A stretch of DNA of 39,819 bases from Lachnospiraceae bacterium. GTDB lineage: Bacteria; Bacillota; Clostridia; Lachnospirales; Lachnospiraceae. Below the pieces are notes generated by a model. That model searched no databases. It was not told the DNA's origin and saw only the letters and a program-made list of their open reading frames with translations. The stretch lies in the NCBI GenBank assembly GCA_016290905.1, contig JAEEVO010000016.1, forward strand, positions 1 to 39,819, read 5' to 3'. Positions 1 through 39,819 of the stretch are shown here, one piece after another. Made by a program: the position numbers and the translations under genes. Each line of letters starts with the position of its first letter. The stretch's first letter is position 1.

Positions 1-684
1 ACCGATAGCGTAGCCTGCGATAGCCATAGCCTCAAGTACTGCATGAGGATCGCCTTCAAGAACGGAACGGTCCATGAATGCACCGGGGTCACCCTCGTCT
101 GCGTTACAGCAAACGTACTTCTGTCCGCCGTCCTGAACAAGGTTCTTAGCCAGCTGCCACTTTCTTCCTGTAGGGAAGCCTGCGCCGCCACGGCCGCGGA
201 GACCTGAATCAAGGATAACCTGGATAACTTCGTCGGGAGTCATGCTGGTAAGTACCTTACCAAGAGCCTCATATCCGCGGGTACCGATGTACTCGTCGAT
301 ATTCTCGGGATTGATGACACCACAGTTACGAAGAGCGATACGATGCTGCTTCTTATAGAAATCTGTATCTGCAAGAGACTTGATACCTTCATCGGTAACT
401 GTCTCCTCGTATACGAGACGCTTTACTACTCTACCCTTTACAAGGTGCTCGGAAACGATCTCAGGGATATCCTCATCCTTTACCATCGAATAGAAAACAG
501 CCTCAGGGTAAACAATCATGATGGGTCCAAGTGCACAAAGAACATGACATCCGGTCTGAACAACGGATGCTTCCTTGTCAAGACCAGCCTTCTCGATCTC
601 AGTGCGCAGTGTTTCCATAATCTTCTGACTTCCAGAGGAAGTACAGCCGGTTCCACCGCATACTAATACATGTGAACGATACAT
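1..684 (-). CDS. hndC: NADH-binding subunit of bifurcating [FeFe]-hydrogenase (NuoF/HndC/HydB-like), 3' end outside window
   Basis: I translated this from the ATG at 684, preceded by an AGGAGG site; 228 residues are visible and the frame is open to the left edge. The N-terminus is a thioredoxin-like [2Fe-2S] domain (CGGTGC near residues 9-14, then a TGCHVLC pair near 45-51). The central part begins the NuoF FMN/NADH fold, with GRGGAGFPTGRKW and the CNADEGDPGAF motif. In this family the subunit takes electrons from NADH or NADPH and passes them through FMN and Fe-S clusters to a hydrogenase subunit. It lies 18 bases downstream of the HndB-like gene in one minus-strand operon. The C-terminal 4Fe-4S part and the catalytic hydrogenase gene expected next are beyond the window. 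The NuoF family call is firm; NADH versus NADPH preference cannot be read. Confidence 0.93.
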   Translation of the reverse strand, partial: MYRSHVLVCGGTGCTSSGSQKIMETLRTEIEKAGLDKEASVVQTGCHVLCALGPIMIVYPEAVFYSMVKDEDIPEIVSEHLVKGRVVKRLVYEETVTDEGIKSLADTDFYKKQHRIALRNCGVINPENIDEYIGTRGYEALGKVLTSMTPDEVIQVILDSGLRGRGGAGFPTGRKWQLAKNLVQDGGQKYVCCNADEGDPGAFMDRSVLEGDPHAVLEAMAIAGYAIG

Positions 685-702
685 TTTATACCTCCTCTAA
701 GA

Positions 703-1074
703 TTATAAAGTTGTAGAATTTAAAGTATATTCCTTAATGGGCGAGCCGCCGTTAAGATGACGGTTAACAACCTCTAATGCTTTATCAGGTGTCATTTTAA
801 CATATGTAACCTTTTCCTTGCCCGGCTCATAGACCTCAACTATGGGCTCGTACTGGCAAAGACCGATGCAGCCTGTCTGTGTTACCGATACTTTGTCAAG
901 CTTCTTTTCTGCTACAGCTTCAGCCAAAGTATTAAGTACCGGACGAGCTCCACTGGCGATACCGCAGGTAGCCATACCAACAACGACTCTTGTCTGGTCA
1001 CTGTCCTCGCTACGAAGTGCAACCGATCCCTGCATCTTTTCTCTTATTGCCTTTAATTCTTCAAGAGACTTCAT
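703..1074 (-). CDS. hndB: Thioredoxin-like [2Fe-2S] ferredoxin subunit (HndB-like)
   Basis: This 123-residue protein has a four-cysteine [2Fe-2S] pattern of thioredoxin-like ferredoxins: GMATCGIASGA near residues 33-43, then QTGCIGLCQYEP near 66-77. This matches HndB-type subunits of NADP(H)/NAD(H)-dependent hydrogenases, which relay electrons between the flavin subunit and the catalytic subunit. The start at 1074 has an AAGGAGG-like site just upstream. It sits 57 bases after the HATPase gene and just before the NuoF-like gene, the order usual in clostridial hydrogenase operons. The N-terminal 30 residues are helical and charged and contain no cluster ligands. HndB is the natural label, although the same fold is also fused to the N-terminus of the adjacent NuoF-like protein. 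Confidence 0.88.
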   Translation of the reverse strand: MKSLEELKAIREKMQGSVALRSEDSDQTRVVVGMATCGIASGARPVLNTLAEAVAEKKLDKVSVTQTGCIGLCQYEPIVEVYEPGKEKVTYVKMTPDKALEVVNRHLNGGSPIKEYTLNSTTL

Positions 1075-1131
1075 TATATTCCTCCTTAAATGGTGGAAAT
1101 CCCGGGTTACCCAAACGGATTTCCCCTGATT

Positions 1132-1692
1132 TTAAAAATCCTGTCCTTTGTTGACTTCCGAAGTATTTTCCTTAAGATAATCCCTGATGTATTCCGAAAC
1201 CTCAGGCTCGTTGAACGATACATCGTCCCCGAGTATTTCCCTGAACTGCCTGGTATCGAGCGTAAACTCTTCTTCATCCACCCTGTAGTGGTAAACAAGC
1301 TCCATGCTCCCGCTCTGTGTCACCAGCATGTGCACCGTCGAGACCATATCTCCGAGCGGCATCCTGTCTATGCTTGAAAGGATAAACACACATGTGACTC
1401 TCGTACCTTTTCCGGGTTCGGAAACAATTTCAAAGCTTCCTCCCGTACTTTCGGCGGCCATTTTGAAAAACGGAACTCCCAATCCTACCTTTCTGGTAGT
1501 CCTTGTCGTATAAAAAGGATCCGTTACAGCCTCAACCTGTTCCTTCGTCATACCGCATCCGTCATCATCTATGATGACAGTAAGCGTATCCGCCCCGGTG
1601 TCTATGAGGCATTCAAGTGTCACCAGCTTTGCTCCGGCTTTTACGGAGTTCTGAGCCACATCAAGAATATTCAGTGAGATTTCCGGCATCAT
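1132..1692 (-). CDS. Histidine-kinase-like ATP-binding (HATPase_c) protein in hydrogenase operon
   Basis: This 186-residue protein is essentially a free-standing GHKL ATP-binding domain. N-box residues lie in LDVAQNSVKAGA (about 9-20), the G1 box is DDDGCGM (about 42-48), and a G2-like segment VGLGVPFFK lies near 68-76. There is no phospho-acceptor His domain and no membrane segment, so it is not a complete sensor kinase. The C-terminal 80 residues are unassigned. It lies 15 bases after the NuoE-like gene. ATPases of this type recur in clostridial hydrogenase operons, and a regulatory or maturation role is plausible but not shown. ATG codons occur at 1692 and 1689; the site GGTGAT upstream does not decide between them. 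Confidence 0.82.
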   Translation of the reverse strand: MMPEISLNILDVAQNSVKAGAKLVTLECLIDTGADTLTVIIDDDGCGMTKEQVEAVTDPFYTTRTTRKVGLGVPFFKMAAESTGGSFEIVSEPGKGTRVTCVFILSSIDRMPLGDMVSTVHMLVTQSGSMELVYHYRVDEEEFTLDTRQFREILGDDVSFNEPEVSEYIRDYLKENTSEVNKGQDF

Positions 1693-1707
1693 GTCAAATC
1701 ACCTTGA

Positions 1708-2202
1708 TCATTCATACTTGGCGAGTATTTCGTCAATCTTATCAACAGTCATCTTGCCATATACATCATCGTTTATGGTCATAACAGGTGCAAGACCGCA
1801 AGCGCCTACGCAGCGGCATGCTTCGAGTGAGAATTTACCATCGGGAGTGCACTCTCCGCCCTTGATCCCGAGCTTCTCGATGAGCTTGTCATAGATATCA
1901 CCCGAGCCTTTTACATAGCAGGCAGTACCTAAGCATACTGAAATTCTGTACTTTCCCTTCGGATAAAGAGAGAACTGTGCATAGAATGTAACAATTCCGT
2001 AGATCTTCTCGATCGGAACATTCATCACATCCGAAATGATTTTTTGTACCTCATAGGGAAGGTACCCGTAAATATCCTGAGCCTTCTGTAAGATGGGCAT
2101 TAATGAACCCTTCTCATCCTTCAGCTCAGCGATAACCGCACGGAGTTTTGCTTCCTGCTCCGGCGTGCCATTGAAAGGGATGTTCTTTTTCTGAGAACCC
2201 AT
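1708..2202 (-). CDS. hndA: NuoE/HndA-like [2Fe-2S] subunit of NAD(P)-linked hydrogenase
   Basis: The 164-residue product carries the NuoE [2Fe-2S] ligand set: CLGTACYVKG near 90-99 and CRCVGACGLAP near 130-140, after an N-terminal helical region with the YGYLP motif. NuoE-type subunits shuttle electrons next to the NADH-oxidising NuoF subunit. The start at 2202 is chosen because AAGGAGG lies directly upstream; a longer reading to 2256 adds 18 residues with no ribosome site. It is the first gene of the minus-strand operon, served by the promoter at 2295-2323. It is divergent from the sensory hydrogenase module, an arrangement that suggests joint regulation. Confidence 0.92.
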   Translation of the reverse strand: MGSQKKNIPFNGTPEQEAKLRAVIAELKDEKGSLMPILQKAQDIYGYLPYEVQKIISDVMNVPIEKIYGIVTFYAQFSLYPKGKYRISVCLGTACYVKGSGDIYDKLIEKLGIKGGECTPDGKFSLEACRCVGACGLAPVMTINDDVYGKMTVDKIDEILAKYE

Positions 2203-2294
2203 TTTCAAACCTCCTTGAAAAAGTTTATAGAGAACACCCGGCCTCATAAACGCCAAAACGGCGCAAAGAGAGCGAGTCTTCGCAGTTAGAGATT

Positions 2295-2323
2295 ATTCTA
2301 TCATATTTTCAAGATAAAATCAA
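2295..2323 (-). promoter_or_regulatory. Sigma-A-type promoter for hydrogenase operon
   Basis: On the minus strand TTGATT (2318-2323) and TAGAAT (2295-2300) are separated by exactly 17 bases. It points toward the NuoE-like start at 2202 with a leader of about 85 bases. Confidence 0.6.
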
Positions 2324-2362
2324 TAAACAATTCTATAAAAATTATAAAGATTTGTTAGCTCC

Positions 2363-2442
2363 AATGGACTATGGGGACGGGGTCAGTGGTCCATTTTATT
2401 GTAATGGACTATGGGGACGGGGTCAGTGGTCCATTTTATTGT
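2363..2442. repeat. Perfect 40-bp tandem duplication of a REP-like hairpin
   Basis: Two identical 40-base units (2363-2402 and 2403-2442) sit in the divergent intergenic region. Each contains a 7-base inverted repeat, AATGGAC and GTCCATT, around a loop with the core GGGGACGG. The core resembles the REP-like elements at 16604-16640, 17113-17144 and 22785-22815. The rest of 2257-2556 is AT-rich and holds the two divergent promoters. Confidence 0.9.
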
Positions 2443-2473
2443 AAAGCTTTTTTATTATTTTTTTAAGTATTGT

Positions 2474-2502
2474 TTGAAATTTTGTAAATTATATGTTATA
2501 TT
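2474..2502 (+). promoter_or_regulatory. Sigma-A-type promoter for sensory hydrogenase module
   Basis: TTGAAA (2474-2479) and TATATT (2497-2502) are 17 bases apart and face the gene starting at 2557. Confidence 0.6.
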
Positions 2503-2556
2503 GAATATACGATGATATCTTTTAAGAAACTTACTATCCAGAAAGGGAACCGGTCT

Positions 2557-2907
2557 ATGACAATTGATGATGTACAAAGAATTTTACACGGCACTTATGT
2601 TTGCGGGGAGGATCAGAAGGACCGCGAGATCCATTCGGCCTGCGGCTCCGATATGATGAGCGATGTCCTTGCCTTTGTAAAGGACCAGGCTGTTCTTCTT
2701 ACGGGTCTGTGCAACCCCCAAGTTATCCGTACCGCAGAAATGATAGATATTTATTGCATAGTCTTCATCCGCGGCAAAAAGCCCACCGGAGAAATGATCG
2801 AAATGGCAAAGGAGCGCGACATCGCCCTTCTCTGCACCGATCACCGCATGTTTAATGCCTGCGGCATGCTTTACGATAATGGATTGCGGGGAGGTAAACC
2901 GTATTGA
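2557..2907 (+). CDS. DRTGG-domain protein of hydrogenase regulatory module
   Basis: A 116-residue soluble alpha/beta protein of the small stand-alone DRTGG type that commonly accompanies clostridial [FeFe]-hydrogenase genes. Visible elements are VAFVKDQAVLLTG-like beta-alpha segments (IDDVQRILHG start, LLTGLCNPQVIRTAEM in the middle, DIALLCTDHRMF toward the end). No catalytic residues can be assigned. DRTGG domains are otherwise found next to CBS domains or in phosphotransacetylases and are thought to bind small ligands. I start at 2557, with AAAGGGA upstream; an ATG at 2512 has no ribosome site and lies only 9 bases after the promoter -10. Its stop overlaps the next start by 4 bases, so the two are probably translationally coupled. 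Confidence 0.75.
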   Translation: MTIDDVQRILHGTYVCGEDQKDREIHSACGSDMMSDVLAFVKDQAVLLTGLCNPQVIRTAEMIDIYCIVFIRGKKPTGEMIEMAKERDIALLCTDHRMFNACGMLYDNGLRGGKPY

Positions 2908-3326
2908 GCAATTCTCTTAGAATACAATATCTTATCTCTGACGAAGACTTTACACGTGCCGGAGAAGCTTCCGGTGACGTAAAAGCAAAGCTTAAAATGA
3001 TGGGCGTTAACCCCGAGGTAATAAGGAAGGTATCCATCGCCATGTATGAGGGTGAGATAAATATGGTCATCCATGCTAACGGCGGCGTGATAGATGTCAT
3101 CATAACCGAGAAAGACATCACCATGATACTTAAAGACAAAGGCCCCGGCATCAAGGATCTCGACCTTGCGATGCAGGCCGGCTATTCCACAGCCTCGGAA
3201 AATGTCCGTGCATTAGGTTTCGGTGCCGGTATGGGACTTCCCAATATGAAGAAATATTCCGACGAAATGAATATCGAGACCGAAATAGGAGTCGGAACAA
3301 CCGTGACCATGAAGGTGTTCTTCTGA
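2904..3326 (+). CDS. Anti-sigma-factor-type ATPase (RsbT/RsbW-like HATPase)
   Basis: This 140-residue protein is a compact GHKL ATPase of the RsbW/RsbT/SpoIIAB class. The N-box region is VSIAMYEGEINMVIHANGG (about 44-62), the G1 motif DKGPGI lies near 78-83, and GFGAGMGLPNMKK near 104-116 is the ATP lid. Such proteins phosphorylate or sequester partner regulators. The start is TTG at 2904, within the TTGA overlap with the preceding stop and preceded by GGGGAGG. Its place directly before the sensory hydrogenase suggests it transmits the redox or H2 signal, but no cognate sigma factor or anti-anti-sigma protein is in the window. Confidence 0.85.
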   Translation: MSNSLRIQYLISDEDFTRAGEASGDVKAKLKMMGVNPEVIRKVSIAMYEGEINMVIHANGGVIDVIITEKDITMILKDKGPGIKDLDLAMQAGYSTASENVRALGFGAGMGLPNMKKYSDEMNIETEIGVGTTVTMKVFF

Positions 3327-3375
3327 TCCGGACGGATTTCGACTTTACGATCATAAATACAGAAAGGAATGGATC

Positions 3376-4653
3376 ATGGGAGATTTTTACACATCAGTCC
3401 ATCTTGACAGGGATCTGTGCAAGGGCTGTATCAACTGTATAAAACGATGTCCCACTGAAGCGATCAGGGTTCGTAACGGCAAGGCCGTCATCACCAAGGA
3501 GTTCTGCATAGACTGCGGTGAATGCATAAGGATATGCAAGAACCATGCGAAGCTTGCCACTACCGATTCCATAGAAAACATATCCAATTATAAATATGTA
3601 GTCGCTCTTCCGGCACCCTCCCTTTACGCTCAGGCAAACAACCTGGACGATATCAACATAGTTCTTACCGCCCTCAAGGATATGGGCTTTGACGATGTTT
3701 TCGAGGTCAGCGCCGCAGCAGAGCTTGTTTCTTCCGTTTCAAGGAGGTACGTAGAGGAACATCAGGATCAGTGGCCCCTCATCAGCACGGCCTGTCCTTC
3801 GGTAGTCCGTCTCATAAGGGTACGTTTCCCCAATCTTATCGAGCATATGCTGCCCATAAAGCCTCCCATTGAGCTTGCGGCCGAAATGGCAAGGCATATA
3901 GCCATTGAAAAAACGGGGCTCAAATCCGAGGATATCGGGATATTCTTTATTTCTCCGTGTCCCGCAAAGGTTACGTCCGTCAAGTTCCCCATAGGATATG
4001 AAAAAAGCGACGTGGATCAGGTTGTTGCGATAAAGGATATTTATCCGAAGCTCATCGCTTCCATGACCAAGGTTGTTGAAGAGAACCGCATCGAAGATCT
4101 TTCCAGATCGGGACGTATCGGTATCGGGTGGGGCAGGATAGGCGGTGAGGCTGCCGGACTCCTTACGGATTCTTATCTTGCGGCCGACGGCATCGAAAAT
4201 GTAATAAAGGTTTTGGAGGATCTGGAGGATCAGAAATTCCTTAAAGTTCCTTCTTTCATAGAGCTTAACGCCTGTACGGGTGGATGTGTCGGCGGCGTAC
4301 TCCAGGTGGAGAATCCTTTCCTTGCCATTGTAAAACTGAAAAGCCTGAGAAAATATCTCCCCGTTGCAAAAACTCATGAGGCACCGTTCCCCGTTCATCC
4401 CGAATGGACCGAAAAAGTGGAATACCAGCCCGTATTCAAGCTTGGCACAAATATGCTTGAGAGCCTGACCAAGATGTCGCAGGTTGACGAGCTGTGCCAG
4501 AAATTCCCCGGACTTGACTGCGGTTCGTGCGGAGCGCCTACCTGCAAGGCTCTTGCTGAAGATATCGTAAGGGGCATCGCCAATGAAAAGGACTGCATAC
4601 ATATCCTCAAGCAGTTCATACACAAGCTTTCAGACGAATTCTCACAGTTGTAA
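3376..4653 (+). CDS. hydS: Putative sensory [FeFe]-hydrogenase (HydS-like, group C/D)
   Basis: The 425-residue protein has two N-terminal 4Fe-4S clusters (C15/18/21/25 and C44/47/50/54), an H-cluster domain, and a C-terminal Fe-S motif (C382, C385, C390). The three H-cluster signatures are divergent: ISTACPS at 137-142, ISPCPAK at 192-198 and NACTGGCVGG at 298-307. Ligand cysteines C140, C195, C300 and C304 are kept. The position of the usual proton-relay cysteine, first of the pair in the prototypical TSCCP, is alanine (A139), as described for HydS-type enzymes. That points to sensing rather than bulk H2 turnover. The stop codon touches the three-hairpin repeat at 4653, and no PAS domain follows the C-terminal Fe-S motif. 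AAGGAA precedes the start. Confidence 0.87.
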   Translation: MGDFYTSVHLDRDLCKGCINCIKRCPTEAIRVRNGKAVITKEFCIDCGECIRICKNHAKLATTDSIENISNYKYVVALPAPSLYAQANNLDDINIVLTALKDMGFDDVFEVSAAAELVSSVSRRYVEEHQDQWPLISTACPSVVRLIRVRFPNLIEHMLPIKPPIELAAEMARHIAIEKTGLKSEDIGIFFISPCPAKVTSVKFPIGYEKSDVDQVVAIKDIYPKLIASMTKVVEENRIEDLSRSGRIGIGWGRIGGEAAGLLTDSYLAADGIENVIKVLEDLEDQKFLKVPSFIELNACTGGCVGGVLQVENPFLAIVKLKSLRKYLPVAKTHEAPFPVHPEWTEKVEYQPVFKLGTNMLESLTKMSQVDELCQKFPGLDCGSCGAPTCKALAEDIVRGIANEKDCIHILKQFIHKLSDEFSQL

Positions 4654-4778
4654 TCGAGTAGGATGTCTCCTACTCGATGCGATTGGCCACTTCGAGAGCA
4701 AGCTCTCTCAGTGACCGTTCGCTCAGCCAACAATTTGGAAGCAAGCTTCCATTGTTGGCATTCGCTTATCGCACAAAA
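4653..4778. repeat. Three-hairpin structured repeat, copy 1
   Basis: Hairpin 1 is ATCGAGTAGGA (4653-4663) with its complement at 4668-4678. Hairpin 2 has a GAGAG/CTCTC stem with loop CAAG, flanked by GGCCAC/GTGACC. Hairpin 3 is GCCAACAAT/ATTGTTGGC (4726-4734 and 4751-4759), closed by GGAAG, CAAG, CTTCC. A conserved tail ATCGCACAAAA follows. A second copy lies at 25784-25909. Its orientation relative to neighbouring genes differs there, which suggests a dispersed repeat rather than a fixed leader. Confidence 0.85.
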
Positions 4779-4780
4779 CA

Positions 4781-4808
4781 TAAGGCTTCCTTTCAACAGG
4801 AAGCCTTA
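4781..4808. promoter_or_regulatory. 10-bp hairpin just upstream of DRTGG-like start
   Basis: TAAGGCTTCC and GGAAGCCTTA flank an 8-base loop, ending 15 bases before the ATG at 4824. There is no U-run, so it is not a standard terminator. It could affect mRNA stability or ribosome access. Confidence 0.5.
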
Positions 4809-4823
4809 AGAAAAGGATCATAT

Positions 4824-5156
4824 ATGACAGTTAACGGATTAAAGAACATACCCGAGTTTTCAATCATTAACGAGGGTGATATGGATAAAGAGATCACAGT
4901 GCCTTTCTGCTGCGATCTTCTTAGTGTGGCAATGAGCAAGGCGCCTGCCGGAGCGGCCTGGGTCACGATCATGGGAAACGTAAATGCTCTTGCGGTATCT
5001 TCACTTACCGACTGTGCCTGTATCATTCTTGCAGAAGGAACAGCCATCGAACCGAACGTACTTTCAAAGGCAAAGATCCAGGAGATTACCCTGTTTAAGA
5101 CAGATCTTCCCATATTTGATGCGGCCTTAAAGGTTTACAATCTGATAAATGGCTAG
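4824..5156 (+). CDS. Second DRTGG-like domain protein
   Basis: A 110-residue soluble protein. I start it at 4824, where AAAAGGATCATAT precedes ATG; upstream in-frame sequence is only the structured repeat and would not be coding. It resembles the small DRTGG-family proteins that accompany hydrogenase and PHP genes, with a central segment AWVTIMGNVNALAVSSLTDC (about 45-64) and an IILAEG turn. It lacks recognisable catalytic residues. Its end overlaps the PHP gene by 8 bases, indicating translational coupling. Two DRTGG-like proteins in one module may form a ligand-sensing pair; this is inference. Confidence 0.65.
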   Translation: MTVNGLKNIPEFSIINEGDMDKEITVPFCCDLLSVAMSKAPAGAAWVTIMGNVNALAVSSLTDCACIILAEGTAIEPNVLSKAKIQEITLFKTDLPIFDAALKVYNLING

Positions 5157-5871
5157 CATCAGCTACGATTTTCACATACATACCTGCCTTTCACCCTGCG
5201 GCGACAATGACATGACACCGGCAAACATCATTGGAATGGCTGCGCTCAAAGGTCTTGAGGCCGTTGCGATAACCGACCACAACAGCTCTCTCAATTGTGA
5301 AGCGGCCATGAAGCTGGGCGAGGAAAGCGGTATTCTTGTCATACCCGGAATGGAGCTTACAACCGAGGAAGAGGCGCATGTTCTCTGCCTTTTTTATCGT
5401 CTTGAGGACGCACTTGCCTTCAGCGAGCTTGTTTACTCTCGCCTGCTCCCCATAAAAAACAATCCTGCCGTATTCGGGCACCAGTATGTTTGCGACGAAA
5501 ACGAGAATATCACCGGAGAGATAGAAAACCTTCTTATAAACGCCACTTCGATAGGTTTTTCGGATGTTTCAAAGGAGCTTAAGCCCTATAACGGTGTCAT
5601 GATCCCGGCACACGTAGATAAATCCACAACCAGTGTCATTTCAAACCTGGGCTTTATCCCGCCGGACAGTGATTTCACGACATTTGAATGTAAAAACCTC
5701 GCAAACCTCCACGCCATGAGGCGCGATCATCCATATTTTAACAAATGTAACGTCATCACGGATTCCGATGCCCATTATCTCTGGGATATAAACGAAGCGG
5801 TCAACACGCTTAACGTTCTCGGTAAATCCGTTAAAGATATACTTGACTTTTTCAGGAAACCTATATCATAA
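5149..5871 (+). CDS. PHP-domain metal-dependent phosphoesterase
   Basis: This 240-residue protein has the full set of PHP metal-ligand motifs: DFHIHTCLSPCG (7-18), ITDHN (about 41-45), PGMEL (about 65-69), PAHVD (about 156-160) and TDSDAH (about 202-207). PHP phosphoesterases hydrolyse phosphate esters or nucleotides in the cytoplasm using two or three metals. The substrate here is unknown. A PHP gene next to sensory-hydrogenase and NuoE/NuoF genes is a recurrent arrangement, including in Thermotoga. It may process a small-molecule signal for the module. It begins 8 bases inside the preceding gene, with AAAGG upstream. Confidence 0.85.
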   Translation: MASISYDFHIHTCLSPCGDNDMTPANIIGMAALKGLEAVAITDHNSSLNCEAAMKLGEESGILVIPGMELTTEEEAHVLCLFYRLEDALAFSELVYSRLLPIKNNPAVFGHQYVCDENENITGEIENLLINATSIGFSDVSKELKPYNGVMIPAHVDKSTTSVISNLGFIPPDSDFTTFECKNLANLHAMRRDHPYFNKCNVITDSDAHYLWDINEAVNTLNVLGKSVKDILDFFRKPIS

Positions 5872-5903
5872 TATTGGTAACATCATCAACAAGGAGCAAT
5901 ACC

Positions 5904-6857
5904 ATGAAATTAAAAAAGCAATTTGCTGTCACACTGTGCTGTTTATCGCTCGCGGCGCTTCTGGCAGCATGTGAAACAAATTCATCAAACAATAAGACAA
6001 CCCAGACACCCGCTGGTACCTCCGCAGAAAAGAACGATACCACAAAGCAGCCGGATAATACCCAGGCCGTAACCCCTCAAGGCAGCGATCAAAAGAACAA
6101 TACAACTCCTACTGCCGACCCGGTACCCTCACCAACTGAGGCTGTGCCGGATATAAGCCCTTCTCCCACCTCCGATGCCGAGGTAACTCCCACAGCTGCT
6201 GCCGAAGCAGCATCAAAGGACGCATTTAACAGGAAGGACTTCTGGGCGAATTCATATCTTGTCTGGCTTCCGGAATTCGAAACCGGTACCGCCGTTTCAA
6301 AGAACTCCACCGGCGGCACATACGATTACATAACAATTACGGACGTAAGCACCGATGACATAACCGCATATATCGCGGCGTTAAAGAAATCCGGATTTAC
6401 TGAGCATGCCAGTGAAACCAATTCAAACGGAATCATCTCCTTCTCTGCGGATAATTACAATTCCTGGAACGCCGTAGTAAGCTATGACGGCTCATCCCTG
6501 GTTATCGGCTCAGGTTTTAAGGAAAAGGATTCTTCAAAGAACGAAGCCGAGGATAAAGCCTACAAGACCACGCTGCTTCAGTACATCCCCAGATTTGAAA
6601 ACGGTAAGTTTTCAAGATCCGTTACAAGTGATGATGAAACCATGTGCACATACGCCATCTACGAAAATGTTTCCACGGATTCTGTCAGCGCTTATATCGG
6701 CCAGCTCAAGAACGCAGGTTACATTTACGGAGTTGACGAAGGTGACGACGGAAGCGTTCTCTGGTACATAGCTCTTAACGAAGAGAATTTCGAATGTTCA
6801 GTAGAATTTGACGGAAGCATCGTCAAAGTAGGCTGTTCAAAGTATATCGACGATTGA
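5904..6857 (+). CDS. Lipoprotein with two tandem domain repeats
   Basis: The 317-residue product begins with a lipoprotein signal (KLKKQ, hydrophobic core, LLAAC), predicting lipidation at C23. A Thr/Pro/Ser/Asp-rich linker (about 24-105) follows, typical of spacing through the cell wall. The rest is two copies of one domain (about 118-204 and 224-311). Shared positions include P.FE.G, VSTD...YI..LK..GF/Y and a closing DGS.V..G. I do not recognise the domain. The start at 5904 follows AAGGAGC; an upstream ATG at 5874 would place extra residues before the signal peptide. It is 32 bases after the PHP gene and so may be cotranscribed with the hydrogenase sensor module. Confidence 0.8.
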   Translation: MKLKKQFAVTLCCLSLAALLAACETNSSNNKTTQTPAGTSAEKNDTTKQPDNTQAVTPQGSDQKNNTTPTADPVPSPTEAVPDISPSPTSDAEVTPTAAAEAASKDAFNRKDFWANSYLVWLPEFETGTAVSKNSTGGTYDYITITDVSTDDITAYIAALKKSGFTEHASETNSNGIISFSADNYNSWNAVVSYDGSSLVIGSGFKEKDSSKNEAEDKAYKTTLLQYIPRFENGKFSRSVTSDDETMCTYAIYENVSTDSVSAYIGQLKNAGYIYGVDEGDDGSVLWYIALNEENFECSVEFDGSIVKVGCSKYIDD

Positions 6858-6874
6858 TCCAATGTCAAACTTAG

Positions 6875-6946
6875 TGTCATTCCGAATGAAGCAAAGAGCT
6901 TTATCCCCTTATTGTTTAAGATCCTTCGCTAACGCTCAGGATGACA
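6875..6946. repeat. GTCATTCTGAGCG-family palindromic repeat, copy 1
   Basis: The element starts TGTCATTCCGAATG and ends CGCTCAGGATGACA, with imperfect inverted-repeat ends. It is related to copies at 15933, 22822 and 35057. The 5' half has diverged most. Confidence 0.75.
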
Positions 6947-6967
6947 AAAGGAACTTACAATGACAAC

Positions 6968-7003
6968 AACCCGTTTCGGAGCATCCGAAACGGGTTTGTT
7001 TTT
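6968..7003 (+). terminator. Rho-independent terminator after lipoprotein
   Basis: AACCCGTTTCGGA (6968-6980) pairs perfectly with 6984-6996 around GCA and is followed by TGTTTTTT. It closes the 2557-6857 transcript and nearly abuts the end of the convergent gene. Confidence 0.93.
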
Positions 7004-8721
7004 TACTTTAATATACCAATTTTTATCAGTTGTTTTACAGCTTCGAATACAGCCTTGATACCTTCCCTCGCCTCCTGATAGCTTTCAAAAGGTTTGAAAA
7101 CATATGTTTCGGAACCGGTCTCGACCTGTTCAAGGATTATCTCATTAAACCGCTCAGCCATACCGTTCATAAGCTTCAGCTTATCATAATCGGTAAGTAT
7201 CGCTCCTTCGCCGCTTATATCGAGCAGGTGCAAAAGAGCTTTTTCAAGTCCGTCCACAAGCTCAACGCTCAAGCCCGTCCTGTTGTTTATCATCTCGATA
7301 ACCTTGTTTGCGTCAGGTGCGAGCTTTACATAACATTTCAGCGTTTCCGCTATATCGTAGCTTTGGATTCCTCTGTTATCAAGTCCGATATCCTCAGGCT
7401 TGACCGTAGTAAGTGCCGAATAGATGCGTGACGATACGAAATCGGCTCCCGAGAACTTATAGATGTAATGTACGGCAGAATCATCCATTGTCGCGAATAC
7501 ATCGACAAAATCATCTGTCCTGAAACCAAGATCTCCTAGCACATTAAAATATGTGGGCAGAACCGTTATCGGTTCATCTCCTTTTACAAAGGCTTCGTTC
7601 ACAACACGCTTGAAATCAAGGTTTGTTCCGTATATCGTAAGCTCAACCATAGGTCTTGCCATATCCGAATCCTTGATGATCTTGACTATCTCGGTGATTG
7701 GAGAAATGATGATTGCGCTGGCTACCAGTCCTATGAACATACCCAGGACTCCGCCGAGCACTCTGGAAAGCTTCGAATCCTGCAGCAGATAAACCGCCAC
7801 GGACCATTTCTTTTTAAGCTTCTTCTCTTTTTCGGGTTTGACCTTTGTCTTTTTCTCTTTAGCCTGTTTTGCTTTTTCTTTTGCCCTCTCGGCTTCTTTC
7901 TTCTCATCCTCGATGGCTGCCGCTATCGCAAGGCTTTCAAATCCGTCGGAAGGCTCTTCGAACTCTTCCTCTTCGGATTCTTCTCCGGAAGCTTCGGCAT
8001 CAGCCTCATCTTCGGTAAGTGCTTCCTGCTCTTCTTCCGTCTCCTCTTCAGCGTCCGCTTCCGAGTTTTCCTCTCCGGCAGCGAGCATGCTGAAGGCATC
8101 GGATGTATCCACACTTAAGGCAAGAGTCTTTTCTGGCTCCTTCGAATGTTCGGCAGCTGCTTCCTCTTCTTTCGGATATATACCGAAGGTACCGAACTCC
8201 TCACCGTTTTCATCTACCATCGATTCTTTGGATAATGTCGGTGTAAACGGCTGCTCAAGCTCCGCCTGGTCGTCCGCGGGCATTTCCGAACTTTTTGCCG
8301 CGGTTACTGCGTCAACCGCAGCATTGTGCGCCGCAGTCCATTTCGCAGATTTTTTGATAAAATGCTTTACGATCAAATATATGATCCAAGTAACGAACTT
8401 TGTTATCAGGAACAATGCAACAAACACCACCGGTGCCATAATCGACACCGTGAGCGCCGAGAGATGGTTTCCTATGGTATCGGTATGCGAGCCGAGCCAT
8501 CCTCCGAATACATCAAAGGAAAACAGCTTCATGCCCGGAACCTTTGCCAGCTTTAGCAAGAGCCATTCCGTAACGCTCTGTGTGATGAGCAGACATACAA
8601 TGATGCCAAGGATCCATAACCCGAGCCTTACAAGCCCAAACTTAACGCCCCTGTGTATGCCCACGATAACATCGATCATCACAATGATCACTGTTAATGC
8701 TAAAAGAATGCTAAGAACCAT
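7003..8721 (-). CDS. CvpA-like membrane protein with long charged cytoplasmic insert
   Basis: The 572-residue protein has hydrophobic segments near 3-20, 28-50 and 92-118 in a CvpA/colicin-V-production-like arrangement. A fourth membrane segment lies at about 321-341. Between them (about 122-306) is a low-complexity region, first Glu/Asp/Ala-rich and then Lys/Glu-rich (EKEKKLKKKW). The C-terminal 230 residues are soluble. CvpA proteins are widespread inner-membrane proteins of poorly defined function. The start at 8721 has GTAGGGG upstream. The gene is downstream of the hibernation factor on the same strand. The family assignment rests on topology and the N-terminal motif style, so it is moderate. 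Confidence 0.65.
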   Translation of the reverse strand: MVLSILLALTVIIVMIDVIVGIHRGVKFGLVRLGLWILGIIVCLLITQSVTEWLLLKLAKVPGMKLFSFDVFGGWLGSHTDTIGNHLSALTVSIMAPVVFVALFLITKFVTWIIYLIVKHFIKKSAKWTAAHNAAVDAVTAAKSSEMPADDQAELEQPFTPTLSKESMVDENGEEFGTFGIYPKEEEAAAEHSKEPEKTLALSVDTSDAFSMLAAGEENSEADAEEETEEEQEALTEDEADAEASGEESEEEEFEEPSDGFESLAIAAAIEDEKKEAERAKEKAKQAKEKKTKVKPEKEKKLKKKWSVAVYLLQDSKLSRVLGGVLGMFIGLVASAIIISPITEIVKIIKDSDMARPMVELTIYGTNLDFKRVVNEAFVKGDEPITVLPTYFNVLGDLGFRTDDFVDVFATMDDSAVHYIYKFSGADFVSSRIYSALTTVKPEDIGLDNRGIQSYDIAETLKCYVKLAPDANKVIEMINNRTGLSVELVDGLEKALLHLLDISGEGAILTDYDKLKLMNGMAERFNEIILEQVETGSETYVFKPFESYQEAREGIKAVFEAVKQLIKIGILK

Positions 8722-8778
8722 GAATGATTCCCCTACTGTTATCTGTAATAAAACCTAAGTATTACCTATTATATATGT

Positions 8779-8804
8779 TAAGTAACGACCTTTTCCGTTA
8801 CTTA
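8779..8804. other. 9-bp hairpin between hpf and cvpA-like genes
   Basis: TAAGTAACG and CGTTACTTA are inverted around an 8-base loop just after the hpf stop. No U-run follows on either strand, so termination is doubtful. A TATAAT-like box follows on the minus strand without a good -35. Confidence 0.5.
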
Positions 8805-8811
8805 CGTCTTA

Positions 8812-9336
8812 TCAATACTCCGGCTCAATAAGTCCGTAGGTATTCCCCTTTCTCTTATATACGACATTTACCTCATCGGTCTCGGAATTTCTGAATACAA
8901 AGAAATTATGACCGCTTAATTCCATTTCGATACATGCCTCCTCGGGATCCATGGGCTTCATGGCAAACTTCTTGGTCCTTGTGATGACGATTTCTTCTTC
9001 ATCTCCGGGTTCGGAAGCAAACGCCTCGCTGAGTCCTATGCCTCCCTGTTTGGCATCGACTATCTTGTTCTTATATTTCTTTATCTGTCTCTCGATGATC
9101 TCCTCAACCAGATCTACGGACACATACATATCCGTGCTCTCTTCTTCTGCACGGATGACGGTTCCCTTTATCGGGATGGTAACCTCTATCTTATGCCTGT
9201 CTTTCTGTACACTGAAGGTCACATGAACCTCGGTGTCAGGCTTAAAGTACTTCTCAAGCTTTCCAATCTTCTCATAGATGGCGTTTTTCAAACCTTCCGT
9301 TACGTCAATGTTTTTTCCTGTGATAATATAACGCAT
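8812..9336 (-). CDS. hpf: Long-form ribosome hibernation promoting factor
   Basis: The 174-residue protein has the N-terminal RaiA/HPF fold (MRYIITGKNIDVTEGLK start, the KLEKYF motif, then the E-V-T-I-P strands to about residue 100). A linker follows, then the C-terminal dimerisation domain (KPMDPEEACIEMEL, FFVFRN, VVYKRKGNTYGLIEP), so it is the long form. Long HPF binds the 30S subunit and joins 70S ribosomes into inactive 100S dimers under stress or stationary phase. The start at 9336 is preceded by AAGGAGG. A good sigma-A promoter lies at 9419-9447. Confidence 0.96.
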   Translation of the reverse strand: MRYIITGKNIDVTEGLKNAIYEKIGKLEKYFKPDTEVHVTFSVQKDRHKIEVTIPIKGTVIRAEEESTDMYVSVDLVEEIIERQIKKYKNKIVDAKQGGIGLSEAFASEPGDEEEIVITRTKKFAMKPMDPEEACIEMELSGHNFFVFRNSETDEVNVVYKRKGNTYGLIEPEY

Positions 9337-9418
9337 ATGCTGTCCTCCTTGTATAAGCCGTCTGCCGCTTTCCCGAGTACCTCCGGTGAACCGGTTCCCG
9401 GCTATTTGTTACAGAAAT

Positions 9419-9447
9419 ATTATAACATTAAAACAACTTTTCAGCAA
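9419..9447 (-). promoter_or_regulatory. Promoter for hpf
   Basis: On the minus strand TTGCTG (9442-9447) and TATAAT (9419-9424) are spaced by 17 bases, about 80 bases before the hpf start. Confidence 0.65.
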
Positions 9448-9491
9448 GCATTTAATTTATTTTATGCATTGTATTATTAAACTTTACAGCC

Positions 9492-9520
9492 TTGCAATTC
9501 CACCATTTTTATGTTATAAT
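9492..9520 (+). promoter_or_regulatory. Promoter for lasso B2 gene
   Basis: TTGCAA (9492-9497) and a perfect TATAAT (9515-9520) are spaced by 17 bases, facing the start at 9583. Confidence 0.7.
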
Positions 9521-9582
9521 GAAAAATGATGTGAAAATGTGGATCCGGCAATACGGCTCCGTAAATTACAGGAGAAAACAAT

Positions 9583-10050
9583 ATGGCTGAGGAGCAAACG
9601 GAAGGCAGTCTTCTTGTCAGGGCTATAAAGTTCTCCCGGGACAACAAATGCTTCTTTTTAATGATACGCACGGTAATATATTCGGCTTTTTTCAGAGCAG
9701 GTCTCTTCCTGTTCAAGCCCAAGCGTCTCAAAAAGCACTGGGGTATCGAGAAAGAAGAATCTGCCCGGGTTGAACCCGAAGACGAAATCGAATACGTCCG
9801 AAAGATAAGCCGGCTAGTCCTTTGTGTGTGCAACAACACCAAATGGGAAAGCAAATGTCTTGTGCGTGCTCTTACCGCCAGAAAGCTTCTCTGCAGGAAA
9901 AAGCTTCATTCCACAATGTATATGGGGATCAAGCAGGACAAAGACGGAAAAATGCTGGCGCATGCCTGGCTCAGATGGGGACAGTATATCGTAACAGGGA
10001 TACTACCGGACTTAAAAGAGTATGCGATAGTCACAATCTTTAAGAACTGA
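9583..10050 (+). CDS. Lasso peptide biosynthesis B2 protein (leader protease, transglutaminase-like)
   Basis: This 155-residue protein matches the B2 (PF13471, transglutaminase-like core) family in size and layout. The catalytic Cys lies in SKCLVRALTARKLL (about 89-102), and the His is in MLAHAWLRWG (about 124-133), followed by an Asp-containing LPDLKEYAIV segment. B2 proteins cleave the precursor leader in lasso biosynthesis, working with the PqqD-like B1 protein that binds the leader. Both partners are present downstream. The start at 9583 has ACAGGAG upstream. The gene has its own promoter and is separated from the rest of the plus-strand cluster by the precursor gene on the opposite strand. 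Confidence 0.88.
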   Translation: MAEEQTEGSLLVRAIKFSRDNKCFFLMIRTVIYSAFFRAGLFLFKPKRLKKHWGIEKEESARVEPEDEIEYVRKISRLVLCVCNNTKWESKCLVRALTARKLLCRKKLHSTMYMGIKQDKDGKMLAHAWLRWGQYIVTGILPDLKEYAIVTIFKN

Positions 10051-10072
10051 CATTAATATGCCTGTTTGCCAC

Positions 10073-10101
10073 AAAAAAGCGGGTTCATATAAAGAACCCG
10101 C
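10073..10101 (-). terminator. Terminator of the lasso precursor transcript
   Basis: GCGGGTTC/GAACCCGC (10079-10086 and 10094-10101) is followed on the minus strand by TTTTTT (10073-10078), about 35 bases past the precursor stop. Confidence 0.85.
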
Positions 10102-10137
10102 AAACACTGCCTTGCGATTATCTTTGAATAACGCTAA

Positions 10138-10320
10138 TTATTCCCACCAGGTAACTCCGCCTTCAGGAACTTTCTTACCGCTTGATGTAAACTCACCGTA
10201 ATCCGAATGTGCGCCCTTGCTATCCCTGTAATTTTTATCAATTACAGTAAACTCATTTCCGCCCTGAGCTGTTTCATTTACGTTAAGGGTCATAATATCA
10301 GGATTTTCCCACTTTTTCAT
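10138..10320 (-). CDS. Candidate lasso peptide precursor, atypically long core
   Basis: A 60-residue peptide starting at 10320, with GGAGG 8 bases before ATG. The leader KKWENPDIMTLNVNETA follows the lasso recognition pattern Y/WxxPxL/I...T. It has W4, P7, I9 and T17, the same 13-residue W/Y-to-T spacing as I recall for paeninodin. If T17 is the usual -2 Thr, the core begins at Q19 and is 42 residues long, far above the common 15-26. The acidic residue fitting a 9-member ring is D28 counted from G20, which would put T at -3. The C-terminus is TWWE. It lies between B2 and kinase genes on the opposite strand, with its own promoter and terminator. Confidence 0.78.
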   Translation of the reverse strand: MKKWENPDIMTLNVNETAQGGNEFTVIDKNYRDSKGAHSDYGEFTSSGKKVPEGGVTWWE

Positions 10321-10364
10321 TATATTTACCTCCAAAAATTTTTCGTTTTTTGTACTATGGCTAG

Positions 10365-10393
10365 ATAATAACACATTGTTATTTAAAATGCAA
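10365..10393 (-). promoter_or_regulatory. Promoter of the lasso precursor gene
   Basis: On the minus strand TTGCAT (10388-10393) and TATTAT (10365-10370) are spaced by exactly 17 bases. Together with the terminator at 10073 this defines a transcript of roughly 290 bases encoding only the precursor. Confidence 0.65.
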
Positions 10394-10423
10394 GAAATCT
10401 ATCAAAATTGAAAGAGTTTTTTT

Positions 10424-11317
10424 ATGAAAAAATATTTACTATATGATTTAAGCATATCTTCCGATATTGATCTGCTGATATCGGATGAGGTATGCAGGTT
10501 ACCGGATGACATTCAGTGTGAGATAATTGTTCGACGAAACAACCATAATCCCGATGAACTGATAGCAAAAAAACCTCTTACATCAGAATACTCTCATGAG
10601 TTTTGCTGGTTTAAAAGTAAGATAGGATATATTACGATACAATCCGGGCATACGATAACTGTCTACCCTGAAGGGTCGCCGTCCGATATTGAACTCTCTG
10701 CATTCATACTCGGATGGGGTCTCGCCTTTCTCTTCTACCAAAGGGATGGCCTTGGTATCCACTGCACCGGACTTTTTGGAAACGGGCAGGCATTCCTTAT
10801 CTGCGGTGACAGCGGAGCCGGTAAATCAACAACTGCGTTTAAGCTTTTGGACAAAGGTTACAGATTTCTAAACGATGACCTTGCATTCCTATCGGAAAAA
10901 GACTTTTTTCTTTTACACCCCGCTTTTCCCGTCCAAAAAATGTGCCGTAATGTTGCGGAAACGTTCGAAGACAAAACAAGGCTTAAATACATTGATGAGG
11001 ACAAAGACAAGTTTGCCTACCTTAACCCCGAACACTTTGAGAATGCTCCTCACCCACTCTCCTTTCTTTTCTGCATCGGGATCAGTTCAAATATCACATC
11101 CCTAAAGTATCGTGAAGAATCCGGTCTCAATAAAGTAAAAACTGTTTTGGACAATCTTTTTATGAATCCGCTTTTTGAAGATAACGGTTTTCCGGGCAAC
11201 GTAATGTCCATGGCTCTAAAACTATCTGCCAAGATAAGAGTTGTAAAGATAATGCGTCCGGCTAAGCAGGATACCGTTGAAGAAATATGTTCTGTCATAG
11301 AGAGTTACTTAATATAG
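10424..11317 (+). CDS. HPr-kinase-like protein of lasso cluster
   Basis: The 297-residue protein has a P-loop GDSGAGKST near residues 128-136 and a downstream FLNDDLAFL motif (about 148-156), as in HPr kinase/phosphorylase-like ATPases. A preceding segment, DGLGIHCTGLFGNGQAFLICG, matches the family's typical entry into the P-loop. Relatives in paeninodin-type clusters phosphorylate the precursor, at its C-terminal serine in the characterised case. The precursor here ends TWWE, so that exact reaction is not possible. Threonine or internal serines, or another role, must be considered. The HPr-binding C-terminal features of true HPrK are not evident. AAAGAG precedes the start. Confidence 0.85.
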   Translation: MKKYLLYDLSISSDIDLLISDEVCRLPDDIQCEIIVRRNNHNPDELIAKKPLTSEYSHEFCWFKSKIGYITIQSGHTITVYPEGSPSDIELSAFILGWGLAFLFYQRDGLGIHCTGLFGNGQAFLICGDSGAGKSTTAFKLLDKGYRFLNDDLAFLSEKDFFLLHPAFPVQKMCRNVAETFEDKTRLKYIDEDKDKFAYLNPEHFENAPHPLSFLFCIGISSNITSLKYREESGLNKVKTVLDNLFMNPLFEDNGFPGNVMSMALKLSAKIRVVKIMRPAKQDTVEEICSVIESYLI

Positions 11318-11433
11318 ATGCTTTACTATGCAAAAGAATATATTTGCAAACCGCAGAGCAGTTTCAATGTCATTATGTCAACGGCGTTGAACGGTTCTCG
11401 GGTTTTACATCAACATGAAAGGATGATCGGAAA

Positions 11434-13431
11434 ATGTCCGCAATTTCAGGCATAGTATTACAGGACAACAGTCAATCAATCTCTGATATCCAGAAAGACT
11501 GTATCAGAAAAATAACCAGAACATATAAAATAGACCGTTTTGATGAGCTTTCCGCACCCGGTCTATATCTTACATGTGGACATCAGTACTTTACCAACGA
11601 AGCGGTCAATGATATTTCGCCCACTTGTGATAAAAAAGAAAACATCTATTATACCGGCGATGTATTCCTTTTTAACCGTGAGCATTTAATAAACCTTCTT
11701 TCTTCAAAAAACGGGATTGAAAAAGAATTTCTTACTGTAAAAGGGGATGCAGAACTCGTTTTCTATGCCTACAGATTTCTGGGAACGGATTTCCTTAACC
11801 ATATCAAAGGAGTTTTTTCCATAGCCATATGTGACTTCGAAAAAAAACACTGTTATCTTATCACCGACCATGTTGCACAACGCCATCTTGCATATACTAT
11901 CATAGATAACCATTTATATTTTTCAAATTCATTAGAAATCCTGATGGAACTTCTGGGAAAGAATGCAGAGCTCGATGAGGAATGGTTATGTAATGCATAC
12001 GGAGACATGTCGGCCCTAACCGAGCTGCTTAAAGGCAGATGTTTCTTAAAAAACGTTTCCAGGGTATTCCCGGGGACATATGTCGATATTGACTTGTCCA
12101 CCTTTTCATACAAGGAAATAACCTACTGGAACCCTCTAAGCATAAAAATTAGAAAAGACCTGACCGACGAAGGTTTCAAAAAGCTTTTTGTCGACACCTT
12201 CAGAAACTGTGTTTGTTCAACCCTTCGCGCCAGAAAAAACCATGGAATATTGCTTTCCGGAGGTTTGGATTCTTCCTCAATCGCTTCTTTCGCCGCAGAG
12301 CAGCTTGAGAAAGAAGGTAAAAAACTGTTCAGTTATACTCAGGTACCTATGTCCGACTATAAATGTGTAAATACAACTTTTGAATGTGAGGACGAAACCA
12401 AAGAAGTTCTGTATAACAAAGAAAAATACCCGAATATTGATTGCGGTTTCATTGCTCCCGGTCCGGGTTCATGTATTTCCTTCATAGAAAAATCGACAAA
12501 ATTTTATACACAGCCCGTTAAACCGATCCTGAATGATTTTTATTTTAATGAGATGTACCGTAAAGCCGCCGATGCAGGCTGTACAATCCTCTATAACGGC
12601 CAGAACGGAAATGCAACCATCTCGTACGGAAAAATTTTCTCCTATGTTCATCATAAAGTTACAAGTTTCAGATTTATAAGTGCGATAAAAGAAGCTAACG
12701 CTTTTTGCTCCTCATTTCCTGCCAAACGTTTTCGATTATTGAAAGCTTATATCAGAATCCTGTGGCGCAAACTCAGAGTGCGTTCACACTTGTTAGAGTG
12801 TTTTCTGAACAAGAATCTGGAACGTCATTATTCCGTTAAAAAGCACGAGATCCAGTTATTACGTACCCAGGGTATAGACTCGGCAGATACAAATAAACAA
12901 CGCAGAAATTATTTATATATGCCTATCTCCTTTCAACATTTCGGCTATTATGATACCTGCTCCAGTCTTCATTTCGGTTTTATACCCATAGACCCCTCTC
13001 TTTCCAAAGACATGATCGAGTTATGCCTTTCCATGCCGATAGACTGTTTTGTAAAAAACGGGAAAGAACGTCGCGCCGTACGCGATTATTTCAAAGGGAT
13101 CGTGAGTGACAAAATACTTGACAATCTAAAACTGAGAGGTTTTCAAGGTGCTGATTATGCATACAGGGTAAACAAGTATTTTGATAATGAAAAAGATATA
13201 TTGTTTTCATATCTGAAATATCCTAAGCTATATGACTATCTTGACAAAGAAAAAATAGAAAAACTGATTGAAAAAATCGAAGAAACAAAATATAATATGG
13301 ACAAAGAAACCGTCGCGTTATCTGCCATAGCCGCTTCCTTCGGCTGTTTCTTAAAAAACTGGGATGATCGGAAGATCGAAAAGGAGAAAAACGAACATGG
13401 AATTAACCAAACCGATAAAGTTCAAACGTGA
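11434..13431 (+). CDS. Lasso macrolactam synthetase (asparagine synthetase B-like C protein)
   Basis: The 665-residue protein has an N-terminal glutamine-amidotransferase-like domain (about 1-220) that starts MSAISGI and lacks the catalytic Cys2 of true asparagine synthetases. An ATP-pyrophosphatase domain follows, with SGGLDSSS at about 275-282. Lasso C proteins adenylate an Asp or Glu side chain and close it onto the core N-terminus. The loss of Cys2 and the neighbouring B1, B2, ABC and precursor genes favour this over asparagine synthesis. The start at 11434 follows AAAGGATGATCGG. The 3' end overlaps the PqqD-like gene by 35 bases. Confidence 0.9.
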   Translation: MSAISGIVLQDNSQSISDIQKDCIRKITRTYKIDRFDELSAPGLYLTCGHQYFTNEAVNDISPTCDKKENIYYTGDVFLFNREHLINLLSSKNGIEKEFLTVKGDAELVFYAYRFLGTDFLNHIKGVFSIAICDFEKKHCYLITDHVAQRHLAYTIIDNHLYFSNSLEILMELLGKNAELDEEWLCNAYGDMSALTELLKGRCFLKNVSRVFPGTYVDIDLSTFSYKEITYWNPLSIKIRKDLTDEGFKKLFVDTFRNCVCSTLRARKNHGILLSGGLDSSSIASFAAEQLEKEGKKLFSYTQVPMSDYKCVNTTFECEDETKEVLYNKEKYPNIDCGFIAPGPGSCISFIEKSTKFYTQPVKPILNDFYFNEMYRKAADAGCTILYNGQNGNATISYGKIFSYVHHKVTSFRFISAIKEANAFCSSFPAKRFRLLKAYIRILWRKLRVRSHLLECFLNKNLERHYSVKKHEIQLLRTQGIDSADTNKQRRNYLYMPISFQHFGYYDTCSSLHFGFIPIDPSLSKDMIELCLSMPIDCFVKNGKERRAVRDYFKGIVSDKILDNLKLRGFQGADYAYRVNKYFDNEKDILFSYLKYPKLYDYLDKEKIEKLIEKIEETKYNMDKETVALSAIAASFGCFLKNWDDRKIEKEKNEHGINQTDKVQT

Positions 13432-13660
13432 AATTGAAGTTACCGACCTGAACGGCGAGAAAGCCATGATTGATTTTAATACGGGCAACTATTATCTTAT
13501 CAAGGGTGTCGGAAATGTTATCTGGGAAATGCTTTATGAAGAAACAACTCCGAAAGAGATCATAGAAAAACTGTTAAAGGAATACGATGTATCTCCCGAA
13601 GAGTGCAGAAAACAGGTAATCGAATTTTTAGGAAAGCTTGAAAGGGCAAATTTTATCTAA
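13397..13660 (+). CDS. PqqD-like lasso B1 protein (RiPP recognition element)
   Basis: An 87-residue winged-helix PqqD-like protein. Features are a beta-hairpin region with MIDFNTGNYYLIKGVGNVIWEML (about 23-45), then helices with PKEIIEKLLKEY and a C-terminal LGKLERANFI. B1 proteins bind the precursor leader through the YxxP-type motif and present it to the B2 protease. I start it at 13397, with AAGGAG 10 bases upstream inside the cyclase gene. The following ABC transporter starts directly after its stop, so cyclase, B1 and exporter are tightly coupled. Confidence 0.92.
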   Translation: MELTKPIKFKREIEVTDLNGEKAMIDFNTGNYYLIKGVGNVIWEMLYEETTPKEIIEKLLKEYDVSPEECRKQVIEFLGKLERANFI

Positions 13661-15328
13661 ATGAAAAAAATTAAACAATACATTTTCGTTTTAAAATGGG
13701 TACTCGGACATGCAAAGGAGTATCGTTGGCATATTATTTTTATGCTTGTCTTCGGCCTTGCAGTATCCGGTGCCTCTCTTTATACGGTCATTCTTTCCAA
13801 AAGGATCATCGACGGGGCTTCCGAAGGGATGACCTTAACCGGCATTATAATAATGTATATAGCTTTTATGCTTGGAATACAGATATTCTCTGCCGGTGCG
13901 TCTCTTCTTGCAACAATTATAAACGAAAAGGTTTCTTTCGGTATTCGTAAAAATGTATATAATAAGATAATCCGTGCTTCCTGGCAGGATGTCACAAAAT
14001 ACCATTCCGGAGATATAGTGACCAGGCTTACAAGCGATGCCGGTAATGTTGCCGATGGCGTGATCAATACTCTTCCGGCCATCGTACAGCTGAGTATAGA
14101 GCTTGTACTGGTATTTTTTACCTTGTTTTATTACTCTCATTTCCTGGCTCTTCTTGGTCTTATAGTAGCACCGGTAGCGGTCGGAGTTTCTTGGCTCTTT
14201 GCCAGAAGGCTGAAAGGCTTACAAAAGAAAGTGCAGGAATCCGAATCGGCTTATCACTCATTTCTCCAGGAAAGTATTGCGAATCTGCTTATCGTCAAGT
14301 CCTTTACCAATGAAGACTATTCTGTAAATAAGCTTTCAGAACTTAGAAGTGAAAGGTTCAAATGGGTGTTCAGGCGCTCCAAATTCGGATTGCTCGGCAC
14401 AACTTCCATCGGACTTGCTTTTCAGATAGGCTATCTTTCAGCCTTTACCTACGGCGCCGTACAGATATCCAAAAATCTGATATCTTACGGAACAATGTCG
14501 GTTTTCATAACATTGATAAACAGAGTGCAAAGTCCGATCTTCGGTCTGTCCCAACAGATTCCCAAAATAGTTGCGCTCTTTACTTCTGCCGAAAGGATTA
14601 TGGCTCTGTCCGAAATCCCGCCCGAAGAAAAAACCGAAGTTACAATCGATACCACCGAGCTTGGTATAAGAGTTGAAAATCTTTCATTCGGTTATGACAA
14701 GGATACGGTTCTCGAAAATGTTTCTTTTTCGATCACTCCCGGCGAGTCAACCGCAGTCATAGGAGAGTCCGGTATAGGAAAGACGACGCTTATAAGGCTT
14801 ATTCTTTCCTTTGTCAAGCCAAACGAAGGAAGTATTACTTTCTTTAACAGCAAAAATGAAGAGTGTCCCGGAGATGCCGGGATACGTAAGTATATAGCAT
14901 ATGTACCCCAGGGAAATACGCTGTTCAGCGGTACCATAAGGGAAAATCTTCTTACCGGTCGTTATGATGCCACTGAAGACGATATCTATGATGCATTAAA
15001 GCTTGCTTCCGCATATGATTTTATAAGCGAACTGCCCAAAGGCATCGATACGGTAATAGGTGAGAAAGGACTTGGGCTTTCGGAAGGCCAGGCGCAGCGT
15101 ATCGCCATAGCGCGCGCGTTCTTAAGGAAATCGCCCATACTTATCTTTGATGAGGCAACCTCAGCACTTGATGAAGGAACCGAGCAGAAAGTCATCCAAG
15201 GCTTCTCACAGCTCAACCCCAGACCTACATGCCTTATCATTACTCACAGAAAGAGCATCCTTAAATATTGTACCTCTGAGATAAAGATTGAAGACAAGAA
15301 GATTTCGATACAAGCACTAAATAACTAA
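13661..15328 (+). CDS. ABC exporter of lasso peptide (D protein)
   Basis: The 555-residue half-transporter has an N-terminal six-helix exporter domain (about 15-310) and a C-terminal ATPase domain. The Walker A is GESGIGKTT near 368-376, the signature is a variant LSEGQ near 473-477 (canonical LSGGQ), and the Walker B is ILIFDEATSALD near 493-504. There is no N-terminal C39 peptidase domain, consistent with leader removal by the separate B1/B2 pair. It likely secretes the mature lasso peptide and gives self-protection. The start follows the B1 stop without a gap. The gene ends the plus-strand operon at a strong terminator. Confidence 0.92.
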   Translation: MKKIKQYIFVLKWVLGHAKEYRWHIIFMLVFGLAVSGASLYTVILSKRIIDGASEGMTLTGIIIMYIAFMLGIQIFSAGASLLATIINEKVSFGIRKNVYNKIIRASWQDVTKYHSGDIVTRLTSDAGNVADGVINTLPAIVQLSIELVLVFFTLFYYSHFLALLGLIVAPVAVGVSWLFARRLKGLQKKVQESESAYHSFLQESIANLLIVKSFTNEDYSVNKLSELRSERFKWVFRRSKFGLLGTTSIGLAFQIGYLSAFTYGAVQISKNLISYGTMSVFITLINRVQSPIFGLSQQIPKIVALFTSAERIMALSEIPPEEKTEVTIDTTELGIRVENLSFGYDKDTVLENVSFSITPGESTAVIGESGIGKTTLIRLILSFVKPNEGSITFFNSKNEECPGDAGIRKYIAYVPQGNTLFSGTIRENLLTGRYDATEDDIYDALKLASAYDFISELPKGIDTVIGEKGLGLSEGQAQRIAIARAFLRKSPILIFDEATSALDEGTEQKVIQGFSQLNPRPTCLIITHRKSILKYCTSEIKIEDKKISIQALNN

Positions 15329-15340
15329 ATCGACAAAAAT

Positions 15341-15388
15341 AACCGGATAAGACTCAGTTCTCAACTGATGCTTATCCGGTTCCTTTTT
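15341..15388 (+). terminator. Rho-independent terminator of lasso operon
   Basis: AACCGGATAAG (15341-15351) pairs with 15371-15381, with a nested CAGTT/AACTG, followed by CCTTTTT. Confidence 0.92.
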
Positions 15389-15451
15389 AGAGTTAGTATT
15401 GCCTCTTTTCTAAATATACAATCTCTCTTATTAATAACGCAGCTTCCCTCG

Positions 15452-15889
15452 TCAGAGAACGCACCCCTTCTGCAAAATAACGTTTGCATACTGGCTGGTT
15501 TCTGAGGTTGCTATGACACAATATGCTTTTTTTGCCTCCTCATAGAACGTGAAACGTTCGAGTTTCTGAATGACTGAAGTGCCTCGGGGCTCTTCCTTTT
15601 CAATCATCTTCTCATAGGTTTTCCATATGGAAACGTCCGCATTGTCTCCCGGAACCCTTTCCATAAGGCTTACGGGCTTTTCCACATACTGGTCGAGTGG
15701 AAACACCTGAAGGATTGCTTCGAGTATCTCCGGTACTCCGTGCCCGTCCATTCTAAGGACTATGCCGTTCTTTCCCATAGTCTCAGCCGGGAAATTCCCG
15801 TCAGCTATGACTATCGTATCGCTGTGTCCCATTTCACATAATATCTTTAACAGCTCCGGTGAGAGCATAGGTGAAATTCCCTTTAACAT
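15452..15889 (-). CDS. fucU: L-fucose mutarotase-like protein (FucU/RbsD family)
   Basis: The 145-residue protein has the FucU/RbsD pattern: ISPMLSPELLKILCEMGHSD (about 5-24) with the catalytic-type His, IADGNFPAE (about 27-35), and a C-terminal ETSQYANVILQKG segment. FucU interconverts the alpha and beta anomers of L-fucose, and related sugars such as L-galactose share the relevant ring configuration. I start it at 15889 because AAGGGGG lies 6 bases upstream; the ATG at 15907 has no such site. It lies downstream of the amidohydrolase across a repeat-bearing gap of about 160 bases. Confidence 0.88.
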   Translation of the reverse strand: MLKGISPMLSPELLKILCEMGHSDTIVIADGNFPAETMGKNGIVLRMDGHGVPEILEAILQVFPLDQYVEKPVSLMERVPGDNADVSIWKTYEKMIEKEEPRGTSVIQKLERFTFYEEAKKAYCVIATSETSQYANVILQKGCVL

Positions 15890-15932
15890 ATTGACCCCCT
15901 TATTCAAGCTTATAATTCATTTCGTTATACGT

Positions 15933-16011
15933 TGTCATCCTGAGGGCTTTAGCCCGAAGGATCTTGTTTACTGTAAAGCCTTTAAGATTCTTCGCTTTGC
16001 TCAGAGTAACA
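15933..16011. repeat. GTCATTCTGAGCG-family palindromic repeat, copy 2
   Basis: It runs from TGTCATCCTGAGGG to TTGCTCAGAGTAACA between fucU and the amidohydrolase. GGGCTTTAGCCC forms a local hairpin unique to this copy. Confidence 0.75.
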
Positions 16012-16051
16012 TAAGCCCGTACATATCTTCGCTCCGAATCTCACTCCCGCA

Positions 16052-16990
16052 TCACAACATATTATCTATGACCGGCAAAGGACTTAATCCTTCAAATCCA
16101 TAGAATCTGACGGCATTTTCACCAAGGAACAGCCTCTTTTCTTCATCCGTCATCTTTGGCGTATCAAGAATGAACCTGACAGCACTCTTGTAGGTGATAT
16201 CCGTCATGGTCCTCGGATAGTCGCTGCCCCACATAAGCTTATCCATCCCGCAGATATCCCTTGCCTCAAGTATGGCATCTATAGCCGACGGATACGGATA
16301 AAACTCCTTATGGAAAAGCCATGTAAGGCCGCCGCTCTCAATATAGACTTTCTTATTTTTTGCAAGCTCTATCTGCTTCTGCCAGCCCGGTGTGGTCACC
16401 ATGCCGAAATGCCCTATGGCTACTCTTAAATCCGGACACGCATTTATCACCGCCTGCATGCTTTCGACCTGCTCGTCCCCGTCAGCCATATCTATGGAAA
16501 CATATTTTCCTGCTGCCTCCACACTTTTAAACACGTCCATATGTGCCGTCAAGTCCTTATTCCTCAACCGGCAGGCACATATCTTCACTCCGTCAAACCC
16601 ATCCAATGTGACAATGGGGACGGTTCTTTTTGTCACATTGTCTTCTTTATACCTCTCCTCGACATATCCCTCATCCTCATACAGAGCCGTAATGCGGAAC
16701 CTGCCGGGATATTTGGCACGAACCGTAAGCAGATACTCATTCTGATTGCCGTCAAGATACTCCTGCGTAACCGCGCAGGCATTAACCCCCGCATAATCCA
16801 TATTTGCGATCAGGCGTTCGGCGGTATTCCTGTTATCCTCCATATAAGGCGGCATCATCTGATGTACCCCGCCTAAAAATGTACTCTTCCCGTTCCCAAG
16901 ACCTCGTACCGGCAGCTTCCCAACATACCCGTCCTGCTTCTCCCATAGATGGACATGTGCATCTATTATCACATAACCGCTCTCCGTCAT
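16052..16990 (-). CDS. Amidohydrolase-2 family protein, probable sugar lactonase
   Basis: The 312-residue protein has amidohydrolase-2 TIM-barrel motifs: DAHVHLWE (10-17), AIGHFGM in the middle, and a C-terminal MWGSDYPRT with the metal-type Asp. Relatives hydrolyse 1,4- or 1,5-lactones of L-fuconate, L-galactonate and similar acids, and the company of fucU and uxaA supports that. Residues 118-129 (NVTKRTVPIVTL) are encoded by an in-frame REP-like element, between a Glu/Asp/Lys stretch and the strand FDGVKICA. The insertion adds about 12 residues to a surface loop without breaking the frame. The gene lies about 160 bases after uxaA. Confidence 0.83.
   Translation of the reverse strand: MTESGYVIIDAHVHLWEKQDGYVGKLPVRGLGNGKSTFLGGVHQMMPPYMEDNRNTAERLIANMDYAGVNACAVTQEYLDGNQNEYLLTVRAKYPGRFRITALYEDEGYVEERYKEDNVTKRTVPIVTLDGFDGVKICACRLRNKDLTAHMDVFKSVEAAGKYVSIDMADGDEQVESMQAVINACPDLRVAIGHFGMVTTPGWQKQIELAKNKKVYIESGGLTWLFHKEFYPYPSAIDAILEARDICGMDKLMWGSDYPRTMTDITYKSAVRFILDTPKMTDEEKRLFLGENAVRFYGFEGLSPLPVIDNML
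16604..16640. repeat. REP-like element inside the amidohydrolase coding region
   Basis: CAATGTGACA and TGTCACATTG (16604-16613 and 16631-16640) flank TGGGGACGGTTCTTT. It is near-identical to the intergenic copy at 22785-22815 in inverted orientation. Confidence 0.9.
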
Positions 16991-17112
16991 AGCTCCTCCG
17001 TTATGGTATATCGCTTAATTAAGTTTTCGTTCACCTCATCAGTCAGCTTCACCGACGAGGCATCTCAATCACTTCGTGGCAGAGATAATTCCCTCAATGA
17101 TAAAGCTAAAAT

Positions 17113-17144
17113 CAATCACAGAACCGTCCCTCTGATTGACATTT
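17113..17144. repeat. REP-like element, divergent copy, at the end of uxaA
   Basis: TCAATCA and TGATTGA enclose CAGAACCGTCCCTC, the complement of the GGGACGGTTCT core seen in the other REP-like copies. It lies between uxaA and the amidohydrolase. The preceding 17029-17100 also looks like degenerate repeat (CCTC/GAGG inverted ends). Confidence 0.7.
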
Positions 17145-17147
17145 CCC

Positions 17148-18713
17148 TTACAGTGTAACTCCGTCCTTAAAAATGGCGATTTCTCTGTATCCGTTCCTTT
17201 CGTTGCAGGTCTCCCCGCCTTCGGCAACCTTTATCACAAAATCTATCAGTTCCCGCCTTAAATCTGCGCCCTCTATCATAGGCCCTGCATCAAAATCGAT
17301 CCAGTTCTTCTTTCTCTGTGCGAGACCTGAGTTTGTTGCGATCTTAACAGTCGGAACCGGTGCTCCGAGCGGAGTTCCGCGTCCTGTGGAAAAAAGGATC
17401 ATATGACAGCCCGCCGCAGTAAGGTTGGTAACAGCCACCATATCATTGCCGGGTCCGTTTAAGAGATTTAACCCGTTTTCCGTAACAACATCCCCGTAAT
17501 CGAGCACGTCCACCACCTGCGCCCTGCCGCCCTTCTGGGTACAGCCGAGCGATTTTTCCTCAAGAGTTGTTATTCCCCCTGCCTTGTTTCCCGGCGAAGG
17601 GTTCTCGTATATTTCCTGACCGTGTCTGGTAAAATAATCCTTAAAATCGTTTATCAGTGCAACAGTCTTGTTAAAAGCCGCCTCATCCCTGCATCGGTCC
17701 ATAAGGATGGTCTCAGCTCCGAACATCTCGGGGACCTCGGTAAGAACGGTGCTTCCGCCCTCAGCGATCAGGTAGTCGGAGAACTGTCCGATCAGCGGAT
17801 TTGCCGTAAGCCCGGAAAAGCCGTCGGAGCCCCCGCATTTCAAACCCACCTTAAGCTTTGAAATCGGAACTTCAACTCTTTTTTCCACTGCTGCCAGTGC
17901 CTGAAGCTCCCTGACTATCCTCACGCCCTCTTCAACCTCATCTTCACAGTCCTGAGCATTAAGGAATCGCACTCTCTTTTCATCTATACCGCAGAAACCT
18001 TTCACGCTGCCAATACTTCCCGCACTATCCTGCTCAGTCTTGCCGTATTTGCCATTAACACTGTCGGCATTCTCCGTACTATCCTGCTTTGGCTTACCGC
18101 ATCCGGTACCACCGCATTCGGCACTTATGCTTGCGTGTGCATTACCTACAGCATCCATCTCAGAAGCAGCCTCCTGTATCCCAAGCACCTTCTTAAACAC
18201 GGACAAATTGTTGTTCTCGCAACCAAGCCCCAGAACAAGCACTCCGCCCGCATTCGGATGCTGTATCAGCCCCCGCAGTATTTTCTGTGTAAGCCGGTGG
18301 TCTCCACCGAGCTGGGAACACCCGTAAGGATGCGGAAAAAACAGCGCTCCCGTTCTTTTTGCGATAGCCTCGGCCACCTTGTTCACGCAGCCCACGGTAT
18401 TCACTATCCATACATCGTTCCTGATGCCGATATTACCGTCAGCCCTCAAGTATGCCTTTATAGTTCTTCCCTCTGCTTCGGGCATGTGGAATTCCTTATG
18501 CCGGTAAGTATACTCCAGTTTTTCATGCAGGTTTGTCTTCAGATTATGGGTGTGAACATGCTCTCCTACTTTTATATCCGAAGTCGCATGTCCTATCGGA
18601 AATCCGTATTTTATCACATCTTCACCTGCAGCTATACATTTAAGTGCCACCTTATGCCCAGTATTCACATCCACTGCTACGTTATCCGAAGGATGTATTG
18701 TTATTGTTTTCAT
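17148..18713 (-). CDS. uxaA: Altronate dehydratase family enzyme (UxaA) with unusual insert
   Basis: The 521-residue protein joins the N-terminal SAF-like UxaA domain (about 1-75) to the main dehydratase domain. Motifs include GCVNKVAEAIA, PHPYGCSQLGGDHR (about 128-140), GLGCENNN (162-169), LKCGGSDGFSG and FSTGRGTPLGAPVPTVKIATN. UxaA converts D-altronate to 2-keto-3-deoxy-D-gluconate; paralogs act on L-fuconate. Residues about 179-243 form an insert of Gly/Ser/Asn/Asp-rich sequence between VFKKVLG and DEKRVRFLNAQ, where other members seem to be directly joined. It contains two similar 16-residue units. The start at 18713 has a weak upstream site (AAGGTGGC). Confidence 0.9.
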   Translation of the reverse strand: MKTITIHPSDNVAVDVNTGHKVALKCIAAGEDVIKYGFPIGHATSDIKVGEHVHTHNLKTNLHEKLEYTYRHKEFHMPEAEGRTIKAYLRADGNIGIRNDVWIVNTVGCVNKVAEAIAKRTGALFFPHPYGCSQLGGDHRLTQKILRGLIQHPNAGGVLVLGLGCENNNLSVFKKVLGIQEAASEMDAVGNAHASISAECGGTGCGKPKQDSTENADSVNGKYGKTEQDSAGSIGSVKGFCGIDEKRVRFLNAQDCEDEVEEGVRIVRELQALAAVEKRVEVPISKLKVGLKCGGSDGFSGLTANPLIGQFSDYLIAEGGSTVLTEVPEMFGAETILMDRCRDEAAFNKTVALINDFKDYFTRHGQEIYENPSPGNKAGGITTLEEKSLGCTQKGGRAQVVDVLDYGDVVTENGLNLLNGPGNDMVAVTNLTAAGCHMILFSTGRGTPLGAPVPTVKIATNSGLAQRKKNWIDFDAGPMIEGADLRRELIDFVIKVAEGGETCNERNGYREIAIFKDGVTL

Positions 18714-18771
18714 TATATGCCACCTTATCTTTACTCCGAATCAAACGAAAACACATGGTCCGAACTTTTCT

Positions 18772-20094
18772 TTACAATATCGCTTCTATCGTTTTCCCTA
18801 TTCCGTCCTTCTGTATAGAATCGTAATAGCCTTCAACCTCGTCCTTCATGAACGAAAGGTCCTTTCCCCAGTACTGCTCTTTCTTTAAGATATCAGCAAC
18901 GGATGCCGTCTTCATGAATGCCATGATGTCCTCATTGTCATTGGTCTCGTCGGTCCTGTAGAATGCTATGAGTGCTGCAAGTGAGAAGGTCAGGCACTTG
19001 GGTAGCGTACCCTTCTGTTCATGATATTCCAGTATTGTAGGAAGAACTCTTGCCTTAAACTTGCTGACAGAATTAAGGGCTATGCTTAAAAGCTGATGCT
19101 TTACGAAAGGATTTGAAAATCTTTCAAGCACTGCTTTACCAAACGGTATGTCCTCGTTCTCATGACCGAGTGTCGGAATTATCTCCTCAAATATGACCTT
19201 ATTCAGATACCTGTTTATAAGCGCATCGTCGAGACACTCCTTTACGGTGGAAAGCCCGTAAAGACGCGCCGCAAGGACCATCGATGTATGTCCGCCGTTA
19301 AGTATCCTTACCTTTCTCTTCTTATAAGGCTTGACATCCGGCGTCCAGATGACATTTATGCCGGCTTTCTTTAAGGGGAATTCATCCTCATGATCACCCT
19401 CGATAACCCAGAGATGGAAGATTTCTGCGGTATTCATCAGTTTATCTTCTTCTCCGAGGCGCTTTGTCAGCGTTTCCACCTCATCCTTCGGATAACCTGT
19501 ACATATCCTGTCAACAAGCGTGTTGCAGAAATCATTTTCTTTATTTAACCAGTTTTTAAAATCATCGGGCAGATTCCAAAGATCGGCATACTTCTGTACA
19601 CAGTTTAGAAGCTCCTTACCGTTATTGTCTATGAGCTCACACGAAAGTATGATAAATCCGGGAAGTCCCGCTTTAAACCTCTCGTAAAGAAGCACAGTCA
19701 GCTTTGCGGGGAAGGACTTGGGCGGAGCATCCGTGATCGACTCGGTGCCGAGATACTCTATGCCGGCTTCCGTCGTATTGGAAATGATCACTCTCATATC
19801 GGGATTATGAGCGAGTTCGAGATATCCTGCATAATCTGTATAAGGATCCACACCTCTCGATATGGATGTAACCTTAATGCATTCATCAACTATGGTTCCG
19901 TTATCCACACCGCGCAGGAACTGATGATATACACCATTTTGTTCATTGATCACAGGGATAAGTCCCTTTGCTATCGGCTGTACGACCACTACCTTCCCGT
20001 CAAACAGGCCCTGTTCGTTCATCTTATGGATGAATACATCTGCAAAACTTCTTAAAAAACCGCCTTCACCAAACTGTATCACTTTTTCTTTCAT
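18772..20094 (-). CDS. uxaB: Tagaturonate reductase / altronate oxidoreductase
   Basis: The 440-residue protein belongs to the mannitol dehydrogenase family: an N-terminal FGEGGFLRSF nucleotide-binding start (about 7-16), IISNTTEAGIEY (about 105-116), a conserved RILNGGHTSM (catalytic-region NGxH, about 269-278) and a helical C-terminal domain. UxaB reduces D-tagaturonate to D-altronate with NADH, the step before UxaA, which lies directly downstream. I start it at 20094, where AAAGGT precedes ATG; the open frame continues 24 residues further but would run back into the preceding gene. Confidence 0.9.
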   Translation of the reverse strand: MKEKVIQFGEGGFLRSFADVFIHKMNEQGLFDGKVVVVQPIAKGLIPVINEQNGVYHQFLRGVDNGTIVDECIKVTSISRGVDPYTDYAGYLELAHNPDMRVIISNTTEAGIEYLGTESITDAPPKSFPAKLTVLLYERFKAGLPGFIILSCELIDNNGKELLNCVQKYADLWNLPDDFKNWLNKENDFCNTLVDRICTGYPKDEVETLTKRLGEEDKLMNTAEIFHLWVIEGDHEDEFPLKKAGINVIWTPDVKPYKKRKVRILNGGHTSMVLAARLYGLSTVKECLDDALINRYLNKVIFEEIIPTLGHENEDIPFGKAVLERFSNPFVKHQLLSIALNSVSKFKARVLPTILEYHEQKGTLPKCLTFSLAALIAFYRTDETNDNEDIMAFMKTASVADILKKEQYWGKDLSFMKDEVEGYYDSIQKDGIGKTIEAIL

Positions 20095-20110
20095 GACTTT
20101 TACCTTTCTT

Positions 20111-21670
20111 TTACTTCTTGAGCTTAATAGAATATAACTCACCGTCCTTGACGGCGTATGCAACACCGTTCGAAGAGAAATCGGTTATATCATCAAATAC
20201 AAACGGAACAATTTCCTCGCCTGTTGCAGAAAGGCTTCCGTATTTCCCGTTCTTTGCCAGATTTACCGTCCCGAGTTCCTCGTTGTTGAGCCATAAATCA
20301 TCACCATCGTAGTCAAACGGAGCAATTATATTATTCTGAGCATCTATCAAACCGTATTTCCGGTCAACGGTTATGGCAACGTAGCAATTATCGTAAACGT
20401 AGAAAATATCTGCATATTCAAACGGGATCACTACTTCTCCTTTCAGGTTTATAGCGCCGCCAAGGTCATCCTTAATCATCGTTATGACTCCGTTCGAATG
20501 CGCATAAGTATACCCATGTCTGTCATATTCAAATGGGATTATCACATTATTCTCTTTGTCAATGACGCCTGTTTTCATCTCTCCGTCAACCCATTTGGCA
20601 ACAACCCCGTATTCGTTTGAAAAAACATCTAAAAAACCGGCGTATTCACAAGGGATAACAAGCTCTCCTTTTTTGTTTATGAAGCCGATAAGATCCGTTT
20701 CTTTCTCCCTGACCGCTGCAAATCCATTTTCGAAGCTCCATCCGAACTGAAAATTGTTTCCTTTTTCATCCTTGACTTCTATAAGTTCACCCTTGTTATT
20801 GTAATACCCGAGAAGTTCATAATCTTCTCCCACACATCTTAAATAAGCCGTCATTCCTTCTTCAGTGTCTGTTAACCATTCTTCTATGCCGTTTTCGGGA
20901 TCAACGTCCACACAAACCTTTGCCAGCACTTTTCCTTTCTTATTGATGAGGTAGTCATAGCGTCCGGATTCCTTAGTCTCGCCCAGTCTGACCACTGCTA
21001 TGCCGTCTTCAAACTCAGTGGTGCCTATCACAACTGCATTTTCCTGCCAATCCATCTTAAAAGCTTTCTTACCGTTAGATTTATAGTATCCCCTGCAATA
21101 GCTTAATGTAAGACCGTTATCCATGGTACAATACCCACCCTCTAACGGGTCAATACCTTCCGTAGTTAATCCGTTTTCAAGCGGGTCGCTGAATTTTTCA
21201 TTAAGCAGAATATTTCCATCAGGATCTACAAGAAATATCTCGCAATCCTCCCAGCTGGTATAATTATTCAAAACAGAGGCATTATCGCTGACTCCCGAGA
21301 TCATTACCCAATCAGCCTTTATGCCCAAATTCTTGATCTCAGCCGTATCACATACTATCTCAGCCTTTTTTACGGTTACCTTGCAGGTATATTTCTTTCC
21401 TGCATTCTTTGCCATAATCTTTGCCTTCCCTTCAGAAACACCTGTCACAACGCCCTTCTTTACGGTTGCCACTTTCTTGTCGGATGACTTCCATGAAATC
21501 TTGCCCGTAGCGTTTTTAAGAGTCAGTGTAAAGCTTTCTCCAACCATGACAGTCTTTTTCTTTGCGCTAAGCTTAACGTCAGCCGCAAACACACCCATCT
21601 CAGGGAATATCCCGCATATAAGTGCACAAACAAGCATTACTGCAAAAAGTTTAAATAAATTCTTTTTCAT
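20111..21670 (-). CDS. Secreted Big_2 and WG-repeat protein
   Basis: The 519-residue protein has a signal peptide (KKNLFKLF, hydrophobic core, ending near GVFAAD, about residue 30). A bacterial Ig-like group 2 domain (about 32-100, with SWKSSDKKVATV and GVVTGVSEGKAKI) follows, then several WG-type repeats. The repeats have the pattern GxIDKxNNxIIPFEYD, for example GFINKKGELVIPCEY, GVIDKENNVIIPFEYD, GAINLKGEVVIPFEY and GLIDAQNNIIAPFDYD. It should be extracellular and surface-associated. Its ligand is unknown. It lies inside the sugar-acid gene group, 16 bases before uxaB and 19 bases after the LgoD-like gene, so it may be cotranscribed. AGGAATAT precedes the start. Confidence 0.85.
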   Translation of the reverse strand: MKKNLFKLFAVMLVCALICGIFPEMGVFAADVKLSAKKKTVMVGESFTLTLKNATGKISWKSSDKKVATVKKGVVTGVSEGKAKIMAKNAGKKYTCKVTVKKAEIVCDTAEIKNLGIKADWVMISGVSDNASVLNNYTSWEDCEIFLVDPDGNILLNEKFSDPLENGLTTEGIDPLEGGYCTMDNGLTLSYCRGYYKSNGKKAFKMDWQENAVVIGTTEFEDGIAVVRLGETKESGRYDYLINKKGKVLAKVCVDVDPENGIEEWLTDTEEGMTAYLRCVGEDYELLGYYNNKGELIEVKDEKGNNFQFGWSFENGFAAVREKETDLIGFINKKGELVIPCEYAGFLDVFSNEYGVVAKWVDGEMKTGVIDKENNVIIPFEYDRHGYTYAHSNGVITMIKDDLGGAINLKGEVVIPFEYADIFYVYDNCYVAITVDRKYGLIDAQNNIIAPFDYDGDDLWLNNEELGTVNLAKNGKYGSLSATGEEIVPFVFDDITDFSSNGVAYAVKDGELYSIKLKK

Positions 21671-21689
21671 CTTCTATATTCCTCCGGTT

Positions 21690-22715
21690 TCAAACCGTTT
21701 TTCCTATTTCTATAAGTACCTTAGCAAGACTTCCGTCATTCTCAGCCAAAGCCTTGAAAGCATTTGCCGCATCATCAACCGGATATACGGCGCTTACCAT
21801 GTCAAGAACCTTAACCTTTCCTGACGCGATAAGATCGATCACGGCCTGAAAATCCTTTGCGTAGGAATTCCTGCTGCCAAATACGTTAAGTTCCTTCTTA
21901 AGCAGGATTGAATGAAGGAATGTGGTCTCTTTCTTTCCGTTGCCGATAAGAATGATATTTGCAGCAAAAGCCGCACAGTCAATACAGTTAAGGAAGGTCA
22001 CGGACTGTCCGCAGGCCTCGACGCAGACGTCAAAGCCGTTTCCGTTTGTGATCTTCATAGCCTCTTCTTTAATATCGGTTTTCTTTGAATTAATGACTCC
22101 GTCTGCCCCGAAATGCATGGCTTTCTCAAGCCTTCCGTCAAGAACGTCCGCCACATAAACTTCAGCTCCCTGAGCCTTGGCGGCAATAAGTGCAAACAGA
22201 CCGATGGGACCGGCTCCGACCACCAGAACCTTATCTCCTTCGTTTACCTTTGCCCTGTGAAGCGCATGATAGCTGATGGTAAACGGCTCAACAAGCGCAA
22301 GTTCCTTTGCTGAAAGACCCTTACCGTCATATATCCTCTCAACGGGCATGACTATATATTCCCTGAAAGATCCGTCCCTCTGTACGCCCATGGTCTGGTT
22401 ATCGGTACAGCAGTTCACAAAGCCTCTTTGGCAGGAATAGCATTTCCCGCAATTAAAATACGGGTTTGCGGTAACAACATCGCCTGCTTTCAGTCCCCTG
22501 TCATTCTCGGGGATGGAAACTATCTGGGCACTGAACTCGTGTCCGGGTATCCTGGGATATGTGGTGAACGGCTGATTGCCTGTATAGCTGGCAACATCCG
22601 CGCCGCATATTCCGCAATAAAGCACCTTAAGCAGAGCCTCGCCCTCCTTCGGTACGGGCTTTTCCGTATCTGTAAGCCCAATCTTAAAAGGTTCCTCAAT
22701 TAAAACTGTTTTCAT
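21690..22715 (-). CDS. Zn-dependent sugar-acid dehydrogenase (LgoD/RspB-like)
   Basis: The 341-residue medium-chain dehydrogenase has the catalytic zinc motif GICGADV with GNQPF..YPRIPGHE, a structural zinc set (CGKCYSCQRGFVNCC, about 94-108), and the Rossmann motif GAGPIG (about 165-170). The stretch from ALLKV to PGHEF closely resembles the E. coli L-galactonate/L-gulonate 5-dehydrogenases as I remember them. Those oxidise L-galactonate to D-tagaturonate (LgoD) or L-gulonate to D-fructuronate (RspB). A tagaturonate product would feed the adjacent UxaB. The start at 22715 follows AAGGAG. Exact substrate is inferred from context; sorbitol or threonine dehydrogenase are alternatives. Confidence 0.82.
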   Translation of the reverse strand: MKTVLIEEPFKIGLTDTEKPVPKEGEALLKVLYCGICGADVASYTGNQPFTTYPRIPGHEFSAQIVSIPENDRGLKAGDVVTANPYFNCGKCYSCQRGFVNCCTDNQTMGVQRDGSFREYIVMPVERIYDGKGLSAKELALVEPFTISYHALHRAKVNEGDKVLVVGAGPIGLFALIAAKAQGAEVYVADVLDGRLEKAMHFGADGVINSKKTDIKEEAMKITNGNGFDVCVEACGQSVTFLNCIDCAAFAANIILIGNGKKETTFLHSILLKKELNVFGSRNSYAKDFQAVIDLIASGKVKVLDMVSAVYPVDDAANAFKALAENDGSLAKVLIEIGKTV

Positions 22716-22784
22716 GTTTATAAATCTCCTTAAATTATCTTTAACCAATCAAAGACTCAATCTATTGTTTTCTCTGACTTATAA

Positions 22785-22815
22785 TGTGACAAAAAGAACC
22801 GTCCCCAATGTCACA
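22785..22815. repeat. REP-like element, intergenic copy
   Basis: TGTGACA (22785-22791) and TGTCACA (22809-22815) enclose AAAAGAACCGTCCCCAA. It matches the element inside the amidohydrolase gene except for small changes near one arm. Confidence 0.9.
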
Positions 22816-22821
22816 CATTTT

Positions 22822-22893
22822 TGTCATCTTGAGCGTTAGCGAAGGATCTTACATCATACGTTTTAAAGATTCTTCGCTTCGCTCAGAATGACA
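22822..22893. repeat. GTCATTCTGAGCG-family palindromic repeat, copy 3
   Basis: It runs TGTCATCTTGAGCGTTAGCGAAGGATCTT to AGATTCTTCGCTTCGCTCAGAATGACA in the gap between the two dehydrogenase genes, 6 bases from a REP-like element. The inverted ends can form a long imperfect hairpin. Confidence 0.9.
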
Positions 22894-22904
22894 TTAATTA
22901 AATC

Positions 22905-24161
22905 TTACCTTATGTACTTCGGGTTCCAGATAACAGCAGTCTTCATCGGGGCGCTCTTGCTGTAAATCTTATTCTTGTATGCACCGATAGGGTCGGCTGC
23001 GAACTCATCCCTGTCTATCAACTCAACTATCTCGTTGTAACGGCTTTTTGCGAGAAGCTCGATAGCTTTCTCCATATGATCCTGACGGAAATTGATGGAG
23101 CCCATGATCAGATGGTTCTCAAATCCGAAGGGCATGGTGTCAAAGGTTATCTTCGGTCCCAGTGAAAAGCTGTTATATACGCCGTTGCAGCCAAGCACAC
23201 GATGCTCAAAAGCTATGCGGTGCTCAACATTGCTTCCGCTGACTCCGATGAACAACGTTGCCCTGCCGCCCATTTTCTCTATGATGGCTTTGGCAAGCTC
23301 CTCCTCCGAATCATATACGTTCTGCAGATATTCGGCCTGTGTGTTCCATCCGTTCTCTTTTGCAGCCTCACCGGCATGTTCTTTACTATATCCTTCATTT
23401 GCCTGACGGAGCGCAAACTTCACCTTGGGCGAATCCTCAGAGCTGCGTGCCACGAACAGCACCTTAGCATCCTTATGGTTCCTGCAGATCAGGTCGCCTA
23501 TGAACATCCCCGTCGTACCCAGTCCGAAGATGACAGTCCTGTCAAATACCTCTTCCTTTGCCTTAACTCTTGCCGTCTGCTCGTCGCATTTATATTTCTT
23601 CATTGCAACACGGAAATTGTGGGCACTTCCCAGGTCCTCCATCCTCTCCAGCTGAAACAGCATGCAGGCATACGGATCGGGAAATACCATCTTCTTTGCA
23701 AACTCGAGGTCGAGCTTTCCGTCCTTAACATAACCGTCCGGGATCTTAAGGAGCATGTCCGGGTTAAAATACTGCTTATCTGCAAAGAGTCCGTCAGCCT
23801 TGTCGCAGCCGTACTCAAAATAAGTCTCATCTTCGGTATATCTTGTGGGATCGTAACTGTCCCCTCCTCTGATGAGGACAATGGCGAAACGGTTCTCGTC
23901 CGGCACCCATACTATTCCCTCATGTCCGTTGATGAGCCTGTTCTCACCCTCGGGGAACTTAGCGGATAACCGGCCCTCGCTTCCCATATGCATGAGTTCG
24001 TTATCTGTCCCGCAAAAGCCTACAAGGACCGGTTCACACAATAACCCTTCCTTTAATTCCTCCCCGCGGAGACGCTGTCTCTTTACGTTCTTTATCTCGA
24101 CATCCCCGTATACCAGCGGTCTTTCCGGGTCATTCTGAAAATACGTTCCCTTGACTGTCAT
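22905..24161 (-). CDS. Medium-chain dehydrogenase, probable aldose 1-dehydrogenase
   Basis: The 418-residue protein has an MDR zinc motif GFCGTDNEL (about 49-57), followed by LINGHEG (about 76-82), and a Rossmann start FGLGTTGMFIGDLI. The CGTDxE pattern and the extended length recall archaeal glucose/galactose 1-dehydrogenases, which oxidise aldoses to lactones. With a downstream lactonase-type amidohydrolase and a mutarotase, an aldose dehydrogenase opening the pathway fits well. The C-terminal half (GSINFRQDHMEKAIELL) is intact. AGGAGG precedes the start at 24161. The substrate is inferred; the closest relatives may be annotated only as zinc-binding dehydrogenases. Confidence 0.75.
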   Translation of the reverse strand: MTVKGTYFQNDPERPLVYGDVEIKNVKRQRLRGEELKEGLLCEPVLVGFCGTDNELMHMGSEGRLSAKFPEGENRLINGHEGIVWVPDENRFAIVLIRGGDSYDPTRYTEDETYFEYGCDKADGLFADKQYFNPDMLLKIPDGYVKDGKLDLEFAKKMVFPDPYACMLFQLERMEDLGSAHNFRVAMKKYKCDEQTARVKAKEEVFDRTVIFGLGTTGMFIGDLICRNHKDAKVLFVARSSEDSPKVKFALRQANEGYSKEHAGEAAKENGWNTQAEYLQNVYDSEEELAKAIIEKMGGRATLFIGVSGSNVEHRIAFEHRVLGCNGVYNSFSLGPKITFDTMPFGFENHLIMGSINFRQDHMEKAIELLAKSRYNEIVELIDRDEFAADPIGAYKNKIYSKSAPMKTAVIWNPKYIR

Positions 24162-24217
24162 TCTTTCCTCCTCATCATGTCCTGATCCAAGACCATTTAT
24201 ATCTATATTTAGAAATA

Positions 24218-25027
24218 TTAATCTTCCTTTATCTCCACCGGCAGGCCGATGATAAATCTCGTGCCCTCTCCGACCTTACTCTCACATTCTATCGTGCCCT
24301 TATGCTTCTCGATGATAGCCTTTGCTATTGCAAGTCCAAGACCCGACCCCGATCTGTCCGATCCCGGCGTCCTCGAATCGGAAACCGTATAGGTTCTTAA
24401 GAAAACATACGGCAGCTTGTCTTCCGGGATCCCGCATCCGTTGTCCTCAACGGTTATGACAAAGCTCTTTCCGTCTGCACTTTTCCCGGCACCAAGCGTG
24501 ATAGTCGAGCCTTTCCCTGAATATCTTGCGGCATTTGAAAAAATATTGTCGAGAACACGGATGATCTCCTGGACATTTATCTTTACTACGCACTCGCTCT
24601 CCGGCTTAACATCCAGCCTCAGCACAAAATCATCATACTTTGAATCTATCTGAAGGTCATAGAAATACTCCTCGATAAGCGCTGCCGCATCAATCTCTTC
24701 CGGAACCGCCTCCGCCTTTGAAGCACCGATCCTGTACAGATAGTACATATCATTGATCAGGGACTCCAGGGTCTTTGCCCTTCTGTCGATAAGCTCCAGG
24801 GTCTTTATCATATCCTCGGGCGACGGATTCTGCTCACTGAAGGCCAGGTCCAGTGCACTCCTTATTGCAGTCATCGGAGCTCTGAGATCGTGAGAAATAT
24901 TGGCAAACATGATCTCCCGCTCTTCCTGCAGCTTTTTAAGGGCATTGTTCGCTTTTAACAGTTGCCTTGACAATTCTTCTATTGTATTGTTTTCTATTTC
25001 GGGAGAAACAAATTCCTTCATGCTCAT
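24218..25027 (-). CDS. Cytoplasmic sensor histidine kinase without sensor domain
   Basis: The 269-residue protein begins with a coiled-coil-like stretch (about 15-40). The HisKA box FANISHDLRAP follows with phospho-acceptor H46, then the HATPase domain with N-box IFSNAARYSGKG, G1 DNGCGIPED and G2 GSGLGLAIAK. No membrane segment, PAS or GAF domain precedes the kinase core, so input must come through another protein or the short coiled coil. It is 14 bases downstream of the response regulator. The start may be 25027 or, with better ribosome-site spacing, 25021. Confidence 0.93.
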   Translation of the reverse strand: MSMKEFVSPEIENNTIEELSRQLLKANNALKKLQEEREIMFANISHDLRAPMTAIRSALDLAFSEQNPSPEDMIKTLELIDRRAKTLESLINDMYYLYRIGASKAEAVPEEIDAAALIEEYFYDLQIDSKYDDFVLRLDVKPESECVVKINVQEIIRVLDNIFSNAARYSGKGSTITLGAGKSADGKSFVITVEDNGCGIPEDKLPYVFLRTYTVSDSRTPGSDRSGSGLGLAIAKAIIEKHKGTIECESKVGEGTRFIIGLPVEIKED

Positions 25028-25041
25028 CCACCCTATTATCC

Positions 25042-25767
25042 TTATTCAAAAACAAACGAGTAACCCTTTCCGTATCTTGACTCGATCATCTCCGCAAAAT
25101 CCGGATCCTCGCTGATCTTTTTTCTCACACGGCTTACAATGACCATGATGGCCTGTCTGTCAAAATCAAGATACGTTCCGAAAATCTGGGTACCGAGTTC
25201 CTTAAAGGTAACCGTTCTGTTCGGATTTTCAGCCATGTACGTAAATGCCGCATACTCCCTCTTGGTAAAGACATACTCTTTATCATCAAAAAATACCCGG
25301 TGGTTCAGCCGGTCTATCTTAAGCTTTCCGATAACCAGGAATTCCTCAGGCTCGGCCTGTGTTTTAATATCCTGTGCGTTTTTTCCCTCCGCCTTAACGG
25401 CAGTTTTGGCGACTCTTCTTAAGATGACCTCTATACGCACTTTCAGTTCCTTTAAGCTGTAGGGCTTTAATATATAATCATCCCCGCCCAGCATCAGGGC
25501 GTTAAGCTTATCATCCTCATTGCTTTTTCCTGTAAGGAATATTATCGGGACATCGGAAAACTTACGTATCTTACGGCAGACCTCAAAGCCGTCCATCTCC
25601 GGCATCATCACATCAAGGATGATGATATCGGCAGGATCGACCTTCATCTTCTCAATGCCCTCGGAAGGACTGTCCGTTCCGAACACTTGAAACCCGCAGC
25701 CTTCCAGATACTTCTTATTTATACCGATAACCTCGATATCGTCATCTATCATGATTATCTTTGCCAT
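25042..25767 (-). CDS. OmpR/PhoB-type response regulator
   Basis: The 241-residue protein has a receiver domain with the acidic pocket DDD (8-10), phospho-acceptor D52 in ILDVMMPEMDG, and K81 in FLTGKSNEDD. An extended linker (about 120-140) follows, then a winged-helix DNA-binding domain ending RYGKGYSFVFE. I start it at 25767, with AGGGG upstream; the ATG at 25782 has none. Adjacent kinase and regulator form a complete two-component pair. It may control the sugar-acid genes downstream, but no binding site can be shown. Confidence 0.95.
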   Translation of the reverse strand: MAKIIMIDDDIEVIGINKKYLEGCGFQVFGTDSPSEGIEKMKVDPADIIILDVMMPEMDGFEVCRKIRKFSDVPIIFLTGKSNEDDKLNALMLGGDDYILKPYSLKELKVRIEVILRRVAKTAVKAEGKNAQDIKTQAEPEEFLVIGKLKIDRLNHRVFFDDKEYVFTKREYAAFTYMAENPNRTVTFKELGTQIFGTYLDFDRQAIMVIVSRVRKKISEDPDFAEMIESRYGKGYSFVFE

Positions 25768-25783
25768 ACACACACCCCTCAAA

Positions 25784-25909
25784 ATCGAGTAGGCTGACTC
25801 CTACTCGATGCTACTGGCCACTTCGAGAGCAAGCTCTCTCAGTGACCGTTCACTCAGCCCTCAGTTTGCAAGCGAGCTTGCACTGAGGGCATTCGTTTAT
25901 CGCACAAAA
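25784..25909. repeat. Three-hairpin structured repeat, copy 2
   Basis: Hairpin 1 is ATCGAGTAGG (25784-25793) with 25800-25809. Hairpin 2 (25816-25847) is identical to copy 1. Hairpin 3 is GCCCTCAGT/ACTGAGGGC (25857-25865 and 25882-25890), closed by GCAAG, CGAG, CTTGC. The tail ATCGCACAAAA is shared. Stem 3 differs from copy 1 by four paired compensatory changes. Confidence 0.85.
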
Positions 25910-25931
25910 ACAGCCCCTTATATCCCGTCAA

Positions 25932-25965
25932 AAGCCCTGCCGAAGCATTGATATGCCGACAGGGC
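25932..25965 (-). terminator. Terminator after DUF6062 gene
   Basis: AAAGCCCTG and CAGGGCTTT, with inner GCAT/ATGC pairing, form a stem about 25 bases past the stop at 25986. On the minus strand a short TTTT follows the stem. Confidence 0.7.
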
Positions 25966-25985
25966 TTTCATTTCCGAATATATCT

Positions 25986-26708
25986 TTATAGCTGCAGCTC
26001 TATACTGTCAAGCTTCTTTATCGCCCTTACCAGAGCGTCTTTGGAGTTCTTCCACGGAGCATCCACATTTCTGTAATCAAACTTGTCAGTATACCACTCC
26101 ACATCATCGCATACTCTCTTCATATTCTCCAAGAAAAGAGTATCAAGCTTCTTGGTAAAATCCTTTAATGCATTTCCGCCCATATGTGAATCGGCGGCAT
26201 CATACAGAACCGCATAATGATTTACACAGAAGCCCTTTGACGAATCAAACTTCGTCTTAAATGCCGAATCCTTTTCGTACAGATAGAATACGGTATCAAT
26301 ATATCTTTCAAAAATGTTCTCTATCCTGTTGCAGATATAACAGCTCTTTCCGAGCTGTCTCATATATGCTGAAACCGCGGAGCCCTCCGTGTTTTTCTTA
26401 AACAGTCCGCCGCCCGAGCTCCTGCCCTTCTTCTGAGCCTTCTCGGTCTCCTTTATCAATGTCTGCATATGGGTATGCAGCATAAGTCCGAGCCCCAGAC
26501 GGTTCTGATTTCCGTACATCATCTCGACATGCTTTGCACAGAAGCCTACCTCATTTGTCTCCATGCGGACATCGTCCTCCATATAGGACGGTCCCATTGT
26601 AAACTCTATCGCATTTTTCTGCAGTGAAGCATACATCGAACAGATAGGGCACTCCGAATCCTCCGCAAAGGCGTCATTGACCGGAATGGCATATAATTGT
26701 TCATCCAT
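25986..26708 (-). CDS. DUF6062 family protein
   Basis: The 240-residue soluble protein has paired cysteine motifs: SECPICSMY (about 18-26), GFCAKHVEMM (about 54-63), CYICNRIENIF near 129-139 and FCVNHYAVL near 162-170. These look like metal-binding CxxC and CxxxH pairs, and the protein matches the DUF6062 layout. Function is unknown. It lies 43 bases after the DUF2225 gene, another cysteine-rich protein, and the two are probably cotranscribed. The start is followed by DEQLYAIPVNDAF; GGAGAA is upstream. A terminator follows it. Confidence 0.75.
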   Translation of the reverse strand: MDEQLYAIPVNDAFAEDSECPICSMYASLQKNAIEFTMGPSYMEDDVRMETNEVGFCAKHVEMMYGNQNRLGLGLMLHTHMQTLIKETEKAQKKGRSSGGGLFKKNTEGSAVSAYMRQLGKSCYICNRIENIFERYIDTVFYLYEKDSAFKTKFDSSKGFCVNHYAVLYDAADSHMGGNALKDFTKKLDTLFLENMKRVCDDVEWYTDKFDYRNVDAPWKNSKDALVRAIKKLDSIELQL

Positions 26709-26751
26709 AAAAATACTTTCTCCTTTAAAAAATTATAAGAAACGCCGGAGG

Positions 26752-27603
26752 TCACGCATTCTTGATTTCCTGAATAGCTTCCTTTATCTTTCTGGCTTTT
26801 TCCTTTATCCTATCATTGATGGCTCTGTTAAGCAGGATTCTTTCAACATATTTCATGGACTCCGGATACCTTCCTATCTCAAAGTTAAGCGCACTCATAA
26901 GATAAATGAAGGTACTGTCGTTCATCCCACATATGGGGAAGGCTTCCTTCATCAGGGCTTCTCCAAAACCTTCGGCCGCCTTGGTAAGATAATCATTCTC
27001 CTCATTGGAAAGCTGTTCGGTTATCTTGGCCTTCTCAGCCTCGTTAGTTATGTCAAGGCTTTCGGCCTTTCCTCTTGTAAGCCATCCGAGAGTCAGGCAC
27101 AGATATGCCCTCTCGCTTATCTTTCCATGCTTTACGATAGTATTTATCAGCGCAAGCTTACACCTTGCAATGGCGTCATCATAAGTATAGGTATCCCCGT
27201 CATATCTGAGCCCGGTAAAGTTCGAGCTGATGTTGTCCTTTATCATTCTCGACTGAGCCTGGGAAAGATGCGTAAACTCCTTTGTAAGAGCCGCATACCC
27301 GCATATGGGACACGCCGAGATGCTGTATTTTAACGTATCAAGTTCTTCGTACTTGGGCCTCAGATCCACATCCTGAGAAATCGGTTTCATCCTGTTTGGT
27401 CTTAACGACTTTTCTTTAAAACGGTGACCGCAGCATTCACATGTCACGTCCCTATCATAAAGGAAATCCTTTTCTTCTGCCTTTTTCTCGACAGGCTTAA
27501 CTTCGACCTCTTTCTTAGGCTTATCCTTTTTGTCATGAAAAAGATCCACATTGCTGAGATTCCCGAGTCCCATGGACTCCAGGCCCGATAATATATCTCC
27601 CAT
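26752..27603 (-). CDS. DUF2225 family zinc-ribbon protein
   Basis: The 283-residue protein has an N-terminal acidic/lysine-rich segment. Two CxxC pairs follow, DVTCECCGHRF (about 53-63) and SACPICGYAAL (about 95-105), which likely bind one zinc, then a helical TPR-like region (about 140-275). This is the DUF2225 arrangement; the biochemical role is not known. Its upstream gap holds a partial GTCATTCTGAGCG repeat. GAGAAAAATATG leads to the start at 27603. Confidence 0.8.
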   Translation of the reverse strand: MGDILSGLESMGLGNLSNVDLFHDKKDKPKKEVEVKPVEKKAEEKDFLYDRDVTCECCGHRFKEKSLRPNRMKPISQDVDLRPKYEELDTLKYSISACPICGYAALTKEFTHLSQAQSRMIKDNISSNFTGLRYDGDTYTYDDAIARCKLALINTIVKHGKISERAYLCLTLGWLTRGKAESLDITNEAEKAKITEQLSNEENDYLTKAAEGFGEALMKEAFPICGMNDSTFIYLMSALNFEIGRYPESMKYVERILLNRAINDRIKEKARKIKEAIQEIKNA

Positions 27604-27626
27604 ATTTTTCTCCTGCTCTGTTCCAA

Positions 27627-27683
27627 TGTCATTAAGATTCTTCGCTTCGCTCAGAATGACACCGATATGATACTCAGAATGAC
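27627..27683. repeat. GTCATTCTGAGCG-family partial repeat, copy 4
   Basis: Only the right half (AGATTCTTCGCTTCGCTCAGAATGACA) is present, joined directly to TGTCATTA. A second short end, CTCAGAATGACA, lies at 27672-27683. It looks like a deletion product of the full element. Confidence 0.8.
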
Positions 27684-27727
27684 ATCGATATAATACATTG
27701 ATATGTTCTGTGACACAAAGTTACCGG

Positions 27728-28444
27728 TTAAAAATATATATGATGATCGATGACGATATAACTCTTGCCCTGTTCCTCGCACTTCTTCTTGGACGACTCT
27801 ATGTGCCCGTTAAAGAACATGTAGGAATCCGGAACAACCTTTACTCCGCTTAGTGCCTTCTTAGCTTCGGTAATATTCTTCTGCATCTGTCTGTACTGCC
27901 ATTTGCCTTCATAATCATTCAGATTGTCGTAAATTGCCAAAGCCTTCTCAAGCGAACTGGGATTACCGTAGGCAGGCGTAAACTGAACGCACCATTTATT
28001 ATCGTAAACGACTTCTTTTATGGTGTTTACATGCTTCCAGTCCTTGGTATCCCGCATCCTGTTAAGTATTACGTTACCGACGGCTATACCGGCCTCCTCC
28101 GACATATCCGCTGCTTCACAGTAAATGATGGCGCTCATAAGCCTCAGATCTGCTTCTGTAAAGTTTTCGTTCCAGGTTAACGGAGTACTGTCTTCTATTT
28201 CGGTCTTGTTCTTGTCGTCTTTTGCGTCTTCCTCTTTTTTATCTATGATCTCTTTCTTAAGCTTTGAAACATAGGACTTTGACTTTTTCTTCAGCTTGTT
28301 CATGACCTTATCAAGCGAAGTCACCGGAGCTTCGGCAGCTCTTGCTGCGCTTACCTGAGCACTTCCCGAAAGACAGACAAAACCGGTCGCTGCCGCCAGA
28401 ACAACGGCAGCGATCATTAACACTTTGTAAAAAAACTTCTTCAA
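27728..28444 (-). CDS. Secreted SleB/CwlJ-like cell wall hydrolase
   Basis: The 238-residue protein has a signal sequence (KKFFYKVLMIAAVVLAAATG, about 2-21). A Lys-rich linker (about 45-85) follows, then a Hydrolase_2 domain starting EADLRLMSAIIYCEAADMS, with the family Glu, and GNVILNRM, WCVQFTPAYG and the YMFFNGH end. Members are spore-cortex or peptidoglycan-cleaving enzymes, and many Lachnospiraceae carry several not tied to sporulation. It ends the minus-strand purine group. No ribosome site of high quality is visible (AAAGAGGTATTG upstream). Confidence 0.87.
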   Translation of the reverse strand: MKKFFYKVLMIAAVVLAAATGFVCLSGSAQVSAARAAEAPVTSLDKVMNKLKKKSKSYVSKLKKEIIDKKEEDAKDDKNKTEIEDSTPLTWNENFTEADLRLMSAIIYCEAADMSEEAGIAVGNVILNRMRDTKDWKHVNTIKEVVYDNKWCVQFTPAYGNPSSLEKALAIYDNLNDYEGKWQYRQMQKNITEAKKALSGVKVVPDSYMFFNGHIESSKKKCEEQGKSYIVIDHHIYF

Positions 28445-28474
28445 ATCAATACCTCTTTAATCCATGCTCCCCGA

Positions 28475-29659
28475 TCAATGATGGAAAAGCCTCATTCCGG
28501 TAAAGCACATAACCATTCCGTACTCATTACACTTGTTGATGACGAGATCATCCCTAACCGATCCGCCGGGTTCTGCGATATATGTAACGCCGCTCTTCTT
28601 AGCCCTGTCGATATTGTCGCTGAACGGGAAAAAAGCGTCGCTTCCGAGTGCTATACCCGAGATAGTATCCAGATATGCCTGCTTCTCTTCCTTTGTAAGA
28701 GGTGCCGGACGTTTTGCGAAATACTGCTGCCAGTTGCTGTCGGCAACAACATCCTCGCCCTCGCCTGTGATGTACTGATCGATCACGTTATCCCTGTCGG
28801 GACGTCCCAGAGTATCAAGGAAAGGAAGCTCAAGTATCCTGTCCCACTGACGCAGCAGCCAGTTATCAGCCTTATTTCCCGCAAGCCTTGTACAATGAAC
28901 TCTTGACTGCTGTCCTGCGCCTACGCCGATAGCCTGCCCGTCCGCTGCGAAGCAAACGGAATTTGACTGGGTATACTTTAAGGTTATAAGGCTTATGATA
29001 AGGTTTGTCCTTGCATCATCGGGAAGATCCTTGTTCTCGGTAACAATATTGTTTAACAGTTCGTTGTCGATCTTGAAATTATTCCTGCCCTGTTCAAAGG
29101 TGATGCCGTATACCTGTTTCTTTTCCTGAACCTCGGGGATATAGTTTGCATCAATCTTTATTACATTGTATCCGCCCTTGCGCTTTGACTTTAATATCTC
29201 AAGAGCCTCGTCGGTATAGCCGGGAGCTATGATACCGTCGGAAACCTCACGCTTGATGATCTTTGCGGTAGTAACGTCGCAAACATCGCTCAATGCTATA
29301 AAATCACCGAAGGATGACATTCTGTCGGTACCCCTTGCCCTTGCATATGCGCATGCAAGCGGTGAATCATCAAGTCCCTCGATATCGTCAACAAACACTG
29401 CCTTCTTAAGCTTGTCGCTCAGCTTATTGCCTACTGCTGCGGATGTGGGGCTTACATGCTTAAAAGATGTCGCACAGCACTTGCCCGTGGCTTCCTTAAG
29501 TTCCTTAACAAGCTGCCAACTGTTAAACGCGTCAAGGAAATTGATGTATCCGGGACGTCCGTTCAAAATCTCAACGGGAAGATCTGCCCCGTTCTCCATG
29601 TAAATCTTTGCAGGCTTCTGATTGGGATTACAGCCGTATTTTAATTCAAACTCTTTCAT
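28475..29659 (-). CDS. purH: AICAR transformylase (stand-alone PurH transformylase)
   Basis: The 394-residue protein has the AICARFT catalytic pattern SFKHVSPTSAAVG (about 65-77), GAGQQSRVHCTRLAG and the PGGSVRDD end, but no N-terminal IMP-cyclohydrolase domain. Usual bifunctional PurH is over 500 residues. It formylates AICAR with 10-formyl-THF. The missing cyclase activity is provided by the PurO-type gene 33 bases upstream, so the last two steps of IMP synthesis are split between two proteins. AAAGGATAATAAA precedes the start. Confidence 0.9.
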   Translation of the reverse strand: MKEFELKYGCNPNQKPAKIYMENGADLPVEILNGRPGYINFLDAFNSWQLVKELKEATGKCCATSFKHVSPTSAAVGNKLSDKLKKAVFVDDIEGLDDSPLACAYARARGTDRMSSFGDFIALSDVCDVTTAKIIKREVSDGIIAPGYTDEALEILKSKRKGGYNVIKIDANYIPEVQEKKQVYGITFEQGRNNFKIDNELLNNIVTENKDLPDDARTNLIISLITLKYTQSNSVCFAADGQAIGVGAGQQSRVHCTRLAGNKADNWLLRQWDRILELPFLDTLGRPDRDNVIDQYITGEGEDVVADSNWQQYFAKRPAPLTKEEKQAYLDTISGIALGSDAFFPFSDNIDRAKKSGVTYIAEPGGSVRDDLVINKCNEYGMVMCFTGMRLFHH

Positions 29660-29692
29660 TTTATTATCCTTTCGCCATATATTCTGTCAAAA

Positions 29693-30460
29693 TCACTGGT
29701 TCTTGTTTATGATACGGGTCTCTTTCTCCCCGTTAAAAAGATCGATGTATGAAACATAGAGCGATACCTTGTTGTTCTCATCCAGTCCGTTCCAGATCGT
29801 ATCCTTGAACTCATCAATATCGTTGGGGATGAATACTCTCTCGGGCTCTCCGGTAAATGTAGGGATAGGATTGCCGTCATGATTGTAGGTATGAATGAAA
29901 TGTCCGAGGCCGCTTAATGCGGTATACGAGAAATTATATCTGTTGCAGGCCGTTCCCTCTGCGTCGGCACTCTTGCAGATATTCATCTTATATGTAAAAT
30001 CGTTTGCCTTGGTGAAGCTGAGCATCGCACTGATCCTGGGTGTGAAATTGGGTCCGTCGGGCTCAAAGTCACGTGTGGTAAGGCCTACCTCAAAGGCATA
30101 GCTTAAGTCAACAACCTGTATAGGGCTCTGAACGAAAACTCCGTCCCACTTCTCAAGCGCCTTATATACGGTATCCGTCTGATCTCCGTTTGTCACTATC
30201 ATGTAGTTCTTGTACTCGCGTACCGGAGAGTAGATAACAAGTGAAGGATCCTCAAGCTTTGAAGGATCGAAAGCCCTGATAATGATACCGTCGGGAGTCT
30301 CAACAAATACACGGTTTCTGGAATTAGTGCTTCTTCCCATGATAAAGTAAGCGGTTACGGCCTTCCTTCCGTCCTCACTCTTTCCAACAATGATGCCTCT
30401 TCCAACATAAGAATTTCCTTTTACCAGCTCATCAAATCTGGTTATGTCATAAATGCCCAT
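29693..30460 (-). CDS. purO: IMP cyclohydrolase, PurO-type
   Basis: The 255-residue protein aligns by eye with the PF07826 IMP cyclohydrolase fold: GNSYVGRGIIVG (about 14-25), YFIMGRSTNSRNRVF (about 37-51), VIYSPVRE, and GDQTDT in the middle. It closes FAICAR to IMP, completing de novo purine synthesis with the downstream AICAR transformylase. PurO was first described in archaea and also occurs in some Clostridia. I start it at 30460, with AAAGGGACGAGG upstream. A longer frame to 30514 adds 18 basic residues with no ribosome site. A good promoter lies at 30505-30533. Confidence 0.88.
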   Translation of the reverse strand: MGIYDITRFDELVKGNSYVGRGIIVGKSEDGRKAVTAYFIMGRSTNSRNRVFVETPDGIIIRAFDPSKLEDPSLVIYSPVREYKNYMIVTNGDQTDTVYKALEKWDGVFVQSPIQVVDLSYAFEVGLTTRDFEPDGPNFTPRISAMLSFTKANDFTYKMNICKSADAEGTACNRYNFSYTALSGLGHFIHTYNHDGNPIPTFTGEPERVFIPNDIDEFKDTIWNGLDENNKVSLYVSYIDLFNGEKETRIINKNQ

Positions 30461-30504
30461 GCCTCGTCCCTTTCTATATATATAGTTTTTTAGAATCACT
30501 CTAT

Positions 30505-30533
30505 ATTTTACCAAGATATACGAAATAAATCAA
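30505..30533 (-). promoter_or_regulatory. Promoter for purO-purH
   Basis: On the minus strand TTGATT (30528-30533) and TAAAAT (30505-30510) are spaced by 17 bases, about 45 bases before the purO start. No PurR box or guanine riboswitch is visible. Confidence 0.65.
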
Positions 30534-30555
30534 GTGAATTTTTTTGGTTCCTTTA

Positions 30556-30583
30556 TTGCAAAAAAACTCAATTTGAGTATAAT
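30556..30583 (+). promoter_or_regulatory. Promoter for alanine racemase
   Basis: TTGCAA (30556-30561) and TATAAT (30578-30583) are spaced by 16 bases. The spacer contains a small inverted repeat ACTCA...TGAGT. The leader to 30710 carries a half repeat. Confidence 0.65.
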
Positions 30584-30600
30584 AATCTGTGAGTCAGGCG

Positions 30601-30630
30601 TAAAGATTCTTCGCTTCGCTCAGAATGACA
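30601..30630. repeat. GTCATTCTGAGCG-family half repeat, copy 5, in alr leader
   Basis: TAAAGATTCTTCGCTTCGCT and CAGAATGACA form only the right half of the full element, about 20 bases after the predicted transcription start of alr. Confidence 0.85.
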
Positions 30631-30709
30631 CAAAATTACCGGCATTGCACGATCTGACATCGATAATGTCAAAACCGACAAACGATACCGGAACCGACGG
30701 AGGCAGATA

Positions 30710-31879
30710 ATGGAATCAACACTCAGAAGAACATGGGCCGAGATAAATCTCGACTCACTGATATATAATTACAAAAAGATACGTGAAAAAACAGGCCCCG
30801 ATGTCAGATTCCTCGGCGTTGTAAAGGCCGACGCCTACGGGCACGGTGCTATCATGGTGGCCAAAGCCCTCGAAGAAAACGGAGCAGACTATCTGGCGGT
30901 CAGCAGCATGGACGAAGCCATGGAGCTGAGGCTTCACGATATTAAGATGCCCATCCTCATCCTCGGACATACGCCGAAGGATCAGGTGGAACGCCTTATC
31001 GACTTTAATATCACGCAGGCTGTCACCTGTAAGGCAAAGGCCGTAGAATACTCCGAAGAAGCTTCGCGCCTGAACAAAACACTTAAAATACACATCAAGG
31101 TAGATACCGGCATGTCAAGACTCGGATATCTCTGTGACGGAGATTTCTTTGAAAACGGAGTACTCGGGATACTTGAAGCTATAAACATGCCCGGACTTGA
31201 AGCTGAAGGCATCTTCACGCACTTTGCCGTATCGGATGAGCCCGGAGATAAATGCAGGGCTTACACCGAACATCAGTTCAAGCTTTTTACGGATGTCATC
31301 AATCACGTTGAAGAAATGTCCGGAAAGAAGTTTCGCTTAAAGCACTGCGCAAACACCGGTGCCGTATCGGAATACCCCAAAACATATCTGGATATGGTAC
31401 GTCCCGGTCTTCTTCTTTATGGATACGGTGAATTCGCAAAAAAAATGGGACTGAAGCCCGTTATGTCCCTTAAAACAAATATCAGTACCATAAAAACATA
31501 CCCCGCAGGCACTGCGATAAGCTACGGCGGGATCTTTGTCACGGACAGCACCACCCGCGTTGGCGTACTCCCTTACGGGTATGCCGACGGCTTCTTCAGA
31601 AGCCTGTCTAACAAGTGCTCGCTTATGACTTCGGCAGGTCCGGCCAAGCAGCTCGGCAAGATATGCATGGATATGTGCATGATCGATGTATCCAACATGC
31701 AGGGCGTGACCGTAGGCTCCGAGATTGAGATCTTCGGTGAGAAGAACCCGATAGAGACCCTGTCCGATATTGCCGGGACCATTCCTTATGAACTGACCTG
31801 TGCCGTAAGCAAACGTGTACCGAGAAGCTACATAAAAGACGGGAAAGTGATAGAAAAGGAATTATTGCTAAGGCTGTAA
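30710..31879 (+). CDS. alr: Alanine racemase
   Basis: The 389-residue protein has the PLP-lysine motif VVKADAYGHGA (about 38-48), RPGLLLYG (about 233-240), and ISYGGIFV with ARL-type C-terminal domain ending (GKICMDMCMIDVS). The catalytic Tyr of the second site lies in ISYGG. It converts L-alanine to D-alanine for peptidoglycan. The gene is monocistronic, flanked by minus-strand genes. GGAGG precedes the start at 30710. A strong hairpin follows, but without a U-run. Confidence 0.96.
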   Translation: MESTLRRTWAEINLDSLIYNYKKIREKTGPDVRFLGVVKADAYGHGAIMVAKALEENGADYLAVSSMDEAMELRLHDIKMPILILGHTPKDQVERLIDFNITQAVTCKAKAVEYSEEASRLNKTLKIHIKVDTGMSRLGYLCDGDFFENGVLGILEAINMPGLEAEGIFTHFAVSDEPGDKCRAYTEHQFKLFTDVINHVEEMSGKKFRLKHCANTGAVSEYPKTYLDMVRPGLLLYGYGEFAKKMGLKPVMSLKTNISTIKTYPAGTAISYGGIFVTDSTTRVGVLPYGYADGFFRSLSNKCSLMTSAGPAKQLGKICMDMCMIDVSNMQGVTVGSEIEIFGEKNPIETLSDIAGTIPYELTCAVSKRVPRSYIKDGKVIEKELLLRL

Positions 31880-31913
31880 ATTTTTACGTGCTATACGTAC
31901 ATTCTTCGGAATT

Positions 31914-31947
31914 AGAGGGGCATGGTTATTTGGCACCATGCCCCTCT
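31914..31947. terminator. Strong hairpin between alr and ABC exporter, no U-run
   Basis: AGAGGGGCATGGT (31914-31926) and its perfect complement (31935-31947) form a 13-bp stem in the convergent gap. Neither strand has a proper U-tract, so it may act as a weak bidirectional terminator or RNA end protector. Confidence 0.6.
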
Positions 31948-31982
31948 CGTAAGGTATAAGTCTATTTATTTTATCGGATAGT

Positions 31983-33704
31983 CTAACCTGCCTGCTGCAT
32001 TTTGTAGTAAAAGCCCTTTTGAGCCATAAGTTCTTCGTGTGTGCCCTGCTCGACTATCTCACCCTCATGGATGACAAGTATCATGTCTGCGTTCATTATG
32101 GTTGAAAGGCGGTGTGCGATAGCAACGATAGTACGTTTCCCTGCCAGCTTATTGATGGCCGCCTGGATCTGACGCTCAGTCTGTACATCCACGGAAGCAG
32201 TCGCTTCATCAAGAATTATGATCGGACTGTTACGCAGTATAGCCCTGGCGATGGCAACTCTCTGCTTCTGGCCACCGGATAGTCTGAGTCCCCGCTCACC
32301 GACCTGGGTCTCATATCCGTCGGGCATAGCCAGGATATCCTCGTGGATATTGGCCGCTTTGGCGGCATTTTCTATTTCTTCACGACTTGCTTCGGGTCTT
32401 GCATAACCGATGTTTTCAGCTATGGAGCCGTTGAACAGGAAGGTGTCCTGAAGCACGGGGGAGATGTTGTGACGGAGGCTTTCCAATGTGACCTTCTTTA
32501 TATCATGGCCGTCTATCAGTATCCGGCCCTCAACAGGATCGTAAAAGCGGGATATCAGCTGTGTGGCTGTGGTTTTTCCAACACCTGTGGGACCTACCAA
32601 TGCTACCATCATACCGGGTTTACATGAGAAAGAAATGTTCCTTAATACCGGGATCTTGTTTTCGTAGTTGAAGGATACGTTTTCGAAGCTTAACGCTCCC
32701 TTTACGTCTTTTAATTCCTCAGCGTCCTTTGCATTCTGAATGGCGGAAGGTGTGGCAAGGATCATGGTTACACGCTCAGCTCCGGCCAATGACTGCTGAA
32801 GGCTTTCAAGCAGGTTGGCAAGTCCCGAGACGGGTGCATAGAACAGTGCAAGATACAGTAAAAATGCTACTATGTCGGCTATGCTTATCTGCCCGCTGTA
32901 TGCAAGGTAACCGCCGTAAAAAACTACAATGACTGTGCCTATTGAAGAAAGCAGTTCAACGCAGGGATGGAATATCGCACTGGCTTTTAATGCACGGAGC
33001 ATAGCTATTACCTGTTCGAAGCTTTTCTTACGCACACGTTCGCCTTCATAGGCTTCCTGTCCGAAGGCCTGTATCTCGTGAAGTCCCGAGAGGCTGTCCT
33101 GAAGCTGTGCATTCAGGTCTCCCATAACCTTCTGTGAAGCCCTGAAGTATGGGCGCACTATTTTTGCGAATATGACACCGGATATCAGGATAAGCGGGAT
33201 GGGACAGCAAGTGACCAGAGCCAGCTTCCAGTTGATTGAAAGAAGTATTATAAGTACTCCGAGAAATGTCACAAAATTAGTGATCAGTTCGGGGATCATA
33301 TGGGCATAGAGAAGCTCGAAGTCACGGGTATCGTTTACCACTCTGCTCATAAGGTCGCCGGTCTGCTTGTCATGGAAGAATCCGAGATCGAGGCTCTGAA
33401 GCTTGTTGTACAGACGGCTCCTCAGGTCGCCTACGAGGTACCATGCCGCTCTATGTGCAAGGTAATTGCTCAAGAACCTGAATAAGACTCTCAGCAGATA
33501 AAGTCCCAGCAGCAATAATGCCAGCCATTTAACGGAAGTCAGTCCTTCGTCATCCAGTCCGTTTTCCACCAACGATGTCATGGCCGAGAGCACCTTTGGT
33601 GCAGACAGGTTTACCACTGTCAAACTGAAGGTTGACAATATCGCGATGATATAAAGCCCTTTGTACCGGGCGGCTTCCTTTGTCAGTTCCCAGAGCGTTT
33701 TCAT
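31983..33704 (-). CDS. ABC exporter half-transporter, MsbA/MDR-like
   Basis: The 573-residue protein has a six-helix exporter domain (about 20-305) and an ATPase domain with Walker A GPTGVGKTT, Q-loop region SPVLQDTFLF, signature LSGGQKQR and Walker B IIILDEATASVD. It is a homodimer or heterodimer exporter of lipids or drugs; substrate unknown. I start it at 33704, where AAAGGAG is 8 bases upstream; the ATG at 33740 lacks a site. The neighbouring regulator and the second exporter suggest a stress- or drug-export locus. Confidence 0.92.
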   Translation of the reverse strand: MKTLWELTKEAARYKGLYIIAILSTFSLTVVNLSAPKVLSAMTSLVENGLDDEGLTSVKWLALLLLGLYLLRVLFRFLSNYLAHRAAWYLVGDLRSRLYNKLQSLDLGFFHDKQTGDLMSRVVNDTRDFELLYAHMIPELITNFVTFLGVLIILLSINWKLALVTCCPIPLILISGVIFAKIVRPYFRASQKVMGDLNAQLQDSLSGLHEIQAFGQEAYEGERVRKKSFEQVIAMLRALKASAIFHPCVELLSSIGTVIVVFYGGYLAYSGQISIADIVAFLLYLALFYAPVSGLANLLESLQQSLAGAERVTMILATPSAIQNAKDAEELKDVKGALSFENVSFNYENKIPVLRNISFSCKPGMMVALVGPTGVGKTTATQLISRFYDPVEGRILIDGHDIKKVTLESLRHNISPVLQDTFLFNGSIAENIGYARPEASREEIENAAKAANIHEDILAMPDGYETQVGERGLRLSGGQKQRVAIARAILRNSPIIILDEATASVDVQTERQIQAAINKLAGKRTIVAIAHRLSTIMNADMILVIHEGEIVEQGTHEELMAQKGFYYKMQQAG

Positions 33705-33820
33705 TAGGGACTCCTTTCTTTCAAGCAGAGGTTTTTTCACAATTAAGTATATAAAACATTAAATTATTTAGAAATGGATTATTTTGTTATTTGAAATGCA
33801 AATGATGTTCCGAATGAAAA

Positions 33821-33846
33821 ATCCGGTGCCCCATATGACACCGGAT
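33821..33846 (-). terminator. Terminator after HTH-TPR regulator
   Basis: ATCCGGTG/CACCGGAT is followed on the minus strand by TTTTTC, directly after the regulator stop at 33854. Confidence 0.85.
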
Positions 33847-33853
33847 CTGTAAT

Positions 33854-34927
33854 TTATTGGTTGTAATAATATTCCCACAGCTCGTTTATCTCGGGATCGT
33901 TAATGAATTTCAGCATAGTCTTCATGCTTTCTTCCGCACTGTCCCCCAATATGTCACGAAATAAGACTGACATTCCTTCGGGAATGTCAAAGACAAATCC
34001 TCCGATTCCGTAATTCGGTGCGGAATCAAATCTCTTTGTATAGTATACCGTCTTCTTTATCAGATCTACTGCCGCATCCCTGTCTCCCGTTTTTAAAGAA
34101 GCATAAGAAAGAAGTATGCATGCCATCGCATATCCTTTGTCGATAAAACTGATAGTATCTTTTTCAAACAGTCCGTCCATCAGTTCCAATGACGTACCGA
34201 GCAGTTTCTTTGCTTTGGAAAATTTGTTTTCCGCACACAGTACAGCCGTATAGCCAAGCATGGAATTACACAGCTTACCATATCCAAAAAGCATTCCCTG
34301 AATAAGATACGGGGCAGCCTCCTTCTGTTTGTTAAGATATAAAGCCATGGTCAGTCCGATATCATCGCTGAACATCCCGTTAGGGTTATGCTCTTTGATC
34401 AGATCGACTGCCTTTTCGTATTCTTCTATAAGGCAGTATACCATTGACATGCTGCCCAGAATAGTTTCTTCACTTATACACGGATTAGTGTTCTGATCTA
34501 TCAGTATCCTTGCCTGTTCATATAATTCCAGGGCTCTGCGGCATTCTGCTTCGTTCCCGGCTCCGACACCAAAGAAGCTGTAAATCCCGGCACATGAATT
34601 TACGGCTGTAAAAGAATTCGGATATTTTTTAAGTAATTTCTCCGCTTCCTTTAATGCCTCACGATCGTAATTACGGCACATCTCTTCCATCCTGTCAATG
34701 GTCGACTTAATGTGGTTGTCCTTCATCTTATAACCAAGCAGCACATCCACCGAAGTGTTGAAGAAATCCGCAAGCTCCACTATCAGGCTTATATCGGGTA
34801 CCGACAGCCCGGATTCCCATTTGTGTACCGCACCCGTGGTAACTCCCATGACCTCCGCCAGCTGCTCCTGTGTTAAGCGGTGCTCTTTTCTAAATTTTCT
34901 GATGTTTTCTGATAGCTTGATTTCCAT
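33854..34927 (-). CDS. HTH (XRE) regulator with TPR-like C-terminal region
   Basis: The 357-residue protein has an N-terminal XRE helix-turn-helix (LSENIRKFRKEHRLTQEQL, then VTTGAVHKWESG..VPD). A long helical region resembling TPR repeats follows (about 85-345, for example EAEKLLKKYPNSFTAVNSCAG and EEYEKAVDLIKEHNP). Such proteins resemble RRNPP-type or other peptide- or ligand-responsive regulators; a peptide ligand is not shown. It lies between two ABC exporter genes and may control one or both. I start it at 34927, with AAAGGAAA upstream. Confidence 0.87.
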   Translation of the reverse strand: MEIKLSENIRKFRKEHRLTQEQLAEVMGVTTGAVHKWESGLSVPDISLIVELADFFNTSVDVLLGYKMKDNHIKSTIDRMEEMCRNYDREALKEAEKLLKKYPNSFTAVNSCAGIYSFFGVGAGNEAECRRALELYEQARILIDQNTNPCISEETILGSMSMVYCLIEEYEKAVDLIKEHNPNGMFSDDIGLTMALYLNKQKEAAPYLIQGMLFGYGKLCNSMLGYTAVLCAENKFSKAKKLLGTSLELMDGLFEKDTISFIDKGYAMACILLSYASLKTGDRDAAVDLIKKTVYYTKRFDSAPNYGIGGFVFDIPEGMSVLFRDILGDSAEESMKTMLKFINDPEINELWEYYYNQ

Positions 34928-35006
34928 GTTGGGTTTCCTTTCTTGATGGGGGGATTTCACCTCATCCGTCGTAATGCCGTTAAGATAAACTTTGTTTGAT
35001 TTGCTG

Positions 35007-35066
35007 AGTCTCTGCTTGTCATCCTAAGTCTCTGCTTGTCATCCTAAGTCTCTGCTTGTCATCCTG
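35007..35066. repeat. Three tandem 20-bp units
   Basis: AGTCTCTGCTTGTCATCCTA at 35007-35026 is repeated exactly at 35027-35046 and again at 35047-35066, where the last base is G. The last unit leads directly into a full GTCATTCTGAGCG-type element. The unit contains that element's left end, TGTCATCCT. Confidence 0.92.
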
Positions 35067-35128
35067 AGCGTTAGCGAAGGATCTTATACCATACAGATTA
35101 AGGATTCTTCGCTTCGCTCAGAATGACA
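35057..35128. repeat. GTCATTCTGAGCG-family palindromic repeat, copy 6
   Basis: It is full length, from TGTCATCCTGAGCGTTAGCG to CGCTTCGCTCAGAATGACA, between the regulator and the second ABC exporter gene. Confidence 0.9.
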
Positions 35129-35212
35129 CTAACCAAACTACATCGCAGTCCTCAACTTTAGGTGAAGGCTTTGGCACTGACATTTGCGACATTCCTCAAA
35201 GGGAGGGCTGTA

Positions 35213-36931
35213 TTACTGTGATACGGTATATAATGCGCGGAAGTATCCGTTTGCATCCATCAGTTCGTCAAATGTGCCGAACTCTTCCACTCTGCCTTCC
35301 TTTAAAACAAGTATTCCGTCATATCTTTTGAGCAGCCCTTCCTCAAGAGAGTGTGTGACTACGATACGGGTAATGCCGTCCAGATCCAGTATATCGTTTG
35401 ATACCTGCCAAGCGGTCCGGGCATCAAGAGCTGCAGTTGCTTCATCCGCAAGCAGTACGGAAGACTTTTTAAGCAGGCTTCTTGCAATCGATATTCTCTG
35501 TTTCTCGCCGCCCGAGAGTCCGCAGCCGTTCTCTCCGCAAAGAGTATCTTCGCCTCTTTTTTTGATAAGCTCGTCCAGATGCGCATGCTCAATAGCCTTG
35601 TCAAGCTCTGTCTTAGGGAAATCCCTGAACATAGTCACGTTATCTCTTATGGAGGAATTGAACACGAATACGTTCTGCTGGATAACGGAGATGCATTCAT
35701 AAAGCGACTCCGCTTTAATGTTTTTGAGATTCTTACCGTCCACACAGATATTTCCGTTATAGTTTGTATTTGAAGCCATTAACAGATTCAGCAGTGTGGA
35801 CTTGCCGCTTCCGCTGGCACCTACTATCGCATAAGCTTTCCCTGCATCAAATTTTGCGGATATGCCATGAAGTATCTCCTTCTCGTTATCATAGCCGAAG
35901 CTTACATTTTCGAGAGTTATCTCATCATTTACTGCGGTAACCTCTTCGGTACCGGTTGATTCGTTATTCTGCGATAATGCATCTGCTAGCTTTTGTACAA
36001 GCCCTAATGATGCCTTTCTTCCGGCAAGCAGACCGGGCAGAGACGCCATAGGCTGAATCATGAAATTCATCAGGTTCACGAACATCATGACTGTACCCGT
36101 AGTTATGTCAGACCCTGAAAGTATAAGAGCTGTTCCGGCAATGAATACGCCCGATTGTGCAAGCATACTCGCCATGGCTCCTATCATCCCGACTATAGTC
36201 CTTATACGTTCTCTTGAAAATTTGGAACCCTCAAGCTCCTTGTTTTCAGCTGCAAACATCTTAAAAATTTCTTTCTCGGCCTTAAAGCTTTTAACAACGG
36301 AAAATCCTCCCAAACAGTCGGTAAGTACCGCTGTAAAATTCTTATTTCTATCGGAAACCGTTTTTTCCGCGCCCACTATTCTTTTACCTGTGATTATGGA
36401 TGCTATAAGGGGAAGGAGCGTAACTCCGACAGCTATTGCCGTAAGCAGCGGTGAGTATACTATCATAAGCGTGATCGAGCCGAAAAACATTACCGACATA
36501 TTAAAAATCGAAAGCAGCTTGGACAGATAATTTGCTTCTATGCTCGTTGCATCGTTGGTAAGTGCCGAAAGGTAAGTTGCCGTGCTTTCATCGCGGAAGG
36601 TTGAAATGCCTTTATCCATCAACTTTTCAAATGCCTTGTTCTTATACTGTGTCATCGCCCTTCTGATAAAAGCCGGACGTGTTATATAATCCAGCATGAA
36701 CGATATTACCATCAGTATAAGGAACCCTCCGAACAATATCAGATCTGTTGCAAAAGATTTTGCACCCGGTACACCGGAAGCCGTATCGATCAACTGCTTT
36801 AGCAGCCAGGATAATATCAGCCCTCCGAAGCCCGAAAAGAAGGCTGAAAATGCCGCTAAGCCAAATAACAGTTTATTGCGGTAGAAGAACTGTCCGCAAA
36901 GCTCTTTAAATAATGTTTTTTCTTTTTTCAT
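35213..36931 (-). CDS. ABC exporter half-transporter
   Basis: The 572-residue protein has a six-helix exporter domain (about 15-305) and an ATPase domain with Walker A GASGSGKST, signature LSGGEKQR and Walker B VLLADEATAALD. It is not a close copy of the exporter at 31983-33704. The two are separated by the regulator gene, so a heterodimer is possible but not indicated by coupling. The start at 36931 follows CGGAGG. A near-ideal promoter lies at 37026-37054. Confidence 0.92.
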   Translation of the reverse strand: MKKEKTLFKELCGQFFYRNKLLFGLAAFSAFFSGFGGLILSWLLKQLIDTASGVPGAKSFATDLILFGGFLILMVISFMLDYITRPAFIRRAMTQYKNKAFEKLMDKGISTFRDESTATYLSALTNDATSIEANYLSKLLSIFNMSVMFFGSITLMIVYSPLLTAIAVGVTLLPLIASIITGKRIVGAEKTVSDRNKNFTAVLTDCLGGFSVVKSFKAEKEIFKMFAAENKELEGSKFSRERIRTIVGMIGAMASMLAQSGVFIAGTALILSGSDITTGTVMMFVNLMNFMIQPMASLPGLLAGRKASLGLVQKLADALSQNNESTGTEEVTAVNDEITLENVSFGYDNEKEILHGISAKFDAGKAYAIVGASGSGKSTLLNLLMASNTNYNGNICVDGKNLKNIKAESLYECISVIQQNVFVFNSSIRDNVTMFRDFPKTELDKAIEHAHLDELIKKRGEDTLCGENGCGLSGGEKQRISIARSLLKKSSVLLADEATAALDARTAWQVSNDILDLDGITRIVVTHSLEEGLLKRYDGILVLKEGRVEEFGTFDELMDANGYFRALYTVSQ

Positions 36932-37025
36932 GGTCTATTCCTCCGAAACAGGTTTATTATGGCTTTATCATAACCCCTGCCGGGAGGAAATTCCACACAT
37001 TGTCAGTACTGTTAGAATAGTATTT

Positions 37026-37054
37026 ATTATACTATTAGTATATTTTTAGGTCAA
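37026..37054 (-). promoter_or_regulatory. Strong promoter with internal palindrome for ABC exporter
   Basis: On the minus strand TTGACC (37049-37054) and TATAAT (37026-37031) are 17 bases apart. An inverted repeat ATACT-AAT-AGTAT occupies the spacer and -10 region (37029-37041), and further TACTATT/AACAGTA sequence follows. It could be a repressor operator. Confidence 0.7.
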
Positions 37055-37120
37055 GCACCTCTTAAACCCTTCCGTTAAATGCATTTACAATCTCCTCTTA
37101 AGCCCTCCGTTAAGCCCGAT

Positions 37121-37148
37121 AAAAAATCCCGGTGCATGGCACCGGGAT
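37121..37148 (-). terminator. Terminator of the small membrane peptide gene
   Basis: A 10-bp stem ATCCCGGTGC with its complement is followed on the minus strand by TTTTTT (37121-37126), about 20 bases past the small gene's stop. Confidence 0.88.
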
Positions 37149-37165
37149 AGAACCTCTAACTTATG

Positions 37166-37285
37166 TTATCTATTCAAGATTTTTCCTCTAAAGAAATAAA
37201 CAGCGGCGGGGATACTGCAGATTAAAACACCCACTAACATTATGTTACGAATAAGCTTCGTAAGAAAACGTAAACCTTTTTTCAC
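37166..37285 (-). CDS. 39-residue single-pass membrane peptide, GTG start
   Basis: I translated this small frame directly: GTG at 37285, GGGAGG 8 bases upstream, stop TAA at 37166. The product begins with a basic segment (KKGLRFLTKLIRN), has a hydrophobic core MLVGVLICSIPAAVYFF, and ends RGKILNR, so it should span the membrane once. It is bounded by a promoter-like TTGTAA-17-TATGCT (37321-37349) and a clear terminator (37121-37148), giving a self-contained unit. I recognise no family. Candidates are a stress peptide or a type I toxin-like peptide; no antisense RNA is evident. Confidence 0.65.
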   Translation of the reverse strand: MKKGLRFLTKLIRNIMLVGVLICSIPAAVYFFRGKILNR

Positions 37286-37320
37286 AATCTTAACCTCCCA
37301 CAAAATAATTCACGCTAATC

Positions 37321-37349
37321 AGCATATCATGAATTGGCTTTTTTTACAA
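37321..37349 (-). promoter_or_regulatory. Promoter-like sequence for small membrane peptide
   Basis: On the minus strand TTGTAA (37344-37349) and TATGCT (37321-37326) are 17 bases apart, about 36 bases before the GTG start. The -10 match is moderate. Confidence 0.5.
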
Positions 37350-37397
37350 GATATATGTTCGAGAAATCGTCTGGAAATCTAAACTCTTAAACGCACA

Positions 37398-37625
37398 GGG
37401 AGGAGCATGGTGATTGGTCTCCCCTGCATACTTTCGCTCCGCGCGACGTTTTTGCATGATTAAGAGGACTGAATCTGCTTTAGCAGTTTCAGTCCTCTTG
37501 CAAAAATGTCGATAAGGATTTTGCGTACTTTACATACAAAAGGAGAAGTCAGATGCACCTTAATATTTGATGGTCTCGCAAAATCCGCCTCCGTATGCAG
37601 GGGAGACAATTACCATGTCCCTCCC
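37398..37625. other. Large three-way-junction inverted-repeat element
   Basis: The 37286-37704 gap has no gene but holds this element. Outer arms 37398-37431 and 37593-37625 pair along 33 positions with one bulge and one mismatch, including the perfect core GTCTCCCCTGCATAC. Inside, a long hairpin lies at 37444-37511 (CGACGTTTTTGC/GCAAAAATGTCG around AAGAGGACTGAA and its complement, loop TTTA). A second stem GGATTTTGCG/CGCAAAATCC spans 37516-37525 and 37577-37586. It may be a structured RNA or a MITE-like element. Confidence 0.8.
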
Positions 37626-37657
37626 GTACGATATCAGAATTAAATTCCCCCAACAAA

Positions 37658-37685
37658 AAAACCTGTCAAAGTGGCAGGTTTTTCG
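37658..37685 (-). terminator. Terminator after rplA
   Basis: AAAAACCTG/CAGGTTTTT forms a stem. On the minus strand the T-run TTTTTTT follows, about 20 bases past the rplA stop. Confidence 0.85.
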
Positions 37686-37704
37686 CTAAAAATTCTAAGC
37701 TTTA

Positions 37705-38403
37705 TCAAAGTGCATTTATCTTTGCTGCATTTAACTTAATTCCGGGGCCCATCGATGAAGCAATGGTAGCGCTCTTAATATACTGTCCCTTTGCTGCTGC
37801 GGGCTTTGCCTTGATAAGTGCTCCGATGAGAGTGTTAAGGTTGTCGGAAAGCTGCTCCTCTGTGAAGCTCTTCTTTCCGATAGGGCAGTGAACGATGTTT
37901 GTCTTGTCAAGACGATACTCGATCTTACCTGCTTTAATATCCTTTACGGCACCTGCTACATCCATTGTAACAGTTCCTGCCTTGGGGTTGGGCATTAAAC
38001 CCTTAGGTCCGAGAACACGTCCTAAACGTCCTACAACACCCATCATATCAGGTGTAGCAACAACTACGTCGAACTCAAACCATCCATCATTCTGAATCTT
38101 AGGAATAAGCTCATCTCCGCCTACGTAATCAGCACCTGCTGCCTCAGCCTCCTGAACCTTCGGTCCCTTAGCGAAAACAAGTACTCTTACCTTCTTGCCT
38201 GTTCCGTGAGGCAAAACTACGGCGCCACGGATCTGCTGATCTGCATGACGTCCGTCAAGACCCATACGGAAATGTGCTTCAATTGTCTCATCAAATTTTG
38301 CAACTGCTGTTTTCTTTACAAGTGCGCAAGCATCTGCGACCTCATACTGTGCTGTCTTATCTACGAGCTTTGCAGCCTCGTTATATTTCTTTCCTCTTTT
38401 CAT
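37705..38403 (-). CDS. rplA: Ribosomal protein L1
   Basis: The 232-residue protein is a full-length L1: [14 protein letters not shown] start, [17 protein letters not shown] in the middle, and the [21 protein letters not shown] signature (about 124-144). L1 binds 23S rRNA at the L1 stalk and can repress its own operon. I start it at 38403, where AGGAGG precedes ATG; the longer frame to 38454 has no ribosome site. It lies 64 bases after rplK. A terminator follows it, and rplJ-rplL do not follow. Confidence 0.98.
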
Positions 38404-38467
38404 TATAACCTCCTGGTGGTAATATCGGACTTCTGAGTCCTTCCACTTTAGCAATTAGTGTATTTTA

Positions 38468-38893
38468 TTAATCCTCAACTACGATTCCCATGCTTCTCGC
38501 TGTTCCGGCGATCATGCTGGTAGCTGCCTCGATACTAGCCGCATTAAGGTCGGGCATCTTCTTCTCGGCAATCTTCTGAACCTCTGAACGCTTGATGGTA
38601 GCCACTTTGTTCTTGTTGGGCTGACCTGAAGCCTTCTTTAAGTTGCAAGCCTTCTTTAAAAGCACTGCTGCGGGAGGAGTCTTTGTAATGAAGCTGAAGC
38701 TTCTGTCTGCATATACAGTGATGACAACGGGAATGATAAGGTCTCCCTGATCTGCTGTTCTTGCGTTAAACTCCTTAGTAAACTGCACAATGTTTACACC
38801 ATGCTGTCCAAGCGCGGGACCTACGGGAGGTGCCGGTGTTGCCTTTCCAGCCGGAATCTGTAATTTGATATAACCAGTAACTTTCTTAGCCAT
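38468..38893 (-). CDS. rplK: Ribosomal protein L11
   Basis: The 141-residue L11 has the usual start [29 protein letters not shown]-type N-terminus, shown here by [19 protein letters not shown], and a C-terminal domain ending [10 protein letters not shown]. It forms the GTPase-associated centre with 23S rRNA and is the site of thiostrepton action. It is the third gene after secE and nusG. Confidence 0.98.
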
Positions 38894-38931
38894 TTTAATC
38901 CTCGATTCTGCGTAACATACGCTTTAAATTC

Positions 38932-39450
38932 TTATAAATCTGTTCTGACATCCGTGAAACCTATCTCAACGGGTGTCTCCCTGCCAAATACATCGATGCT
39001 TATCGTAACAGTCTGCTTGCTCTCATTTATCATCCTTACGACACCCTGATAATTCTCCCAGGCACCTGCCGTAACGGTGACGGTATCACCTACTTCAAAG
39101 TCAAGCATTATCTCTTCATCGGCTACTCCCATGGCCTTCATTTCTTCCTCGGTAAGCGGAACCGGCTTTGATCCGGGTCCTACGAAACCGGTAACACCTC
39201 TGGTATTCCTGACAACATACCAGGTATTGTCGTTCATGACCATGTTTAAAAGCACATAACCGGGAAATAACTTTTTCTGAACTTTCTTCTTGACACCGTT
39301 CCTGATCTCGGTAACGTCCTGAAGCGGTACCGAAACCTCAAGGATCTGATCCTGAAGTCCTCTGTTCTCGATAGTTTTCTCAATATTTGCCTTCACCTTA
39401 TTTTCATACCCTGAATAAGTATGAACCACATACCAGTTAGCTTCTGCCAT
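38932..39450 (-). CDS. nusG: Transcription termination/antitermination factor NusG
   Basis: The 172-residue NusG has the N-terminal NGN domain (WYVVHTYSGYENKVKANIE, about 6-24; LFPGYVLLNM, about 61-70) and a C-terminal KOW domain (FEVGDTVTVTAGAWENYQGVV, about 118-138). It binds RNA polymerase and modulates pausing and termination. It lies 49 bases after secE. The start at 39450 has a weak upstream site (GGAGTAAAAT). Confidence 0.97.
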   Translation of the reverse strand: MAEANWYVVHTYSGYENKVKANIEKTIENRGLQDQILEVSVPLQDVTEIRNGVKKKVQKKLFPGYVLLNMVMNDNTWYVVRNTRGVTGFVGPGSKPVPLTEEEMKAMGVADEEIMLDFEVGDTVTVTAGAWENYQGVVRMINESKQTVTISIDVFGRETPVEIGFTDVRTDL

Positions 39451-39499
39451 ATTTTACTCCATTCCTGTCTGCGATTTAAATACGACGTAACAATAACAA

Positions 39500-39700
39500 T
39501 TATAAGATCTTATCTAAACCAAACTTGATGGCTGCATCGACAAAGGCGATGATTGCACCCAAAATGACAGAAACGACTACTACGGCTGCTGATTCTTTGA
39601 ATAGTGTGGGCTTGTCCGGCCAAACTATCTTCTTGAATTCTTTCTTGACTCCCTTGAAAAAGCTTCCGTTTTTCTTGGTGGTCTCTGTTGCATCACCCAT
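39500..39700 (-). CDS. secE: Preprotein translocase subunit SecE
   Basis: The 66-residue protein has the short SecE form: a basic amphipathic segment (FFKGVKKEFKKIVWPDK, about 14-30) and one membrane helix (SAAVVVVSVILGAIIAFVDA, about 38-57). SecE is the essential clamp of the SecYEG channel. AAGGAAGGAG precedes the start at 39700. It follows rpmG. Confidence 0.95.
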   Translation of the reverse strand: MGDATETTKKNGSFFKGVKKEFKKIVWPDKPTLFKESAAVVVVSVILGAIIAFVDAAIKFGLDKIL

Positions 39701-39720
39701 AGAGCACTCCTTCCTTTCTG

Positions 39721-39819
39721 TTATTTGGTTTCCTTGTGCATCGTATGCTTCTTACAGAATCTGCAATACTTCTTTGTTTCCATCCTGTCAGGATGATTTT
39801 TCTTTTCTTTCGTCATGTT
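39721..39819 (-). CDS. rpmG: Ribosomal protein L33, 5' end outside window
   Basis: The last 33 codons are present, ending at TAA (39721). The visible sequence [20 protein letters not shown] then [10 protein letters not shown] is the L33 C-terminal half with one CxxC pair. About 16 N-terminal residues, including a first CxxC expected in this form, lie beyond the right edge. Confidence 0.93.

Follow-up and report, generated by a model that had tools for sequence, protein, structure and literature searches.

A Lachnospiraceae lasso peptide cluster with a long, divergently encoded precursor, a conflict in the leader-Thr register and a candidate internal kinase site

The DNA analyzed here, referred to as the window, is a stretch of 39,819 nucleotides from a Lachnospiraceae bacterium whose genome assembly comprises 2.9 Mb in 198 contigs and is 81% complete. 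Between positions 9583 and 15328 it carries five protein genes on the forward strand and a short precursor gene on the reverse strand, with the following features (T+n denotes the nth residue after the leader Thr):

9583–10050, forward: B2 leader peptidase, transglutaminase-like (NF033537 75.1 bits, cut-off 33; PF13471 67 bits)
10079–10101, reverse: terminator-like stem-loop with a T run, just past the precursor stop and between the convergent precursor and B2 genes (from the sequence)
10138–10320, reverse: precursor gene A, 60 aa (homologues by profile and placement; dN/dS)
10141–10236, reverse: predicted loop and tail, K29–E60, 32 residues (translation, register counts)
10177–10200, reverse: tail motif YGEFTSSG, Y41–G48, whose Ser46/Ser47 (core residues 27/28) form a candidate phosphorylation site (motif counts)
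10237–10263, reverse: predicted macrolactam ring, Gly20–Asp28, 9 residues (Asp or Glu at T+10/+11 in 44/48 precursors)
10264–10320, reverse: predicted leader, M1–Q19, with WxxPxI and Thr17 at −3 (register statistics)
10329–10333, reverse: GGAGG ribosome binding site of the precursor (read from the sequence)
10424–11317, forward: HprK-like kinase K, 297 aa (His113, G128DSGAGKS135, Asp151-Asp152)
11434–13431, forward: macrolactam cyclase C, Asn-synthetase-like (Asn_synthase, GATase_7; Ser for Cys at residue 2)
about 13397–13660, forward: B1/RRE protein, PqqD-like, overlapping the end of the cyclase gene (PF05402 61.6 bits, cut-off 23.4)
13661–15328, forward: ABC exporter D (PF00664, PF00005)

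The components that characterize a lasso cluster, namely a B2 peptidase, an Asn-synthetase-like cyclase, an RRE and a precursor, are all present, and their Pfam domains as well as NF033537 scored above the cut-offs. The cyclase passed for both Asn_synthase and GATase_7, scored 123.7 against the NCBIfam lasso cyclase model NF033535 (below its cut-off of 525), and begins with MSAISG, which places Ser rather than Cys at residue 2. B1 scored 73.5 against the NCBIfam lasso PqqD model NF033536 (below its cut-off of 80), and, submitted as 13391–13657 with a start two codons longer, matched chain B of PDB entry 9x90 (E 1.6e-12). When the pocket residues named in PMC13381572 were matched onto this chain, L65, Y69, V71, E75, Q79 and F83 (PbaB1 numbering) of the Trp-type RRE pocket were all retained, with Val in place of I44. 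All HprK-family matches of the kinase were below cut-off, a PDB search with B2 returned only a spurious repeat match, and no C39 peptidase domain was among the Pfam matches of the exporter. Taken together, the locus is almost certainly a lasso cluster with the 60-residue peptide as its precursor. The first-pass annotation had called the same B2, kinase, Cys2-less cyclase, PqqD-like B1, ABC protein and opposite-strand 60-residue peptide, and each of them was found in place. As judged by eye from translations, hydrogenase/ferredoxin-like genes lie upstream (703–4653) and genes for sugar-acid use, including an altronate dehydratase-like one, lie downstream (15452–22748); no link of either group to the cluster was seen.

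The precursor, MKKWENPDIMTLNVNETAQGGNEFTVIDKNYRDSKGAHSDYGEFTSSGKKVPEGGVTWWE, contains W4, P7 and T17, ends with TWWE and scored 16.6 bits against the paeninodin leader model NF033524 (cut-off 27). A core starting at Q19 would have 42 residues (4644.16 Da, monoisotopic, neutral, minus water), with Thr, Val and Ile at positions 7–9 and thus no Asp or Glu there, while a core starting at G20 would have 41 residues (4516.10 Da) with D28 at position 9. The long, divergently encoded core and the problem with the Thr register described by the first-pass annotation both hold in this respect: with Thr at −2, an acidic residue at core positions 7–9 is lacking, and one is gained only with the Gly20 start.

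Several lines of evidence indicate that this gene is real rather than a chance reading frame. It is preceded by GGAGG and followed by the stem-loop (terminator-like sites in the region: 3, versus 0.8, sd 1.0, in shuffled sequences), and it has copies on two other contigs, near-identical on L057 and diverged on L058. The L058 locus encodes a cyclase with 79% identity and a precursor that agrees with that of the window in its leader frame, shares GG-x-EFTVID and GEFTSSG with it and almost keeps the C-terminus (GVTWLE versus GVTWWE). The dN/dS between the window and L058 precursors was 0.21 overall, 0.06 in the ring (27 bases only) and 0.37 in the tail; the L057 copy has two changes, both nonsynonymous, which are too few to weigh. 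Furthermore, 13/48 rows of the locus table show a precursor encoded divergently, directly before the kinase and cyclase; these rows equal 12 distinct contigs including that of the window, because certain contigs occur twice in the table, and B2 adjoins the precursor in nine of them. Other relatives have the precursor elsewhere. On the strength of these copies, dN/dS, the GGAGG, the stem-loop and the conserved divergent placement, the 60-residue precursor is a real gene. The possibility that another short ORF is the true precursor, raised earlier as a refuting outcome, is ruled out by a leader-pattern ORF in 46/46 cyclase-bearing locus rows, seven of which came via the precursor itself (L082–L085, L087, L088 and the window as starting point). 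Scanning positions 8001–17000 of the window with the leader pattern gave one precursor only.

A cyclase 99% identical to that of the window is present in the Lachnospiraceae MAG RUI456, to which contigs L057 and L058 belong. These two contigs are identical over exactly 141 bases at either end and carry titles with a k141 prefix, as would be expected of an assembly bubble with two branches. Between them, B2 (at its end) and B1 (at its start) agree closely (within window positions 9801–13450), and about 20% of positions differ between about 10130 and 13240, that is, from the precursor stop codon to late in the cyclase gene. It is likely that a single locus carries the precursor-kinase-cyclase block in two versions, the alternative being two loci with identical flanks, and the occurrence of both versions in one MAG suggests exchange of the whole block as a unit.

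For the comparison with relatives, we searched 397 genomes of the family with the cyclase, which had matches in 11 including its own genome; a precursor profile recovered 12 (all 11 with the cyclase plus one more; E up to 1e-30) as well as 6 of 24 genomes of the genus, a recovery that is not independent because the profile was built partly from those same genomes. In addition, 24 named loci were collected, of which four duplicate contigs already in the set; they include loci of Acetitomaculum ruminis, Lachnospira multipara and L. pectinoschiza. No relative was found in the viral contigs scanned with the cyclase. The precursor set consists of leader-pattern picks, apart from two ORFs judged false by eye, plus four from profile matches; its 73 sequences were reduced to 49 below 60% identity, and counts over 48 include the window and leave out the canonical precursor of Priestia. 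A paeninodin-type set from Bacilli contains 12 aligned precursors of 13 (one row with a YxxP leader was left out), four of them from one genome.

We then compared where the acidic residue lies relative to the leader Thr. It is at T+11 in 29/49 precursors (Asp in all) and at T+10 in 19/49; by class (n = 48), 26 have it at T+11 only, 15 at T+10 only, three at both and four at neither. Asp or Glu at T+10 or T+11 therefore occurs in 44/48, compared with 14.5 in shuffled sequences (sd 3.1, maximum 24, 2000 runs), although shuffles overstate the significance because the sequences are related. A core starting at T+3 with a ring of 8–9 residues fits 44/48 precursors, one starting at T+4 with the same ring sizes fits 30/48, and the textbook start at T+2, i.e. 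Thr at −2, with a ring of 7–9 fits 31/48 (null 20.1, maximum 30). With only the loci found by cyclase or contig, the fits were 31/35 for Thr(−3) and 22/35 for Thr(−2); at 45% identity the gap shrinks to 18/21 versus 16/21. Among positions T+1 to T+3, variability is highest at T+2 (3.36 bits, versus 1.53 and 1.91), and Gly occupies T+3 in 32/49 precursors.

The Gly at T+3 has to be read with caution. The Bacilli precursors have the same W-to-Thr leader spacing, with Gly at T+3 in 12/12 and Asp at T+10 in 11/12. The 23-residue core of paeninodin starts with Ala at T+2. The paeninodin core ion given in PMC5067487, m/z 1209.50, equals the sequence beginning at this Ala and not the version without it, so the conserved Gly is residue 2 in paeninodin, and its conservation is no proof of Thr(−3). 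Given this register, the T+11 clade should have either a cut shifted by one or a ring of ten. These data suggest that one of two rules fails in T+11 precursors: cleavage at Thr(−2) or the usual limit of nine residues in the ring. We consider a cut with Thr at −3 and a Gly20–Asp28 ring probable, since the ring then stays at 8–9 residues, the most variable residue falls at −1 and a one-residue insertion after Thr is all that is needed; of the two registers set out by the first-pass annotation, this is the better supported. The four of 48 precursors that have no acid at T+10/+11 speak against it. The Asp offset also follows the cyclase tree, with 2 changes among 31 cyclases against a shuffled mean of 5.6 (a count reached by at most 1 of 500 shuffles), in a tree of single-cyclase loci that counts two rows with both offsets as T+11 and from which five multi-cyclase loci were removed post hoc because nearest-precursor assignment was probably wrong in L060, L073 and L075 (by eye). 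With all 41 cyclases, the T+11 label changes 7 times versus 13.0 when shuffled, some precursors being probably mis-assigned. The offset thus looks like a property of enzyme clades.

The kinase has H113, K134, D151 and D152. The His and both Asp are invariant in 35/35 aligned kinases (270–345 aa; taken from 47 at non-duplicate loci, leaving out 12 located over 1.8 kb away from a precursor), and the P-loop is found in 53/53 kinase-length matches, for which it served as a filter that excluded none. Paeninodin-type kinases phosphorylate a C-terminal Ser. The window precursor, ending in TWWE, has no such target, which bears out the earlier claim of a kinase lacking it. Across the set, a C-terminal Ser is present in 11/15 T+10-only versus 4/26 T+11-only precursors (Fisher p 0.0005), and on the kinase tree, which is too poorly supported to carry weight, this character changes 2 times versus 4.7 (25 kinases, eight locus ids left out; 4/21 inner branches well supported). 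By contrast, a motif [WYF]x[STE][FYS]x(0-2)S occurs in the tail of 13/26 T+11-only precursors (shuffled 0.8, maximum 5) versus 1/15 T+10-only precursors, and Ser makes up 21% of core positions 22–28 versus 6% of the remaining tail, with at least one in 20/26 T+11-only precursors; both statistics are flattering, as they were defined from these same sequences. The matches end at core positions 23–28, that of the window at Ser46/Ser47. In two of the 13 T+11 representatives with the motif, its Ser is the last residue of the peptide (WASFES, FYSFS), and the others extend 5–23 residues further, which suggests that the motif Ser corresponds to the terminal Ser of paeninodin and that the others carry an extension behind it. 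The 13/26 T+11-only precursors without the motif count against this reading, as does the weaker constraint on the tail between the window and L058 (dN/dS 0.37). That the kinase's seemingly missing target is an internal tail Ser is a tentative proposal, to which we give slightly less than even odds.

Some related loci carry further components. Near B2, a nucleotidyltransferase (PF14907, 144–160 bits) is encoded in relatives (L059:4146-5312, L063:4057-5292, L066:6686-7852); none adjoins B2 in the window, and the single homologue in its own genome (24%) is on a different contig. Genes of about 370–425 aa first labelled as kinases fall outside the size range of the kinase alignment, and the four tested are nucleotidyltransferases of this kind (PF14907). 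A second, very divergent cyclase clade lies beside the first in L059:12320-14254, L060:9336-11240, L075:1-1981 and L020:12203-14146, and the precursors beside these cyclases have Glu at T+10 and a C-terminal Ser. Precursors with a lasso leader, His/Gly-repeat or Gly/Trp-rich cores and CRC tails were found at L075:6242-6475, which has no acid at T+10/+11, and at L015:1556-1792. Three Lachnospira clusters (L017:4938-5144, L068:9559-9768, L079:9580-9786) contain an extra precursor, also without acid at T+10/+11, whose strongly conserved tail ends with SGDNCSGFNIYGFFGKGWIW.

A question raised by the register is whether B2 could keep the usual cut and the ring could grow instead. Cleavage after Ala18 with Thr at −2 would give a core of Gln19–Glu60 and a 10-residue ring, Gln19–Asp28, and the T+10 sisters would then have ordinary 9-residue rings. 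The paeninodin register and the common leader spacing fit this, and Thr is stated to be at −2 in all lasso precursors reported before an Ile(−2) exception (PMC10368454). However, rings of 7–9 residues are called typical in PMC5067487, and the core would begin with Gln, Tyr, Asn, Phe, His or others, compared with Ala or Leu in the Bacilli set (11/12). Metanodin has Asn1 and a relative has Gln there (PMC12670498), so an odd first residue is not impossible; still, we regard the ten-residue ring as unlikely. Under either ring, the tail past the Ser motif might be a follower removed by an unlinked host protease, leaving a product of about 27–29 residues that ends at or beside the phospho-Ser. The two representatives ending at the motif Ser would agree with this, but a second protease is absent among the five cluster proteins, the C-terminus is nearly kept in L058, and the C-terminal motif shared with other T+11 precursors is weak (7/26, null 1.7, maximum 7), which makes trimming a rather unlikely, though not negligible, explanation.

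The kinase could instead modify the ring Thr25 or a residue close to the start of the core, similar to BsfK and LppK, which both act on Ser3. Such sites have precedents with low-identity HprK-like kinases, and Ser is found at core position 5 in 11/49 precursors and Thr at position 6, which is Thr25 in the window, in 9/49. Core residue 3, however, is Asn in the window and Glu in L058, with Ser in 4/49, and no ring column holds Ser or Thr in the majority of precursors, so that we judge a site in this region improbable. It is very improbable that the peptide is never cyclized, like those of the LPP family, and that the cyclase serves another precursor: an HprK-like kinase, an RRE and an exporter are common to LPP clusters, but here the leader motif has W and not Y, a cyclase and B2 are present, an SpI peptidase is absent among the cluster genes, positions 8001–17000 of the window hold a single leader-pattern precursor, and the Asp offset tracks the cyclase clades.

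From these genes, motifs and conservation patterns, we favor, with somewhat better than even confidence, a paeninodin-like cluster of the Lachnospiraceae long-tailed kind with a predicted Thr(−3) cut, nine-residue ring and internal phospho-Ser. By analogy with PadeB1 and BsfB1, B1 would bind the WxxPxI leader and hand the precursor to the kinase and B2. The kinase would phosphorylate the linear precursor at the tail-motif Ser (Ser46 or Ser47), the putative counterpart of paeninodin's C-terminal Ser, with the residues past it as an added C-terminal extension. B2 would cut after Gln19, leaving Thr17 at −3 and a core of Gly20–Glu60; the cyclase would join the Gly20 amine to the Asp28 side chain, closing the ring around a threaded loop and tail of 32 residues, and the ABC protein would export the product. 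More broadly, and more tentatively, the whole Lachnospiraceae T+11 cyclase clade may break one rule, through a B2 cut one residue further on or a ten-residue ring, and have its kinase target moved to an internal Ser motif with a C-terminal extension behind it. If true, genome mining that assumes a core start at T+2 makes wrong calls for this clade, and the repertoire of B2 peptidases, cyclases and kinases would widen to include a lasso peptide of 41 residues with an internal phosphoserine. All of these results are inferences from sequence.

Precursors of this kind have been predicted before. Sabino et al. 2020 (PMC7533575), in its accessible sections, describes 35 precursors, mostly from Lachnospiraceae, with Thr at −3, cores of 21–42 aa in the text and 44 in a table, and kinases in 85% of complete clusters; since Gly as residue 1 was a search rule there, Thr(−3) is an assumption and not a measurement. 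Its rumen precursors (Table 3; Lachnospira, Butyrivibrio and others) share the WxxP leader, Thr at −3, Gly1, Asp8/9, cores up to 44 aa, a Ser conserved towards the C-terminal end and HPr kinase genes in the clusters, and the window precursor likewise has T17, G20, D28 and a 41-residue core, within a range up to about 44 aa. They differ in species and sequence, and neither the Thr(−2) conflict nor an internal kinase site is raised in those sections. In the Hungate1000 paper (PMC13289728), 21 lasso clusters are predicted, mostly in Butyrivibrio. The earlier suggestion of a new lasso type is therefore too strong, as such long-tailed Thr(−3) precursors are already listed by Sabino et al.; the lasso cluster, the long divergent precursor, the Thr register problem and the kinase without a C-terminal Ser all stand. 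In the openly licensed literature searched, we found no measured product of the T+11 clade, statement of the register dilemma or internal kinase site.

Paeninodin (PadeA/K/B1/B2/C/D) and its Bacilli relatives share the gene set, Trp-type RRE, leader spacing and kinase family; they differ in having Asp at T+10 (11/12), whereas T+11 prevails here (29/48), and paeninodin differs in its C-terminal Ser, 23-residue core and measured Thr(−2). The Bsf cluster of Bradymonas (PMC10368454) also combines an HprK-like kinase, a precursor without a C-terminal Ser and separate B1 and B2, but has Ile at −2, a Y-type leader and the phosphate at Ser3, placed by BsfK. The linear polyphosphorylated peptides (LPP; PMC13381572), in which LppK phosphorylates Ser3 of a linear peptide, share the RRE, HprK-like kinase and exporter and a 45-aa core, but have no cyclase, a YxxP leader and an SpI-type peptidase, unlike the WxxP leader, cyclase and B2 found here. 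BsfK and LppK are therefore precedents for a kinase acting away from the C-terminus. The predicted 41 residues would exceed the record lengths given for lasso peptides in PMC13352647, which speaks against such a core; of the long lasso peptides cited there, pandonodin has 33 aa with an 18-aa tail and achromonodin-1 has 30 aa. Overall, the cluster appears to be a new example of an already predicted kind, to which the present comparison would add two points, the register conflict and the internal kinase site.
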